A stretch of 64,000 bases of DNA, taken from Chloranthus sessilifolius. Lineage: Eukaryota > Streptophyta > Magnoliopsida > Chloranthales > Chloranthaceae. A program made the position numbers and the translations under genes. Below the pieces are notes generated by a model, which ran no database searches, was not told the origin of the DNA, and worked only from the letters and a program-made list of their open reading frames with translations. The DNA is taken from contig CM037592.1 of NCBI GenBank assembly GCA_021018995.1, forward strand, positions 74,093,301-74,157,300, read 5' to 3'. Positions 1 to 64,000 of the stretch are shown one piece after another (position 1 is the first letter of the stretch; every line of letters begins with the position of its first letter).

Positions 1-600
1 ATCAAGCACCATCACTCGTCACCCTATCGGCCTTAAACTAATGGAACCATGAAAGTTGTAAAAAAGACGGTCATCCCCATCCTTGAGAAGATGGTTGTCA
101 CTTACCGAGATTAGAGTGAAATGCTGTCGTCTGCTTTGTGGGCCTATAGAACATCAATCTGTACCACTATAGGGGAAACACCATTCTCCCTTGTGTATGG
201 AACTGAGGCCGTCCTACCAGTTGAGGTTGAAGTACCCTCACTTCGAATCCTTATGGAATCAGGCTTATCCAAAGCAGAGAAAGAGAGATCCCGCTTTGAC
301 TTATTAAACTTATTGGACGAGAAGAGACTCCTAGCCTTGTGTCACACTCAAGTCTACTAGGGACGAATCGCACACGTTTATAATAAATGTGTCCACGGTC
401 GAGATCTAAAGATAGGAACATTGTGTTGAAGAAGATCTTCCCATCCCTCTACACCGATCCGAGAGGGAAGTTCAAGCCGAACTAGGAAGGACCTTACATC
501 GTTCGAGAGGTGCTACCGGGATACGCCATCCTCCTCGCCACCATGGACGGAGATCATCTTCCTAAGCCCATCAACACTGAATACGTTTGATAGTTCTACG
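1..600 (+). pseudogene. Integrase C-terminal fragment (Tat-type gypsy)
   Basis: The frame reads the end of the integrase core (SPYRP, TNG) and then an open stretch at 121-360 with [28 protein letters not shown] and DEKRLLALCH, the usual plant gypsy integrase C-terminal signature. In intact relatives the catalytic glutamate follows TNG in a GxxEAANK context. Here that place reads GTMKVVKK, so the glutamate is replaced by lysine. A stop at about 358 and later frameshifts end the protein. This copy could not make active integrase. Confidence 0.85.
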
Positions 601-1515
601 CTTAGTCTATCACGATAAGGGAAGTATTGGTGAAACAGATACGTGAATGCTTAGGAGCCACCTAAAAGAGGCCATCATTCCAAGCACAGTAGCCACAAAG
701 CATCCCTAAAAAAGATGATATCCTTTACTACTCCATTTTGAGCCTAGGCCTTTCTTTCAATGAACCACTTCCCTGGAAAAGAAAAAGTGTGTACATATAA
801 AAAAAAAGAGAGGAAGTAAAGTTACCATCAAAATCTAAAAAAAATCGAAAGAGCAAAACCTCAAAAAGAGATTGCCTGAAATAAGATAAAGAAAAAAGAA
901 AAAATAGAATCGTGGGGTGTGTACAGTAAAATCCCCCAAGGAAGAAGAATGTTGAAAAAAATTGAAGCCATATCAAGAAAACCTTATTTAGCCCAGTATA
1001 CCTTTAAATCCTAACCTGACCCATGGCCAAGCTACACCCTGAAGAAAGCCCTCTTTGTAGGTTCACAAGCAATCATAATATCTGTTAAGTCAACATGAGC
1101 TGAGTTGAGAGACGACACCAGAGCTCCATCTAGCCGGCTATGACAGAATCGACGTCTATGTCGTGGCTCTTAAAATAAAATATAAAAAGAAAATAAAATA
1201 AAAATACAAGCTCAAAGCGAGATGGATGTGCTGAAAACCCGAAAGGGCACTACTGGTAAAAACAACGAATTTGTGCGGACCGGGTGAAAACCCGAAAGGG
1301 TGCTTGGGGTAAGAAAGATAAACCCATGGACGTGGTGAAAACCTGAAAGGGTGCCACGGGTAAAAAGAGGGCAAAAATGGGCACGACGAACCCACCTTGG
1401 GCATTGTGAGTAAAAGAGTTTTGAAAGAAAAATAATTATTAGAATGGGTCGATAGGATTAATGTTTGAGGAGCCCTCTTGGTTACTCTCCTTGATCCCCT
1501 TTTCTGGGCCACTCT
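1..1515 (+). mobile_element. 3' part of a Tat-type Ty3/gypsy element (copy A)
   Basis: The stretch aligns by eye, base for base with scattered changes, to 56347-57850 of element D: integrase C-terminus, then a 3' noncoding region with a purine-rich block (about 780-960) and short repeats of the form 'gtgaaaacccgaaaggg' near 1225, 1285 and 1335. Similarity stops near 1515, where a different LTR begins. The window edge removes the 5' part. I infer a decayed element cut by the insertion of element B. Confidence 0.8.
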
Positions 1516-1569
1516 CTCTAGGAGGTCAGCCTGAGCTAGGCATTCACTTCCTTAGAAAAGGCTAGGTTT

Positions 1570-1845
1570 GGGAGATCCGCTTGAGCAGGAATAGACAAGC
1601 TCAAGCGATAAATCACCTAAAACTGCCCGCTCGAGTGGGAATTGTAGGCCAATATCACTCGGGTCAAAGCCACTCGAGTGGGATGTGAGTGTTGTGCTGA
1701 GAAAGCTGCGCGAGCAAGAATGGGCTGCTCGAGCGAGAAACCATTTGAAGCTGCCCGCTCGAGCAGGATTCTTAGGCTTATTCCATTTGGGTAATGCAGG
1801 TGCCACTAGGATCTGCTCGAGCGAGAATGCACCATGCTCGAGCGG
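1570..1845. repeat. Cluster of CTCGAG-centred short motifs in the LTR of B
   Basis: Variants of GCTCGAGCGRGA occur about nine times, for example near 1574, 1596, 1629, 1671, 1703, 1723, 1756, 1814 and 1833. The core CTCGAG is self-complementary and the flanks vary (CGGG, CGAG, TGGG, CAGG). The cluster ends about 35 bp before the TATA box. Two more copies lie at about 8922 and 8942. Confidence 0.75.
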
Positions 1846-1878
1846 CCAACTCTATATTGGCCCTTGTGAGCCCATTTG

Positions 1879-1886
1879 TATATAAG
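1879..1886 (+). promoter_or_regulatory. TATA box of the LTR of B
   Basis: TATATAAG lies in a plausible U3/R position, just after the CTCGAG cluster and about 1.5 kb before the PBS. Confidence 0.5.
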
Positions 1887-2285
1887 CGTGCTAATTGCCG
1901 ATGATTAAGACATGTGTTGGACCTTGTGATTTAGGAAACACACGAAGAAACACCTTTATTGAGCTCGTTGGATTCGCGACACGCGTACTTGACTGTGACT
2001 AAAGGTAGGGAGATCTCACTGCAAAATCATATGTTTGACTTGACCATGGGATACCTTACTTGATTTGATCGCAATTGAATCATATTTTCAGCTATGTATT
2101 TAACGATTGAAAACCCTGCATATGGCTAAAGACTGTTTCCATACATGAAATTTGCATTGTTGACTTGACATCTTATTTGCATTCGACCACTAAGTTCACT
2201 CTGATAAATTCAGAGCTGATATTCGTGTTATAATTCATGCCCGTTCTCTATTCGGTGTGGATGTGATATGTGCTGAGAATGTGTG

Positions 2286-2520
2286 CAATTGAGGAGTGGA
2301 ACCTCCATGAGAGGGGTGGCGTCCCCGGGGCTTTGACCTTGTGTCCACTACAGACTGCTTAGTTCCCTCTACGGGATGCTATTGACACAAGACTCTTCTC
2401 GTTCTCGTGATTAATTGTGAGTGGAGTGGAACTTTCAAGGGAGGGGTGGAATCCCCGAGGCTACGGCCCTATGTCTGCTACGGACAACTCTATTCCCACT
2501 ACGAGATACTCACACTAATG
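2286..2520 (+). repeat. Imperfect tandem duplication, about 130-bp unit
   Basis: Two copies start near 2294 and 2424 with GAGTGGAAC, followed by GAGGGGTGG, CCCCG and a block about 'tgtc...tacggac'. They lie in the R/U5 part of the LTR of B. Confidence 0.65.
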
Positions 2521-3375
2521 TATGTGATATGTTATGTGATGTGATACTATATGTTCGATTTCATGTTTGATGTGTTCTTTCTCGCATAATCTAATTTCCT
2601 TGACATGATATTGAATGTCGTCCAGTCCTCCTGTTTCAATAATGCTTCACCTCGTACGCTCATTGCATCATGACATGGCATATGTTAAGATTTTGATTTT
2701 AAAGCATTTGTCTATGCAATATGTTTCGATATCTTAGGAAATTGTTAGTTTTATTTTACTTGTGCATCTATGCCATGAATGAGAATGATTATGTATTATT
2801 TTGCAATGTTTATATCCCTACTCAGATTGGGCTGTAGCTCATTCCCTGACTATACGTCACAGTTGTAGGAGCTGAGCTTGTGAGAGATCCGGAACAAGAG
2901 GAGGATCCAGATTATATGCTTGGGGACAAGGAGGAGTTACTGGAGGAGCACTATCGGTAGCTAGATTGGGTTGAGCTTGAGCACATGATAGTTTTGGAGA
3001 TTTTGTTATACGGTACAGTACTTTGATAAATGAGAATACCATGATGTATGTTTTTTGCTCCATTGTTTCGGTGAAGGATGGAGTTCACTGGTGGATGTTT
3101 TGTGCAGTTTTGCTAGTGATGGATAGTTAGTTCGGGATGCTCATGTGCTATTTAGATTGCATTTTCGCTCTGCTATCCGCTGTGTACTTTGTTTCAGCAT
3201 GCGTGCTTGCTTACCAAACTATTAGATTGCTCGGTCCTTCCAATCGTTTAAATTGGGAAGATCAAGTTGTTTTGAAGTGAAGTAAATACTTCGACACCAT
3301 GGTAGACTGTGATTCAGATCACGCACTCAATCAGATAGCTCAGGTTTTGGGTAAGGAAATCTAGGCTATCACAGG

Positions 3376-3393
3376 TGGTATCAAAGCCAAGTT
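3376..3393 (+). other. Primer-binding site, initiator tRNA-Met
   Basis: TGGTATCAAAGCCAAGTT differs at only two places from the complement of the 3' end of plant initiator tRNA-Met (TGGTATCAGAGCCAGGTT). It sits 2 bp after the ACA at 3371-3373 that closes the LTR. Confidence 0.85.
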
Positions 3394-3600
3394 ACTAGAA
3401 CCAACGTACTATGGCGGAGCTGTTCCATTGTGACACTGTGTGCTACTTGCAGTACCAGAGACCTGGTCTGAATACCTGTAAGACTAAGGTTCGGTATACA
3501 GAGCTAGTACCTAAGTAGAAGCAATGGTATTAGGATTAGAATTGAAACTGTAATCTTAGAGTCGAACTTACTTAGAATTGATTGGCCGTGACATGTCAAT

Positions 3601-4860
3601 ATGCCCCCACGACGGGGAAGACCGAGAGCCGTGAATATAGGAGACACCACAAATGGTGAGAGAGTAGCCGCAACATCAAATGCAATCCCTATAAACAACA
3701 ACCCCAACAATGCTTCTGGAGCAACTGAAATCCGTGTGAACAACAACAATGCACTTGGAGCGGGGAACAACACCGGCTATGCTCCAAGAAGTGACAATAA
3801 CCAACAACTGTTAGAAACCGTGGTGAATGCTATGGTGTTGCTTTCGGAGAGACATCACCCATCGGGATTTCAGGAGTTCAGGAGGATGAGGCCTCCTAGC
3901 TTCTATGGATAGGAGGACTCGATGGAGGCAGAATAGTGGTTGAATCAGATCGAAAAGATCCTGCAGAGAGTCAGGTGAAAGGAAGAAGAGAAGGTTAGTT
4001 GGGCCTCATTCCAACTCGAGAGTGAAGTATACCTCCATCCAACTCAAGGGTGAAGCAGACCCTTGGTGGAAATTAGTTGAGAGAACCCGAATGCCAGGGA
4101 TGGCATGGACTTGGGAAAAATTCACTACAACCTTCTATGAGAAGTATTTCCCGGCCCCAGAGAAACGCTAGTTGGAGATACAATTTGCACATTTGGTGCA
4201 AGGATCCATGAGCATGCGAAAGTACGAGACTGAGTTCACTCGCTTGTCTAGTTTTATGCTCGCTATAGTAGTCACCCAGTTGATGAAAACACAGAAAATT
4301 CAAGTATGGATTAAAACCAATTATTAGAGGAAGGATAGCCCTGTTTGAGCCAACGACATATGAACGAGTAGTAAGTTGGCCCTCATCGCGGAAATGGAGG
4401 TTGAACATACATATAGAAGGAGAGATGAGCAAGCGAGAAATAGAAGGGCTCAATCTCAAACTGTTGATTCGAAGTAGGCCACCAAGAGGCCTAAATACTT
4501 AATGCCGCTATCATCACAACCTACCCTGCGGCATTGTCAAGGTCATCCAATTCGACAACCTTGCCGCCTCTACCTCTGAGACCTCCAAGACCTCGTATTG
4601 CCTAAAACCCAATGACCATGGGTGTACCAAGAACACCACCAGCAACAACAACTCGCACTAATTCTCAGATTGCTTACTCTACACTGAAAGAGTCATGTGT
4701 AAAGTGCGGGAAGGCACATAAAGCTAAGGAATGTTGGAGAATGGGGGAGCTTGCTTTAAGTGCGGGAGAATGGGGCATAGAATTAGAGAATGCCTAGAAA
4801 TGAGGGCAGATGCAACAACAGGGATGCCTACTAAGAGACCTATTCGGCCTATAGTACAAG
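3601..4860 (+). pseudogene. gag of chromovirus B
   Basis: The frame opens at 3601 with a basic N-terminus (MPPRRGRPR) and a long Asn-rich linker, then the capsid-like part (FRRMRPPSFYG, WKLVERTRM, FYEKYFP, YETEFTRLS) with several in-frame stops. Near the end there are two zinc knuckles: CVKCGKAHKAKEC at about 4690 (spaced CX2CX3HX4C) and CFKCGRMGHRIREC at about 4750 (spaced CX2CX4HX4C, in another frame). Gag packages element RNA in the family. Stops at about 3910, 3935 and 3977, plus frameshifts, make it nonfunctional. Confidence 0.85.
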
Positions 4861-5569
4861 GCTGAGCATATGCAGTGTCAGCTCAGGATGCCCAGAATGC
4901 CAATGATGTGATTCAAGGTATAAAATTCCCTTATTATTAGTCAAATTAATTTCTTAGCATTTTAGATGAAGAAGGTGCATTACGTAGTTTAGTCGCTGCT
5001 TTTCCATTAATTGATAGTGCTAGGATACCTGTGTACTCAACACTTAAATTCTTACACACCTACTTGAAAACTTAGGTATTATACAAATGTATTTAATGAG
5101 TGATACCGTGTTGGATATTTGCTTTCACAAAGCTTGAGTGTAGATAGACCCTGGATCTATCCACTCTTTTGTAACTCCTCAGTTAAGAGTGGAACTGTGT
5201 ATCAGGCTGGAACCTTTAGAATTTGTCTTGACAATTTCAGTTCCGACTGGGAAGTCAACGAAGACAGATCACGTATGTTAATCAGTGGTTGCCCTTATTG
5301 AGAATCATGAGACCAAAGTGGACCTGATTTTATTGGACATGTAAGGATTTGATGTAATCCTTAGCATTGATTGGTTATCCTGGCACCCCGCCAATGTCGA
5401 TTGTCTCTAGAAGGTCATCACCTTTCAACCCATGAAGGGAAAGTCCTTTAAGTTCTAGAGTACCCAACAGAATGTCACACACTTGATATCTGCCATTAGA
5501 GCCGAAAGACTATTAAGCAAGGGATGTCATTTATAGGATCAAAGAAAAGGGGAGGTTAAGATTTCAGAT
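4861..5569 (+). pseudogene. Protease region of chromovirus B
   Basis: The position between the knuckles and RT, and a stretch near 5320-5400 reading DLILLDM then FDVIL and DWL, match the end of the aspartic protease of Del-type elements. The catalytic DTG/DSG triplet is not recognisable. The region is badly broken by stops. Confidence 0.55.
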
Positions 5570-6554
5570 ATTCCTATCGTGTGTGATTTCCCTGATGTGT
5601 TCCCTGAGGAACTACCGCATCTACCGCCTGACAAGGAGGTGGAATTTGCAATAGAGTTAGGTCACGACACTGAACGGTATCGAAGGCACCATACCGTATG
5701 GCACCAACTGAACTAAAGGAGCTAAAAAAGCAGTTGCAAGAGCTTCTGACAAGGGATTCAACCTGCCAAGTGTGTCTCCATGGGGAGCACCTATGCTATT
5801 TGTCCGAGAGAAATATGGTTCTAGGCATCTATGCATCGACTATAGACAGCTAAACAAACTGACAATAATGAACCAGTACCCGCTTCCAAGAATCGACGAT
5901 CTTTCTGATCAATTGCAAGGAGCAAAGTTCTCCAAAATAGACTTGAGATCGGGCTACCATCAGATGAAAGTGAAAGCTAAGGACAATCCAAAAATAGCTT
6001 TTCGAACTCGATACGGTCATAATGAGTTTCTCATCATGCCCTTTGGGTTAACCGACACGCCCGCATCTTTCATGGACCTCATGAATCGAGTGTTCAAGCC
6101 TTATTTAGATAAGTGGGAAGTGGTATTTATCGACGACATTCTCATTTACTTAAGGTCAAGAGAGGAGCATGAGCAGCACTTATGCCTAGCATTCCAAACT
6201 CTGCGAGAATCCCAACTCTATGCAAAGCTCACTAAGTGCAAATTTTGGCTTGAACAAGTGAGTTTCCTTGAGCATGTTATCTTAGAGGCTAGTATAGAAG
6301 TGAACCATACTAAAATCGAAGCGGTAGTGAAGTGGGAGCTGCCCAGAATTGTAACCGAAGTCCGTAGTTTTCTGGGTTTAGCTGGATACTATAGGAGGTT
6401 TATTGAGGGATTTGTGAAGCTCGCTGAACCACTCACGCATCTCACACAAAAGACTTCTAAATTCGAGTGGACCAAGTCATGTGAGCATAGTTTCCAAGAG
6501 TTGAAAAGGAGATTGACCTTTGCACTCGTACTCACTCTACCCTCATGCAGTTGA
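5570..6554 (+). pseudogene. Reverse transcriptase of chromovirus B
   Basis: The frame from about 5772 is open for 260 residues. It contains [60 protein letters not shown] and the catalytic [10 protein letters not shown] (the family's xxDD box). The connection then follows with [10 protein letters not shown] and [16 protein letters not shown] stop at 6552 and broken upstream sequence leave it without a full gag-pol frame. This is the best preserved RT in the window. Confidence 0.92.
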
Positions 6555-6917
6555 GTATTTACTACGTTCAGCAATGCGTTCCATAGTGGGTTAGGCTGCA
6601 TATTGAATCAACATGAGAAGGTTGTAGCATATTGGTCAAGGCAGCAGAAAGACCACAAAAGAAACTACCCTACACATGATCTGTAGCTAGCAACGATCAT
6701 CTTTGCTATGAAAATCTGGAGGCATTACCTCTATGGTGAAACCTTTGAGATTTTCACCGACCACAAGAGCCTTAAATATCTCTTCACACAAAAAGATTTG
6801 AATCCGAGGTAGAGGAGATGGATGAAATATTTGAACGACTATGACAGCACCATTCAGTACCACCCAGGGAAGGAAAATGTGGTAGCTAACACGCTAAGCC
6901 GAAAATCATCTGCTTAA
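6555..6917 (+). pseudogene. RNase H of chromovirus B
   Basis: Broken frames read [51 protein letters not shown] and [15 protein letters not shown]. These match the gypsy RNase H, including the TDHKSL and DALSR-like ends. Stops occur at about 6687 and 6812. At 6812 a glutamine codon expected from the family (RQRRW) reads TAG. Confidence 0.85.
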
Positions 6918-8084
6918 CTACCAAACCTGGTGACCAAAATACACAGATGGAGACTACTTGAGGACATAACCTCATGTGACACTGTGTTCGAGGTGAAGGA
7001 TTCCAGAGCTCTGTTAGCTAATATCTAGATAAGTCAACCGTCTTCGATAGGGATCAGAGAAAGCCAAATGACAAATGCAGAGCTTGTGACTATTAGGCAA
7101 GAAACAATCAATGGAAATCAGCTTGAATTTTCTATTAAGGATGATGCGTTCTTATTGTTCAGAGGTTGATTATGTGTGCCGGTTGACATTGAGTTGCCAC
7201 ATGAGATACTAGAAAAAGTCCACAAACACCCGTATATGGTATACATCCTGGCACCACTAACATGTACCACGACTTAAGAAAAAAAATTTGGTGAAAAGGA
7301 CTGAAAAGAGATGTCGCAGAGCATGTAGCAAAGTGCTTGGTTTGCCAACAGGTTAAAATAGACCTTAGACACCCTGGTGGTCTATTGCAGCCCCTACTAG
7401 TTCCTGAGTGGAAATGGGAGGACATTTTGATGGACTTCATACTTGGTTGTCGAGACCTCAGAAAGGGCATAATGCTATTTGGGTGGTTATCGACCGACTA
7501 ACCAAGTCAGCACACTTTCTTCCATACAGCACATGCTACAATGCAAGCAAACTAGTTGAATTGTATTGAGGGAGATAGTAGGATTGCATGGCGTACCTTC
7601 GAACATCATTTCAGATCGGGACCCACTCTACACATCTCAATTTTGGCAAGGATTTCAAGAGGGGATGAGTTTCAAATTAGAATTCATCTCGGCCTTTCAC
7701 CCCCAAACTGATGGACAAACTGAAAGGGTGAATTAAGTGATCGAAGATATGCTAGGGGCCTATATGTTAGACTTTCAAGGGACATGGCAAAAGCACTTTC
7801 CCTTGATCGAGTTTGCGTACAATAACAGGTATCAAACGAGCATCGAGATGGCTCATTTTGAAGCACTCTATGGCTGCCGATGTAAATCTCCACTAAATTG
7901 GGAAGAGGTTGGAGAGCGTGTTTTGTTGGGTTCAGAACTCAACGTGAACACTAATGCGATGGTTAGACTTATTCGTGAACGTTTAAAGGTCGTTCAAAGC
8001 CGTAAGAAGAGTTATGCTGCTCTTAAAAGATCGAGCGTAGAATTTCAAGTGACCTTTGTGCACAATGCTATTCTATGTTTCAAT
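6918..8084 (+). pseudogene. Integrase of chromovirus B
   Basis: The zinc-binding end reads HVAKCLVCQQVK. The core reads WKWEDILMDFI, LYTSQFWQGF and SAFHPQTDGQTERVN, which holds the catalytic Glu. A 160-codon open stretch follows at 7737-8219 with WQKHFPLIEFAYNNRYQTSI and ALYGCRCKSPL. Frameshifts lie between these pieces, so no complete integrase is encoded. Confidence 0.88.
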
Positions 8085-8541
8085 CTAATAGGTATAAGAC
8101 TAACAGTCATGTTCTTTTTAGGTTGGACATCACGTATTTATAAAAATCTCACCGACCAAGGGCGTGATGCGGGATGGCAAGTGTGGAAAGCTCAGCCCAC
8201 ATTATATTGGCCCTTTTGAGATTTTAGGTCGTGTTGGCGAAGTGGCCTATCGCATTGCTTTACCCCCACAATTGTCAAGCATCCACGACGTATTCCACTT
8301 ATTGATGCTAAGGAAATATGTTGCAGACACATCGTACGCGTTGGATTATCAGCCAATTGAAGTCCAGGAAAACTTGACACTGATGGATGAACCGGTAAAA
8401 GTATTGGACCACAAAGAACAAATTTTGAGAACCAAAAGCATCCCACTCGTCCTAGTCTAATGGCCAAACCACTCTTCAGCCGAGGCGACATGGGAACATG
8501 AGGCTGAAATACATGGTCAATATTCGAACCCCTTTATTTGA
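8085..8541 (+). pseudogene. Integrase C-terminus and chromodomain of B
   Basis: The frame 8164-8460 reads PHYIGPFEILGRVGEVAYRI, LSSIHDVFHLLMLRKY and then VKVLDHKEQILRTKSIPLV. After a stop it continues with WPNHSSAEATWEHEAEI, the usual end of a Tekay/Del chromodomain. In the family this domain directs integration to heterochromatin. The single in-frame TAG at about 8458 falls inside the chromodomain. Confidence 0.85.
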
Positions 8542-9285
8542 AGATTTGGAGCTCTAGAAATACTGCTACATGTTGGGAATTATTACAACTGTAAATGGAC
8601 TGATATATATCAGGAGTGTGCCCATTAATAAATAGTAAAGAGAAAGGTTTGAATTGATTCAACCCCACAAATCTACTGTGTGACCACTTATCACAGCCTT
8701 CATTTGATTTTATTTTTGTGTGATTGATGGTGTAAGACAGGAACAATTGTAACCGTTAAGAACGACAATAAGAGAGCGGGAAAAAATCACAAACCACTGG
8801 AAACGCACAGACATGGTTCTGAGAACTAAGCCCAACCTCCATTGAACTCAGATCCAACTAATACACCTGAGTCTGAGCCGGTTGAGCGTGAAAATCTTGC
8901 AGGAGCAACCACTTAAAACCCACTCGAGCGGCCCTCAATCCCACTCGAGCGGCTTTGACCTTTATCAATGGGGTAGAAACCCCAGATTCGTATTCCCGTG
9001 AGGTTTTGAACCTTCTTGAGACATTTTTCCCTTTCTCCCCCACAAGAAAGAAGCCTCTTTCTTCCTCAAATCCTCAATTTTTCTTCTTGTTCGTGGGAAA
9101 TCTCATCGAATCCGACGTCTTGAGCGCGTGCATGCTTCGTCTTCAAGACCGGCAAAACCCAAAACCCCATATTTTCATTTGGAATTGTTGGTCTTTCCTT
9201 ACTTTTCTACTTTATAGCTTCAAAGAAACAAACCGTCTCTAAGCCTCCTAAATCTCCGACCCCGAAACCCCAATCTTCAAAGTGT
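8542..9285. other. Unassigned segment between element B and the LINE
   Basis: No recognised coding similarity. It holds two CTCGAGCGGC copies (about 8922 and 8942), a C/T-rich stretch at 9020-9090, and could include a remnant of B's 3' LTR or another element's leader. I could not align it to 1516-3373. Confidence 0.4.
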
Positions 9286-9459
9286 TTGAAGAAGGACCCT
9301 CCATCGGCCAAGGAACAACCCACCGCATGGTGGAATTCCAAGGCTTTAGAGCCGGAGTGGCCATATGCTCAATATCTGTTCACCAATGAGGATACAACCT
9401 CATGGGAGATCAATTACATTTGGCATGCACGATTGGAGGTCTTGCTTCAATCGTTTCAT
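9286..9459 (+). pseudogene. Unrecognised protein remnant
   Basis: An open stretch continues from about 9220 and reads KKPPKSP-like basic sequence, then WWNSKALEPEWPYAQYLF and TTSWEINYIWHARLEV. The tryptophan-rich, charged composition resembles N-terminal gag or plant-transposon proteins, but I do not recognise the family. It stops where the T-run of the LINE begins. A coding origin is likely from the composition only. Confidence 0.3.
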
Positions 9460-9934
9460 ACTTTTTTTTTTGTTGATAGGTAAGCTTGAGGTTGTAGGGT
9501 CCTCACCCATTTTATTAAAAGATAAGTAATATATTACAAAGAATCAAAAGCAAATCAAACTTTAAAAATCTATAGGAAGTTCGACATCGCCATCACCCCT
9601 ATTAATCCTCAAAGTCACCCTAAAGTACCTTCCATGTCGCCCTAATACAGTTATCATCATCAGGAATCTTTAGAGAAACCACCCAAAAGGAGACTTCTCT
9701 AATAACATTATGAAGAATAGTCTTCCTTTGAGTAACATCATCATTAAAGATACGGTCATTTCGCTCTCTCCAAATGAAAGAAATGGCAGTGCAAAAAGTA
9801 TTACGGATCAAATGGTCCTTCCATTTTCTCCCCTTAGACATTTCCATACATCTCTTCAACTCTTCAAGCAACAAAAGTTTATTGTTAGCTCTGATTCCTA
9901 GCCTGGATTTGATTGATCTCCAAATCCATTGAGA
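9460..9934 (-). pseudogene. LINE 3' end (left half, RT zinc-binding tail)
   Basis: On the minus strand the frame reads WIWRSIKSRLGIRA, then the block at 9874-9620 with KGRKWKDHLIRNTFCTAI, FIWRERNDRIFND and ILHNVIREVSFWV, typical of the C-terminal tail of plant LINE reverse transcriptases. The T-run at 9463-9473 is the poly(A) end. The left part of the reading frame is resumed exactly at 40512 on the far side of element C. Confidence 0.88.
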
Positions 9935-9939
9935 ATAAC
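9935..9939. other. Target-site duplication of element C (left)
   Basis: ATAAC here equals ATAAC at 40507-40511. With C and one copy removed, the LINE reading frame is continuous (FFSCGY joins to SQWIWRS). Confidence 0.9.
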
Positions 9940-10202
9940 TATTGGTGCGCGCTTTTTCCGGGTTCCTCTCGGTCCCCGTTGAATCAGTGGCACAATTCTG
10001 TCCAAGTGGGCTCTGGCAATGCGATGTTTGGAATGTTGAAAATAAAGGGGGGATTTTTAGGAAGATTCCTAGTTGGTTGTGATTGCCAACTGCAGATATT
10101 TAACGACGCTGCAACACGTTAGTGATCACGCTTTAGAGCGGGTGTGGGTTACTTCTTTACTGAGTTGTCCGCCTGCGAACGTCAGCAGCACTGAATCTTC
10201 TT

Positions 10203-10995
10203 ATAATTTAAAAAGTTTAGTTTTCCTTTTCTTTCCCTATTATTAATGTAATTATGATTGGTTTAGATTTCCTAATTCTATTATGAGTCTAGTTGTGGTC
10301 TTATTTGGAGTCTAATTAATTTAGTGTCCTAATACTACTAGAAGTCCAATTAATATTAGTCTCCTAATTGTGCTAGGAGTTTAATTAATTTAAATGTTCT
10401 AATTTTACTAGTATTCTAATTAATTTAGTTTCCTAATGTTACTTGAAGTCTAATTAATATCAGTCTCGTAATCATATTTGGAATGCAGGTATGTTAATTC
10501 TAATGGAGTTCTAATTGAATCAGGCATGCTAATTATACTGAAATTCTAAGTAAAGCAAGTATACTAGTTCTTCTGCAACTCTGATTGAAATAGAGAACTA
10601 ATTTTACTAGAACTCTAATTAAAGCAAAGGAATTAGTTTTATTAAAATCTAATTAAAACAAATAAACTAATTTTATTAAAACTCATATTAAAATAAATAA
10701 ACTAATTTTATTAAAATTTTGATTAAAGCAATGAATTAACTATACTAAAAATCTAACTAAAATAAAGGAACTAATTTTATCAAATTTTCTAATCAGGTCG
10801 AGGAATTAACTTTACTAAAAAAAATCTGATTTAAAATAATGAATTAACAATACTAAATTTTAATTGAGAAAAAGGAACTACCTTTTACTAATTCTGATTA
10901 AAGCAATAAATTATATTATACAAAAATTCTAACTGAAGCAATGAATTAATTTTACTAAAATTCTAATTAAAGCAATAAATTAATCCTACTAAAAA
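10203..10995. repeat. AT-rich short-period array in the LTR of C (left copy)
   Basis: Repeats of the type CTAATTTTACTAAAATTCT alternating with AATTAAAGCAATGAATTA, period roughly 30-40 bp. It lies downstream of the TATA box on the minus strand, so it would be transcribed. The same array is at about 37880-38670. Confidence 0.8.
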
Positions 10996-11762
10996 TTTAA
11001 GAAAAAGGGGTTTTGGGCCCGCTATGCTAAGGAGGATTGGCCTCGTTTCCGAGTACCCTCCGTGAGCTCCCTTGGGCAAATCGGGTGGTTGAGATTAAAG
11101 CAAATTGAATTTTTGGATTATAAAATAGTATTTTTAAAATTTTTAGAGTCATTTTCAGGATTATAATGATGAATTAAATTATGAAACTAGAATTTTTGAA
11201 AACTAAATTAATATTTGGGGTTTTAGAAATATTAAGTTGAGGAATTAAAACTAAAATTTAAAAATTTAAGGACTGAATTCAGGTCCGAAATCAGAAAATC
11301 AGACCGTATGATTAAGGGCTGGTTCTAGAAACTAAGAACTTGAACCAGAGATTAATGACAGGACTGGAGATTAAGGTTTTAGAATAAAATTAAAGTCTAT
11401 GGTCGATGAATTAGGCCGTCAGATTAAGGACTGGTTCTAAATTCGAAGAACTAGAACCAGAGATTGGAAATTACGGTCTAAAAAAGGTGCTACGGTCTAA
11501 GATTGAAAATATTTGATGTTAATAATTAAGACTAAGGAATCCTAAATCTAAAGACTAAAAGGCTACGGTTGGAGGCTAAAACTGTATTCTTACCTGAGGT
11601 CGGGGCTGCGGAGAGGAATCTTAAAAATTCGGAGCTTGAATCTCGAAATCATGGCTATGTTTCTCTATGGGTTTGTTCTCGAAATTCTCTCTATTTTCCA
11701 TTCTCTCTCTGCAAAATTTTTAGCCTCTTTCGTCCAACCTCTCGGTCGAATTAAAAAAAGGG

Positions 11763-11770
11763 CTTTTATA
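11763..11770 (-). promoter_or_regulatory. TATA box of the 3' LTR of C
   Basis: TATAAAAG on the minus strand. The same octamer is at 39421-39428 in the 5' LTR. Confidence 0.6.
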
Positions 11771-12227
11771 AGTTTTTTTCTAATAAATGCCCTGTTTCAG
11801 GCATTTAACTGAATTACGTGTCGGTATCCCGGTGCTTAATCACTTTGAGTCGGTCACCGACTCAGTGAGTGACCGGCTGACTTGCTCAGTGAGTTTCCTA
11901 GTTCTAACAACATTAGGACTAATTGCGCGGTTGTTGTGAGGTGCACAATCTGATTAAGTATCTCTTTCGAAGCGCTTAATCGATGAAGCTTGGGGGTCAA
12001 GGATTGTAAAACTAGGTTGGGCTTAGGCCAATTGCGTGTCGGTGGTGGGGCACTTAATTCGATCGCGCGTCTCATGGTGGGCATGTGATCGAGTCTTGAA
12101 GTGGTCTGGGAAAGGAAGTCTGGTCTGAAAGGGGGATTGATTGCATGTTTATGGTTTCGTGTGCAATCAAATTGCGCATGTGATTTTAGTCGCGTAATTC
12201 GGGGTTGCCCAGGTTCGGGTCAGGTAT

Positions 12228-12781
12228 GAAATGCCAGACTATTATTTCAGCCTGCATTTCAACTATATACTATTCTTTTAGTATATAGTCTCCCTACATT
12301 GGGGTCTGACTCACAGAGCTATTATTTCAACCTGTGTCCAGCCATGTACTATTCTTTCAGTACATGGTTCCGTCGTTAGGGTTATGGGGTCTGAAATGCC
12401 AGACTATTATTTCAGTCTACATTTCTACTATATACTATTATTTCAGTATATAGTCTCCCTACATCGGGATCTGAGCCACAGAACTATTGTTTCAGCCTGT
12501 GTTCACCCATGTACTATTATTTCAGTGCAAAGTTCCTAATTTAGGGTTAGGAGTCTGAAATATAAGACTATTGTTTCAGTATGCATTTTGACTATATATT
12601 ATTGTTTTAGTATATAGTCTCCCTATGTTGGGATCTGAGCCACAGAGCTATTGTTTCAGTCTGTGTTCAGCCATGTACTATTATTTCAGTGCATGGTTCC
12701 CATGTTAGGGTCATGGGGCCTGAGCCACGGAGCTATTATTTCAGCCTATGTCCAGCCATATACTATTGTTCTAGTATATGG
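12228..12781. repeat. Constant-loop hairpin array in the 3' LTR of C
   Basis: Fourteen inverted repeats, each with a 10-nt loop of type TATTRTTTCA closed by C and G. There are four stem families in fixed order: A, GAAATGC/GCATTTC (12228, 12393, 12557); B, ACTATATAC/GTATATAGT (12262, 12427, 12591); C, CACAG/CTGTG (12312, 12477, 12641, 12726); D, CCATGTAC/GTACATGG (12342, 12507, 12671, 12756). The ABCD block repeats every 165 bp or so three times and then ends C-D. At 12756 the D stem is CCATATAC/GTATATGG, a paired change. It lies in U3, upstream of the TATA box. Confidence 0.9.
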
Positions 12782-12860
12782 TCCCACATTAGGGTAAACG
12801 GATCAAAGGTTGATTGAATAAATTTGTATATTCTGAGAGGACAAAATGGGTTTGTCTACA

Positions 12861-12873
12861 GATGCCCCTCTTC
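12861..12873 (-). other. Polypurine tract of element C
   Basis: On the minus strand GAAGAGGGGCATC directly precedes the TGTAGA start of the 3' LTR. The matching tract of element D (59867-59879) has the same core, AGAGGGGCATC. Confidence 0.85.
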
Positions 12874-13074
12874 GGCGCCCTCTTGCGAAGTAAGAACGCG
12901 TCGAAAAAGTAGACACCCCTCATTCAATGAGTCTTCTCATTTCTCTTGGGAAATGATAAATGTGAATTGGGGATGCTGACATGACATGGTTGGCTTTCTT
13001 ATCTATCAGCGAGAGCTAAGATAGAGCATTCGAGGGCCCAGTGGTAGTTGTCGAAAGGTGTGTTCCATGTCGTG

Positions 13075-13310
13075 GATGCCCATGGGTGATCCCATCGCGT
13101 ATCGCGACCCGCTGTCATAAACAGTCGACGAGGGAAGTCAACATATCCTATTTCGTGGGTGCAAGGGGCATCCTGTCGTGTGGCGCGACCTGCTGCGAGT
13201 GATAGACAAACGGAAAGGAGAATCACCATATCCTAATCTGTGGGTGCACGGGGCATCCCGCTGCATGTCGCGACCTGCTATAAGGGGCAGTCAAACAGAG
13301 GAGTATGACG
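13075..13310. repeat. Imperfect tandem repeat, about three units
   Basis: Units begin near 13083, 13157 and 13241 with GGGTGMAMGGGGCATCC-like sequence, then TCGCGACC and TGCT, with 'catatcctaat' between them. Confidence 0.6.
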
Positions 13311-14071
13311 CAGTCGAGGTATAGGGGGGCATCATATAAATGTGCATAAGGTTCAAGGACCAATTAAAAAAATGTAATATAATGTCAAAGGCTTTGCAGG
13401 TCATGTCAAATCGGGTGCGTCATTGCTCACACCAATGTGCATCAGGCGTTCCTTTTCTAATAGGCATTTGCAAGTTCTCAGATCAAATATACTCATTGCT
13501 TGGTGTCCTAGGGGAATGACTGGTTCGGGCTGGTAATTGAAGTGAATTTTAGTTGGTGAGGTCTCTTTGTTTATTATTATTTTATTAGTCTCTTCTTTTG
13601 GTAGTTTGATTATTTTTTTTCGAAGTAAGAGATTTTTGGTTTTGGAAGTAAAAGATTTTTGGTTCGAGAAGTAAGAGATTTTTTTTTTTTTTTTTTTAAA
13701 GTTTGAAACTTAAGATCAATTCGGTGGTAAAACGGCAGAAAATGTGGCTTCCGAGACATCGTTGAGCAGATCCACCAGTACGGGACTTGTGAACCCGACC
13801 GTTGATGTGGTTGTCAAGATGACACTTGGCATGCCAGATACTCTGTCTAACCTTTTCGACGAATACTGATTATTGTCTCTTATGTGAGGACTACAGTGAT
13901 TCGCGAGTCGAGAAAGACAAATTTTGAAAATATTTTGATTTAATCAGAGCTAACTATATATTTACAAGGAATATCGAGTAATTTAAAAGTGGGTAGTACT
14001 TACCTGGGGATGATACTTACCTAAATTATGTGGAGCTTGTGTAGTCCGTGATGGGTTGTCGGGGTGATGCT

Positions 14072-14673
14072 GTGATGGGACTTTGGAGATTTCTTCTCTT
14101 TTCTTCATGTCCGTTGTGGCAGAGCTTGGCTGTCACCAATGTGATGAAACATCTTTGGAGAAGTGATGCTGCGATGGGACTTGGGGAATTTTTCTTTCTT
14201 TGGCTGTGAGCTGAATGAGTCCTGGCGACTGTTACATTGTGAGCAATTCGGGAGAGAGCTCTTTGCTTTAGCGATGGGACACGATCGAGCTTTCTCCCTT
14301 TTTTTATCATATGGCGTGGCAGGTGTTGTCTAAGCTTTTTTGGGTAGTGATATTTGTGATAGGATATTAGCTGAGCATAGTTAATTTATTGCGATGGGAC
14401 AGGTAGGATAGTTGTGCGGTAAGTGTGTTTTGTTTCTTTCTTTGGCAGATCTTGGGTTATGAAAAAAATCACGTTATGGTTGCGTCGTGATTGGCTTAGT
14501 TTTTTTTGGCTGTGTGCCCACGACTTTGGGAGATTTGCTTTTAGCTTTTCGTAATGGGACTGGATATTGAGGTGGTATCATATGTGTGCATGTTATCGTG
14601 ATGGGATGTGGGTGAGCGGCTGCCCCTCTCTCCTTCTTTCTCTCTGAACAACCTGTGAGGCTATGCGATGGGA
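14072..14673 (+). repeat. Dispersed GCGATGGGAC motif series
   Basis: GYGATGGGAC or a one-base variant occurs at about 14072, 14171, 14271, 14391, 14551, 14598 and 14664, with intervals of roughly 50-160 bp and unrelated sequence between. It is inside the 3' noncoding region of C, upstream (plus strand) of the PMD gene. Confidence 0.6.
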
Positions 14674-15174
14674 CATGAGAGTTTTGACCAAGGTGAGGTA
14701 GAAAGATGTGAAGGTATAGATTTTGTCCAAAGTCAGGCATTGTGCGCCTAGTTTAGGTCGCTCAATATGATTGCGCGCATGTTTTTAGGCATGCGATCAC
14801 AGGTTCAAAGGGCTATTTACCCGTGTCTGATTATGCACGTGAATGTATTATGCGCTCTAATCATAGCGCGTGAACGAGGCATCACCAGGTCACTGTGCGG
14901 GCGACCTTTCTTATTGTGCGATTTATAGTAGGCGCGGGATCGGAGCGTCACCAAGTCAATGTACGTGCGACCTTTCATATTGCGTGGCTAGACTGTGTCA
15001 TTTGAAAAGGTTGTGTGGTTTACAATAGGCGCGTGATCGGAGGGTCGTGCCGTCGGCGTGGGCGATGGTTTAATTACACGTTCGGGTCGGAGCGCATGTT
15101 TTGGATTGAGCACTGTGTGCGTTGCGTGTGACCGAGTTAAGCGCACGTGTTTGGGCGCGTGATTAAGTCCGTAC

Positions 15175-15184
15175 TATATATAAG
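15175..15184 (+). promoter_or_regulatory. TATA-like element, upstream copy
   Basis: TATATATAAG is followed by a leader ('ctctggtttagtctcgag', then 'gtcgtttcttcc' at about 15307) that resembles the sequence after the TATA box at 17671. It suggests a duplicated promoter and leader of the antisense gene. Confidence 0.4.
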
Positions 15185-17669
15185 CGAGAGAGCCTTCATT
15201 TATTTCTCATTCTCTGGTTTAGTCTCGAGTTTTACTTTTTCTAGATATCTTATGTTTTAAAATTAATGTTTTAATAATATCGGATGATCTAACAGTCTAA
15301 TTGTGATGTCGTTTCTTCCTATGCTCGTGATTTTTGCATGATCTTCACCCTGAGGTGATGCTCTGAGACGGTGTCATTTTGAGAATGGGTGGTATTGGGA
15401 ATGAGGGTGCTAGTCTTCACATTTATCCCTTTTAGGGAGCAGTGAAGGCAGCATTGAGGAGGCGACAGCGGAGGAGGTGAAGATGGCAGAAGAGAAAGGT
15501 GCTACAAGTGGAGGGGTGTGTTCCCAACCAATCCTCCACCTCTCCTTCTGAAGCCTCCGATTGGATGCTCTAAGTCTAGTGGTATTCTTTCTGAGGCCTC
15601 CGATTAGGCATTTTGCTCATCGCTTTGTGTTGATTTCAGGTTTCCAGTTTTCCTTTTGGGTTGTAAGTTAGGTTCTAGGTCTTTGTTTTGGGTTGTGAAT
15701 AAAGATGTGTTATTATTTTTTTTTTTGTGCTTATTTATTTGTTTTAACTCATTTAATGGATTAGTCAATGCGTATTTGATTTGTTTAGTTTAGTTTAGGT
15801 TTTATCTCAGAGTTTTGGATTCATTCCAGATTTATTCAGGGTTTGTCCCGAGATTAATTTGTTTGATTGAGTTTTTTATAGAGGGTTTACTTGACCTTAT
15901 TGGGTTTGTTGGGGGCATTTCTTTTTATTAGGTCTCAAACAAGTCAGGATCTTACTTTAGAAAGTTTTTGTTTGTTTGTTTATTTTAAAGTTTTTTGTTT
16001 GAGATGATACTTGTTAGAAATGTGTGAATTTAGGGTTTAATCTGAAGTTTCTAGATGGGTGTTAAGTGTTTGAATTCTATTGGCCTGTTTGTTTTGCTTT
16101 GGTTTTGTGTTCCTTTGGAGGGGTAAGTGTTGCGTGATTATTAGTTTATTAGATTGTCATGGATTGTGGCTTTTTCCTTTTTTTTTTTAGAGAGGGTATG
16201 TGTTTGGTTTGGATTTAATTAGATTGGAAGGGTTTTAACGGTGTGACAGTTGTCATATTGTAATTTAGGAAGGTATAGTTTATATAAGTGTGAGCCCAAA
16301 GGCTTTGGTTCTTGTTGTTTTCAATTTTATTTCAAGTTCAGGATTAGAATTTTTGGGGCATTTTTGGTTTGTGATTTAGGGCATTTTTTTGTTGATATCT
16401 TTTCTTCCTTTTTATTTTGTATCCTGAGTATTGAACCCGAAGAGTTGTGATTATTGAGGATTATTGGGAATGGATGGAATTGGGAATGCAAGGTAGCAAT
16501 CGAATTGCTACCGTGCTAAGGGAAGAAGTGGAGGAGAAAAAGGTGGTAGAGAGGAAACCCAAGGATAAGGCAGGGTCGGAGTTCTCGTGATCGATGCCTA
16601 TTTTTCCTCGGTAGGCTTTGCTAATTCAGTGTTAGTTGCTCTTCCTTGTTATGCTTTCCAAGGTGAGCTTCCAAAGGTGAATCCCGTAGATCCTGGGTGG
16701 CTTTCTGTGAGCCACTCTTCCTTTTTTGTTGGATTGGGGTGGGGAAAGGTTGTGATTGTCTAGATTCGTTTAGGCTGCGTTCCTCCTCCGGGCTTTACTA
16801 AGATTTTTAGTTTCCTGAATAAATTCGGATTCGGGCATTGCCTGAACATGTTGGTTTTAAATTTCTTATTTTAAGGTGTATATTCAGAGGGTGCCCTCGG
16901 TGTATTTTGTAATGATTTTATCTATTTATGAAGTGATTATCTTTTTAATTCTGTTTGTGGTTATTTAGTAAATTTTTGGTTTGGTCTACTTTGTGGCCTA
17001 CATTATTTGTTTTGAGTGTGATGTTTATTTATTTAAGTTTGGTTTGATTTAGTTTCTTTATTTTGGAACCGGGGTACATTGGGGGCAGTTTTGGTTTAGT
17101 TTAGTTTGGGTCTTAATTGAAGTGCAAATATGATGTTGGGGGGGGGGCATTTATTTATTTATTTTATTTTTTTAGTTTAGTTTAGGGTGTATATTTTCTA
17201 AGTTAGAAGTGTCCTTGGATTGGTGATTAGTGTCGAAAATGTCCTAATTTGGCTATGTGAACCTGTTGTTCTAGGCACATAGTCTGTATTTCTGGGGGAT
17301 TGTGTGCTTCACTCCGGGCATAGGAACAAATTGCACGCCGGCAAGGATGCGCGCGATTCCGGTGGTCGGAAGGCCATTAAGCTTTGGTGTCCGGTCATTT
17401 TACCAATTTAAATGCACGGTATAGGGCGCATGATTAGAGACGGTGGTTGGTCTCTATGCGGGTGACATTTGGGATTTACGTGCCGTTGTGTGGGCGCTTG
17501 AGATGATTACGCGTCTGGGAATCTGTGCACAATTGACTGGTCGAGTTTGTTTGAGCGGGCAATGAACTGTTTACGCACGAGAGATTGGGCATTTGATCTG
17601 AATTAAGCACGGGGAGTGTGGTGTGTGATTAGATCGAGCTTGTCAGTTGACACGCGCGATTTGGGTGTG
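15185..17669. other. Region between the two TATA elements, no clear gene
   Basis: T-rich, intron-like sequence. Two short similar segments ('gaatggrtggwattgggaatg' style) at about 15383 and 16468 are each followed by purine-rich, possibly coding GAGGAGG stretches. I see no family similarity. It may be a decayed duplicate of the 5' part of the PMD gene. Confidence 0.4.
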
Positions 17670-17681
17670 TTATATATATAG
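17670..17681 (+). promoter_or_regulatory. TATA box of the antisense PMD gene
   Basis: TATATATATA at 17671-17680, about 170 bp before the ATG at 17849, with a pyrimidine-rich leader between. The distance fits a plant promoter plus short 5' UTR. Confidence 0.5.
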
Positions 17682-17848
17682 TTCAAAAATTTTCATTTTC
17701 ATGCTATCCGTTTTTGTCTTCTATTCTCTAGTTTCCTTGTTTCCTTACGCTATAGTTTTCGTGTTTTTACAATATCTTACAATCTGACCATCCATTTTAG
17801 GTGCCGTTTCTTCCATTCTCTTTAATTTTTTGAGCTCTTTCTTCTAGG

Positions 17849-20800
17849 ATGGAGGCTGAGGGTGGTGGTAGACATGATCCTACTATTTTTGAGTTGGAGA
17901 GGATCATGATGGGGGAGATAGGTGAGACGTCCAAGGCTCAGACTGATGCTATAGTAGGAGAGGTGGATGTCGGGGAGATGGTTAGAGAGAAGGTACCGGT
18001 GGGTGATCAGGCGAAGGTCAGGGAGGAGGTAGTCAAGATTAAGCAGAGTGTAGCTGAGGATGAGGGCGAGAGGGTTGAGGGCAAGAGAGATGGCGAGGAG
18101 GAGAGAGCTGAGGATGAGGCTGAGGAGCACTAGGGTGAGGAGCGTCAGGCTCGCAGACACTTCCTGCTGGAGGATTTCTTCGCTCGAGGCCGGGTAGGTA
18201 CCCGTGACCAAGAGTTCTTTCAATTTTTTTTTAGGCATTTAAGTTATGACATAGATTTATTAGGATCCAAAAACACTTTTTAATTTATGTTGAACCTGCA
18301 TTGATCATTGATTGTGTGCTCACCCATGCATAATGACGACATCTAGAGATAGGTCATGTCTCTACTTTATTGTTCTTATCATGTTTTGTGTGCATGTTAT
18401 GAATTTTCATTGTGTGTATTAGCATATTTTGTTGGCTTCTTGGTGGATTTATCTGTCTCTCATCGTAGGTATGTGTGTTAGTCTTATTTTTCTTGCTTGT
18501 GTTTCATTCAATAGGAGCCTCTGCAGCTGGTTATCAGCTCGACATGGGTGAAGTCTCATACTTGGTACCATGCCTTGCAGGAGTTTCAGAGGGCGCGGTT
18601 GGTGTCTTTCAGCTTCGGATCAATCCTAGAGCTAGAGCCCTTTTAGGTCGTTGGAGGTCTGATTGCGGCGATCCTAGAGAGGTGGAGGGAGGAGCATCAG
18701 GTGCTTCTCTTTCCAGTTGGTATGTTGTTGTTGACTTCAGAGGACTGGGTCCTCATTATTGGTCTTCATTTTGAGGGTGAGCCGATCACGAGGCGGATTG
18801 TGAGAGAGTATTTGGAGGTGTGTGTGGAGATTTTAGGTGTCCCATATAGGTCAGTGGATCGGGGTCGGTGTACTTCGAGTCACTTGGTTCTTTGATACAT
18901 TCACTAGAGGCTTCATCCCTCCGAGGCGTCATTTGGAGGCGAGGACATCTTATGAGGTACGTTGCGTGGTGGTGGCCGGTCGGGAGTCTGTCGTTGAGTC
19001 GGGGTTGGCTGAGGATAGAGTGCTTTGAGCATTCTTGCTGCACTTCCTCAGTGCAGTACTCTTTTCTTCTTCGACTCGGGGATGCGTCACCGAGTTGTTT
19101 TTACTAACTCTTAGGGACTTGGATCGGGTCCTTACCTATGCATGGGGTGTGGCCGCATTGGCGCATCTCTATGAGCAGCTTTTTCGTCGGGGATGGGAAT
19201 CGCTACGATTGGAGGTTTCCTTCCCTTCCTCTACGTGAGTTTTAGTTAATCAGTTTCATGACGACTTTGTTTTCTTGGTCTTTTAGGGGTAGCTATTGAG
19301 CATTTCTTCTTTTTTCATTTTCTAGTTTTGGGTGTATGTTCACTTCGCCTTTCTTCACCTGGGGGTTCCATTGGAGGTGAGGTTCACATTTCTGCAGATG
19401 CATGTGTGGAGGGCAGTGCTACGGGGTCGTCGTTGGTCTTCGGATCTTCAGACTGTGCGTGGTCTTTTTGAGGGCATGCATGCGGGGTAGGTATATATCA
19501 TTATGTTCACATTTTATTTCATTCTGTTTGAGCTTTTGGAGTCTAAGGTTTCATTGACGGGTTGTCTTGCTTATTTGATTGTAGGTAATCTGGAGGCCCT
19601 ACGAGGATGGGGAAGATGCCGCTGTGCCGGTGATTCAGTCTGGTCAACCCTTCTTTGACATGGACATATGGGTCCATTGTTTTGAGAAGGTGGAGAGGAT
19701 CCACCTATCTCGAGTGGTATGACAGTTGGGGCTCACTCAGGGAGTCCCTCTAGAGATTTACCACAGGGTGGCGAAGAGGATGATCGGCCCTCCTGGCTGA
19801 AACTTTGCAGAGTGGATGGCACTTTAGATGGCTGATTTTAGAGCTGGGGGACCAAGGTGACAAGGGCGCGTGACGAGGCAGATGTGCAAGAGTATGTGAG
19901 GTGGTTTAGTGCTCTGGGTGGTGGGCGCCTCTTCACACGTCCCTTCCATGGGAGTTGTTCTTTTGCGGTAGGCGGGCCGGAGTCGGCGTCAGCATTGAGG
20001 GAGTGACTGGCCGCATTGGAGCAGGGCCATCTTACAGGAGTGTGCGGGGTGCATTAGATGCCCTTCATGGGGCGATGGAGCAGATGGAGTGTTCTCCTCG
20101 ACCTGATGAGGAGATGTTGCACTCCCTAGCCACCTCGGTTGCCCAGGCTAGGGGAGCGAAGGATGAGTTGGGGGCTCAGCTAGCGGAGACTCGGTGGCTC
20201 TTAGTGAGTTAGTTTGTTGGTTTAATTGTTTATGTATTAAACTGACTTAGTCTTCTAGTTATTCTGATGTAGTTGTTGTGTCTTGTTTTCTTTTGGTCAA
20301 TCTGAGAGGGAGGGTGAGGTCGTCAGTCATGCAACGATGGTCGAGTTGTTATGCGGTCAGCAGCAGGCCGGCCCCGAGGAGGAGGCCAGCCGACGATCTG
20401 AGATTGATTGATTGGTAAGGGTCTTGTTTAGATTAATTAGTCATGGGTAGTTCGTGGATTCTTATTAATTCTGGCACATTTGTTAATGTTTGCTGAGGGC
20501 AGAGCTTTCCGCCACGGGGGCCGCTGCTCAGGCATTCAATCCTTCTTCGGTTGCCTCTTTTAGTTGAGTGGATCCAGGGATGGCTTAGCTATCGGCCGAG
20601 CTGAAGCACTGGGTAAGTTCCATTCACTCTTTTGACTCGCTTGTTATAATTATAGCAGTTCATTGGGTGTTATTGTTTCACTTCTTAATAGTTTACTAAT
20701 ATCGTGTTAATCTTTTAGCGTCAGATTGCCAAGGACTTCCAGACGAGGGAGGCAACTGCTGCCTCTCTATGCCTTAAGAGTCAGGTATGGTTTCAGGTTT

Positions 20801-21482
20801 GGCGTAATTCAGTTTAGATTATCTCATGTATTTTGTTTTGGCATGTCATGTGTTGGCTCATTTGGTTCTTTGTGTAGGCTGTTCTGGACTCTGCTCCTGA
20901 GGCTCCCCCTCAGGGGTCTGCTCCTGTCCCTACTAGGTACATTTTAGCTATTATATTCATAGTTTATTTGTCATTGTAGTGTTATCTAATGTATTTGTTT
21001 GTTCTTGTTGCAGTCGCGTACGTTTGTTGTTCCTTCTGCGCCTCCTGTTGATCCAGTGACCACTGCGACGGTCGAGCGTTTTCTGGAGGAGAAGCTGGTT
21101 CTGGTATAATCCTTTCCCTTTCAAAGTTTTTTTTTTTTGTATTATTTTTTTTTACTTAGTGTGATTATGCAGGTTCGTCAGCTTGAGGAGTGAGCGGGGA
21201 GTGCACAGGTTGGCTAGTCAGCTTGATGGATCGGAGTCGAGGGCTACGAGTTCCTCGGCTGGGCAGTCTTGCCACACGACATGGGATCGTGTTGGGGGTG
21301 ATGCTCATGAGGATTCTATCATTCGTGAGATTCTTATGGGGTATCCTCCTTATTCTCGATCAAGGCGGTCTATTAGTCAGACAAGTGAGGGGGATTCTGT
21401 GGTAGGGCCACGTCGTCTAGAGGTTCAGCAGACTCCGAGTGCTGGGATTGTGTTTTTGGAGGATCAGTCTGCAGACCTCTGA
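17849..21482 (+). pseudogene. Plant mobile domain (PMD) gene carried antisense in element C
   Basis: Exon-like blocks are separated by T-rich GT...AG introns. The first (17849-18190) encodes an acidic, Glu-rich N-terminus. The next (about 18514-19235) reads HALQEFQRARLVSF, then ILERWREEHQVLLFPVG, FEGEPITRRI and DLDRVLTYAWGVAALAHL. A later block (19586 on) reads VIWRPYED, FFDMDIWVHCFEKVERIHL and QLGLTQGVP, and then EYVRWFSALGG near 19890. This order matches the PMD fold of MAIN/MAIL-type proteins, known in host silencing genes and in transposons. In-frame stops (for example 18643 and 18893) and frame changes mark decay. Exon borders are approximate. Function in the element is unknown. Confidence 0.8.
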
Positions 21483-23154
21483 GCTGATGATACCGGGGAC
21501 AACGATGATCGGCCATCCTAGCGGCAGAGTAGGGAGTTGGGGTGCATGTGTATTTTTCGTTTTGTCCATTGTGTGTGTGTGGTATATACAAGGGGTATGC
21601 CCCCGATGACAAGTGTAAAGAGAGAAAAGAAAATTTTTGATATATATATAGAGAGATTTTTGATTTAGATGTACTTGATTGCCTCCTTTTCTTTTGGTTA
21701 CCTCTCGTATTTGTCCTTCACTTGTTTAGTTTCTTTAGTGCCGTCAACCATCATCGGGACTTGGATGCTTTCGGAGCTAGCTTGGTGGTGGTTTAAAGGT
21801 TGCTTCGTATCTGCACATGTAAAGGTAACTCTATCAGTAATTTTTGTTCTCCCCCTTGCTAGTTGTCAAGGGGGGCGAGTATCTCAGACCGAGGTCTGGT
21901 AGTAAAGGATGGATATGTTGCTCTTTTTCATTTCTTTTTTTTCTATTTTCTATTTTTTGTTCTTTTTCTTTTTGAGTGAAAATAATGCAACAGGGAAAGA
22001 AAATAACTAGAATAATAATAAAAATAAAAAATAAAAATGCCCCAGTGTAGGAGCATGGTAGGATCGGTAGTATAGTGTCTCTGGTAGCATTCTCCAGACG
22101 GTAACTTCGTTATTCCTCATCTTCCTTGGTGATTCTCGTTCTAATCCAAAAGAAAAAAAATGTCCCAGTGTGTAGATGCAATGGAGTTTTTCTGGGTTTG
22201 AGATGAGCACTTTTGGGTCTATGAGCGGTCATAGGTATTTGAGTGAGTTAGTTTTGAAGAAGAGTTTATTAGTACTATCATCGAACTAGGGAAGGTCTCT
22301 TCAATTATATCAGTTGTGTACAGGGGTCTACCTTAAGGGTATCGGTCATCTTATCCCGTGGTTATGAGGGAGAAGTATGGTAGGTATAGTAAGTGATTAC
22401 ATCAGTCATCATTCATCGATTTTTGGTTTCATTCTTAAGAGTATCCTGTAAGGCTTCCGATTTATCGTCTTAAAACAAAATAAAAAGTAGAAGAGGGGGT
22501 AAGGCTCAATGATGTGGGGATTAGTTTTGTATCTAACATTTTGCAAAAGGGATGAGTAACAATCCTTTTCTTAGAGGGATACGGGGTGCCATGATTGAGC
22601 TCTTCGTCATGTTTCGGTACCATTAAGACTCACATTCTATGGTTAGCAGGAGTTTATCCTCCTCCCGCCGCCTTACGACAATATCTAGTAGTGTGGGGAC
22701 ATCAGGGATACCCTCGTAGCTTGCTTATACACTACTAGTAAAGTTACCTAAGATGTCCTCACGGCTTGCTTATGCTTCCCTGAGCCCATTGACTTGTTCA
22801 TTGGTCGTAATGCTCTTACTCGAATTTTTTTTTATGTATGTATTTTTAAAAGCATTCTACTAGCTCAAGAATAATGAGTTTTGATTGAACCTAGCATCTT
22901 CATTTTTTTTTGCTCTAACGTCTCGTCCAATGGTTGAGGAAGGGAAATGAGGATCAAGTGTTACTTATACTTTTGAAAGAGGTTAGGTATGTCACTAGTC
23001 CTTTGATCAGGTTGTCCGAATAAGAAAGTGGGCAATAAATTGGAGGTCTTAGGGATATTCTAAGAATTAATGACATACGATCGATGAATGGGTCGTGACA
23101 ACTACGGGGGTGGTAAGTATAAGCTTTTAACCATGGGATGTGATGAGCACAGGG
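21483..23154. other. Spacer between PMD gene and integrase of C
   Basis: No coding similarity. Long T runs (21925-21980), a purine/A-rich patch (21980-22040), and two similar short segments with 'cctcgtagcttgcttat' and 'cctcacggcttgcttat' at about 22710 and 22757. This is where the converging gene ends (minus pol, plus PMD) face each other. Confidence 0.6.
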
Positions 23155-24420
23155 CTAAGGGTTGTATTTTCTAAGGTACATGGCGTTCCAAGGGCTAGGG
23201 AATTCTTCCCCATCTTGGTTCGCCAGTTTGTATGCCTTTCTAGGGTATGCGGTTGTTATAGCATAAGGGCCTTCCCAATTCGGTTTTAGTTTTTCTTTTG
23301 GATGGGCGTGCTTGGAAAGCATGATTTTCTTCAAGACTAATTCTCTGATATTAAAGGTTCGTTCAAGGACTTTCTTATCGTAAGCCCTGGCCACTAACCT
23401 CTGATTTACCTGAGCATGATCAACTGCCCTTAGACGTGTTTCACCGAGCTATTCTAGCTGCATGAGTGGGGTAATTCTCCTCTCATCTAAGGATATCTCA
23501 TCATCGAGTTTAATCTATAAGGATGGTACTTGAATCTAATATAGTAGGACTGCCTCCATCCTGAAGGTAAGGAGGTACGGTGTTTGGCCAGTGGTCGTAC
23601 GAATAGAGGTCCTATAGGCCCAGAGTCCTTCTGGTAGTCGTTTGGGCCAGTCAGCTCCATTTCTTATTTCTACTGTGCATTTCAGAATTCAAATCAGTGT
23701 TTTGTTCATATCTTCTACTTGTCCATTTCCTTTAGAGTAGAATGGTGATGAGTGGCATAGATTGATGCTGAACTTCTTGCATAACTTTTTCATCTTTTCT
23801 GCGATGAACTGTGGTCCATTGTCGGTGATGAATATCCTGAGTACTTCAAACCTGGTGATGATATTTCGAACAATAAACCTTACGAGTGCTGAAGTGGTGA
23901 TTTTGACATAGGATTCAACTTCTGCCCATTTGGTGTAGTATTCGGTTGCTGTAAGTATGAACGCATTCTTGTGAGTGTTCCCAACCGTATTTGTGAAAGG
24001 TATGATGACATCAAAGGCCCACATCAAAAATAGCCATGGCTAGGTTATAGTGGTCAATGCAACTGATGGAGCTTTGATAAGTGCGGTGTGTTCTTGGCAT
24101 TGATTACAGAGTTGGACGTGTAGGTGGCAATCTCTTATCATTGTCGGCCAGAAGTAGCTTTGTCGTGTGATTTGATCGATGAGTCTCTGTCTACTGGAGT
24201 GGGCGCTGCAGGCACTAGCGTGTAGTTCTCGAATGATGTATTGTCCTTCGGTGGTTGTGACGCATTGTAGCAGTACTCCTTTGGTGAAAGCTTCTTTGTA
24301 TAGTATTTTGCCGAGTATGCAGAATCAGGTGCATCGATTCCTTATAGTCTTCCGTTCGATTTTCGTGGCATACCGAGGGACGTGTTGATGCTTCAGGAAG
24401 TTTCAGACGCTGAAATACCA
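23155..24420 (-). pseudogene. Integrase of element C
   Basis: The minus strand reads a degenerate zinc-binding part (about 24420-24050). The core follows from 24027: MMWAFDVIIPF, ATEYYTKWAEVESY, the second Asp in FITDNGPQF and the Glu in GNGQVEDMNK, with the usual D-D-35-E spacing. [16 protein letters not shown] follows near 23600. The C-terminal block at 23394-23155 reads VARAYDKKVLERTFN, NWEGPYAITTAYP and SPWNAMYLRKYNP. All three catalytic residues remain, but the zinc domain and the linker between core and C-terminus carry stops. Confidence 0.9.
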
Positions 24421-25490
24421 TGGTTGTCTGTCGTCGGTTGGTGATTTCTCAAATCTGAACATAGTGATTTCGGTTCTTACCTTGACATGATTTTCATAGC
24501 AATTGCTTCTTTTGGTCCTATGCCGGTGGGAGGATTGGTAGTTCTCTCTTGACGGTCCATGCTACCTCATGAGTGGGTATTGTCAGCTTTTCAATGAAGA
24601 ATGTCTTGATATTTTGTTCAATGGGTATTTGAATGACCAAGGCTAGCATGGCAAGGGAGTGTGTGAGCTCGTTTTCTAATCTAAGGATGTGCGTGAAGGA
24701 GATTCATTCAAATTTCTTTACTAAATATTAAGCGGTTTCTAGGTATACCATTAGTCTCCTTTCCTTAGTTTTTCATTCTCCTATAACTTGTGAGATTACT
24801 AGCTTTGAATTACCGATGGCTTTTAATTATTTAACGTTTAAATGTAGTGTTGCTCATAGTCCAGCTATGAAAACTTCGTATTCTGCGACATTATTAGTGA
24901 CAGAAATTTAGTTGAAAGTCCTTAGGTATGATAACTCCTTCCGGGCTTAGGAGGACTATCCCGATGCCTTTTCCTTTGTGATTTAGAGCATCGTCGAAAT
25001 AAAGGGTCCATAACGTCTTACCGGGCTCTTCGTTATGAATTGTTAGTAAGTCTTTATCGAGGAAATCCGCGTGTATGGGCTCATCGCTTGGGAGTAGGAG
25101 ATCTATGAGGTAATCAGCGATCGCTTGTCCTTTGATCAACTTCTGCGTGATGTAAGTGATATCGAATTCTTGCAAGAGCATATGCTAGCGAGTGTTCTTT
25201 CTTGATGTTACAGGCTTTTCAAATATGTACTTCAGAGGATCCATTCGAGCTAGTACTAGTATCTTACGTGCTCAGAAGTAGTGCCGTAATTTGGTTGAGG
25301 CCCATACCAGCGCAAGGCAGGTCTTCTCCATTAGAGTGTACTTTTGTTTGTACTCGGCCATCGTCCTACTGAGCTAGTAGCCAACCTTTTCTCTCTTATC
25401 GTCTTCTTTATATTATCTCAGAATTACTCTCGTTGCTTTGTCGTTCACTGAGAGGTATAGGATTAGAGGTCTTCCAAAAATTATTGGCGA
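24421..25490 (-). pseudogene. RNase H of element C
   Basis: The stretch 25181-24894 reads MLLQEFDITYITQKLIKGQA, a 30-residue tether, then WTLYFDDALNHKGKGIGIVL and SPEGVIIPKDFQLNF, the start of the Tat-type archaeal-like RNase H. Here the usual D-G of the first catalytic site reads DD. Downstream, the 24890-24421 part that should hold the remaining active-site residues is full of stops. Confidence 0.85.
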
Positions 25491-26028
25491 TAGTATTAGC
25501 GGACACGGAGATACTTTTTGATATTGTCGAAGGCTTGCTGACACTGGTCATCCCATTTGTACTCAGTTCCTCCTTTAAGTAGTCTGTAGAAGGGATCGCA
25601 TCTGTCTGAATGTTGGGAGATAAATTTCCTGATGAATTGCAATATTCCTATTAGGCCTCGTAATTCTTTGATATTACTAGGAGGTAGCATCTCAAGGACA
25701 GCTCTAACTTTTGCGAGGTCCACTTCGATTCCTCGCTTGCTGACTATTAAATCAAGTAATTTTCTGGAAGTGACTCCGAAGGCACATTTCTTTGGGTTTA
25801 TTTTTAGCTGATATTTCTTAGCTCTTTATAGCACCAATCGGAGTGCTTCAACATGTCCTGCCCATATTTGAGACTTTACTAATATGTCATCGATGTAGAC
25901 TTCTACATATTTATATATCATATTGTGAAAATTAGCCATCATGGCGCGTTGATACGTGGCTCCCGCGTTCTTGAGCTTGAAATGCATGACAATGTAGCAG
26001 TACGTTCCCTATGATGTAGTGAAAGAAG
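25491..26028 (-). pseudogene. Reverse transcriptase of C, 3' half
   Basis: On the minus strand from the solo LTR: KTSFTTS, GTYCYIVMHFKLKNAGATYQ, the catalytic VEVYIDDILVKS (about 25910-25875), then NPKKCAFGVTS, RGIEVDLAKVRAVLEM, LRGLIGILQFIRKFISQHSD and WDDQCQQAFDNIKKYL. The YIDD box is intact. The N-terminal half lies beyond the solo LTR. Confidence 0.9.
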
Positions 26029-26033
26029 TCTTC

Positions 26034-27781
26034 TGATGTGCAGTGAAATATGATGATATTTCACCCCTAAAGACCTACATTTAGCTATCCGATGAAAGCT
26101 ATTTAACATGTTTTATATAGTTTTAGTGATTTACAAGCCTGGAGATGTGTTGAGCATGAAATAACCCAAAAGTTCAGAATATAACGTCAAATTCATGCTA
26201 CCTAAGATCATTCGGAACTTATCCCAACTTGGAGCTCAATTTGAACCTTCAAGACATTAGATTCAGAAAATTGTCAAAACACAAACGTTTGAGAACTCGT
26301 CGTCAGCTTTCCAACGCCGCAAGAATCGCCTCAATCTGAGTTCGGGATAGAACGTTATGGCTGAAATACCAAGGTAGTGTCTGAATGCAAAGTGTAGCGG
26401 GAATTCACGAAAATCTGGGAGGTTGATTGATTGACCAAATTTGAATTTGAGTTCGGAATTTTGTTTGGCCACGAGAATCTCGGTACTCTTTTCACGAAAT
26501 AAAATCTTGGAGGAAAAAGCGGCTTCTGTTTTGGCAATTATGGAAAAAAGATATTCTTGGAGATATATTCATTCGGGGAGTCCTTGGGAGAGATAATTCT
26601 GATTTTTATTATTTTTCTGCATTCTTCTTTTTAGAGAGTTTTGTTTTTTAGAGAGTTTTCATTTTTCTGTATTCTTCTGTTTTAGTTTCTCTGCGTTTTA
26701 AAGTGTAAGGGCATTGAGTCCCATTTTCTTGAACTATCTTTATTATTCATTTTGAAAAGGAAGATAAGTCTTAGTTTTCTGATTTGGATCTACTTTCAAG
26801 AAGGAGGTGTACATACTTGGATTAAAGCTTTTTGTGGATAATTCTTTACGGTATTTTAATGGCATTTTCAACTTCTGCATTTATTTTATTGCTTATTTCA
26901 GTTATGTGTGGCTAGTTTCATTAAGGATGGGGATCTAATGAACCCCATCCGAGGTATTCATTTATATTAATATAAATCTGTGATTGAGATGTCAGATGCT
27001 TTTTAAGACCCTAATATTCATTGAAAATGGTGAAATCATTATTTCAATCTGAGATCTAGGAGCTAATCATGCCCTATGATTTCAGATCTGCAATAATGAT
27101 TTTATCCTAATTATCACCCATCTCGGGGTGAAGTTTTACCATCATCTGAGGTGTGAGTGTTAATCATACACTCATGGGGTGTTAATCATACATCTCCTTG
27201 ATCTTGGATTGATAGTATGACTTTATCCCAGTGGTGAGTTCCAATCACGATCTGAGGTGTGGGTGTTAATCATACACCCATGGGGTGTTAATCATACATC
27301 TCCATGATCTTAGATCGTACTTTGGAAATTACCTCTGATTGGGTTCTAAATATTGTCCGAGGTGTGAGTGTTAATCATACACTTATGGGATGTTAATCAT
27401 ACATATCCGTGATCTCAGATCTATATTTTAGAACTCACGTGTGTATAGGGCAGTGCTTCTTTTGAGAAATCTGTTAAAGATCTCATATCTCAATCCACAG
27501 ATTGGTATTCTGTAAATGATAAACTTACGATGGGAGGATTTAGCATTCCAATCCTTATCTTTTATTAATTGTTAAATTCCTTTAGTATTTATCTGTTAGA
27601 ATTTATCTCATTTATCAGAACCCTAGATTGTTGGTTCGTGAAAGATCCGTGGAAATTCTTTTAGTTAATTGACATTTCTTTTATATTTTCTAACCAGTCA
27701 TCGTGGGAACAATCTCGTACTCTGCACCCATTGACTACATCACGATTAGTGCACTTGCAGTACAATTTTTAGGACACATCA
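26034..27781 (+). mobile_element. Solo LTR 1 inside the RT of C
   Basis: TGATGTG...CACATCA, 1,748 bp, flanked by TCTTC at 26029-26033 and 27782-27786. The RT frame of C (EK before, TSFTT after) continues across the site once it is removed. There is no coding sequence. Near its 5' end it has a hairpin, GTGAAATA then TATTTCAC followed by CCC, like solo LTR 2. The right end ('gcacttgcagtacaattttt') is a sequence type often seen at the ends of plant noncoding LTR elements. Confidence 0.85.
27154..27412. repeat. Constant-loop TAATCAT hairpins in solo LTR 1
   Basis: Six inverted repeats share loop TAATCAT with different stems: TGAGTGT/ACACTCA (27154), GGTGT/ACATC (27178), TGGGTGT/ACACCCA (27260), GGTGT/ACATC (27284), GAGTGT/ACACTT (about 27366) and GGATGT/ACATAT (about 27389). 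The 27154 and 27260 stems differ at one pair, A-T against G-C. The set recurs at about 29036-29294 and 30956-31214 because of the triplication. Confidence 0.85.
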
Positions 27782-27786
27782 TCTTC

Positions 27787-28809
27787 TCTTAGTCAAACTA
27801 TGTTAATTTGATCTGATTATAGCTAGAGAAACCGTCCATAAAGGATAGCATCACATGTCCAGCGATGTTGTCTACTAGAGTGTCAATGTGTGGAGTGGGA
27901 AGTGATCTTTTGGGCATGCCTCGTTGAGGTTTCGGAAGTCAATGAAAACCCATACTCGCCATTTTCTTAGCTTACGTACCATGTTTGCAACCCATTTGGG
28001 GTAGAGGACGACTCGAATGAACTTGGCTTTGTGCAATTTGTCAACTTCCTCTTTAACTTGAAGGGCAATTTGGGTGCATCCTACTAAGTTTTCGCTTAAT
28101 AGGTTTTGCATCGGGTTCCAAGACAAGACAGTGTTCTACTAAGCTAGGGTCTAAACCAGGCATATCTTTATAGGACCATGCAAAGGAGTCGAGGTGTTCT
28201 TGTAGGACTTGTACGATTTGTTGACGTTCCTTGGAGTTGAGCGTTAGTAGTTTCTTGGGTTTCTCTTCCTAAAGTTGATTTCTTCGTAGGTTCCGTTAAC
28301 TTGGGCTTGTTCGAAATGCTTGATGACTCGTTGGAAGTCCTGCGTCTCTTCAAAGAATCAATGTTTCTTCTTCATCTTGATAGCTCATATTTTGCAAAAG
28401 GTAATCGCTCATCGATAATTTATGGAGAGATCTTTGAAGGTGAAGGTCAAGGCTATTGATCATTTTCTCAAAGTCGCGAAGTATTTCATCTGGTATAATC
28501 ACTAGCTTGTTATTTAGCCTAGATATCTTGCATCCTCGTATGGGAGATGGGATAGTAGTCTTAGGAGAAAAGTCTCCTTGTTGGTCACAAACTTAATTCG
28601 GGATGAAGGGTTCCCTTTCTTTTCTGGTTTCTAATTTTTTTAGATTTTTTATTTATGATTTTTTAATATTTTCTGCTTTTTCTATTTTTTTTATTTTCGA
28701 TAGTAGATATGGTACAAGGTCGGTCACCTCAAAAGGCGCTAGAAGATTTGCTTCCTCTAACTGAGGGAGCGAGACGGCTGTCGGTGCTGTTTGGGCGAAT
28801 TCTTTAGGA
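27787..28809 (-). pseudogene. RT N-terminal half of C, copy 1 (most broken)
   Basis: The minus strand reads ALQVKEEVDKLHKAKFIRV, then YPKWVANMV, FIDFRNLNEACPKDHFPLH and LSFMDGFSSYNQIKL before the solo LTR. Compared with copies 2 and 3 it has about a dozen deletions of 1 to 12 bp, for example near 28080, 28235 and 28285, that shift the frame. This copy is the one contiguous with the 3' half of RT. Confidence 0.85.
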
Positions 28810-29765
28810 ATGGGGATCTAATGAACCCCATCCGAGGTATTCATTTATATTAATATAAATCTGTGATTGAGATGTCAGATGCTTTTTAAGACCCTAATAT
28901 TCATTGAAAATGGTGAAATCATTATTTCAATCTGAGATCTAGGAGCTAATCATGCCCTATGATTTCAGATCTGCAATAATGATTTTATCCTAATTATCAC
29001 CCATCTCGGGGTGAAGTTTTACCATCATCTGAGGTGTGAGTGTTAATCATACACTCATGGGGTGTTAATCATACATCTCCTTGATCTTGGATTGATAGTA
29101 TGACTTTATCCCAGTGGTGAGTTCCAATCACGATCTGAGGTGTGGGTGTTAATCATACACCCATGGGGTGTTAATCATACATCTCCATGATCTTAGATCG
29201 TACTTTGGAAATTACCCTACAGATTGGGTTCTAAATATTGTCCGAGGTGTGAGTGTTAATCATACACTTATGGGATGTTAATCATACATATCCGTGATCT
29301 CAGATCTATATTTTAGAACTCACGTGTGTATAGGGCAGTGCTTCTTTTGAGAAATCTGTTAAAGATCTCATATCTCAATCCACAGATTGGTATTCTGTAA
29401 ATGATAAACTTACGATGGGAGGATTTAGCATTCCAATCCTTATCTTTTATTAATTGTTAAATTCCTTTAGTATTTATCTGTTAGAATTTATCTCATTTAT
29501 CAGAACCCTAGATTGTTGGTTACTGTGAAAGATCTGTGGAAATTCTTTTAGTTAATTGACATTTCTGTTTTTATATTTTCTCACCAATCCTCGTGGGAAC
29601 AATCTCGTACTTTGCACCCATTGACTACATCACGATTCGTGCACTTGCGAGTACAAATTTTAGGACACATCATCTTCTCTTAGTCAAACTATGTTAATTT
29701 GATCTGATTATAGCTAGAGAAACCGTCCATAAAGGATAGCATCTCATGTCCAGCGATGTTGTCTA

Positions 29766-30329
29766 CTAGAGTGTCAATGTGTGGAGTGGGAAGTCATCTT
29801 TTGGGCATGCCTGGTTGAGGTTTTGGAAGTCAATGAAAACCCATACTCTGCCATTTTTCTTAGCGACAGGTACCATGTTTGCAACCCATTTGGGGTAGAG
29901 GACGACTCGAATGAACTTGGCTTTGTGCAATTTGTCAACTTCCTCTTTAACTTGAAGGGCAATTTGCGGGTGCATCCTACGAAGTTTCTGCTTAATAGGT
30001 TTTGCATCGGGTTCCAAGACAAGACAGTGTTCTACTAAGCTAGGGTCTAAACCAGGCATATCTTTATAGGACCATGCAAAGGAGTCGAGGTGTTCTTGTA
30101 GGACTTGTACGATTTGTTGACGTTCCTTGGAGTTGAGCGCTGCGCTAATTAGTAGTTTCTTGGGTTTCTCTTCAGTGCTAAAGTTGATTTCTTCTGTAGG
30201 TTCCGTTGCAACTTGGGCTTGTTCGTCGAAATGCTTGATGACTCGTTGGAAGTCCTGCGTCTCTTCAGCAATCAATGTTTCTTCTTCATCTTGATAGCTC
30301 ATATTTTGCAAAAGGTAATCGCTCATCAA
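29766..30329 (-). pseudogene. RT N-terminal half of C, copy 2
   Basis: An open stretch of 187 codons: an acidic linker (DEEETLIAEETQDFQRVIKH), the pre-RT segment LDSFAWSYKDMPGLDPSLVE, KQKLRRMHPQIALQVKEEV, YPKWVANMVPVAKKNGRVWV and FIDFQNLNQACPKDDFPLH. It is then cut by the solo-LTR segment of the next unit. It is a partial duplicate and has no catalytic YIDD box. Confidence 0.88.
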
Positions 30330-31691
30330 GATAATTTATGGTAAGAGATCTTTGGTAAGGTGAAGGTCAAGGCTATTGATCATTTTCTCAAAGTCGCGAA
30401 GTATTTCATCTGGTATAATCACTAGCTTGTTATTTAGCCTAGATATCTTGCATCCTCGTATGGGAGATGGGATAGTAGTCTTAGGAGAAAAGTCTCCTTG
30501 TTGGTCACAAACTTAATTCGGGATGAAGGGTTCCCTTTCTTTTCTGGTTTCTAATTTTTTTAGATTTTTTATTTATGATTTTTTAATATTTTCTGCTTTT
30601 TCTATTTTTTTTATTTTCGATAGTAGATATGGTACAAGGTCGGTCACCTCAAAAGGCGCTAGAAGATTTGCTTCCTCTAACTGAGGGAGCGAGACGGCTG
30701 TCGGTGCTGTTTGGGCGAATTCTTTAGGAATGGGGATCTAATGAACCCCATCCGAGGTATTCATTTATATTAATATAAATCTGTGATTGAGATGTCAGAT
30801 GCTTTTTAAGACCCTAATATTCATTGAAAATGGTGAAATCATTATTTCAATCTAAGATCTAGGAGCTAATCATGCCCTATGATTTCAGATCTGCAATAAT
30901 GATTTTATCCTAATTATCACCCATCTCGGGGTGAAGTTTTACCATCATCTGAGGTGTGAGTGTTAATCATACACTCATGGGGTGTTAATCATACATCTCC
31001 TTGATCTTGGATTGATAGTATGACTTTATCCCAGTGGTGAGTTCCAATCACGATCTGAGGTGTGGGTGTTAATCATACACCCATGGGGTGTTAATCATAC
31101 ATCTCCATGATCTTAGATCGTACTTTGGAAATTACCCTACAGATTGGGTTCTAAATATTGTCCGAGGTGTGAGTGTTAATCATACACTTATGGGATGTTA
31201 ATCATACATATCCGTGATCTCAGATCTATATTTTAGAACTCACGTGTGTATAGGGCAGTGCTTCTTTTGAGAAATCTGTTAAAGATCTCATATCTCAATC
31301 CACAGATTGGTATTCTGTAAATGATAAACTTACGATGGGAGGATTTAGCATTCCAATCCTTATCTTTTATTAATTGTTAAATTCCTTTAGTATTTATCTG
31401 TTAGAATTTATCTCATTTATCAGAACCCTAGATTGTTGGTTACTGTGAAAGATCTGTGGAAATTCTTTTAGTTAATTGACATTTCTGTTTTTATATTTTC
31501 TCACCAATCCTCGTGGGAACAATCTCGTACTTTGCACCCATTGACTACATCACGATTCGTGCACTTGCGAGTACAAATTTTAGGACACATCATCTTCTCT
31601 TAGTCAAACTATGTTAATTTGATCTGATTATAGCTAGAGAAACCGTCCATAAAGGATAGCATCTCATGTCCAGCGATGTTGTCTACTAGAG

Positions 31692-32341
31692 TGTCAATGT
31701 GGAGTGGGAAGTCATCTTTGGGCATGCCTGGTTGAGGTTTTGGAAGTCAATGAAAACCCATACTCTGCCATTTTTCTTAGCGACAGGTACCATGTTTGCA
31801 ACCCATTTGGGGTAGAGGACGACTCGAATGAACTTGGCTTTGTGCAATTTGTCAACTTCCTCTTTAACTTGAAGGGCAATTTGCGGGTGCATCCTCTGAA
31901 GTTTACCTTAATAGGTTTTGCATCGGGTTCCAAGACAAGACAGTGTTCTACTAAGCTAGGGTCTAAACCAGGCATATCTTTATAGGACCATGCAAAGGAG
32001 TCGAGGTGTTCTTGTAGGACTTGTACGATTTGTTGACGTTCCTTGGAGTTGAGCGCTGCGCTAATTAGTAGTTTCTTGGGTTTCTCTTCAGTGCTAAAGT
32101 TGATTTCTTCTGTAGGTTCCGTTGCAACTTGGGCTTGTTCGTCGAAATGCTTGATGACTCGTTGGAAGTCCTGCGTCTCTTCAGCAATCAATGTTTCTTC
32201 TTCATCTTCGGTAAGCTCATATTTTGCAAAAGGTAATCGTTCATCAGTATAATTTATGACTGAGAGATCTTTGGTAAGGTGAAGGTCAAGGCTATTGATC
32301 ATTTTCTCAAAGTCGCGAAGTATTTCATCTGGTATAATCAC
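31692..32341 (-). pseudogene. RT N-terminal half of C, copy 3
   Basis: Same content as copy 2 with a longer N-terminal linker (MIIPDEILRDFEKMINSL, LPFAKYELTED). It connects upstream, on the minus strand, to the rest of gag-pol at 32650, so it is the copy continuous with protease. A frameshift near 31905 separates VEHCLVLEPDAKPIK from the MHPQIALQVKEEV part. Confidence 0.88.
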
Positions 32342-32649
32342 TAGCTTGTTATTTAGCCTAGATATCTTGCATCCTCGTATGGGAGATGGGATAGTAGTCT
32401 TAGGAGAAAAGTCTCCTTGTTGGTCACAAACTTAATTCGGGATGAAGGGTTCCCTTTCTTTTCTGGTTTCTAATTTTTTTAGATTTTTTATTTATGATTT
32501 TTTAATATTTTCTGCTTTTTCTATTTTTTTTATTTTCGATAGTAGATATGGTACAAGGTCGGTCACCTCAAAAGGCGCTAGAAGATTTGCTTCCTCTAAC
32601 TGAGGGAGCGAGACGGCTGTCGGTGCTGTTTGGGCGAATTCTTTAGGAA

Positions 32650-33796
32650 ATGTAGATTTGTTCTGAATTTGGTATTTTTTTTTTGGAGTCCTCATCTAAT
32701 GAGATCTTTTGAATAAGCGATGTCGATGACAGCGGTATTGATGTTCGAATTTCCTCTATCATATTGATTGCCTCATCTTCGAAGAAGCTTTAGAGATCGT
32801 AATTGATCAAACTATCCTCCTCTGAGTTATAATATGGTTGTTCTTCCTGTCGAGAGTGACCTCCTAAGGGGTTCTCAGGGGTAGTGAGCTCTTTCCCTTA
32901 AACTTCATAGTATGTTAGGATGAGTACGCATGCTCGACAGTGAGGCTGGTAACGATGAGAAATACAGGGAGATCCCCAAGGGCATTCCCATCCTTCCGAG
33001 CTGAAGTTAAGGCTGGTATCGAACTCGTCTTCTTGATCTGATAGTGGTTGAAGTCCTAGGTTAACCTGCTCTGTTAACTCGAGTGCAGGGAGGTCTATCT
33101 AGTAGTCCTCGTCATCGCTCAGAGGGGTTGCCACTCTTCTTCGAGAGATTTCTAAAATATTTTGAGTTATGACGGGTCTGGGGACAGAGGAGTATCTAGT
33201 TTGAGTTCCCCTTCAAACTTTATAAGGGTGTGTTGGGTGTCTCCCCCTGGGTCGACCAAATGGCCGTCAGAATTTTCTTCTTGTGTCGGTAGCTGAGTTG
33301 GTACGTCATTACTTGTTTCTGTCGTTACGGGGTCAGAATCATTTGATCCTACTATTGCGGAGTGTCGGATCCAACTAGCGAAGCATTTTAATATGCTGGT
33401 GCATGCCCCACAGCGGGGTTGGTATGGGTGAGAAATACAAGGGGAGTCCCATAGGCAATCTCATCCTCCAAAGCCAAGGCCGAGGCGGATGCTATGCGAG
33501 CTAAGACTTTCTTGTGGGGTGTCATCCTCTTCCCATGTTGAGTGTAAGTGCTCTTTACTATCTTGCAAGGCAGCTATGTGAAAATCTTCATTGTCGGTGG
33601 ATTCTCCATCTCCTACACTTAGCTCGAGTTCTAGAGGTTCTTCCTTTCTCTCTTCTGTAAACTCCTTAGCTTTGAACAATGGTTTGACTCCCTCGAGCGG
33701 TTTATCAATATCGCCATTCAGATTGGTTAAATCGTTGAATGCTTTAGTCATTCGTTCGATTTCCATGTCTTGGGATTTAGTGAAGGATGCCTTTTT
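32650..33796 (-). other. Linker of C between G-patch and RT
   Basis: Acidic, low-conservation sequence on the minus strand (for example FKAKEFTEERKEEPLELEL at about 33670). Open pieces without a recognised domain, which suits the spacer before RT in Tat elements. Two similar segments with 'gagaaataca' and 'catcct' at about 32958 and 33430 suggest an old internal duplication. Confidence 0.55.
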
Positions 33797-34009
33797 CTAT
33801 CTCGATACATCTATTTTCTCAGTGGTCCTGTAGACGAAGTGGTCATATAGAGACCATTTTGGTGAGGTAGGGAATAACTCGGCTTGTGGGCCATCCGATT
33901 GGTAACCTAACCCTATGTATTTGCGTATTTTTGTTGGGATGATAGGCCCTACACGACCTTGCTTGTTTTTATTGAGTTCGATGTGGGGGATGTACCCAAG
34001 TTGACACAT
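33797..34009 (-). pseudogene. G-patch-like domain of C
   Basis: The minus strand reads LMCQLGYIPHIELNKNKQGR, then GPIIPTKIRKYIGLGYQS. The pattern (small-x-Gly-Tyr, a basic Gly-containing middle, GLGY at the end) fits a degenerate G-patch. Element D has a clearer one in the same place (50881-51016). G-patches bind nucleic acid or DEAH helicases in other proteins. A role in the element is inference. Confidence 0.6.
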
Positions 34010-34319
34010 GAGGTCCTAAATTTTTGTCACGGTTGGGTTAATGTCGTAAAGTTTGGCAAGGTCTGGGCCAACCTCTCTTCTCATTAATTTTTGTTAACGC
34101 ATTAAGGGAGAACTAGGAGGGGTAGGGGGACGGACTTCCGCAACTATTGTATCATCAGGGATCCAAGCCTTTCGAATGTGGCCTGTGTTCAACATAGAAT
34201 CATAGGCTGTCGGAATGCTTGCCATGTAATCAGTGTCCATCTCTTAGAGGGGTGCATTAGCATATATACGGACAATGGAGTCCTCGTATGGGAATTTGAT
34301 GCATTGATGGTATATGGAT

Positions 34320-34760
34320 GTGACGGCTTTCATTAACTCTAACCATTTTCTTCCTAAGATAAGATTGTACGTACTAGCGGAGTTAGAAACATGAAAAGTG
34401 ACGTCTTTCGTTACAGGTTTGAGGTGAACCTATAGTTTGATGGTTCCTTTGACGAAACGACGCGAACAGTCATAAGCTATGAGTGATAGTGCCGAGGGTC
34501 TGACATCCTGCTCCGTGTATTTGAGCGTCTTTAACATTATGATAGGATAGATATTATGTCATGCTCCTGTATCGACCAACACATGGGGTACAAAGAATCC
34601 TCTAATTATGATCGTAAGGTATATGGGAGCTGCACTTCCACGGAGGGACTCTTTAGGCATGTCTATTTTTGTGAAAGTGAGTGTCGGGGGTTGTGCCATG
34701 ACTGAGGCAATTTGATGAAGCTCTTCCAATGTTGTGTCCTCATCCACTTGTGTGTCTTCA
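34320..34760 (-). pseudogene. Aspartic protease of C
   Basis: The minus strand reads LTFTKIDMPKESLRG, FFVPHVLVDTGA with the catalytic D-T-G at about 34567, and later NLILGRKWLELMKAV (about 34370-34325), the usual protease C-terminal signature. A stop directly follows DTGA. In the family this enzyme cuts the gag-pol polyprotein. Confidence 0.85.
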
Positions 34761-35819
34761 AGTGTCCTTATCAGTAGTCGGTGATGATCAGGCGATTTCT
34801 TGATGAGTTATAGTATAGATATCTAGGCTGTGATCTTTTGAGGATGTCACAGAAGGTCATATTCTTGCCTTGGCTCGAGTTCCATTTCTTTACTTGATCG
34901 ATGAGCCTTGGGTGCAGGTGCTTGGAGTGGTTGAGGTGCAAGGATTGGTGGAGGGATAATGTGAGGTGGGGGCGGTAAGCTAACTTCTCTTTCTCGCATG
35001 TTCCCCTCTGGTGGTTGTGCATTTGTGAAATCCTTATTTCGAGGGAAGGTTGAAGGTGGATAATTGGTTCCTGATTTAAGAATCGGGCAAGTCAGTTGTT
35101 GATCAAACCCGGTGCTACTCGACATTGATGTGAAGTGAGTGGAATTCAAGGTTGGGGTGTGTACTCGCACGATGCCGCTCTAAGGTGGGAGGTACTGTGT
35201 GTAATCCTCTTCTTCTAAGAAAGCAGAGACCAGTGTCTCACACGAGTAAGGATGTTCTTCTTGCTCACTTTCTTCTATGTTCAGTGAACACTCAGTCTTT
35301 GTTTCGTTTCCTTAGTTTAGAGTCTTTCGGGTGACACTGTCTACCCAGGCGACAATTTAGGCTACAGTTTGAAGAACATGATTCCCATTCTCGGGTTTTG
35401 AATTGGATGAGGGGGTGGCAATGGCATTGATTCAGGATTTGAAGGGGTTAAAGGTTCTGGTGGGTGACTATGGAGGAATGGTCTCCGGGCCCTAAAAGAG
35501 TAGACTCATATCTAGGTGAATTTTGGATAAGGAGGTGGACTTGGCTAGGTGATTCGAGTGATCAAGGCCGAGGGGTGCGGGGGTAAAGGAACTCTCGTAG
35601 GTGTGGCGGAAGTATTAGAAGGTTGGATGCGAGTGATTATGGTGGAGGGCTCAAAGGATGATTGACCAGGGAGATCTACGGTGGTGACTTGAGCCGGTAT
35701 TGCTTAGTTGTGGTTAGGCATGGGGTTATTAATGATCCCTTAGTTTTGTTGGGGTTGGTTATGGTTAGGGTTAGGACTCCTAAGCGCCTCTCAGTCGACT
35801 TAGTTTTGGTCATTCATGT
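34761..35819 (-). other. Proline-rich linker of C between zinc finger and protease
   Basis: The minus strand has open pieces rich in Pro and His (PPPPHIIPPPILAPQPLQAP near 34960) and no recognised domain. Stops occur about every 100 codons. Confidence 0.6.
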
Positions 35820-37508
35820 CATAGATCACATCTCGGAGGACCCAGCAGTCCTCTAGATTGTGTCCCGCATACCGATGAAATGCATAGTATTTACTAAAGT
35901 CTAGATTTGTCGGCCATGGTCGGAGTCTTTTTTACAAGAATCGAAGGAGATTCTGAGTGTTAAGCAGACGAAAAATGTTGGGGATCGTATCAGGTAAAGG
36001 GGGATACTATTCTCGCCTTGGCTGGTAGGGGCCTCTAGCTAGGTTGAAGTTTTGCAGTGGGGGTACGTTATTCTAGTTCGATGTGTGGCCCAGTCCATTC
36101 TGTGCCATATTTTGGTTCTGGTAGGTGTTGGGATATTGGTTCCTATTCTAGTATTTGCCCTAATTCTGGTTTTGGCCTTGGTTTTGGTTTGCATATCTTT
36201 GTTGATTAGTGCCTTGGTTTTGGTTCGTGTATAGTTGCTGATTCTAATTTTGCTCGAAATTTCACAGTTGAAAGTTTCCATTCTCGAAGTTTTGTCCTTG
36301 GTTTACAATGTTGTGGACCTGTTCGGTTACTGAGGCTTTCTTATTATTTTTCAACTTTGATTCACTAGAAGAGCCTACTTTCGACGAAACTATGGATAGG
36401 GTGAGGTCTCTGCCTTTAATGTGTCGCGCTAGTTGGGCTGCCGGGAGTGGAGTGCAGTGAAGTCCGGGCAATCACTTATAACAAGCGCGCTCTTCAACGT
36501 TTCCCTAGTGTTGTCGATGATGATATCAATTGAGTCTTTCTCTCTCATTGAAGTGCCGGTCCTGAGAGTGAGTTTCCTCTATTGAGCGATGAAGTAGGTG
36601 AATTCTTCATCGGGTCCTTGCTTTATCGCCATCAGATTGTTGAGACTAACTATCTCTTGTATGAGATGCTTGTATTAGTCTAGGAATTGACCGACTAAAT
36701 CGTCGAATGTTTCTATCTTATAAAGTAGGAATCCCGCAAACTAATCTAGAGCTTCTCTTTCTAATGAGCGTTGGAAATAGTGGATGAGAAGTCCTTGATT
36801 ATCGTGAATGGGTCGATAATCATTACAAAAGAGGGCCAGTTGATGGTTTGGATTTCCCATGCCATTATATTTGGTAAATTTTGGCGGTTTGAATCTTGCT
36901 GGAAAATTAAACTCGACGTCCCGACAAAATTTGTCGAAACCAAATGAGTGACCAGGGCGTTACCTCTTGGCCATGTATTCATCGAGCATCTTCGAAAGAT
37001 CTTCAATCTTAATGGTGCTATCTTTTGGAGCAGCCCGTAAGCAAACCTTGTCTAGAGAGTCATCGTTGAAGAGTACGTGAGCAGGTTGTCTCAATGGTGA
37101 GGCGCATGCTGACACCGTGCTTGGGGTAGGCGGTGGCCTTTCCTGTCGCGCTTGTTCTTTTGAATATTGTCGTGACCTAATGGTCTCGTATGCAGTAGCT
37201 AGTCCTCGAAGCAATTCTTCGGCGTCATCATCTCCTCTTTGTATTCTCTTAATACTGATCTCTACAATTTGTTGAGCAGTGAGGTTTTGTCCAGTGTTAC
37301 TATCTCTCCCATTATGATTATTACCGGTGTGTGGGATAGAGAAGGGATTTTCTTGTTCACTAGTCATGTTAATCTCAGGTTGTCGTAGACTGGAATTGTA
37401 CGGTGATTCTTCTTCGTACACGGGGTTGTCATGATATCCCCACAACGACGGTTCTCCTAAACTCACTCTTTGTATATCGGACATCTCGAGTCTTTGACAA
37501 AGATTCAT
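35820..37508 (-). pseudogene. gag of element C
   Basis: The frame starts at 37508 and is open for 182 codons with a polar N-terminus and LLRGLATAYETIRSRQYSKE. After a stop at about 36960 the capsid-like part reads FPARFKPPKFTKYNGMGNPN, LLIHYFQRSLEREALD and KQGPDEEFTYFIAQ, with further stops. A Gln/Asn-rich tract (NQNQG repeats, 36230-36130) precedes a retained CHHC-like finger with AGHNLEDCW near 35860. Gag of element D has the same layout. Confidence 0.88.
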
Positions 37509-37678
37509 ATATCTAAGAGGGTTCGAAATAATGTGATGGAAATAAAAACAGGAAAATAAAATAAAACTAACTATCTAAGAAAACGTTTGGCAGAAGTGTC
37601 CCACCGTGATGGTTAGTCTGTTGGTGCACGCTTTTTCTGGGTTCCTCTCGATCCCCGTTGCATCAGTGGCCCAATTCG

Positions 37679-37699
37679 GTCCCAGTGGACTCTGGCAAT
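37679..37699 (-). other. PBS-like sequence inside the LTR of C
   Basis: The minus strand reads ATTGCCAGAGTCCACTGGGA, close to the TGGCGACTCCACTGGGGA type of PBS of Tat/Ogre elements (tRNA-Arg type, from memory). It lies about 60-80 bp inside the LTR end. The same place in the 3' LTR is 10000-10020. Confidence 0.4.
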
Positions 37700-39420
37700 G
37701 CGGTGTTTGGAATATTGAAAATAAACGGGGGATTTCTAGAAAGATTTCTAGTTGGTTGAGATCGCCAGTTGCAGATATTTAATGACGCTGCAACACGTCA
37801 GTGATCATGCTTTAGAGCGGGGTGTGGGTTACTTCTTTACTGAATCGTCCACCTGCGAATGTCAGCAACACTGACTCTTCATATAATTTGGATAGTTTAG
37901 TTTTCCTTTTCATTCCCTGTTATTAATGTAATTCTGATTGGCTTAGATTTCCTAATTCTATTATCAGTCTAGTTGTGGTCTAATTTGGAATCTAATTAAT
38001 TTAGTGTCCTAATACTACTAGAAGTTCAATTAATATTAATCTCCTAATTGTGCTAGGAATCTAATTAATTTAAATGTTCTAATTTTACTAGTATTCTAAT
38101 GAATTTAGTTTCCTAGTGTTACTAGAAGTCTAATTAATATCAGTCTCGTAATCATACTAGGAATGTAGGTATGTTAATTCTAATGGAGTTCTAATTGAAT
38201 CAGGCATGCTAATTATACTGAAATTCTAAGTGAAGCAGTATACTAGTTCTACTGCAACTCTGATTGAAATAGAGAACTAAATTTACTAGAACTCTAATAA
38301 AAGCAAAGGAATTAGTTTTATTAAAATCTAATTAAAACAAATAAAATAATTTTATTCTGATTAAAATAAATAAACTAATTTTATTAAAATTCTAATTAAA
38401 GCAATGAAATAACTATACTAAAAATCTAACTAAAATAAAGGAAATAATGTTATCAAATTTTCTAATCAGGTCGAGGAATTAACTTTACTAAAAAATATCT
38501 GATTTAAAATAATGAATTAACTATACTAAATTTTAATTGAGATAAAGGAACTACCTTTTACTAATTCTGATTAAAGCAATAAATTATATTATACTAAAAT
38601 TCTAATTGAAGCAATGAATTAATTTTACTAAAATTCTACTTAAAGCAATAAATTAATCCTACTAAAAATTTAATAAAAAGCAGTTTTGGACCCGCTATGC
38701 AAAGGAAGATTGGCCTCGTTCCCGAGTACCCTCCGTGATCTCCCTTGGGCAAATCGGGTGGCTGAGATTAAAGCAAATTGGAATTTTGGATTATAAAATA
38801 GTATTTTTTGATTTTTTAGATTCGTTTTCGGGATTATAATGATGAATTAAATTATGAAACTAGAATTTTAGAAAACTAAATTAATATTTGGGGTTGTAGA
38901 AATATTAAACTGAGGAATTAAAACTAGAATTTAAAATTTTAAGGACTGAATTCGGGTTTGAAATCAGACAATCAGACCATATGATTAAGGACTCGTTCTA
39001 GAAACTAAGAACTAGAACTAGAGATTAATGATAAGATTGGATATTAAGATTTTAGAATAAAATTAAAGTCTATGGTCAGTGAAATAGGTCGTCAGATTAA
39101 GGACCGATTCTAAATTCGGAGAACTAGAACCCCAGATTGGAAATAACAGTCTAAAAAAGGTGCTAGGGTCTAAGACTGAAAATATTTGATGTTAATAATT
39201 CTAAATCTAAAGACTAAAGGCTGTGGTCGAAAACTAAAACTAAATTCTTACCTGAGGTCAGGGCTGCGAAGAGGAATCTTAAAAATTCGGAGCTTGAACG
39301 TCGAAATCATGGCTATGTTTCTCTATGGGTTTGTTCTCGAAATTCTCTGTATTTTCCGTTCTTTCTCTGCAAAATTTAAACCTCTTTCATCCAACCCCTC
39401 AGTCGAATTAAACAAAAAGG

Positions 39421-39428
39421 CTTTTATA
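39421..39428 (-). promoter_or_regulatory. TATA box of the 5' LTR of C
   Basis: TATAAAAG on the minus strand, about 450 bp downstream of the hairpin array in the direction of transcription. This promoter would drive gag-pol. Confidence 0.6.
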
Positions 39429-39874
39429 GGTTTTTTTCTAATTAAACACCCTGTTTCAGGCATTTAACTGAATAACCCGCCGGTCTCCCTGTGCTTAATT
39501 GCTTTGAGTCGGTCACCGACCTGCTGACTTGCTCAGCGAGTTTCCTAGTTCTAACAACGTTAGGACTAATAGCGTGTTTATTGTGGGGCGCGCAATCCGA
39601 TTAAGCATCTCTTTTAAATCGCTTAATCGAGGAAGCTTTGGGGTCAAGGACTGTAAGACTGGGTTGGGCGTAGGCTAATTGAGCGCCGGTGGTGGGGCGC
39701 TCAATTCGATGGTGCGTCTCATAGTGGGCGCATGATGGAGTCTCGAAGTGGTCTGGGAAAGGAAGTCTAGTCTGAAAGGGGGACTGATTGCACGTTTGTG
39801 GCTTTGCGTGCAATCAAATTGCACGTGTGATTTTAGGCGCGTAATTCAGGGATGTCCACGTCTGGGTCTGGTCT

Positions 39875-40428
39875 AAAATGTCAGTCTATTGTTTCAGCCT
39901 ACATGTCGACTATATACTATTGTTTCGGTATATAGTCTCCCTACATTAGGGTGTGAGCCACAGAGCTATTGTTTCAGCCTGTGTTCAGCCATGTACTATT
40001 GTTACAGTGCATGGTTCTCACGTTAGAGTTTTGGGGACTGAAATGCTAGACCATTGTTGCAGTCTGCATTTCTACTATATACTATTATTTCAGTATATAG
40101 TCTCCCTATGTCAGGATCTGAGCCACAGAGCTATTGTTTCAGCCTGTGTTCAACCATATACTACTATTTTAGTGCATAGTTCCTAATTTAGGGTTAGGGG
40201 TCTGAAATAGAAGACTATTGTTTCAGTCTGCATTCCGACTATATACTATTCTTTTAGTATATAGTCTCTCTATGTTAGGATCTGAGCCACAGAGCTATTG
40301 TTTTAGCCTGTGTTCAGCCATGTACTATTATTTCAGTGCATGGTTTCCATGTTAGGGTCATGGGGCCTGAGCCACAGTTCTATTGTTTTAGCCTGTGTCC
40401 AGTCATATACTATTGTTTCAGTATATGG
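39875..40428. repeat. Constant-loop hairpin array in the 5' LTR of C
   Basis: The same 14 hairpins in the same ABCD-ABCD-ABCD-CD order as 12228-12781. Examples: GACTATATAC/GTATATAGTC at 39908, CACAG/CTGTG at 39959, CCATGTAC/GTGCATGG at 39989 and 40318, and CATATAC/GTATATG at 40404. Stems stay paired despite substitutions between the two LTRs. Confidence 0.9.
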
Positions 40429-40511
40429 TCCCAAATTAGGGTAAAGGGGTCAAAGGTTGACTGAACAGATTTGTATATTCCGAGAGGGCAAAGTGGGGTA
40501 TCTACAATAAC

Positions 40512-41334
40512 CACAACTAAAAAAAAATGCTCAGTGCCCTCCTAATCTGCCCAACATAAAACACACCTAGAAGGGATACTAATGCCCCTTTTGCAAAGAT
40601 TATCCATGGTCATAAGCTTAAAATTTATTACTTGTTGTGCACAGAAAAAGTACTTTAGAATAACACCCGAATTCCAAATGAAGCATTTCCAGTCAACCAC
40701 CATTCCTTTGGTTCTAATAGCATGCCAAGTTGATCGAGGAGAAGACTTCCCATCCCTTGAAGGTTCCCAACTCCATCTATCATGTAGATCCGTATTTGGC
40801 GCAATAATAGTATGAACATCCTTCCAAGCTTCTTCCATGTGAATCGTTGATGGATGTGGCAAATTCCACACTCCATCATGGGCCACATCATTGACCATAG
40901 TGTTCTCATCAAGATTGGAATGAAGCAGAAGTCTTCTACTATAGGTAGGAATAAGAGATTTGCCATTAACCCAAGGATTAAATCAGAAGCTAGTAGTAGC
41001 TCCATTCGCCAAAACTAACTGGTAATTTCTTAAAACAACGTCTCTGGGAGCAAGAATTTCGCTCCACGCCTAAGAAGGATCACTTGGCCAAGAACAATTC
41101 CAAATGCTTTGTCTCCCTACATACTTAGCCCACATAGCTCGAGCCCAAAGAGAATCATTCTGAACAATAGACCAAAAGAGTTTTGCCATACCAGCATGAT
41201 TCAAATCAACAAGAAGGTGAATGCCAAGACCTCCATCCTCTTTCGGTTTACATATTTTATTTCAACTGATAGAATGTGTAGACTGGGACAAAGACGGTCC
41301 TCTCCAAAGAAATCAACAAAAGATATTTTCAATC
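40512..41334 (-). pseudogene. LINE reverse-transcriptase tail (right half)
   Basis: The minus strand reads GGLGIHLLVDLNHAGMAKLF, SLWARAMWAKYVG, then WSWEPSRDGKSSPRSTWHAI, a Trp-rich middle and RGISIPSRCVLCWAD: the zinc-binding domain (zf-RVT) found after RT in plant LINEs. Its continuation lies at 9934-9460, beyond element C. The upstream end is cut at 41335 by element D. The frame has two or three stops and shifts. Confidence 0.9.
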
Positions 41335-43200
41335 TGTAGACACCAAAATTTGGCTCAAGGCCTGATCGAAACACATTTCGAGAGAGGTGCATTTCCTAGC
41401 TTTTGATGGCATGAATGGTACCCTTAGGAACCTTCCCAAACCCTTAGGAACCTTCCCGAACCCTTAGGAATCAACTCTAACCTTCCCAAACCTATTAGAA
41501 CCCATTCTTGGGCCAGTGTCAAACCTCCCGAGCAGTGGTTAGAAAGACGATTGTCAAAGTTTAGACAGACCGTTTTAGGAGCTGAGTTATATACCATTGG
41601 AAAGAGGACTTCTCCAGCTTTCTAATAAGCCAAAAATCACCTCAACCGGAGTTATATCAAAAGTTATGACCATTTAAAAATCAGGCTATTTTGGAGGGAT
41701 TTTTACCTGGCGCAACTAATAGTTGCGCCAAGCCATTTTCCCCCTGAATTAACCTGGCGCAACTAATAGTTGCACCAGGCCTTTTTCCCCCAGAAATGGC
41801 CTGGCGCAACTAATAGTTACACCAGGTGACTCTGCTGGGGATAGCTTGTAGAGCTTCTCCTTGAAATTTGGCCTTTTTATTTTTATTTTACTAACCATTT
41901 TACTATTATTTATTATTTATTTTATTTTATTTTTATTTTACTCACCCCTACTTTTCCATCATTTACATGCCTTAGCTGATCAGCGGGCTTACTTGTGCAT
42001 TGTCTTTATTTTTTCCTTACATTTCCATCATTTTTAGTGCCTTAGCCGATTGGCGGGCCTACTTGAGCATTGTCTTTCAATTTCTCTAATTTTCTGTCAT
42101 TTAAAGTGCCTTAGCCAATTGGCGGACCTACTTGTACAAACATATTCCAACAGTGGACGCCGGCCCGTAGTGGCGGCACGGGGTCATCACCCCCATCTTT
42201 TGAACTAAAGAAAACTTCCATAAAAAAAAATATTTTGAAAAAAAGAAGTTAAAATTGAATCAAGAATGGGGAGCTTAATTAACTTGCTTTTACGGGGTAG
42301 ATTTTAAAAGGGTTGGGTTTAGGCACACATACAATCACCCGGGTCTTAGTATGTTGGCAGCCCTTAGTGGTGATGATCCAGAAAAGTCTCAGCGCACCTA
42401 GTATCTGAGAAGGGTTGGCACCGGAGGTATATCCGGTGGGTTCCTATTCAAAAGCTTAAAACCCTTGGGGAGCGTGCTAGTGAATTATATCGGACTCAAA
42501 CCCTTTAGGTGCGGTGAGGAGAGAACCAATCACAAAAAAAAATAGCTTAGTTTTCGAAAGCCTAACTTCCACAAAACACAAAAAAAAAGACCCACCTTCA
42601 GGCTGTTGTTCCCTGCTGTTTTAGAATCTAGAACATCATTTTTGCCTGGGGCAAGTATTAGTTGTGCCAGTGCAAAAATTAGGAATTTATAACTAGCGCA
42701 ACTATTAGTTGCGCCAACTTTAAATCCTCCACTTTTACCTTGGTGCAACTAATAGTTACGCCAGTGTAAAAAAGAGGCCTTGCTACCTTGGTGGATGTAT
42801 TAGTTGCGCCAAGTTTACCTGGATAGCAGCAGCTCGAAATCTAAGGCTTTCTCACCTCCCGAGTCCCCCGATTAGTGTGCTTAATACCTTTGTTTGGTCC
42901 CCGCCATCTCCGACACCCAATACGCCCCCGCCGGTCAAAAGAAGACAACTTCTTTTCGACTCATTCCTGGGGATCGGGATGTTTGCCTTGATTTCCGTGC
43001 CATCAATAGATTGGAGGTCCTCCTTCGATTCTTTCGAAGTGCGTCGGAATCGTTGCCGCGGGACTTAAATTAGGGTACGAGAACCACCTGAGAAGGGAAT
43101 TCTAAGGCCTCGGAACCTTTGTTTTTAAAAATTTTCTCAATTTTTTTTTATTTAAAAAAAGAGTAAAAATCAAATGAAAACCAAAAAAATATATAGTTTG
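41335..43200 (+). repeat. 5' LTR of element D
   Basis: The first 400 bp or so match the 3' LTR closely (same CTTAGGAACCTTCCC repeats at 41421 and 59965). After about 41840 the two differ: this copy has an AT-rich block, 'gccttagcygatyrgcggg' repeats at 41970, 42042 and 42108, and more palindromes, with no clear TATA. The right end is set by the PBS-like site at 43201. Confidence 0.65.
41708..42811. repeat. Palindromic 23-bp motif cluster in the 5' LTR of D
   Basis: TGGCGCAACTA, a single A, then its reverse complement, is perfect at 41708. Variants are at 41755, 41802, 42647, 42694, 42741 and 42789. Substitutions occur in either arm (for example GGTGC or TACACC). Confidence 0.9.
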
Positions 43201-43218
43201 TGGCGCCAGCACAACGAC
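43201..43218 (+). other. Possible primer-binding site of D
   Basis: TGGCGCCAGCACAACGAC follows an AT-rich LTR-like end. Only the first seven bases agree with the tRNA-Asp type PBS used by some plant gypsy elements, so the call is weak. Confidence 0.35.
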
Positions 43219-44831
43219 ATCATCTTGCCCTCCCCGTCCCATAGGGGAAGAAGGAGGAGGATTTTTGGGCCTTATCCAAGGCACCCTTACCCAACCCGTT
43301 ACCAAAGGATGTCGTGAGTAGTGGACCCGGTTTACGCCGATCCCGACTCATCCCTGCCACATTCTCCAACACACTCCCATTCGGGAGAAGCCTTCACATC
43401 CATCCCCATCACCCTATCCCCTTTTACCGTTATCGGCCCATTTGGCGTCCTCATTTTCCCAACCACCACTTCCCAAAATATCCAAAATCACCCCCCCCGA
43501 ACCCCCCCCCCCCCATTCCCCATCTCTTTCCCAAGCTACCTTTCCTCGCATGACCATGCCAAATCCAACACATTCCCCATCCACATCCATACAAAACCCA
43601 ACCCCATTTTCCCCATCCACATCCATGCCCCATTTTTCATCTTCCCCATATAGGCCAGATCCACCCCCATTCACCTATGTCACCTCCACCCTATCCAACC
43701 CCCCACCAATTCCCCCATCTCCCCGGGTCATGCCCATTTTTACCGGGGCCATGCCCGATTTTTCTCAAAAACCCACACTTCATCCTCCATCACCCTTAAA
43801 CATCCCCAACCCATCCCCCTTTGCCAATGCCCCACCCCATTCCTTCAATCCATCCCATATCTCATCACTTACCATGGCCATGCCCAATTTTCCCTCCACA
43901 TCCACCCCATCTATACCCAATCATCTTTTAAATCCACCACCCACATCCGATCCTCCTTCCATCACCACAATGGAGGAGATGTTCCAAGCCTACTCCTTAT
44001 AGAAGGCTTCCCAAAACACCTCCCATCATCCACACCCCACATCCATGGACCCATCCCATACCCTAACAAATCTCCATGCTTCACTCTACCATGATCCCCA
44101 TCAACCCTCCATAATTCACACCATCCAAAGCCCCATCTCCCACATGCCCCTGCCCATTGGCCCAAAACCCCACCACCCATAATCTCCAAGGCCTAATGGC
44201 CCAACACCCCATCACCCATGATCTCCAAGGCCCAATGGCCCAACACCCCATCACCCATACCCAAGGGCCCATGGCCCAAACCCATCAAGGGCTAATGGCC
44301 CAAACCCACCTATGGCCCATGGCCCATACCCCCTCAAAACCCAGTGTGCCAGGCCCACATACCCCAAGGGTCCATTGCCCAAACCCTTGCCCAAGGGCCC
44401 ATGGCCCATACCCCTCAAAACCCAGTGCACCAGGCCCACATACCCCAAGGGCCCATTGCCCAAACCCTTGCCCAAGGGCCCATGGCCTTAACCCATCTAA
44501 GGCCCAGGGCCCAAACCCATCTAGGGCCCAGGGCCTAAACCCATCTAGGGCCCAGGGCCCAAACCCATTTGGCCCAAGCCCAAACCCTCCAAGGGCCCAT
44601 GGCCCATACCCCTCAAAACCTAGCGGGCCAGGCCCACATACCCCAAGGGACCACAGCCCAGACCCATATGGCCCAGGCCCATACCCACCAATGGCCCATG
44701 GCCCAAGCCCTCCAAAGCCCAATGGCCATACCCATCAAGGCCTAATAGGCCAAGATCCCCCAAATCCCATGCCCTTTACCCAAACCCAACCTGATCAAGG
44801 CCTTGTGGCCCAAACCTACCCCGGGCACATG

Positions 44832-45570
44832 TGTCACGGGGTCACTCATCTAGCCGTGACAACCCGTGCGGCACTCAACGCCTGCTGCGCTAAGTCAGCC
44901 TATTTCTCTCAAATGCGACACGCAATGCGGATTCCCAGATGCTACGAAGGGTGGAAGGCTTGTCCTACTCAAGCTTCACCTCAACCTCTACGTTCGGACT
45001 TCGCCCTGCGAAGCAACGCAGCAGGTTAGAGCCGGCAACGACGACCGTCAAGGCAACATGCAACAACGAGTGATATAGCGATAGGCAGAGACGAGCATAC
45101 ATAAAGCCCCCTTTGGGCTAGAACCCGCACCTCGAAGGTGGTTGGGAACCACCAACGCGATGGCCCTAGTACACGACGTAGCTAGGACGACCACGCCCTA
45201 AGCGTGGCCCGGATGCACGCACATAAGCCCACGAGGCTAGTGCACGTGTAGGGTCGGGGGACCCCAACTCATGTCCCCCTATATATGGTTCAAACATCAA
45301 CAGTGCCCAAATGGCAGGATGACCTCAAACGTATTGGTTTAGCATACCGCAACGCCCTCCCGCATCGCTAGGCCAACTTGAGTCAGTCGCGTCCATGTCG
45401 CGACCGTGTCTTCATCCTCCACCCCCAACATGCTTCGACGCCATCGTGGCTTAGCTCAGTACATACGGTGCCGCCCTCGTGGCCTAGACGCACCAGTCAA
45501 ACTCAACACTTGGAGAGGAAAAGTGGCCCTACGGCTGCCCCGGATGGCCACGCCGTGTGCCCCCGTCACA
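44832..45570 (-). repeat. 3' LTR of the TR-GAG element
   Basis: Near-identical to 46915-47650. Differences include 'gcctgctgcgc' against 'aacgccgc' at about 44880 and 'gatgcacgcac' against 'gatactgccac' at about 45212. Confidence 0.92.
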
Positions 45571-45583
45571 TCCTCCTCCACTC
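45571..45583 (-). other. Polypurine tract of the TR-GAG element
   Basis: The minus strand GAGTGGAGGAGGA directly precedes the TGTGACGGGG start of the 3' LTR. Confidence 0.75.
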
Positions 45584-45786
45584 AAAATCGTCAACGTCCT
45601 CGTTGGCCGGCACACATTCAAATTCAGTCACAGATGTCACTTGCCACGGTTCCTCGACAGCACCCTGCCTTCACTCTCTGTAGCAAAACTGTACATGACC
45701 AAAACTGCACATTTCAAAATCTGTACACTGTTGGTGTCTGAGTCTTCCCACGGCCCACACCAACAAAACCGCGGTGCTCTTCTTTC

Positions 45787-46893
45787 TCAACAGTCAATTA
45801 GTCGGAGCGCCCCAACTCTAGCAATGGGCGCCTCATCATCAGCCTTCTTCTTGCCTTTCTCCGCGACCATCGCGTTCAAGGCGGCCTTCTCTGGACAATC
45901 GCGCACCATATGTGGCCCATTACACAGGAAGCACCCCTTCTTGCTCGGCCTTTCGTCTTTCTTCTTTTCAAACCTACCGCCTTTGTCCTGACCAGATCGC
46001 ACATATCCTGTATCATTCTGCTTCTTTCCCTGCTTGTCAGCATTGTCAATGGATGTTTGGACTGTCTTCTCTTTCTCAAAGCGGTGTTCGATTAGCCGCT
46101 CCGCAGCAGCCAAATTCTCATCTAGGGTCTTCAACCCTCTATAAGTCAACTCCCGCTGTGCCCACGGTGCCAGGCCATCTATAAAGTAGAAGATCCGATC
46201 CTTCTCACTCATTTCATCAATGTCCAACATCAGGCTGGTGAAAGTCTTAATGTACTCGTGCAACGGTCCCGTATGCTTCAACGTCGATAATGCCTTTCGT
46301 GATGACCATCCGACGTTGGTAGGTAGGAATTGAGCCCGCAGCTCTTTCTTCAGATCGGCCCAAGAATCGACTGCACCATTCTCCATGCGCACCTCTGACA
46401 CTCGGTGCCTCCACCATAACTTGGCATCACCGACCAAGTATCTCGATGCAATTCTTAGCTTAACTTTAGCATCGAGGTCCCCCAACGTTTCGAGGTACTC
46501 CTCCACGTCCCATATGAAGTTCTCGAGGTCCTTCGCCTCGCGGGAGCCCTTGAACGTCTCTGGCTCGGGGAACTTAAATCGAGGTGTCGGCGTCCCTGCT
46601 GGCACCCCAGCTGGCATTGCCAGGATGAGCTTTTTCAGCACGCTCATCTCGTCACGTACCTCCTCCAACGTGACCTTAATTTCTCGTACCTCTGCTGCCA
46701 ATTGCTCTACGGTCTCAGCCACATCGGCATTTATCCTTTCATGCCTATTCAGTCGTTCACCATGTAGTGTCATTACTGATACCACCGACTCGAACTGATC
46801 CGCTTGAGCTTCCAAGCTATCTAATCGTTCCCTTGTTGATCGTTCTCTTGTCCGTCGTCTTGCATCCTCGCTGGTCCCTTCCATCTCAGCCAT
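45787..46893 (-). CDS. gag protein of the TR-GAG element (intact, 368 aa)
   Basis: The start chosen is the ATG at 46893 (MAEMEGTSED), just after the PBS. The frame is also open upstream to 46920, but that Met lies in LTR/PBS sequence. Order: a charged coiled-coil-like N-terminus (about 10-95: RTRERSTRERLDSLEAQADQ, AETVEQLAAEVREIKVTLEE), the retrotransposon gag core from about residue 115 (FKFPEPETFKGSREAKDLEN, YLVGDAKLWWRHR, WADLKKELRAQFLP), then a Lys-rich tail with one zinc knuckle, CFLCNGPHMVRDC (CX2CX4HX4C, about residue 328). Gag forms the particle and packages RNA. The missing enzymes must come from an autonomous partner. It is the only long undamaged frame in the window. Confidence 0.93.
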   Translation of the reverse strand: MAEMEGTSEDARRRTRERSTRERLDSLEAQADQFESVVSVMTLHGERLNRHERINADVAETVEQLAAEVREIKVTLEEVRDEMSVLKKLILAMPAGVPAGTPTPRFKFPEPETFKGSREAKDLENFIWDVEEYLETLGDLDAKVKLRIASRYLVGDAKLWWRHRVSEVRMENGAVDSWADLKKELRAQFLPTNVGWSSRKALSTLKHTGPLHEYIKTFTSLMLDIDEMSEKDRIFYFIDGLAPWAQRELTYRGLKTLDENLAAAERLIEHRFEKEKTVQTSIDNADKQGKKQNDTGYVRSGQDKGGRFEKKKDERPSKKGCFLCNGPHMVRDCPEKAALNAMVAEKGKKKADDEAPIARVGALRLIDC

Positions 46894-46898
46894 CACTG

Positions 46899-46912
46899 TG
46901 GCTCTGATACCA
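46899..46912 (-). other. Primer-binding site of the TR-GAG element (initiator tRNA-Met)
   Basis: The minus strand TGGTATCAGAGCCA is a perfect match to the first 14 bases of the initiator-Met PBS, 2 bp after the 5' LTR. Confidence 0.92.
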
Positions 46913-46914
46913 AA

Positions 46915-47650
46915 TGTCACGGGGTCACTCTTCTAGCAGTGACAACCCGTGCGGCACTCAACAACGCCGCTAAGTCAGCCTATTTCTCTCAAATGCGACA
47001 CGCGATGCGGATTCCCAGATGCTACGAAGGGTGGAAGGCTTGTCCTACTCAAGCTTCACCTCAACCTCTACGTTCGGACTTCGCCCTGCGAAGCAACGCA
47101 GCAGGTTAGAGCCGGCAACGACGACCGTCAAGGCAACATGCAACAACGAGTGATATAGCGATAGGCAGCGACGAGCATACATAAAGCCCCCTTTGGGCTA
47201 GAACCCGCACCTCGAAGGTGGTTGGGAACCACCAACGCGATGGCCCTAGTACACGACGTAGCTAGGACGACCACGCCCTAAGCGTGGCCCGGATACTGCC
47301 ACATAAGCCCACGAGGCTAGTGCACGTGTAGGGTCGGGGGACCCCAACTCATGTCCCCCTATATATGGTTCAAACATCAACAGTGCCCAAATGGCAGGAT
47401 GACCTCAAACGTATTGGTTTAGCATACCGCAACGCCCTCCCGCATCGCTAGGCCAACGTGAGTCAGTCGCGTCCATGTCGCGACCATGTCTTCACCCTCC
47501 ACCCCCAACATGCTTCGACGCCATCGTGGCTTAGCTCAGTACATACGGTGCCGCCCTCGTGGCCTAGACGCACCAGTCAAACTCAACACTTGGAGAGGAA
47601 AAGTGGCCCTACGGCTGCCCCGGATGGCCACGCCGTGTGCCCCCGTCACA
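46915..47650 (-). repeat. 5' LTR of the TR-GAG element
   Basis: On the minus strand it runs from 47650 to 46915. A TATA-like CCATATATAG lies at 47368-47359 (same at about 45279 in the other LTR). Confidence 0.92.
47359..47368 (-). promoter_or_regulatory. TATA box of the TR-GAG 5' LTR
   Basis: CCATATATAG on the minus strand, about 450 bp before the PBS. Confidence 0.5.
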
Positions 47651-48016
47651 CATGGCTCAAGCCCCATACTCATACCCACCACAATACCCCCAAAACTTCA
47701 CTCACCCCCAACCTTCACAACCAGTTCAAACCCATGCCGTACCTCAGAACCAATTTTCCCATGTCCCCATACCCCAAGACCATCTCTAAACCTACCCCCA
47801 TATCCAATAGCCCCATCAGGCCCCCCTAAACCAAACTACTACTCATCCCATCACCCCACAACACCTCCCTTACATTCAAGGGGCTCACCCAACCCATATC
47901 CAATTCAATCCCATCAAGTCCATGCAACAATAGTTTGAGAATCCCGTCCTCACTGCACCTTACATAGATCAGCAGTATGAGGAAGAGATCAGAAACAGTG
48001 GTGCCTATGTCGGGTA

Positions 48017-48784
48017 GTGACCACTATTAATCCTCCAATGGTAGCTACCCCATCCCCAATAGCACAGAGCGAGTCCCTACCGGCTGCTGAAAAAGTAGCC
48101 CCCATGTCTAAAGAATCGAAACAGTTAAGGGAGCAACTAGACAAGATCCAGAAACAGTTGTTGAAGATGGGTGGTGCTGAAATCCACGCCACAGATTTCA
48201 TGGATTTGTGTCTGTTTGCCGAGGTCCCCCTACCCTCCAAATTTAAAATGTCAGTATTTGACAAGTACAATGGCATGGGCAACCTGATTGCACACCTCAA
48301 GTCCTATTGTGGGGACACGTGCCAGTACGGGGGGGACGAAAGACTGCTAATAAGAGTCTTTCAAAAGAGTTTGTTCGGCCCGGCCCTGAGGTGGTTCACG
48401 TCTCTTGAACCCTCCATGATGAAGACGTGGAAAGATCTGACCCACTTATTCCAAGAGCAATATGTTTACAACATAGACATTGAGCTGCGTAAGTCAGATT
48501 TAGCCCGTCTGAGGCAGAATCCGAATGAAACCTTCATTGATTATCTAGTGCGGTGGAGGGCACTAGCAGCTCAAGTCAGAAATAGAATACCTGATGATGA
48601 GCAGATAGAGATGATCTCAAAGAATACTCTGCTAGTGATCTCAGACTTTTTGGTGTACCAGCAGCAGTCCAGCTTTGCTGATCTGGTGAGAAATGCTAAA
48701 CGATGTGAGGATGCCATCAGGGAGGGCCGTCTTAATAAGAACATGCCGAATGGACCCAGTGGGGTTAGGAGATTTTCAGAATAA
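48017..48784 (+). pseudogene. gag core of element D
   Basis: An open frame of 255 codons. LREQLDKIQKQLLKMGG is the usual start of the Tat gag core, then FAEVPLPSKFKMSVFDKYNG, HLKSYCGDTCQYGG, LLIRVFQKSLFGPALRWFTS, LFQEQYVYNIDIELRKSDLA and ETFIDYLVRWRALAAQV. It is one of the better preserved frames in D. It ends at a stop before the finger region, while in the family gag and pol form one long frame. Confidence 0.9.
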
Positions 48785-49499
48785 AGAACTGAAAAGAGGA
48801 CAGGGGTCAATGTTTAAAACATTGCCAATACCAGGCCCAATAATAACGTAACTTCGTTCCAATTTCAAGTAGCGCAACTAGCTCCCGTCAGGATAGGGCC
48901 AGTACAGAGAGACAAGAATGGGCAGGGAATGCAAATGACCACAGAAAGGAGAGCCCATTATGATCGTATTTTTATGCCCTTGGGGCAATCTTTAAGTGTA
49001 CTTTTACCTTTATTAATTGAAAAGGGATTAGTAACTGCGCTGCAACCACGACCTCCTCCCAATCCGATTCCATATAACTTTGACCCAAATACTCATTGTA
49101 ATTTCCACCAGGGCCTGGGTCACCCGACTGATCGCTGCTTCCCATTGAAGCACGCGATCCAAGATTTAATTGATGCTGGGAAGATCATTCCCCCTGCACC
49201 CACCCAAGCAAACCAGCATGCAAATATTCACCAGGTGCCTTTGCCACCACACCCTATCGGAATAACAGGTCCCAGACCCACTATAGGGATGGTAGAGGAA
49301 ATTGAGGAAGAGTATGAACCCCTCTGATTATATCAGTAATAGAGAAAATTTTGTGGTCCCCTGGCAGCGAGACCAAGAAGAGAGAACCATTGGGGTGATT
49401 GAGCCCCTGAATGTGGCAAATTATTTTCCTACCCCTACACTAGCAGTTGAACCCCTAGATCTTAGGGCCTATTTCCCATCACCCACCCCCATCGACTAA
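48785..49499 (+). pseudogene. Gag finger region of D
   Basis: The frame at 48929-49327 reads YDRIFMPLGQSLSVLLPLLI, GLVTALQPRPPPNPIP and then CNFHQGLGHPTDRCFPLKHA, a CX2HX4HX4C finger that in Tat elements takes the place of the CCHC knuckle. The stretch after 49302 is acidic (VIEPLNVANYFPTPTLAVEP). Stops at about 48782 and 49325 separate the parts. Confidence 0.85.
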
Positions 49500-49511
49500 G
49501 TACAAATAAAT

Positions 49512-51291
49512 GTGTATCAACCATATTCCACCACCCCCTTGAATTACCCCATAAGACATATGGCCCCTAATTCTCCACCCGCACCCATCAATTACCAATG
49601 GCCTACACCCACCCCATTATCCCCATTTCAACCACCCACAAATTCTACCATCCCCGTCAATTCCCTAATGGCCCATCAAACCCCCAATCCTCCGCCCACA
49701 CCCATCAACTACCAATGGCCTCCGCCCACCCCACTACCCCCGGTACAACCATCGTCAAGCTTCACCACCCCTACCTGGCCCAATTTTGCCACCCACCCAT
49801 CCATCATCGAGGTAAGCTACGTCTTACCTATTATCCCAGAGCCATCGGTACATGCACTTCAGATATCAACAGCCATACCTTTCCAACTCTCAGGACCAAC
49901 CTATGATCCACATCAGGTCCCATTGAGCTATGAGCAAACCAATGCTAATGTCGGTAGCAGCAACAGGGAGGAGGCAGTGGACTTCGTTACCAGATCGGGA
50001 AGAATCTCAAAACAGCTCGAGGCAACAACAACAGCAGCACAAACCCAACCCGAAGGAAGGAAAGAAAGACAGCGCAGTGTACCCCTTCGAGAAGATGAGT
50101 CGAGAACATATACTAGAGACTCAGCTGAGAAGAATGCCTGCCCTTATAACTGTATAGAATCTGTTGATGACATCCCCACTCCATTTCCAAGCATTAATGG
50201 GGGCGTTAAAGAATGTGCATGTGTCCCAACAGGTGAGCCCAGACGAGGTCAGGCAAATAATCGGACAGGTAATGGCACCCAATGCCATTTTATTTTTGGA
50301 TGCGGATCTGTCGGAGGAGGGAAACAGTCATGCTAAATCCCTCAACATTACTATCGAATCTGGGAACATAATAATTCCCTCAGTTCTAATTGATAACAGG
50401 TCAGCTCTGAATGTGTGCCCTTTGAGGACTGCCATCAAGATCGGTGTGGACCCCTGTATGCTAAGGCCAACAAGGACTAGCGCTCAGGGATTTGATAATA
50501 CAAAAAGAAAAATAATGGGAGAGGTCGATCTAGAATTAGTAATTGGGCCCATGACCTTCTTTATACCTTTTCAAGTAATGGATATCAAATCTTCTTTTAA
50601 TTTATTGATAGGACGCCCGTGGTTACATGAGGTCGGGGCGATACCTTCTACCCTCCATCAAAAGCTAAAATTCATATCCGGGCCGAAGGTGATCACCATC
50701 ATTGGTGAAGGGCATGATGAAAAAGATAAGGACACTCACAACATTGAAATTCCTAAAGTAATGGAAGTTCCACATACTGAGGAAGACACCGACCTCCACA
50801 GTTTCGACTACGAGGTATCAGCAGTAGGCCCCGAACCCCCGAGAAACATCACTTCTACAATCGGCGATGGAATGGAAGTAGCGGTGGCCATGCTCCATAA
50901 ATGGGGCTATCAGAAAGGTAGAGGGCTGAGACCCAGATTACAAGGAAGGAAAGATCCATTTATTGCCAAGGGGCGGAAGGTCCGATTCGGATTAGGTTAC
51001 AAGCCCACGGAGGAAGAGGTCCGAGAGGCCAAAGAGAGAGCAAGGGTCGCTGCAGCTGCAAGAGCTCAAGGGATCAACATAGAAGAGAAACCTCGCCCTA
51101 GGCCTCACATAAGGGAAGCCTTTGTTAGTGCTGAGGTCATAAAGATCGATCGAAATGGGGTAACCCATTTGACCTCACACAAACCCATAGCCCCAATACA
51201 TTCCACCAATCCCCAGATCTCCCTTCCTAGGTTGGAGATAGATTTGGCCGCGTTGTCCCTTTTGGAGGAACGACGGCCAGTACCTGAATAA
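49512..51291 (+). pseudogene. Protease and G-patch region of D
   Basis: 49512-50160 is a Pro-rich linker (IRHMAPNSPPAPINYQWPTP). A second frame from 50164 is open for 375 codons. It holds VLIDNRSALNVCPL (Asp at residue 77; the family has DNG or DTG, here DNR, so the active-site Gly is replaced), FNLLIGRPWLHEVGAIPSTL (about 146) and a G-patch at about 240-285 with MLHKWGYQKGRGL and GLGYKP. The loss of the glycine should inactivate the protease. The frame ends at 51291 before RT. Confidence 0.88.
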
Positions 51292-51943
51292 ACTCCCCCT
51301 GTGGTAAATCCTCACAAAACTGAGTTATTATTTGAGGATATCATCTCAGACGAAATGGGGATCAACATGATGGAAGCTGACTCCAATGAGCCATATCAGT
51401 CAGCACCCTCCATCCCAACAGGTAATGGAGCAGCCCCTTAGGTACGCAACTGGACATCTTTGCCCCAAACCCTGGAAGAAAGGAGTGGCCTAAAGTTTGA
51501 CAGCTGCTTCTAAAAAGAAAATAGCCTATAAAAAGTGAGATAAGCCCTTGGCAGGCAATACCTTGTATATATAGTAACCCGCCTTGCTAAGGGTCCGTCT
51601 CCAAAGAAAATAAAAATCTCAAAAACATTGAAAAAATATAATATCCCAAAAACATTGAAAAAATCTAAAGTCCAAAAATATCGTCATTTGAAATTCAAGA
51701 AAAGTCCCACAAAAGGATGCCTTAATCGAAATACCCATCCCACGTAAAATCGACCCCTTCCCTGTAGAAATACAAGAAGAGGTAGGTGTTACGAGTCTGG
51801 ACGAGGATAGTCCTTTGGAGGAGCTCCCCAATGAGCTCCTTGATAGGTTCGCCAACTTTTAGCATGGCCCTACCCCCACTGTTGAGGAAAGTGAAGATGT
51901 CAATTTAGGGACTGAGGAGATTCCCAGAATAACCAAAATCGAA
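51292..51943 (+). other. Linker between G-patch and RT of D
   Basis: Broken acidic sequence with open pieces. No recognised domain. An A-rich patch with two near-identical 'aaaacattgaaaaaat' units is at 51619-51664. Confidence 0.55.
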
Positions 51944-53025
51944 ATGTCGCTGTCTCCTGAAGAAAGGAAAAGCATGATCGACTTCCTTCGGTCATACCAA
52001 GACATTTTTGCCTGGTCCAATGAGGACATGCCTGGTCTGGACACTGATTTGATTGAGCATGAGCTGCCTCTCTACCCTAAGATGAAGCTGGTTAAGCAGA
52101 AGCTGAGACATCTCCGACCCGAGTGGATGCTGAAAATCAAAGACGAGGTCATTAAGCAGTATGATGCGGGGTTTCTCATGGTATCCAAATACCCACAGTG
52201 GCTAGCCAATATCGTGCCTATATTGAAGAAAGATGGAAAGGTCCGCATGTGTATCGATTTCAAAAATTTGAACAAGGTGAGCTAGAAGGATGATTTCCCA
52301 CTACCACACATCGATATCTTGGTCGATAACACTGCCAAGCACGAGATGCTTTCCTTCATGGATGGATTCTCAGGATACAGCCAGATAAAGATGGCAGAGG
52401 CTGATCGGGAGAAGACTACATTCATTACTCCTTGGGGAACCTTTTACTACCGAGTCATGCCATTTGGACTGAAAAATATCGATACAACGTACCAGAGAGC
52501 TACGACTGTGCTATTTCACGATATGATGCACCGAGAGATTGAAGTATACATCGATGACATGATAGCCAAGTCGCCGGAGCAAAGCGATCACTTGGTAAAC
52601 CTTCATAAGCTGTTTGAGAGGCTGAGAAAGTACAGGTTACATCTGAATCAATAGAAGTACACATTTGGTGCTATATCCAAAAAATTGTTAGGATTCATCG
52701 ACAGCAGGAGAGGGATTGAGGTCGACCCAATCAAAGTCAAAGCTATCATGAAAATGCCGCCACCATCTACTGTTAAGTAGTGAAAAATACCATTTTTCAC
52801 CCCTAAACGTGAGCCTTGAAAGACCCTTGAGAAGACTAAATAAGTGCTTTAGTGTTCATATTGCAGCTAACCAAAAAGACAGGTCCAAATCCGAAAACCA
52901 TCTTAAAATGATCAAAAAGCCGACAACGCATGTCAAACTCAAAGAGGGAGTGAAGAAATAGCCTCAGCAATGGCTAAAAAGGTCCTAAAAGAGCAAGAAA
53001 AGACCTGAAGAAGAAGAAGGATCCA

Positions 53026-53218
53026 TTCGCAAAGAAGAATGGAAGCTAAAGCTCAATTCGCAAAGAATCTCTTCAATTCGCAAAGAACCTTGAACTTTGC
53101 GAAAAGAAGAAAACACTCCTCGAATAGAAGAATGACCTTTGCGAAAAGAAGAAAACACTTTGCGAAAAGAACTTCTGGAGCCAAACTACTTTGCGAAAAG
53201 ACCCTTAAACTCTGCGAA
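53026..53218. repeat. TTCGCAAAG / CTTTGCGAA inverted motif array
   Basis: TTCGCAAAG at 53026, 53057 and 53077, then its reverse complement CTTTGCGAA at 53095, 53137, 53158 and 53189, and a variant CTCTGCGAA at 53210. The orientation switches once, between 53085 and 53095. Confidence 0.85.
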
Positions 53219-53576
53219 ATGGCATACTGGGGATTTACAGCCACTTTGAAGGGCATTTCAGTAAACTCTGCACGCGCCCCAATGTAATTAAAAGCACAGA
53301 GACATTCCGGAAGATTCCAAGCACAAACCAAAGGCATATTCCGCCCCACGTGAAAACCCAAAGATGAAATCACTTGGCGGGAACTTCTAGAAGCTCAAAC
53401 AGACTTTTGAATTCCCATAACAGAATTGATGCTTCTAACGCCTGATTGGCCGAACCAGATCAGAGGCGTTTTCATTGTGAACAGATCTGGATCCCCGTGC
53501 TCAACAGCCATTGGGCAATCCAGATCTGAGCACTTCTGATTGGTCAATTCAGCCTTGTGCAGGATAGAGGGAAAGC

Positions 53577-53582
53577 TATAAA
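53577..53582 (+). promoter_or_regulatory. TATA box of solo LTR 2
   Basis: TATAAA in 'gctataaattgag', 40 bp after GATTGG (53537) and about 360 bp after the motif array. Confidence 0.6.
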
Positions 53583-54960
53583 TTGAGAAGACATTTGCCC
53601 AATTGTGGCATCCAGATTTTGAGTTTTCATCTCTGTTTCCCTCCTTCCGGTCAGATAGTCTATCTGTACCCCTTGTAATTTCTTCCTCTGTTTTGCTTTT
53701 GAGAGTTGCTGAGAGTGCTTTTGTAACTCCAAAGAGATCGGATTCAAGACTGCTACACTATGGGCTTTCTAACGCCGTGCTCTGTAATCGAAAGATTGAA
53801 TTTAAAAGGTTCGATGTGTTTCTCCATTGGATTCATGTCAAGGGTTCTTATTGATCACCTTAGTGCATTAGACTCCTTTAGATTCACTACTTTGCATGCA
53901 ATTTCCCTTGATTCATTACCCTATGCATTTAATTAGCGTTGGTAACCTAGTTCGATAGACTTGCAGTGATGTTCATGTTCTGAAGTGAGGATAGGACAAC
54001 AACTATTGGATGATCTGTGACCATTTAAGTGGACAGATCATAACCATATGTCTAAACCCTTTCCTTAATTCAGATTTATTTCTCTTACATCTGTCGGTAG
54101 CCGATGAAGATTGAATCAACTCTGTTTAGTTGCAGATTCTCCATTAAAATTCAAAGGCGAAATCACAGAAAGTTATTATTTCTCCATTTGATTTATTTTA
54201 ATCACTTCCCCAACTTGAATCTGGATCAGTTAGTTAGTTCTTTTCTTTATTTGCTTTTAGTTAAACGTGACAAAAACCCAACACTCTCTTTTTATCTGCT
54301 TTCTAGATAATTATAGAGCCAGATCTGGTAGCACAGATCTGGAGGTCTATCTCATATTTCAGACAAATTCTCTGTGGACGATCTTTAATATACTCACTTT
54401 TAAAACTTACTACAATTGGCCCTGATCTTGCAGGCTATTGTTAGCCCTCAATGTGCTGATATCTCTTTCATAATTTAAAATTATGTAACTTATTATTCAT
54501 TAATTCGTTCTCAAAATACACATAAAAAAGGCACATGTGGAGTTACAACATCTACTGAGAAGGAAGTTAGAGGATTATTAGGCAGAATACAATATATCAG
54601 TTGGTTCATTGCACATCTAACTCCAATCTACACACCGATCTTCAAGCTACTAAGGAAGAACTCGTCCGTTGAGTGGAACAACGACTGTCAGGCAGCGTTC
54701 GATAAAATTAAAATCTACCTCCTTAACCCACTTATTTTGGTACCACCCGAGCTGGGGAGGCCACTCTTGATGTATCTCTCCACGACAGCAGTTTCGATGG
54801 GATGTGTCTTAGGGCAGCATGATGAGATGGGAAGAAGAGAATAGGCCATTTACTATCTAAGCAAGAAGTTTACTGATTATGAAATGCGTTATTCTCATCT
54901 AGAGAAAGTATGCTTGGCTCTTATATGGACTACTCAGAGGCTTCGCCATTAATTGCTATC

Positions 54961-55619
54961 TCAGGTCGTTCTACTTTTGGCCAGCATGGACCCGTGAAAA
55001 TACATGTTCGAAATACCAGCTCTCACTGGGAGGACTGCTGATGGCATTTGTTATTGTCTAAATTTAACATACGTCACCCAGAAGTCGATTAAGGGGCAGG
55101 CACTCGCCAATCATCTTGCCAACAACCTCTTGCTAGATTATAAACGTTTGAGAACTGAGTTCCTAGATGAAGATATCTTGTTCATGACGGAACACGATAC
55201 TGAGGAGGCAGAGGAATCATGGGTAATGCACTTTGACAGGGCGACAAATGCCGAGGGCCAGGGAGTTGGCACCATTCTGATCTAGCAGAAAGGATCCCAC
55301 ATACTTGTCTCTCTTAAGCTCAATTTCCCTTGCACAAATAACATGGCTGAGTATGAAGCTTGTGCCGCTGGTCTACAGGTAGCTCTCAATCTGAATGTAA
55401 CTCACCTCCGAGTGTTTGGTGATTCACAGTTAATCATATGTCGGACGAATGGCGACTAGAAGACGAAAGATGAGAAACTGATCCCTTATCATGAACACCT
55501 CGAGGATCTGATAGCTTGCTTTCAAGACGTTACATTCTCATATGTCCCCCGGATAAGGAACCATTTTGCCGATGCACTAGCAACTTTGGCGTCAATGATA
55601 GAAATCCCATACGGTGCTA
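54961..55619 (+). pseudogene. RNase H of element D
   Basis: The tether reads YVTQKSIKGQALANHLANNL. The domain reads WVMHFDRATNAEGQGVGTIL, then EYEACAAGLQVALNL, FGDSQLIICRTNGD and YVPRIRNHFADALATLASM. All four acidic positions of the family (D, E, D, D) are visible, although DG at the first reads DR. Stops occur at 55283 (TAG) and about 55458 (TAG where the family has Trp). Confidence 0.9.
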
Positions 55620-56945
55620 AGGTGAAGCCGATCATGATCGAGCAAAGGAATGAGCCAACCTTCTGCCTCCAGATTGAGAAACCTACAAAGTTTGATGATG
55701 AGCCACCTTGGTTCTCAGATATCAAGAATTTCCTTGAGAACTTTCCCTGAGGGTACATCCAAGACAGACCGACGAACCATCCAACGTCTAGCAGTAGGCT
55801 ACGTTGTTTGTGGGGAATGCCTTTACAAGCAATCCTACAACAATATTCTACTCAGATGCCTTACTGAAAGTGAAGCGACCAACATCATGAAGGAGATCCA
55901 CGAAGGAGTATGCAGAGCCAATGTTAGCGGTCACATGCTTGCTAAGAAAATTCTGCGACAGGAATACTTTTGGACCACTATGGAATCAAATTGCTGCAAA
56001 CATATTCAGAAATGGTACAAGTGTCAAGAACACTCCAGTCTGATACACGCTCCTGCCATCGATCTTTGCTGTATGACCACTCCCTGGCCATTTACTACTT
56101 AGGGCCTTGACGTCGTCGGAATGATTAGCCCAAAAGCATCAAATGGGCATCGGTTCATCCTCGTAGCCATTGAATACTTTACCAAGTGGGTAGAAGCAGC
56201 ATCATACGCCAACATAACGGCCAGTCATGTTGAGAAATTCCTCAAGAATAAAATTTTGTGCCGATTTGGAGTACCCAAGGATATCATCACGGACAATGGT
56301 ACAAATTTTACAAATAAGCGTATCCGAGCCTTCTGTGAGCAATACAAGATCAAGCACCATCGCTTGTCCCCTTATCGGCCTCAAACTAATGGACTTGGAA
56401 GCTGCTAACAAGACGGTCATCCGCATCGTAGAGAAAATGGTTGCCACCTACTGAGATTGGAGAAAAATGCTGCCATTTGCTTTGTGGGCTTACAGAACAT
56501 CGATCTGTATCGCTACAGGGGCAACACCATTCTCCCTTGTATACGGAACTGAGGCCGTCCTACCGGTTGAGGTTGAAGTACCCTCGCTTCAAATCCTTAT
56601 GGAATCAGGCTTACCCGAGACAGAGAGAGAGATCCCGCTTTGAACAATTGAATCTATTGGATGAGAAGAGACTCCTAGCCTTATGTCACACTTCGGTGTA
56701 CCAGGAGCGAATCGCACGTGCTTACAATAAACTTGTCTGCGGTCGAGATCTAAAGGTAAGAAATACTGTGTTGAAGAAGATCTTCCCATCCCCCCACGCC
56801 AATCCAAGAGGAAAGTTCAAGCCAAACTGGGAAGGACCTTACGTCGTTTGAGAGGTGCTATCGGGATACGCCATCTGCCTCACCACCATGGACGGAGATC
56901 ATCTTCTTGAGCCCATCAACGCTGGATATGTCTGACGGTTCTACT
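55620..56945 (+). pseudogene. Integrase of element D
   Basis: The zinc-binding part reads EIHEGVCRANVSGHMLAKKI and CCKHIQKWYKCQEH (H-H-C-C present). The core reads GLDVVGMIS, FTKWVEAASYANITA, IITDNGTNF and SPYRPQTNG. A frameshift near 56395 puts the catalytic Glu (LEAANKTVIRIVEKM) in another frame. The C-terminus (56470-56850) reads [41 protein letters not shown] and KPNWEGPYVV. A TAG at 56100 falls where the family has Trp. Confidence 0.92.
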
Positions 56946-59866
56946 CTTAGTTTATCACTTCAAGGTAAGTATCGATGAAACAGATACGTGACTACTTAAG
57001 AACCACCCAAAAGAGGCCATCATTCTAAACACAGTAGCCAGAAAGCATCCCTAAAAATGATGATATCCCTTGCTACCCCATTTGAGTCTAGGCCTTTCTT
57101 TCAATAACCCCCTTTCCCAAAAAATGTGTGTACATATATAAAAGAAGGGAAGTAAAGTTACTATCAAAATAAAACAAATCGGAAAAGCAAAACCCCAAAA
57201 AGAGATTGCTTGAAATGAAATAAAAAAAAAATAAAAAAAATAAAACAAAACAAAAAATAGAAAAATCACGGGGCATGTATAGTAAAACCCCCAAGGAAGG
57301 AAGTATGTCGAGAAAACTAAAGCCGTATCAAGGAAACCCTTTTAACCCAACATACCTTCAAAATCCTAACCTAACCCATAGCCAAGCTATACCCTGAAGG
57401 AAGCCCTCTTTTTAGGCTCACAAGTAGTCGTAATATCTGTTAAGTCAACACGAGCCGAGTTGTGAGACGACACTAGAACCCCATCTAGCCGGCTATGATG
57501 GAATCAACGTCTATGTCGTGGCTTTTGAAAAAATGAAAGAATAAAAAAAGAAAAGAAAATAAAAATAAAAATACAAGCTCAAAGCAAGATAGACGAGGTG
57601 AAAACCCGAAAGGGCATTTAGGGTAAAAGTAGCGAGCTTGTGCGGACCAGGTGAAAGGGCGCTAGGGGTAAGAGGGCTAAACCCATGGACGTGGTGAAAA
57701 CCCGAAAGGGCGCCACGGGTTAAAAAAAGGAGATAAATAAAAAATAAAAAAAAAGAGAAAAAATTGAAAAAGAAGGCAGGTTTGGATTGATTGAGAGGAT
57801 TGATGCTTAAGCAGCCCTCTTGGTTACTCTCTTTGATACCCTTTTTCGACTGGGCCGCTCATGCTAGTTCGAATCGGGTCTCGGCCAGAATTGTCTTTGT
57901 GAAACTGCTTTGTCAAACGTATGACCTAAGGTAAGGAGAAAGGTTTGACTCAATCCGAAGGGATTGACGTTTTAGTCATGGTAAAGCTGTTGAAACTCAC
58001 CCAAGATCCGACTACTTAAAGGGGGTTCGACCATGCTCAAAAGGGGACCCGAGATCTCACCCGGTGATTGAGGCACCATACCAAAAAAAGAAAGAAAAGC
58101 CAAAAAAAAAGAGAAGAACAAAAAAATCAAGAAAAATCTAAATAAAAAAAAATTGTATATGTTTCTACTCTTTTCCACATGTATGGCATTGTACCTCCAT
58201 TTCAAAAATGAAGAAAAATAACAAAAGATCTCTGAAAAAGAAAAATCCAAAAAATTCTACTCTTTCTCATCTACATAGTTACAACATCGTACTTCCATGT
58301 CAAAAATAAAGAAAAAGAACAAAAAGAATCTTTGAAAATAAAAATCCAAAATATATATAAATCTTGAAAATGAAAAAATATACGTAAAAGTTTGTTTCTC
58401 TTTCTGTTAATTAGGATGCATTTGTTACTTATATAAACAAAAAAGGGACTGACGTTTTCTCGAGAATGTGCAAGAATATCACACGGTCCAAAGCCTTGAA
58501 GCAGGCAACTTCTCAGCAATGGACAAATCAGATGAAACATCTCACCACTGATGTCAGGACTATTAAAAAAAAAAGAAGAGAAAATCATTTTGAAAATGAA
58601 AGAATAAATCTGTGCTTTCTCACAGAGCTACGCACATGTGTGTTCTGATGCGATAAAATGTCGATATTTTATCAGCAACACCACTGTGCTATAGTAATGT
58701 CCTAAGTCTAAAGTATGCCTTGGATTCTGGATCTTACTTTAAAGTAGGAGCAACGGTGTCAATCCTGATCAAACGGTCAATGTTTTGATCAGGTTCGCTC
58801 CACTACTATATCTTCGACCTAAGCACTCTGTTTCGGATTCATATGAACTTAAGTATCTTAAGCTCCAGATTCTCTGTTGGAAAAGGTAAATCGTTAGTTG
58901 AGACCAACCTAATGAGAATGAGATCACGCATCAATCAAACTATGTGCAACTATGCATTCAGAACGGTTCATTTTCCTTTTATTTTCTGCAAGCTTAAAGC
59001 CTGTATGAGCAGCGGTATCCCAGTGAAGTGTACGCCATGCGTCTGGGTATCCGTATGATGGTTGTTTGTTCTCGTAAATTATAATCGGGTAGGTCCGGGT
59101 CGGGGCTTCCATCGCCTTTGTTGTTGCTTATCGCTCCTAATGAGTGCATATTTATGCATACTTAATTGATGTTTATGATCATTATCGGCGGAAGCCAGGA
59201 TTGGATGCCCCTTTTTTAGAGGCGCCCCAATGTTTGGTTGGATCTGTTCAATGGTAGTTGAAGCTAGATACTCTTAGTCATGTTGATCAAGGGCATGCTT
59301 TCAAAAATGGCACGTCCTCCCCAAAAAGCGTTGTGGCAACTATTCACTTCGCTTGGGCAGTCATGCTAAATAAACTTTGGGATCGATGGGTTCGCCTAAA
59401 GACCTCAAACCCTGCTTTCAGCAGGGGCACCCACGAATAGTCAGATGGGGCAATCAAATGCCTCGTAGGATTGGACACAAACTGTAGAGCCTTGCGTATG
59501 TTTAGTTCCTGCCTATCTTTGAATGTGGGTCGATCACCCCTCTTACTCACAAAGTTGTTGCATTCAGAATGAATTTTAAACATCAAATACCTTCAAAATC
59601 ATCTCGAGAAGCGAATGTCTTTTCCGACTATAGGGAGTTCGCAACTCATTTCACCTCGGTTATGCCCAATAATGTCGCTAAGCACTTGGGAACCGATTAC
59701 CTCGAGAAACAAATGTTTAGCCTGGCATCCAGGGCTTTCATTTTCTTACCATATTACTCATTTGATATTTGAAGTTCATTCTGAATATAGCAGACCCATC
59801 AGTAATGCCTTGGGCCTCTTCGGATGTCTCTTTTCTTTGGCATTCGATCATTAGGGATAGGATACC
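56946..59866 (+). other. 3' noncoding region of element D
   Basis: 57000-57850 matches 620-1515 of element A, including purine-rich blocks and GTGAAAACCCGAAAGGG units. More purine-rich tracts are at 58080-58170 and 58290-58370. At 58659 a hairpin GATAAAAT/ATATTTTATC follows TG and may mark another LTR start, without a found end. No coding similarity in 58640-59866. Confidence 0.65.
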
Positions 59867-59879
59867 AAAGAGGGGCATC
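59867..59879 (+). other. Polypurine tract of element D
   Basis: AAAGAGGGGCATC directly before TGTAGACACC. It corresponds to the tract of element C at 12861-12873. Confidence 0.88.
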
Positions 59880-60255
59880 TGTAGACACCCAAATTTTGCC
59901 CAAGGCCTGATCGAAATATATTTCGAGAGAGGCACATTTCTGAGCTTTTGTTGGCATGTATGGTACCTTTAGGAACCTTCCCAAACCCTTAGGAACCTTC
60001 CCGAACCCTCAGGAATCAACCCTAACCTCCCCAAACCTATTAGAACCCATTCCTGGGCCAGTGTCAAACCCTCCCAAGCAGTGGTTAGAAAGAGGAGTGC
60101 TAAAATTTACACAGACCTTTTTAGGAGCTGAGTTATACACCATTGGAAAGAGGACTTTTCCAGCTTTCTAACAAGCTAAAAATCATCTCAATCAGAGTTT
60201 TATATCAAAATTTATGATCATTTGAAAATCAGGCAATTTTGGAGGGATTTTTGCC

Positions 60256-60424
60256 TGGCGCAACTAATAGTTGCACAAAGCCTTTTTCCCCCTAGAAATA
60301 TCCTGGCACAAATAATAGTTGCGCCAGATATAAATGGGTCCCACCCCTCGCGAAGCCAACTTCCAAGCTACTGTTCATTACTGTTTTACTGTACATTTGC
60401 CTGACGTAACTATTAGTTGCGCCA
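60256..60424. repeat. Palindromic 23-bp motifs in the 3' LTR of D
   Basis: Three variants of the TGGCGCAACTA-centred near-palindrome at 60256, 60304 and 60402, compared with seven in the 5' LTR. They lie 280-450 bp upstream of the TATA box. Confidence 0.88.
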
Positions 60425-60703
60425 GGCATATGAACACTCATGGTTTTTGCCCCGAAATTTATGATTGGGGTTTGACTTGTTGACCACCTCGACCTTTGGG
60501 GTATGTTTTGATAGTTATGTTGCACCCATTCACTACCTGTTTGTAACCCCTTAAGTGGCTTAAGGCCTCACCCCATCATCCACCATTGGAGGATCCTTCC
60601 ACACATTTCAAGGCTCCAAAAACCCTAGGAAATCTTAGATTTGAGATTACCTAATGGCTAACCCCAATTAGTACTTAAGTGGTCTCCTAATCCACCCATT
60701 TCT

Positions 60704-60711
60704 TATAAATA
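60704..60711 (+). promoter_or_regulatory. TATA box of the 3' LTR of D
   Basis: TATAAATA in 'cttataaatagagacc', followed by a pyrimidine-rich leader. The 5' LTR has no counterpart that I can see. Confidence 0.65.
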
Positions 60712-61340
60712 GAGACCCCCACCCCTAGGTTTAAAGGTTTGAGAATTTTAGCCTAAGAGAGAAAGAGCTTAATGTGAGAAAATCTTTCTCCCTTTGGTGC
60801 ACACTTCCCATACAAATTTCAGATTTCAAAAAGCTCCCTTAGACCTTAGCATTTCACTAAAAGCCTTTAGGTTAGGTGTGTTTAACCCCTTAGCCTTCCC
60901 TCTCTACCTCTTAGCTTCAAGCTTTAGGAGTTAGAATCCCTTTTTCCACCATTCAAGCCCTATAAAGCTCATCAAAGTAAGCCAATGCAACGCTCTCCTA
61001 TGGTGCTACAAGGGCTCGAGGGCTCCCACTCTCCCCTTTCTTCTCCTATCTCTTCCTTAGCTCTTCCTATCCTTCCATTTGTGCTGTTACGTCGCCAAAT
61101 TTTTGGTAGGAACGGAGGGGCACAAATAGGATTTGAGGCCCATTTGGGCAAGAGGAAGTCATTTTCTTTTCTTTTTCTTTATTTTTGTATTGGCCATTAG
61201 TAGAGACCACGTTAAGCAGGTTGATCGGGTGCCTAAAATCTTCCCGATCGATAACCGAAGCCCCTACCCAAGGTAATGGTCCGGTAAGGAATGGCCCTTA
61301 CCGATGGTTCTTTTCGGTTTTCTTTCCATATGTATTTGTA

Positions 61341-63915
61341 TAGAATTAAAACCGTTATTTTGAGCTTTTGAGAGATAGCTTTAGTTCCTTCTTCTTATTT
61401 TGGTTATGTTAGTTAGTTATGGCTCTGCTTTGTTTATGCTGTGCGAATAATTATGCCATGTGTTTTCGTTTGGGGTTCAGGCTTTGTGTCAACCCGTTGA
61501 CGACACTGGTTTCAGGGAGCCAAAATCCGGGTTGTCCAAGGGGCGGAGATGTGCCATCTTCCAACTCTCCTAAACTTCTTCCCGTAACTGCATTACCGGT
61601 GCAGTTGATGAATCATGGAGGAATTTGGAAGGGCAGCGGGGAATGATTCGATAGCTCTTGGAGTAGCAACCCTCCAAAGGATGGAGCTCCTTTTATTATA
61701 GGGATGTGAGACTCTGATTGAATGTGGTTAGAAGCCGAGGACCGATCTTTATCGAAGATTTATTCTTGGGCGTTGTTGCAAGAGTCTTAGTTTAGTGTGT
61801 GTCTAGATTTTTTCTAGGAATTTCTTTGATGTAATTAGTTTTCTTTTCATATGACTGTAATTAGTTTCTTTATAGAAATAGTTTTTTATATAATTGTTGA
61901 TTCTATTCTTTCTGTTTTATTATTTTTATATTTTTTTTTACTAACATTACTAATAAATTTTTTTTACTAATATTTTTTATAAAATCGAAAGTATTTTTCT
62001 CCTAAGTTTGGGGGAAGTGTTTTTTATTTTTTTTACAAATTATACACCTGGTTACTAACATAGAAGTAATAGGTAACTTTTTTTGTATGTCCCTTATTTT
62101 GCACCATGAGGACATTGTCCTATTTAAGTTTGGGGGGGATACACCACCTTTCTATAGATTAGTTTAATTTACTTTTTAGTTTTCTTTTTCGTAGAAATTT
62201 TAAAATTCTAGTTTCTTTTTTTTGAATTTTTTTTTTAGGTAAGTTAATCATTATATGCAAATTATGAAAAAAATATAAAAAGTCAAATTTCTTAGTAAAC
62301 CATCATAGTACTAGTTCAAAAATTAAAATAAAAATAGTTATAATTCAAAGTAAAGCATCTCTAGAACACTGTATTCGAAGAATGTTTGAAATTATACAAT
62401 TGATCAGAATTGTAAAATATATTAGATTATAGTTTTAAAATCATATAACCAGTGAACTATAGAGCCTATTCCTCTTTATTCTGAGAGAAAAAGAGATTAT
62501 TTTTATTCATGCTTAATTTTCTTGGAACTTCTCTACTATTGCTGTCAAAATGAAATCTCATAACGCTGAACTTAGAATCAATATATTCTATGATTATGAT
62601 AATTTATTTGTTTAGAACTGTCCATTAAATACATCAAAGCAATATGACATCCATATTAGTAAATCGTGAAAATGACCGAAGGCCATCATTTTTTAACCAG
62701 AGCCAAAAAAGTCAAAAATCCCATAATATTTTACTACTTGAACCCGTATTAGAAGCCTAAAGACTAAATTTCTTTATACCAGAATTTTATAAACCCTTAA
62801 CCAAATGTACTGCCCAAAACTTTCTATCCTTAACTCTTACAATTTCTGAGAGTTTAGAATGTAAAAGAAGGGAAGAAAAGGGAGTGAAAGGAGTATGAGT
62901 TACTAGATAAAGGATCTGCTGAAAAGGGTACAATTGAAAAAGAAATACAAATGCATGAAAATATGGGAAAAAGAAAGAAAAAGAAGGAAAAATCGTAAAA
63001 GCCGATTTTTTGAAAAGAGAAGCAAAAAGCTTTCAAACTGAAAAAGAAGAGAAAAATGGGATTTACAAAAAGAAAAAGAAATGAGAAGAAGTTATCCAAA
63101 ATAAGGATGCTTACTGAAGCTGAAAAATAGAAGAAAAAGAGAAGAAAGAGCTAAATTCTTAGAAATAATTTATAATCCTCTTTACTTTTTTCTTTGAAAC
63201 CTTTTAAAAACCCAATATCCCATTACAAGCCGAAGGAAAGACCTTTGTAATTTACTATTTGCAAAAATATGAATGTAGTAGAGATATGTGAAATATATAC
63301 TATGAATAAATAAAGAAATTATATGAAAAGAATTGATTATCCTTTCCATGAGATTTATCTTTTTAGTTGATTATCCTTGGAATTTATCACGAACATATCA
63401 TATTATGAGAATCTAAAATTTTGATTATTTTTGAGAGTATGCCAATAAATGAGAGTTTGAATGAAAATATTTTCTAAAAACTGCAGTTTAGAAAAATTTA
63501 TGATAAATAAACTTTTCACTGATATGCACACACTCCACGCTATACAAGAAATGAAATTATTGAGTTCTGATCAAGGATAATTGCGATGATGGGAAGCTAA
63601 GGATAAAAGAATTGAAATACTTTGAAATAATGAACATATAATGACTAACTGAATAATTAGTAGTATACAAAAATTAGTTTATATTTTAAATTTTTAGTTT
63701 TAAAAATATTTTAAAAAATCTAAAAATATTTGAAGTTTGTAAGTAACTTCACTGAAAACCTTCAGAGACTACAACTCCTCCACTAGGGATCACTAAAGGG
63801 TTTAAGGGCTTCTTGCATCGGCTAAATGCAATTGTGCTCCCTACGAAAGTCGCATTTAAATTTAAAAGTTTTAAATATTTTATGTTTCCTTGTTTGCTAG
63901 GGACTAGCAAAACTT
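61341..63915 (+). other. Noncoding 3' internal part of an LTR element (E)
   Basis: AT-rich, no coding similarity. Several AAGTTTGGGGG-type tracts (62005, 62129) and a 300-bp purine-rich block (62860-63160) precede the final polypurine tract, which is typical of the 3' end of some plant LTR elements (Athila-like or noncoding). The left border with element D is not resolved. Confidence 0.5.
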
Positions 63916-63928
63916 ACGTTTGGGGGTG
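63916..63928 (+). other. Polypurine tract of element E
   Basis: ACGTTTGGGGGTG lies directly before the TGATCAG start of an LTR. Confidence 0.6.
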
Positions 63929-64000
63929 TGATCAGTCACATAATTTATCATTTTATCACCCTTAACTTAGTGATGCTTGGACTTAGTTTGCTACTAACGA
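63929..64000 (+). repeat. Start of the 3' LTR of element E (cut by window end)
   Basis: TGATCAGTCACATAATTTA, then ATCATTTTATCACCC. The layout (TG, short hairpin-like start, TCACCC) is like the starts of solo LTRs 1 and 2, which suggests one superfamily of LTRs. Confidence 0.55.

Follow-up and report, generated by a model that had tools for sequence, protein, structure and literature searches.

The retrotransposon and its surroundings

The window, which is the whole stretch of 64,000 nucleotides analyzed here, contained a retrotransposon of 30.6 kb on the minus strand at 9940–40506. Its 3' LTR (9940–12860) and 5' LTR (37619–40506), both on the minus strand, were recognized by their pairing with each other, by their ends and by the TSD ATAAC, which was read from the sequence at 9935–9939 on the low-coordinate side and at 40507–40511 on the high-coordinate side. 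The LTR began with TGTAGA, the 3' LTR ended, in the element's sense, with TA, not CA, and the two LTRs differed at 275 of 2885 aligned sites. In the interior, Pfam identified rve (23689–24039) and Integrase_H2C2 (24040–24324) on the minus strand, and the integrase was separated from the 3' LTR by about 10 kb. The two LTRs, the TSD ATAAC on both sides and the integrase domain inside indicated that the element is an LTR retrotransposon. Three of ten scanned pieces matched Pfam, all of them integrase-related and one below the cut-off, and eight pieces from the antisense and other frames of the interior had no Pfam match. RT-like pieces at 29766–32431 were recognized by eye only, and by these pieces and its size the element looks gypsy-like. 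The Tat lineage of Ty3/gypsy is described as having the order RT-RH-INT with an additional RNase H (aRH) (PMC6317226). For the open reading frame beside the 5' LTR, 67 candidates yielded no homologue at E ≤ 0.001. A TATA box (TATAAA in CTTATAAAAG) was predicted from the sequence at 11765–11770 on the minus strand, at LTR position 1091, and its equivalent in the 5' LTR lay at 39428.

Several other repeats were observed in the window. The element interior at 26898–32575 consisted partly of three tandem copies of about 1.9 kb each, near identical in parts. Downstream of the TATA box, the same LTRs carried AT-rich tandem repeats with a period of 34–35 bp (10307–10994 and 37987–38678), and the bins at 10340–10939 showed the slowest divergence between the two LTRs, 3.5–5.2% vs 9.5% overall. 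A second pair of long direct repeats (50–1300 and 56396–57667), 79–86% identical and about 56.35 kb apart, enclosed the whole element; these are possibly the LTRs of an older element that was the host of this insertion. A minus-strand open frame at 9620–10099 crossed the LTR boundary into flanking sequence that resembled, by eye, the end of a LINE-type protein. Outside the element, a repeat pair at 41332–41525 and 59877–60070 (92% identical, 18.5 kb apart) contained the 20-bp tandem ACCCTTAGGAACCTTCCCAA, and direct repeats at 44888–45187 and 46968–47267 (99% identical, 2080 bp apart) flanked a minus-strand frame at 45787–46932 that was gag-like by eye.

Layout of the hairpin array

The hairpin array occupied 12228–12781, corresponding to LTR position 80–633. 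As the original prediction had described, it consisted of 14 units in the order ABCD three times followed by CD, with a period of about 165 bp. The same 14 units were found in the 5' LTR at 39875–40428, where an overlapping match with three mismatches at 39873 was excluded from the unit count. The predicted core, C-TATTRTTTCA-G, had at most two mismatches across the 28 units of both LTRs. The first block comprised A1 (12228–12260, with its loop at 12240–12249), B1 (12262–12289), C1 (12312–12336), and D1 (12342–12367, stem CCATGTAC/GTACATGG); the second A2 (12393–12425), B2 (12427–12454), C2 (12477–12501), and D2 (12507–12532, stem CCATGTAC/GTGCAAAG, which is broken in this copy); and the third A3 (12557–12589), B3 (12591–12618), C3 (12641–12665), and D3 (12671–12696). 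The last C, C4, lay at 12726–12750 and the last D, D4, at 12756–12781 with the stem CCATATAC/GTATATGG. The D stems at 12342 (D1) and 12756 (D4) thus read as they had been quoted.

Because the predicted TATA box was located at LTR position 1091 and the array at 80–633, the array lies in U3, as had been claimed: in this minus-strand element, whose LTR starts with TGTAGA, the array edge was about 455 bp upstream of the TATA box at 11770. TRF detected tandem periods of 85 (6.8 copies) and 164 bp in the array. The 85-bp period indicated that AB and CD are related half-repeats, with A and C, and likewise B and D, as paralogues; therefore, the description of four unrelated stem families had to be abandoned. 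The left arm of the A units resembled the inverted loop. Beside the hairpins, two extra kinds of spacer palindromes with an ACGT core were present. Palindrome F, located between B and C from folding and sequence (12290–12304), was of the CCC-TACGT-YGGG type with its CpG decayed here, and palindrome E, between D and A (12370–12389), was of the CCCACGTTAGGG...GGG type. Across the arrays collected from the genome (see below), the core of F contained CG in 53 of 125 cases and TG or CA in 46, and the core of E (CA-CG-TTA type) contained CG in 37 of 129, CA or TG in 45, and AT in 17.

The inverted-repeat content of the array was beyond chance. When inverted repeats with a stem of 8 and at most one mismatch were counted, the array tile had 8 non-overlapping repeats, where 300 dinucleotide shuffles averaged 1.7 and gave at most 6, and the array tile of the right LTR had 7 vs an average of 1.4 and at most 5; the tandem copies in these counts are not independent of each other. 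A count of 7 was also reached by two 554-base tiles, at 38227 and 38781, which lie in AT-rich repeats in the right LTR. RNA folding of the array gave a z of −9.5 on the sense strand and −8.7 on the antisense strand, and Rfam covariance models had no match in 9940–12860 at E up to 1.

Recurrence and variation of the array in the genome

The assembly of 2.17 Gb, likely from a plant judging by its size and the type of element, was searched with the array as the query. Of 7130 first-look candidates, 40 were scored, and they gave 48 matches in 40 separate places, a number that is a lower bound and not a measure of prevalence because of the scored fraction and because the array itself was the query. 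The set of 40 arrays used below, 38 fetched and the two of the window, was chosen by similarity to the array, a choice that makes them look less divergent. The exact order of three ABCD blocks and CD was found in 24 of the 40 arrays, and six had one further CD at the end. Those of L018, L026, and L028 were longer, so that nine arrays in all carried extra CD or ABCD blocks. Four (L010, L014, L030, and L040) were without one unit, with indels seen in L010, L014, and L040 and a short spacing in L030, and three (L033, L035, and L038) were short or wrongly assigned at their end. Two near-full-length LTRs were met in 200 kb of sequence taken by position, and both carried the array; the regions had been chosen at 16–26 kb from array-bearing copies, and the two LTRs may be partners. 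The other LTR pieces there were fragments or ran off the region (L049, L050, L051, and L053).

A pattern search detected 84 exact-loop pairs with a purine as the second arm base, and the reversed control pattern gave none. From these 84 pairs, a sample biased by the exact-loop requirement, four odd-stem matches (L067–L070) were taken. L067 had six units and L068 had ten, in which C-like and D-like units alternated with changed stems, and L069 and L070 had two units each (one match with three mismatches in L070 was excluded). The loop was exact in 8 of the 12 units of L067 and L068 for which the search pattern did not require it. When the six best listed matches of each locus were considered, similarity of these four loci to the window LTR was confined to the array and its immediate neighborhood; the exception was a match of 45 bases between L069 and sequence near the LTR end. 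These loci indicated that the same loop occurs on variant stems in related arrays, and that small arrays exist. The array is a real feature of this family that recurs in the genome, and a variant of the palindromic LTR arrays already known.

The loop had been described as nearly constant while the stems vary, and this held: loops were the most conserved part of the units. Comparisons within elements used five LTR pairs, one proven by its TSD and four putative (same strand, 18–39 kb apart, mutually similar); in L012/L026 and L017/L027, the top-scoring match of one member was another copy. Loop sites differed by 10.3% within LTR pairs and 9.8% between elements, stem sites by 10.5 and 13.8%, and flank sites by 13.7 and 19.1%, respectively, where the between-element figures are from 200 sampled pairs of 662 with L018, L026, and L028 left out. 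Given that similarity to the array decided which copies were taken, the contrast between loop and stem is the only safe one. At A/T sites of the ten paired LTRs, 25 of 575 loop sites differed within pairs and 214 of 4600 between them, compared with 23 of 610 and 274 of 4880 for stems and 6 of 110 and 56 of 880 for other sites; over 698 pairs, the divergence of A/T sites was 3.9% in loops and 7.1% in stems. The similar divergence of A/T loop sites within and between pairs suggested that loops were almost unchanged before insertion. Much of the loop variation was found at two cytosines, and at loop site 5, the central sense-strand C (CAA), T was observed in 20 to 55% of units at each of the 14 slots. 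All examined arrays had their loops in a single orientation, and no inverted loop at a unit position came up when up to two mismatches were allowed, in a search that found 585 forward loops. Twenty-six matches to the inverted motif were considered as loop inversions and rejected, since all of them lay 13 bases before A units, in their left arms.

The dyads were near perfect at the modal level: slot by slot, 115 of the 120 pairs in the modal stems were Watson-Crick. The original prediction had also held that base changes leave the stems paired. As a rule across units this was not confirmed, since D2 of this very LTR was broken and the 40 arrays showed no clear overall excess of paired changes. 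Counted slot by slot, 692 stem cells had changed on a single arm and 59 on both arms, where 50.4 both-arm cells were expected for independent arms. By family, observed and expected both-arm cells were 28 and 26.9 for A, 2 and 1.6 for B, 5 and 9.3 for C, and 24 and 12.6 for D. D alone showed a surplus; 20 of its 24 cells were Watson-Crick, and part of the surplus came from last-D type units that occupied other slots. The overall count spoke mostly against structural selection. Naive counting suggested a strong covariation at D pair 3 (87 GC and 47 AT of 167), and this was rejected because the exchange split largely by slot: the last D had A-T in 35 of 40 arrays, and G-C was found in 27 of 40 for D1, 24 of 40 for D2, and 29 of 35 for D3. 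The pair-3 exchange is therefore one old difference inherited many times, for which reason slot-wise counts were used, and the paired change noted earlier between D1–3 and the last D is that single old difference.

Among the pairs on which both LTRs of the five LTR pairs agreed, 22 of 483 differed from the slot mode; all 22 of these pre-insertion variants were changes of one arm, and none was compensatory. Between partner LTRs, 117 cells differed, nine of them on both arms and three of these nine Watson-Crick in both LTRs. The covariation test was of low power because most of the variation among old copies is post-insertion decay. Single-arm cells read on the plus strand were T-G in 249 cases and A-C (G-U on the sense strand) in 259, so that neither strand was favored.

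Interpretation of the array

We tentatively favor the reading, to which we give slightly less than an even chance, that the U3 array is a tandemly amplified enhancer in which host factors read the core and the ACGT palindromes and drive transcription from the TATA box. The array would have been built by tandem amplification within U3 of this retrotransposon family. DNA-binding proteins of the host would recognize the constant core CTATTRTTTCAG, which is CTGAAAYAATAG in the element's sense, as well as the ACGT palindromes between the hairpins, and their binding would promote transcription at the predicted TATA box, which lies 455 bp downstream. The dyads may provide a second contact for a dimeric factor, or may be a by-product of arm homogenization in active copies. 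After insertion, copies drift, their stems decaying on single arms and the loop cytosine being a mutation hot spot. We infer the protein binding, the raised transcription and the role of the dyads from the place of the array, the way its repeats are built up, the ACGT cores, and the single orientation and conservation of the loop, which together fit a cis-regulatory array. ACGT cores are typical sites of plant factors; the loop core CTATTRTTTCAG was linked to no known factor. A dimer site normally keeps its half-sites while its spacer is free to vary. A plain palindromic or dimer site therefore fits poorly here, because the loop, which would be the spacer, is kept while the arms vary.

Repeat arrays, sometimes palindromic, are reported as a frequent feature of cis-regulatory regions in transposable elements (PMC10760457). 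Among the closest systems are the RM boxes of Sireviruses, multi-copy palindromes of at least eight copies per element that mostly form a cluster in the LTR's upper half, upstream of a TATA box, and have been likened to cis-acting activators (PMC2829016). The present array resembles them in its 14 palindromic copies at LTR position 80–633, upstream of the TATA box at 1091. The RM boxes of one element are described as sharing one consensus stem with short intervening bases and, in all but one element, a CGG-CCG core (PMC2829016), whereas here a single 10-nt loop is common to several stems and, by column counts, the A–D units have no CGG-CCG core; CCC...GGG with ACGT is found in the spacers instead. 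The LTR palindromes of maize Sireviruses are likewise regulatory-region palindromes with strong predicted secondary structure, and are hot spots of small RNAs; these are copia elements, and a constant-loop rule is not mentioned in the excerpts consulted (PMC10760457, PMC5311732).

Tnt1 is another copia element. Like the present array, its BII boxes are repeated boxes in the U3/LTR promoter region, and they are said to bind defense-induced host factors (PMC3316501). Titles and abstract openings of the open-licence literature searched named no constant-loop hairpin array in a gypsy LTR, and the rule of a constant loop with changing stems is unusual. Palindromic LTR arrays were reported as a Sirevirus (copia) feature, and a giant gypsy-like case would extend the layout beyond that genus. 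Where a single palindrome repeats, selection on the motif and selection on the fold are confounded; this array separates the two because its loop is constant and its stems differ. Its datable genome-wide copies make DNA binding, RNA structure, and template switching directly testable against each other for LTR hairpins.

It is unlikely, although credible, that the symmetry is a mutational by-product, in which template switching homogenized short inverted repeats and tandem amplification followed with no structural selection. Template switching is known to make perfect stems with multi-base compensatory changes (PMC8794818) and to homogenize the arms of short inverted repeats (PMC8604942), and the array resembles such hairpins in its perfect stems and paired changes (PMC8794818). 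It also grew by tandem duplication, judging from the periods of 85 and 164 and the extra CD and ABCD blocks, and L069 and L070 have just a single pair of units. However, template switching also inverts spacers (PMC8604942), yet no unit loop was found inverted, and arms in the genomic copies showed little homogenization (59 both-arm cells vs 50.4 expected), so that the process would have acted during reverse transcription or in active copies only. Template switching is a mutation process, whereas the array is a feature of the element with loop constancy, which template switching alone leaves unexplained.

We also regard as unlikely that the units fold as RNA hairpins in the 3' part of the element RNA, where Gag or a host RNA-binding protein would read the constant loop, whichever good stem carries it. 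Loop recognition would be expected to give a constant loop on changing stems, and the sense-strand fold and the Watson-Crick modal stems agree with it. The B, last-D, and D1–3 stems are set apart by a double change at each of pairs 3 and 6 and by two changes of one arm, which on the plus strand are T-G at pair 2 of D1–3 and G-T at pair 8 of most D units, with no other break, and one D-type stem of L068, CCATACAC/GTGTATGG, adds a further double change. However, other D-type stems in L067 and L068 contain at least one mismatched pair, mismatches show no strand bias, and in the modal stems four slot pairs are A-C on the sense strand and a single one is G-U. The antisense strand folds about equally well, Rfam gave no match in the LTR, and paired changes were in no clear overall excess, with none of the pre-insertion variants compensatory. 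A related reading, in which the array displays a fixed 10-nt loop on interchangeable stems, folded in active copies as RNA or extruded DNA through a loop-recognizing protein, is in our view rather unlikely.

Least probable is that the array is a target of host silencing, with hairpins of LTR transcripts feeding small RNAs and the array persisting only through another function: in Sireviruses, LTR regions rich in palindromes are hot spots of small RNAs (PMC5311732, PMC10760457) and the decay has the spectrum of methylated DNA, but the loop hot spot may reflect sequence context. Outside the loops, 148 of 480 CpG cells and 51 of 872 CWA cells had decayed. The sense-strand loop C (CAA) had decayed in 151 of 432 cells at the 11 slots where C was commonest, and decay at loop site 5 was about as frequent as at CpG sites. 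In the five LTR pairs, site 5 was discordant (A/G) in 26 of 72 units, which indicated that the change at the loop cytosine is largely post-insertion. In the flanks, whose alignment is gappy, CAA sites had decayed in 116 of 803 cells on average, and 3 of 21 sites exceeded 35%. As these three sites decay as much as the loop cytosine, its hot spot was rejected as proof of DNA hairpins and may be due to sequence context and not structure; one of the three lies in an AACAA context, like the loop.
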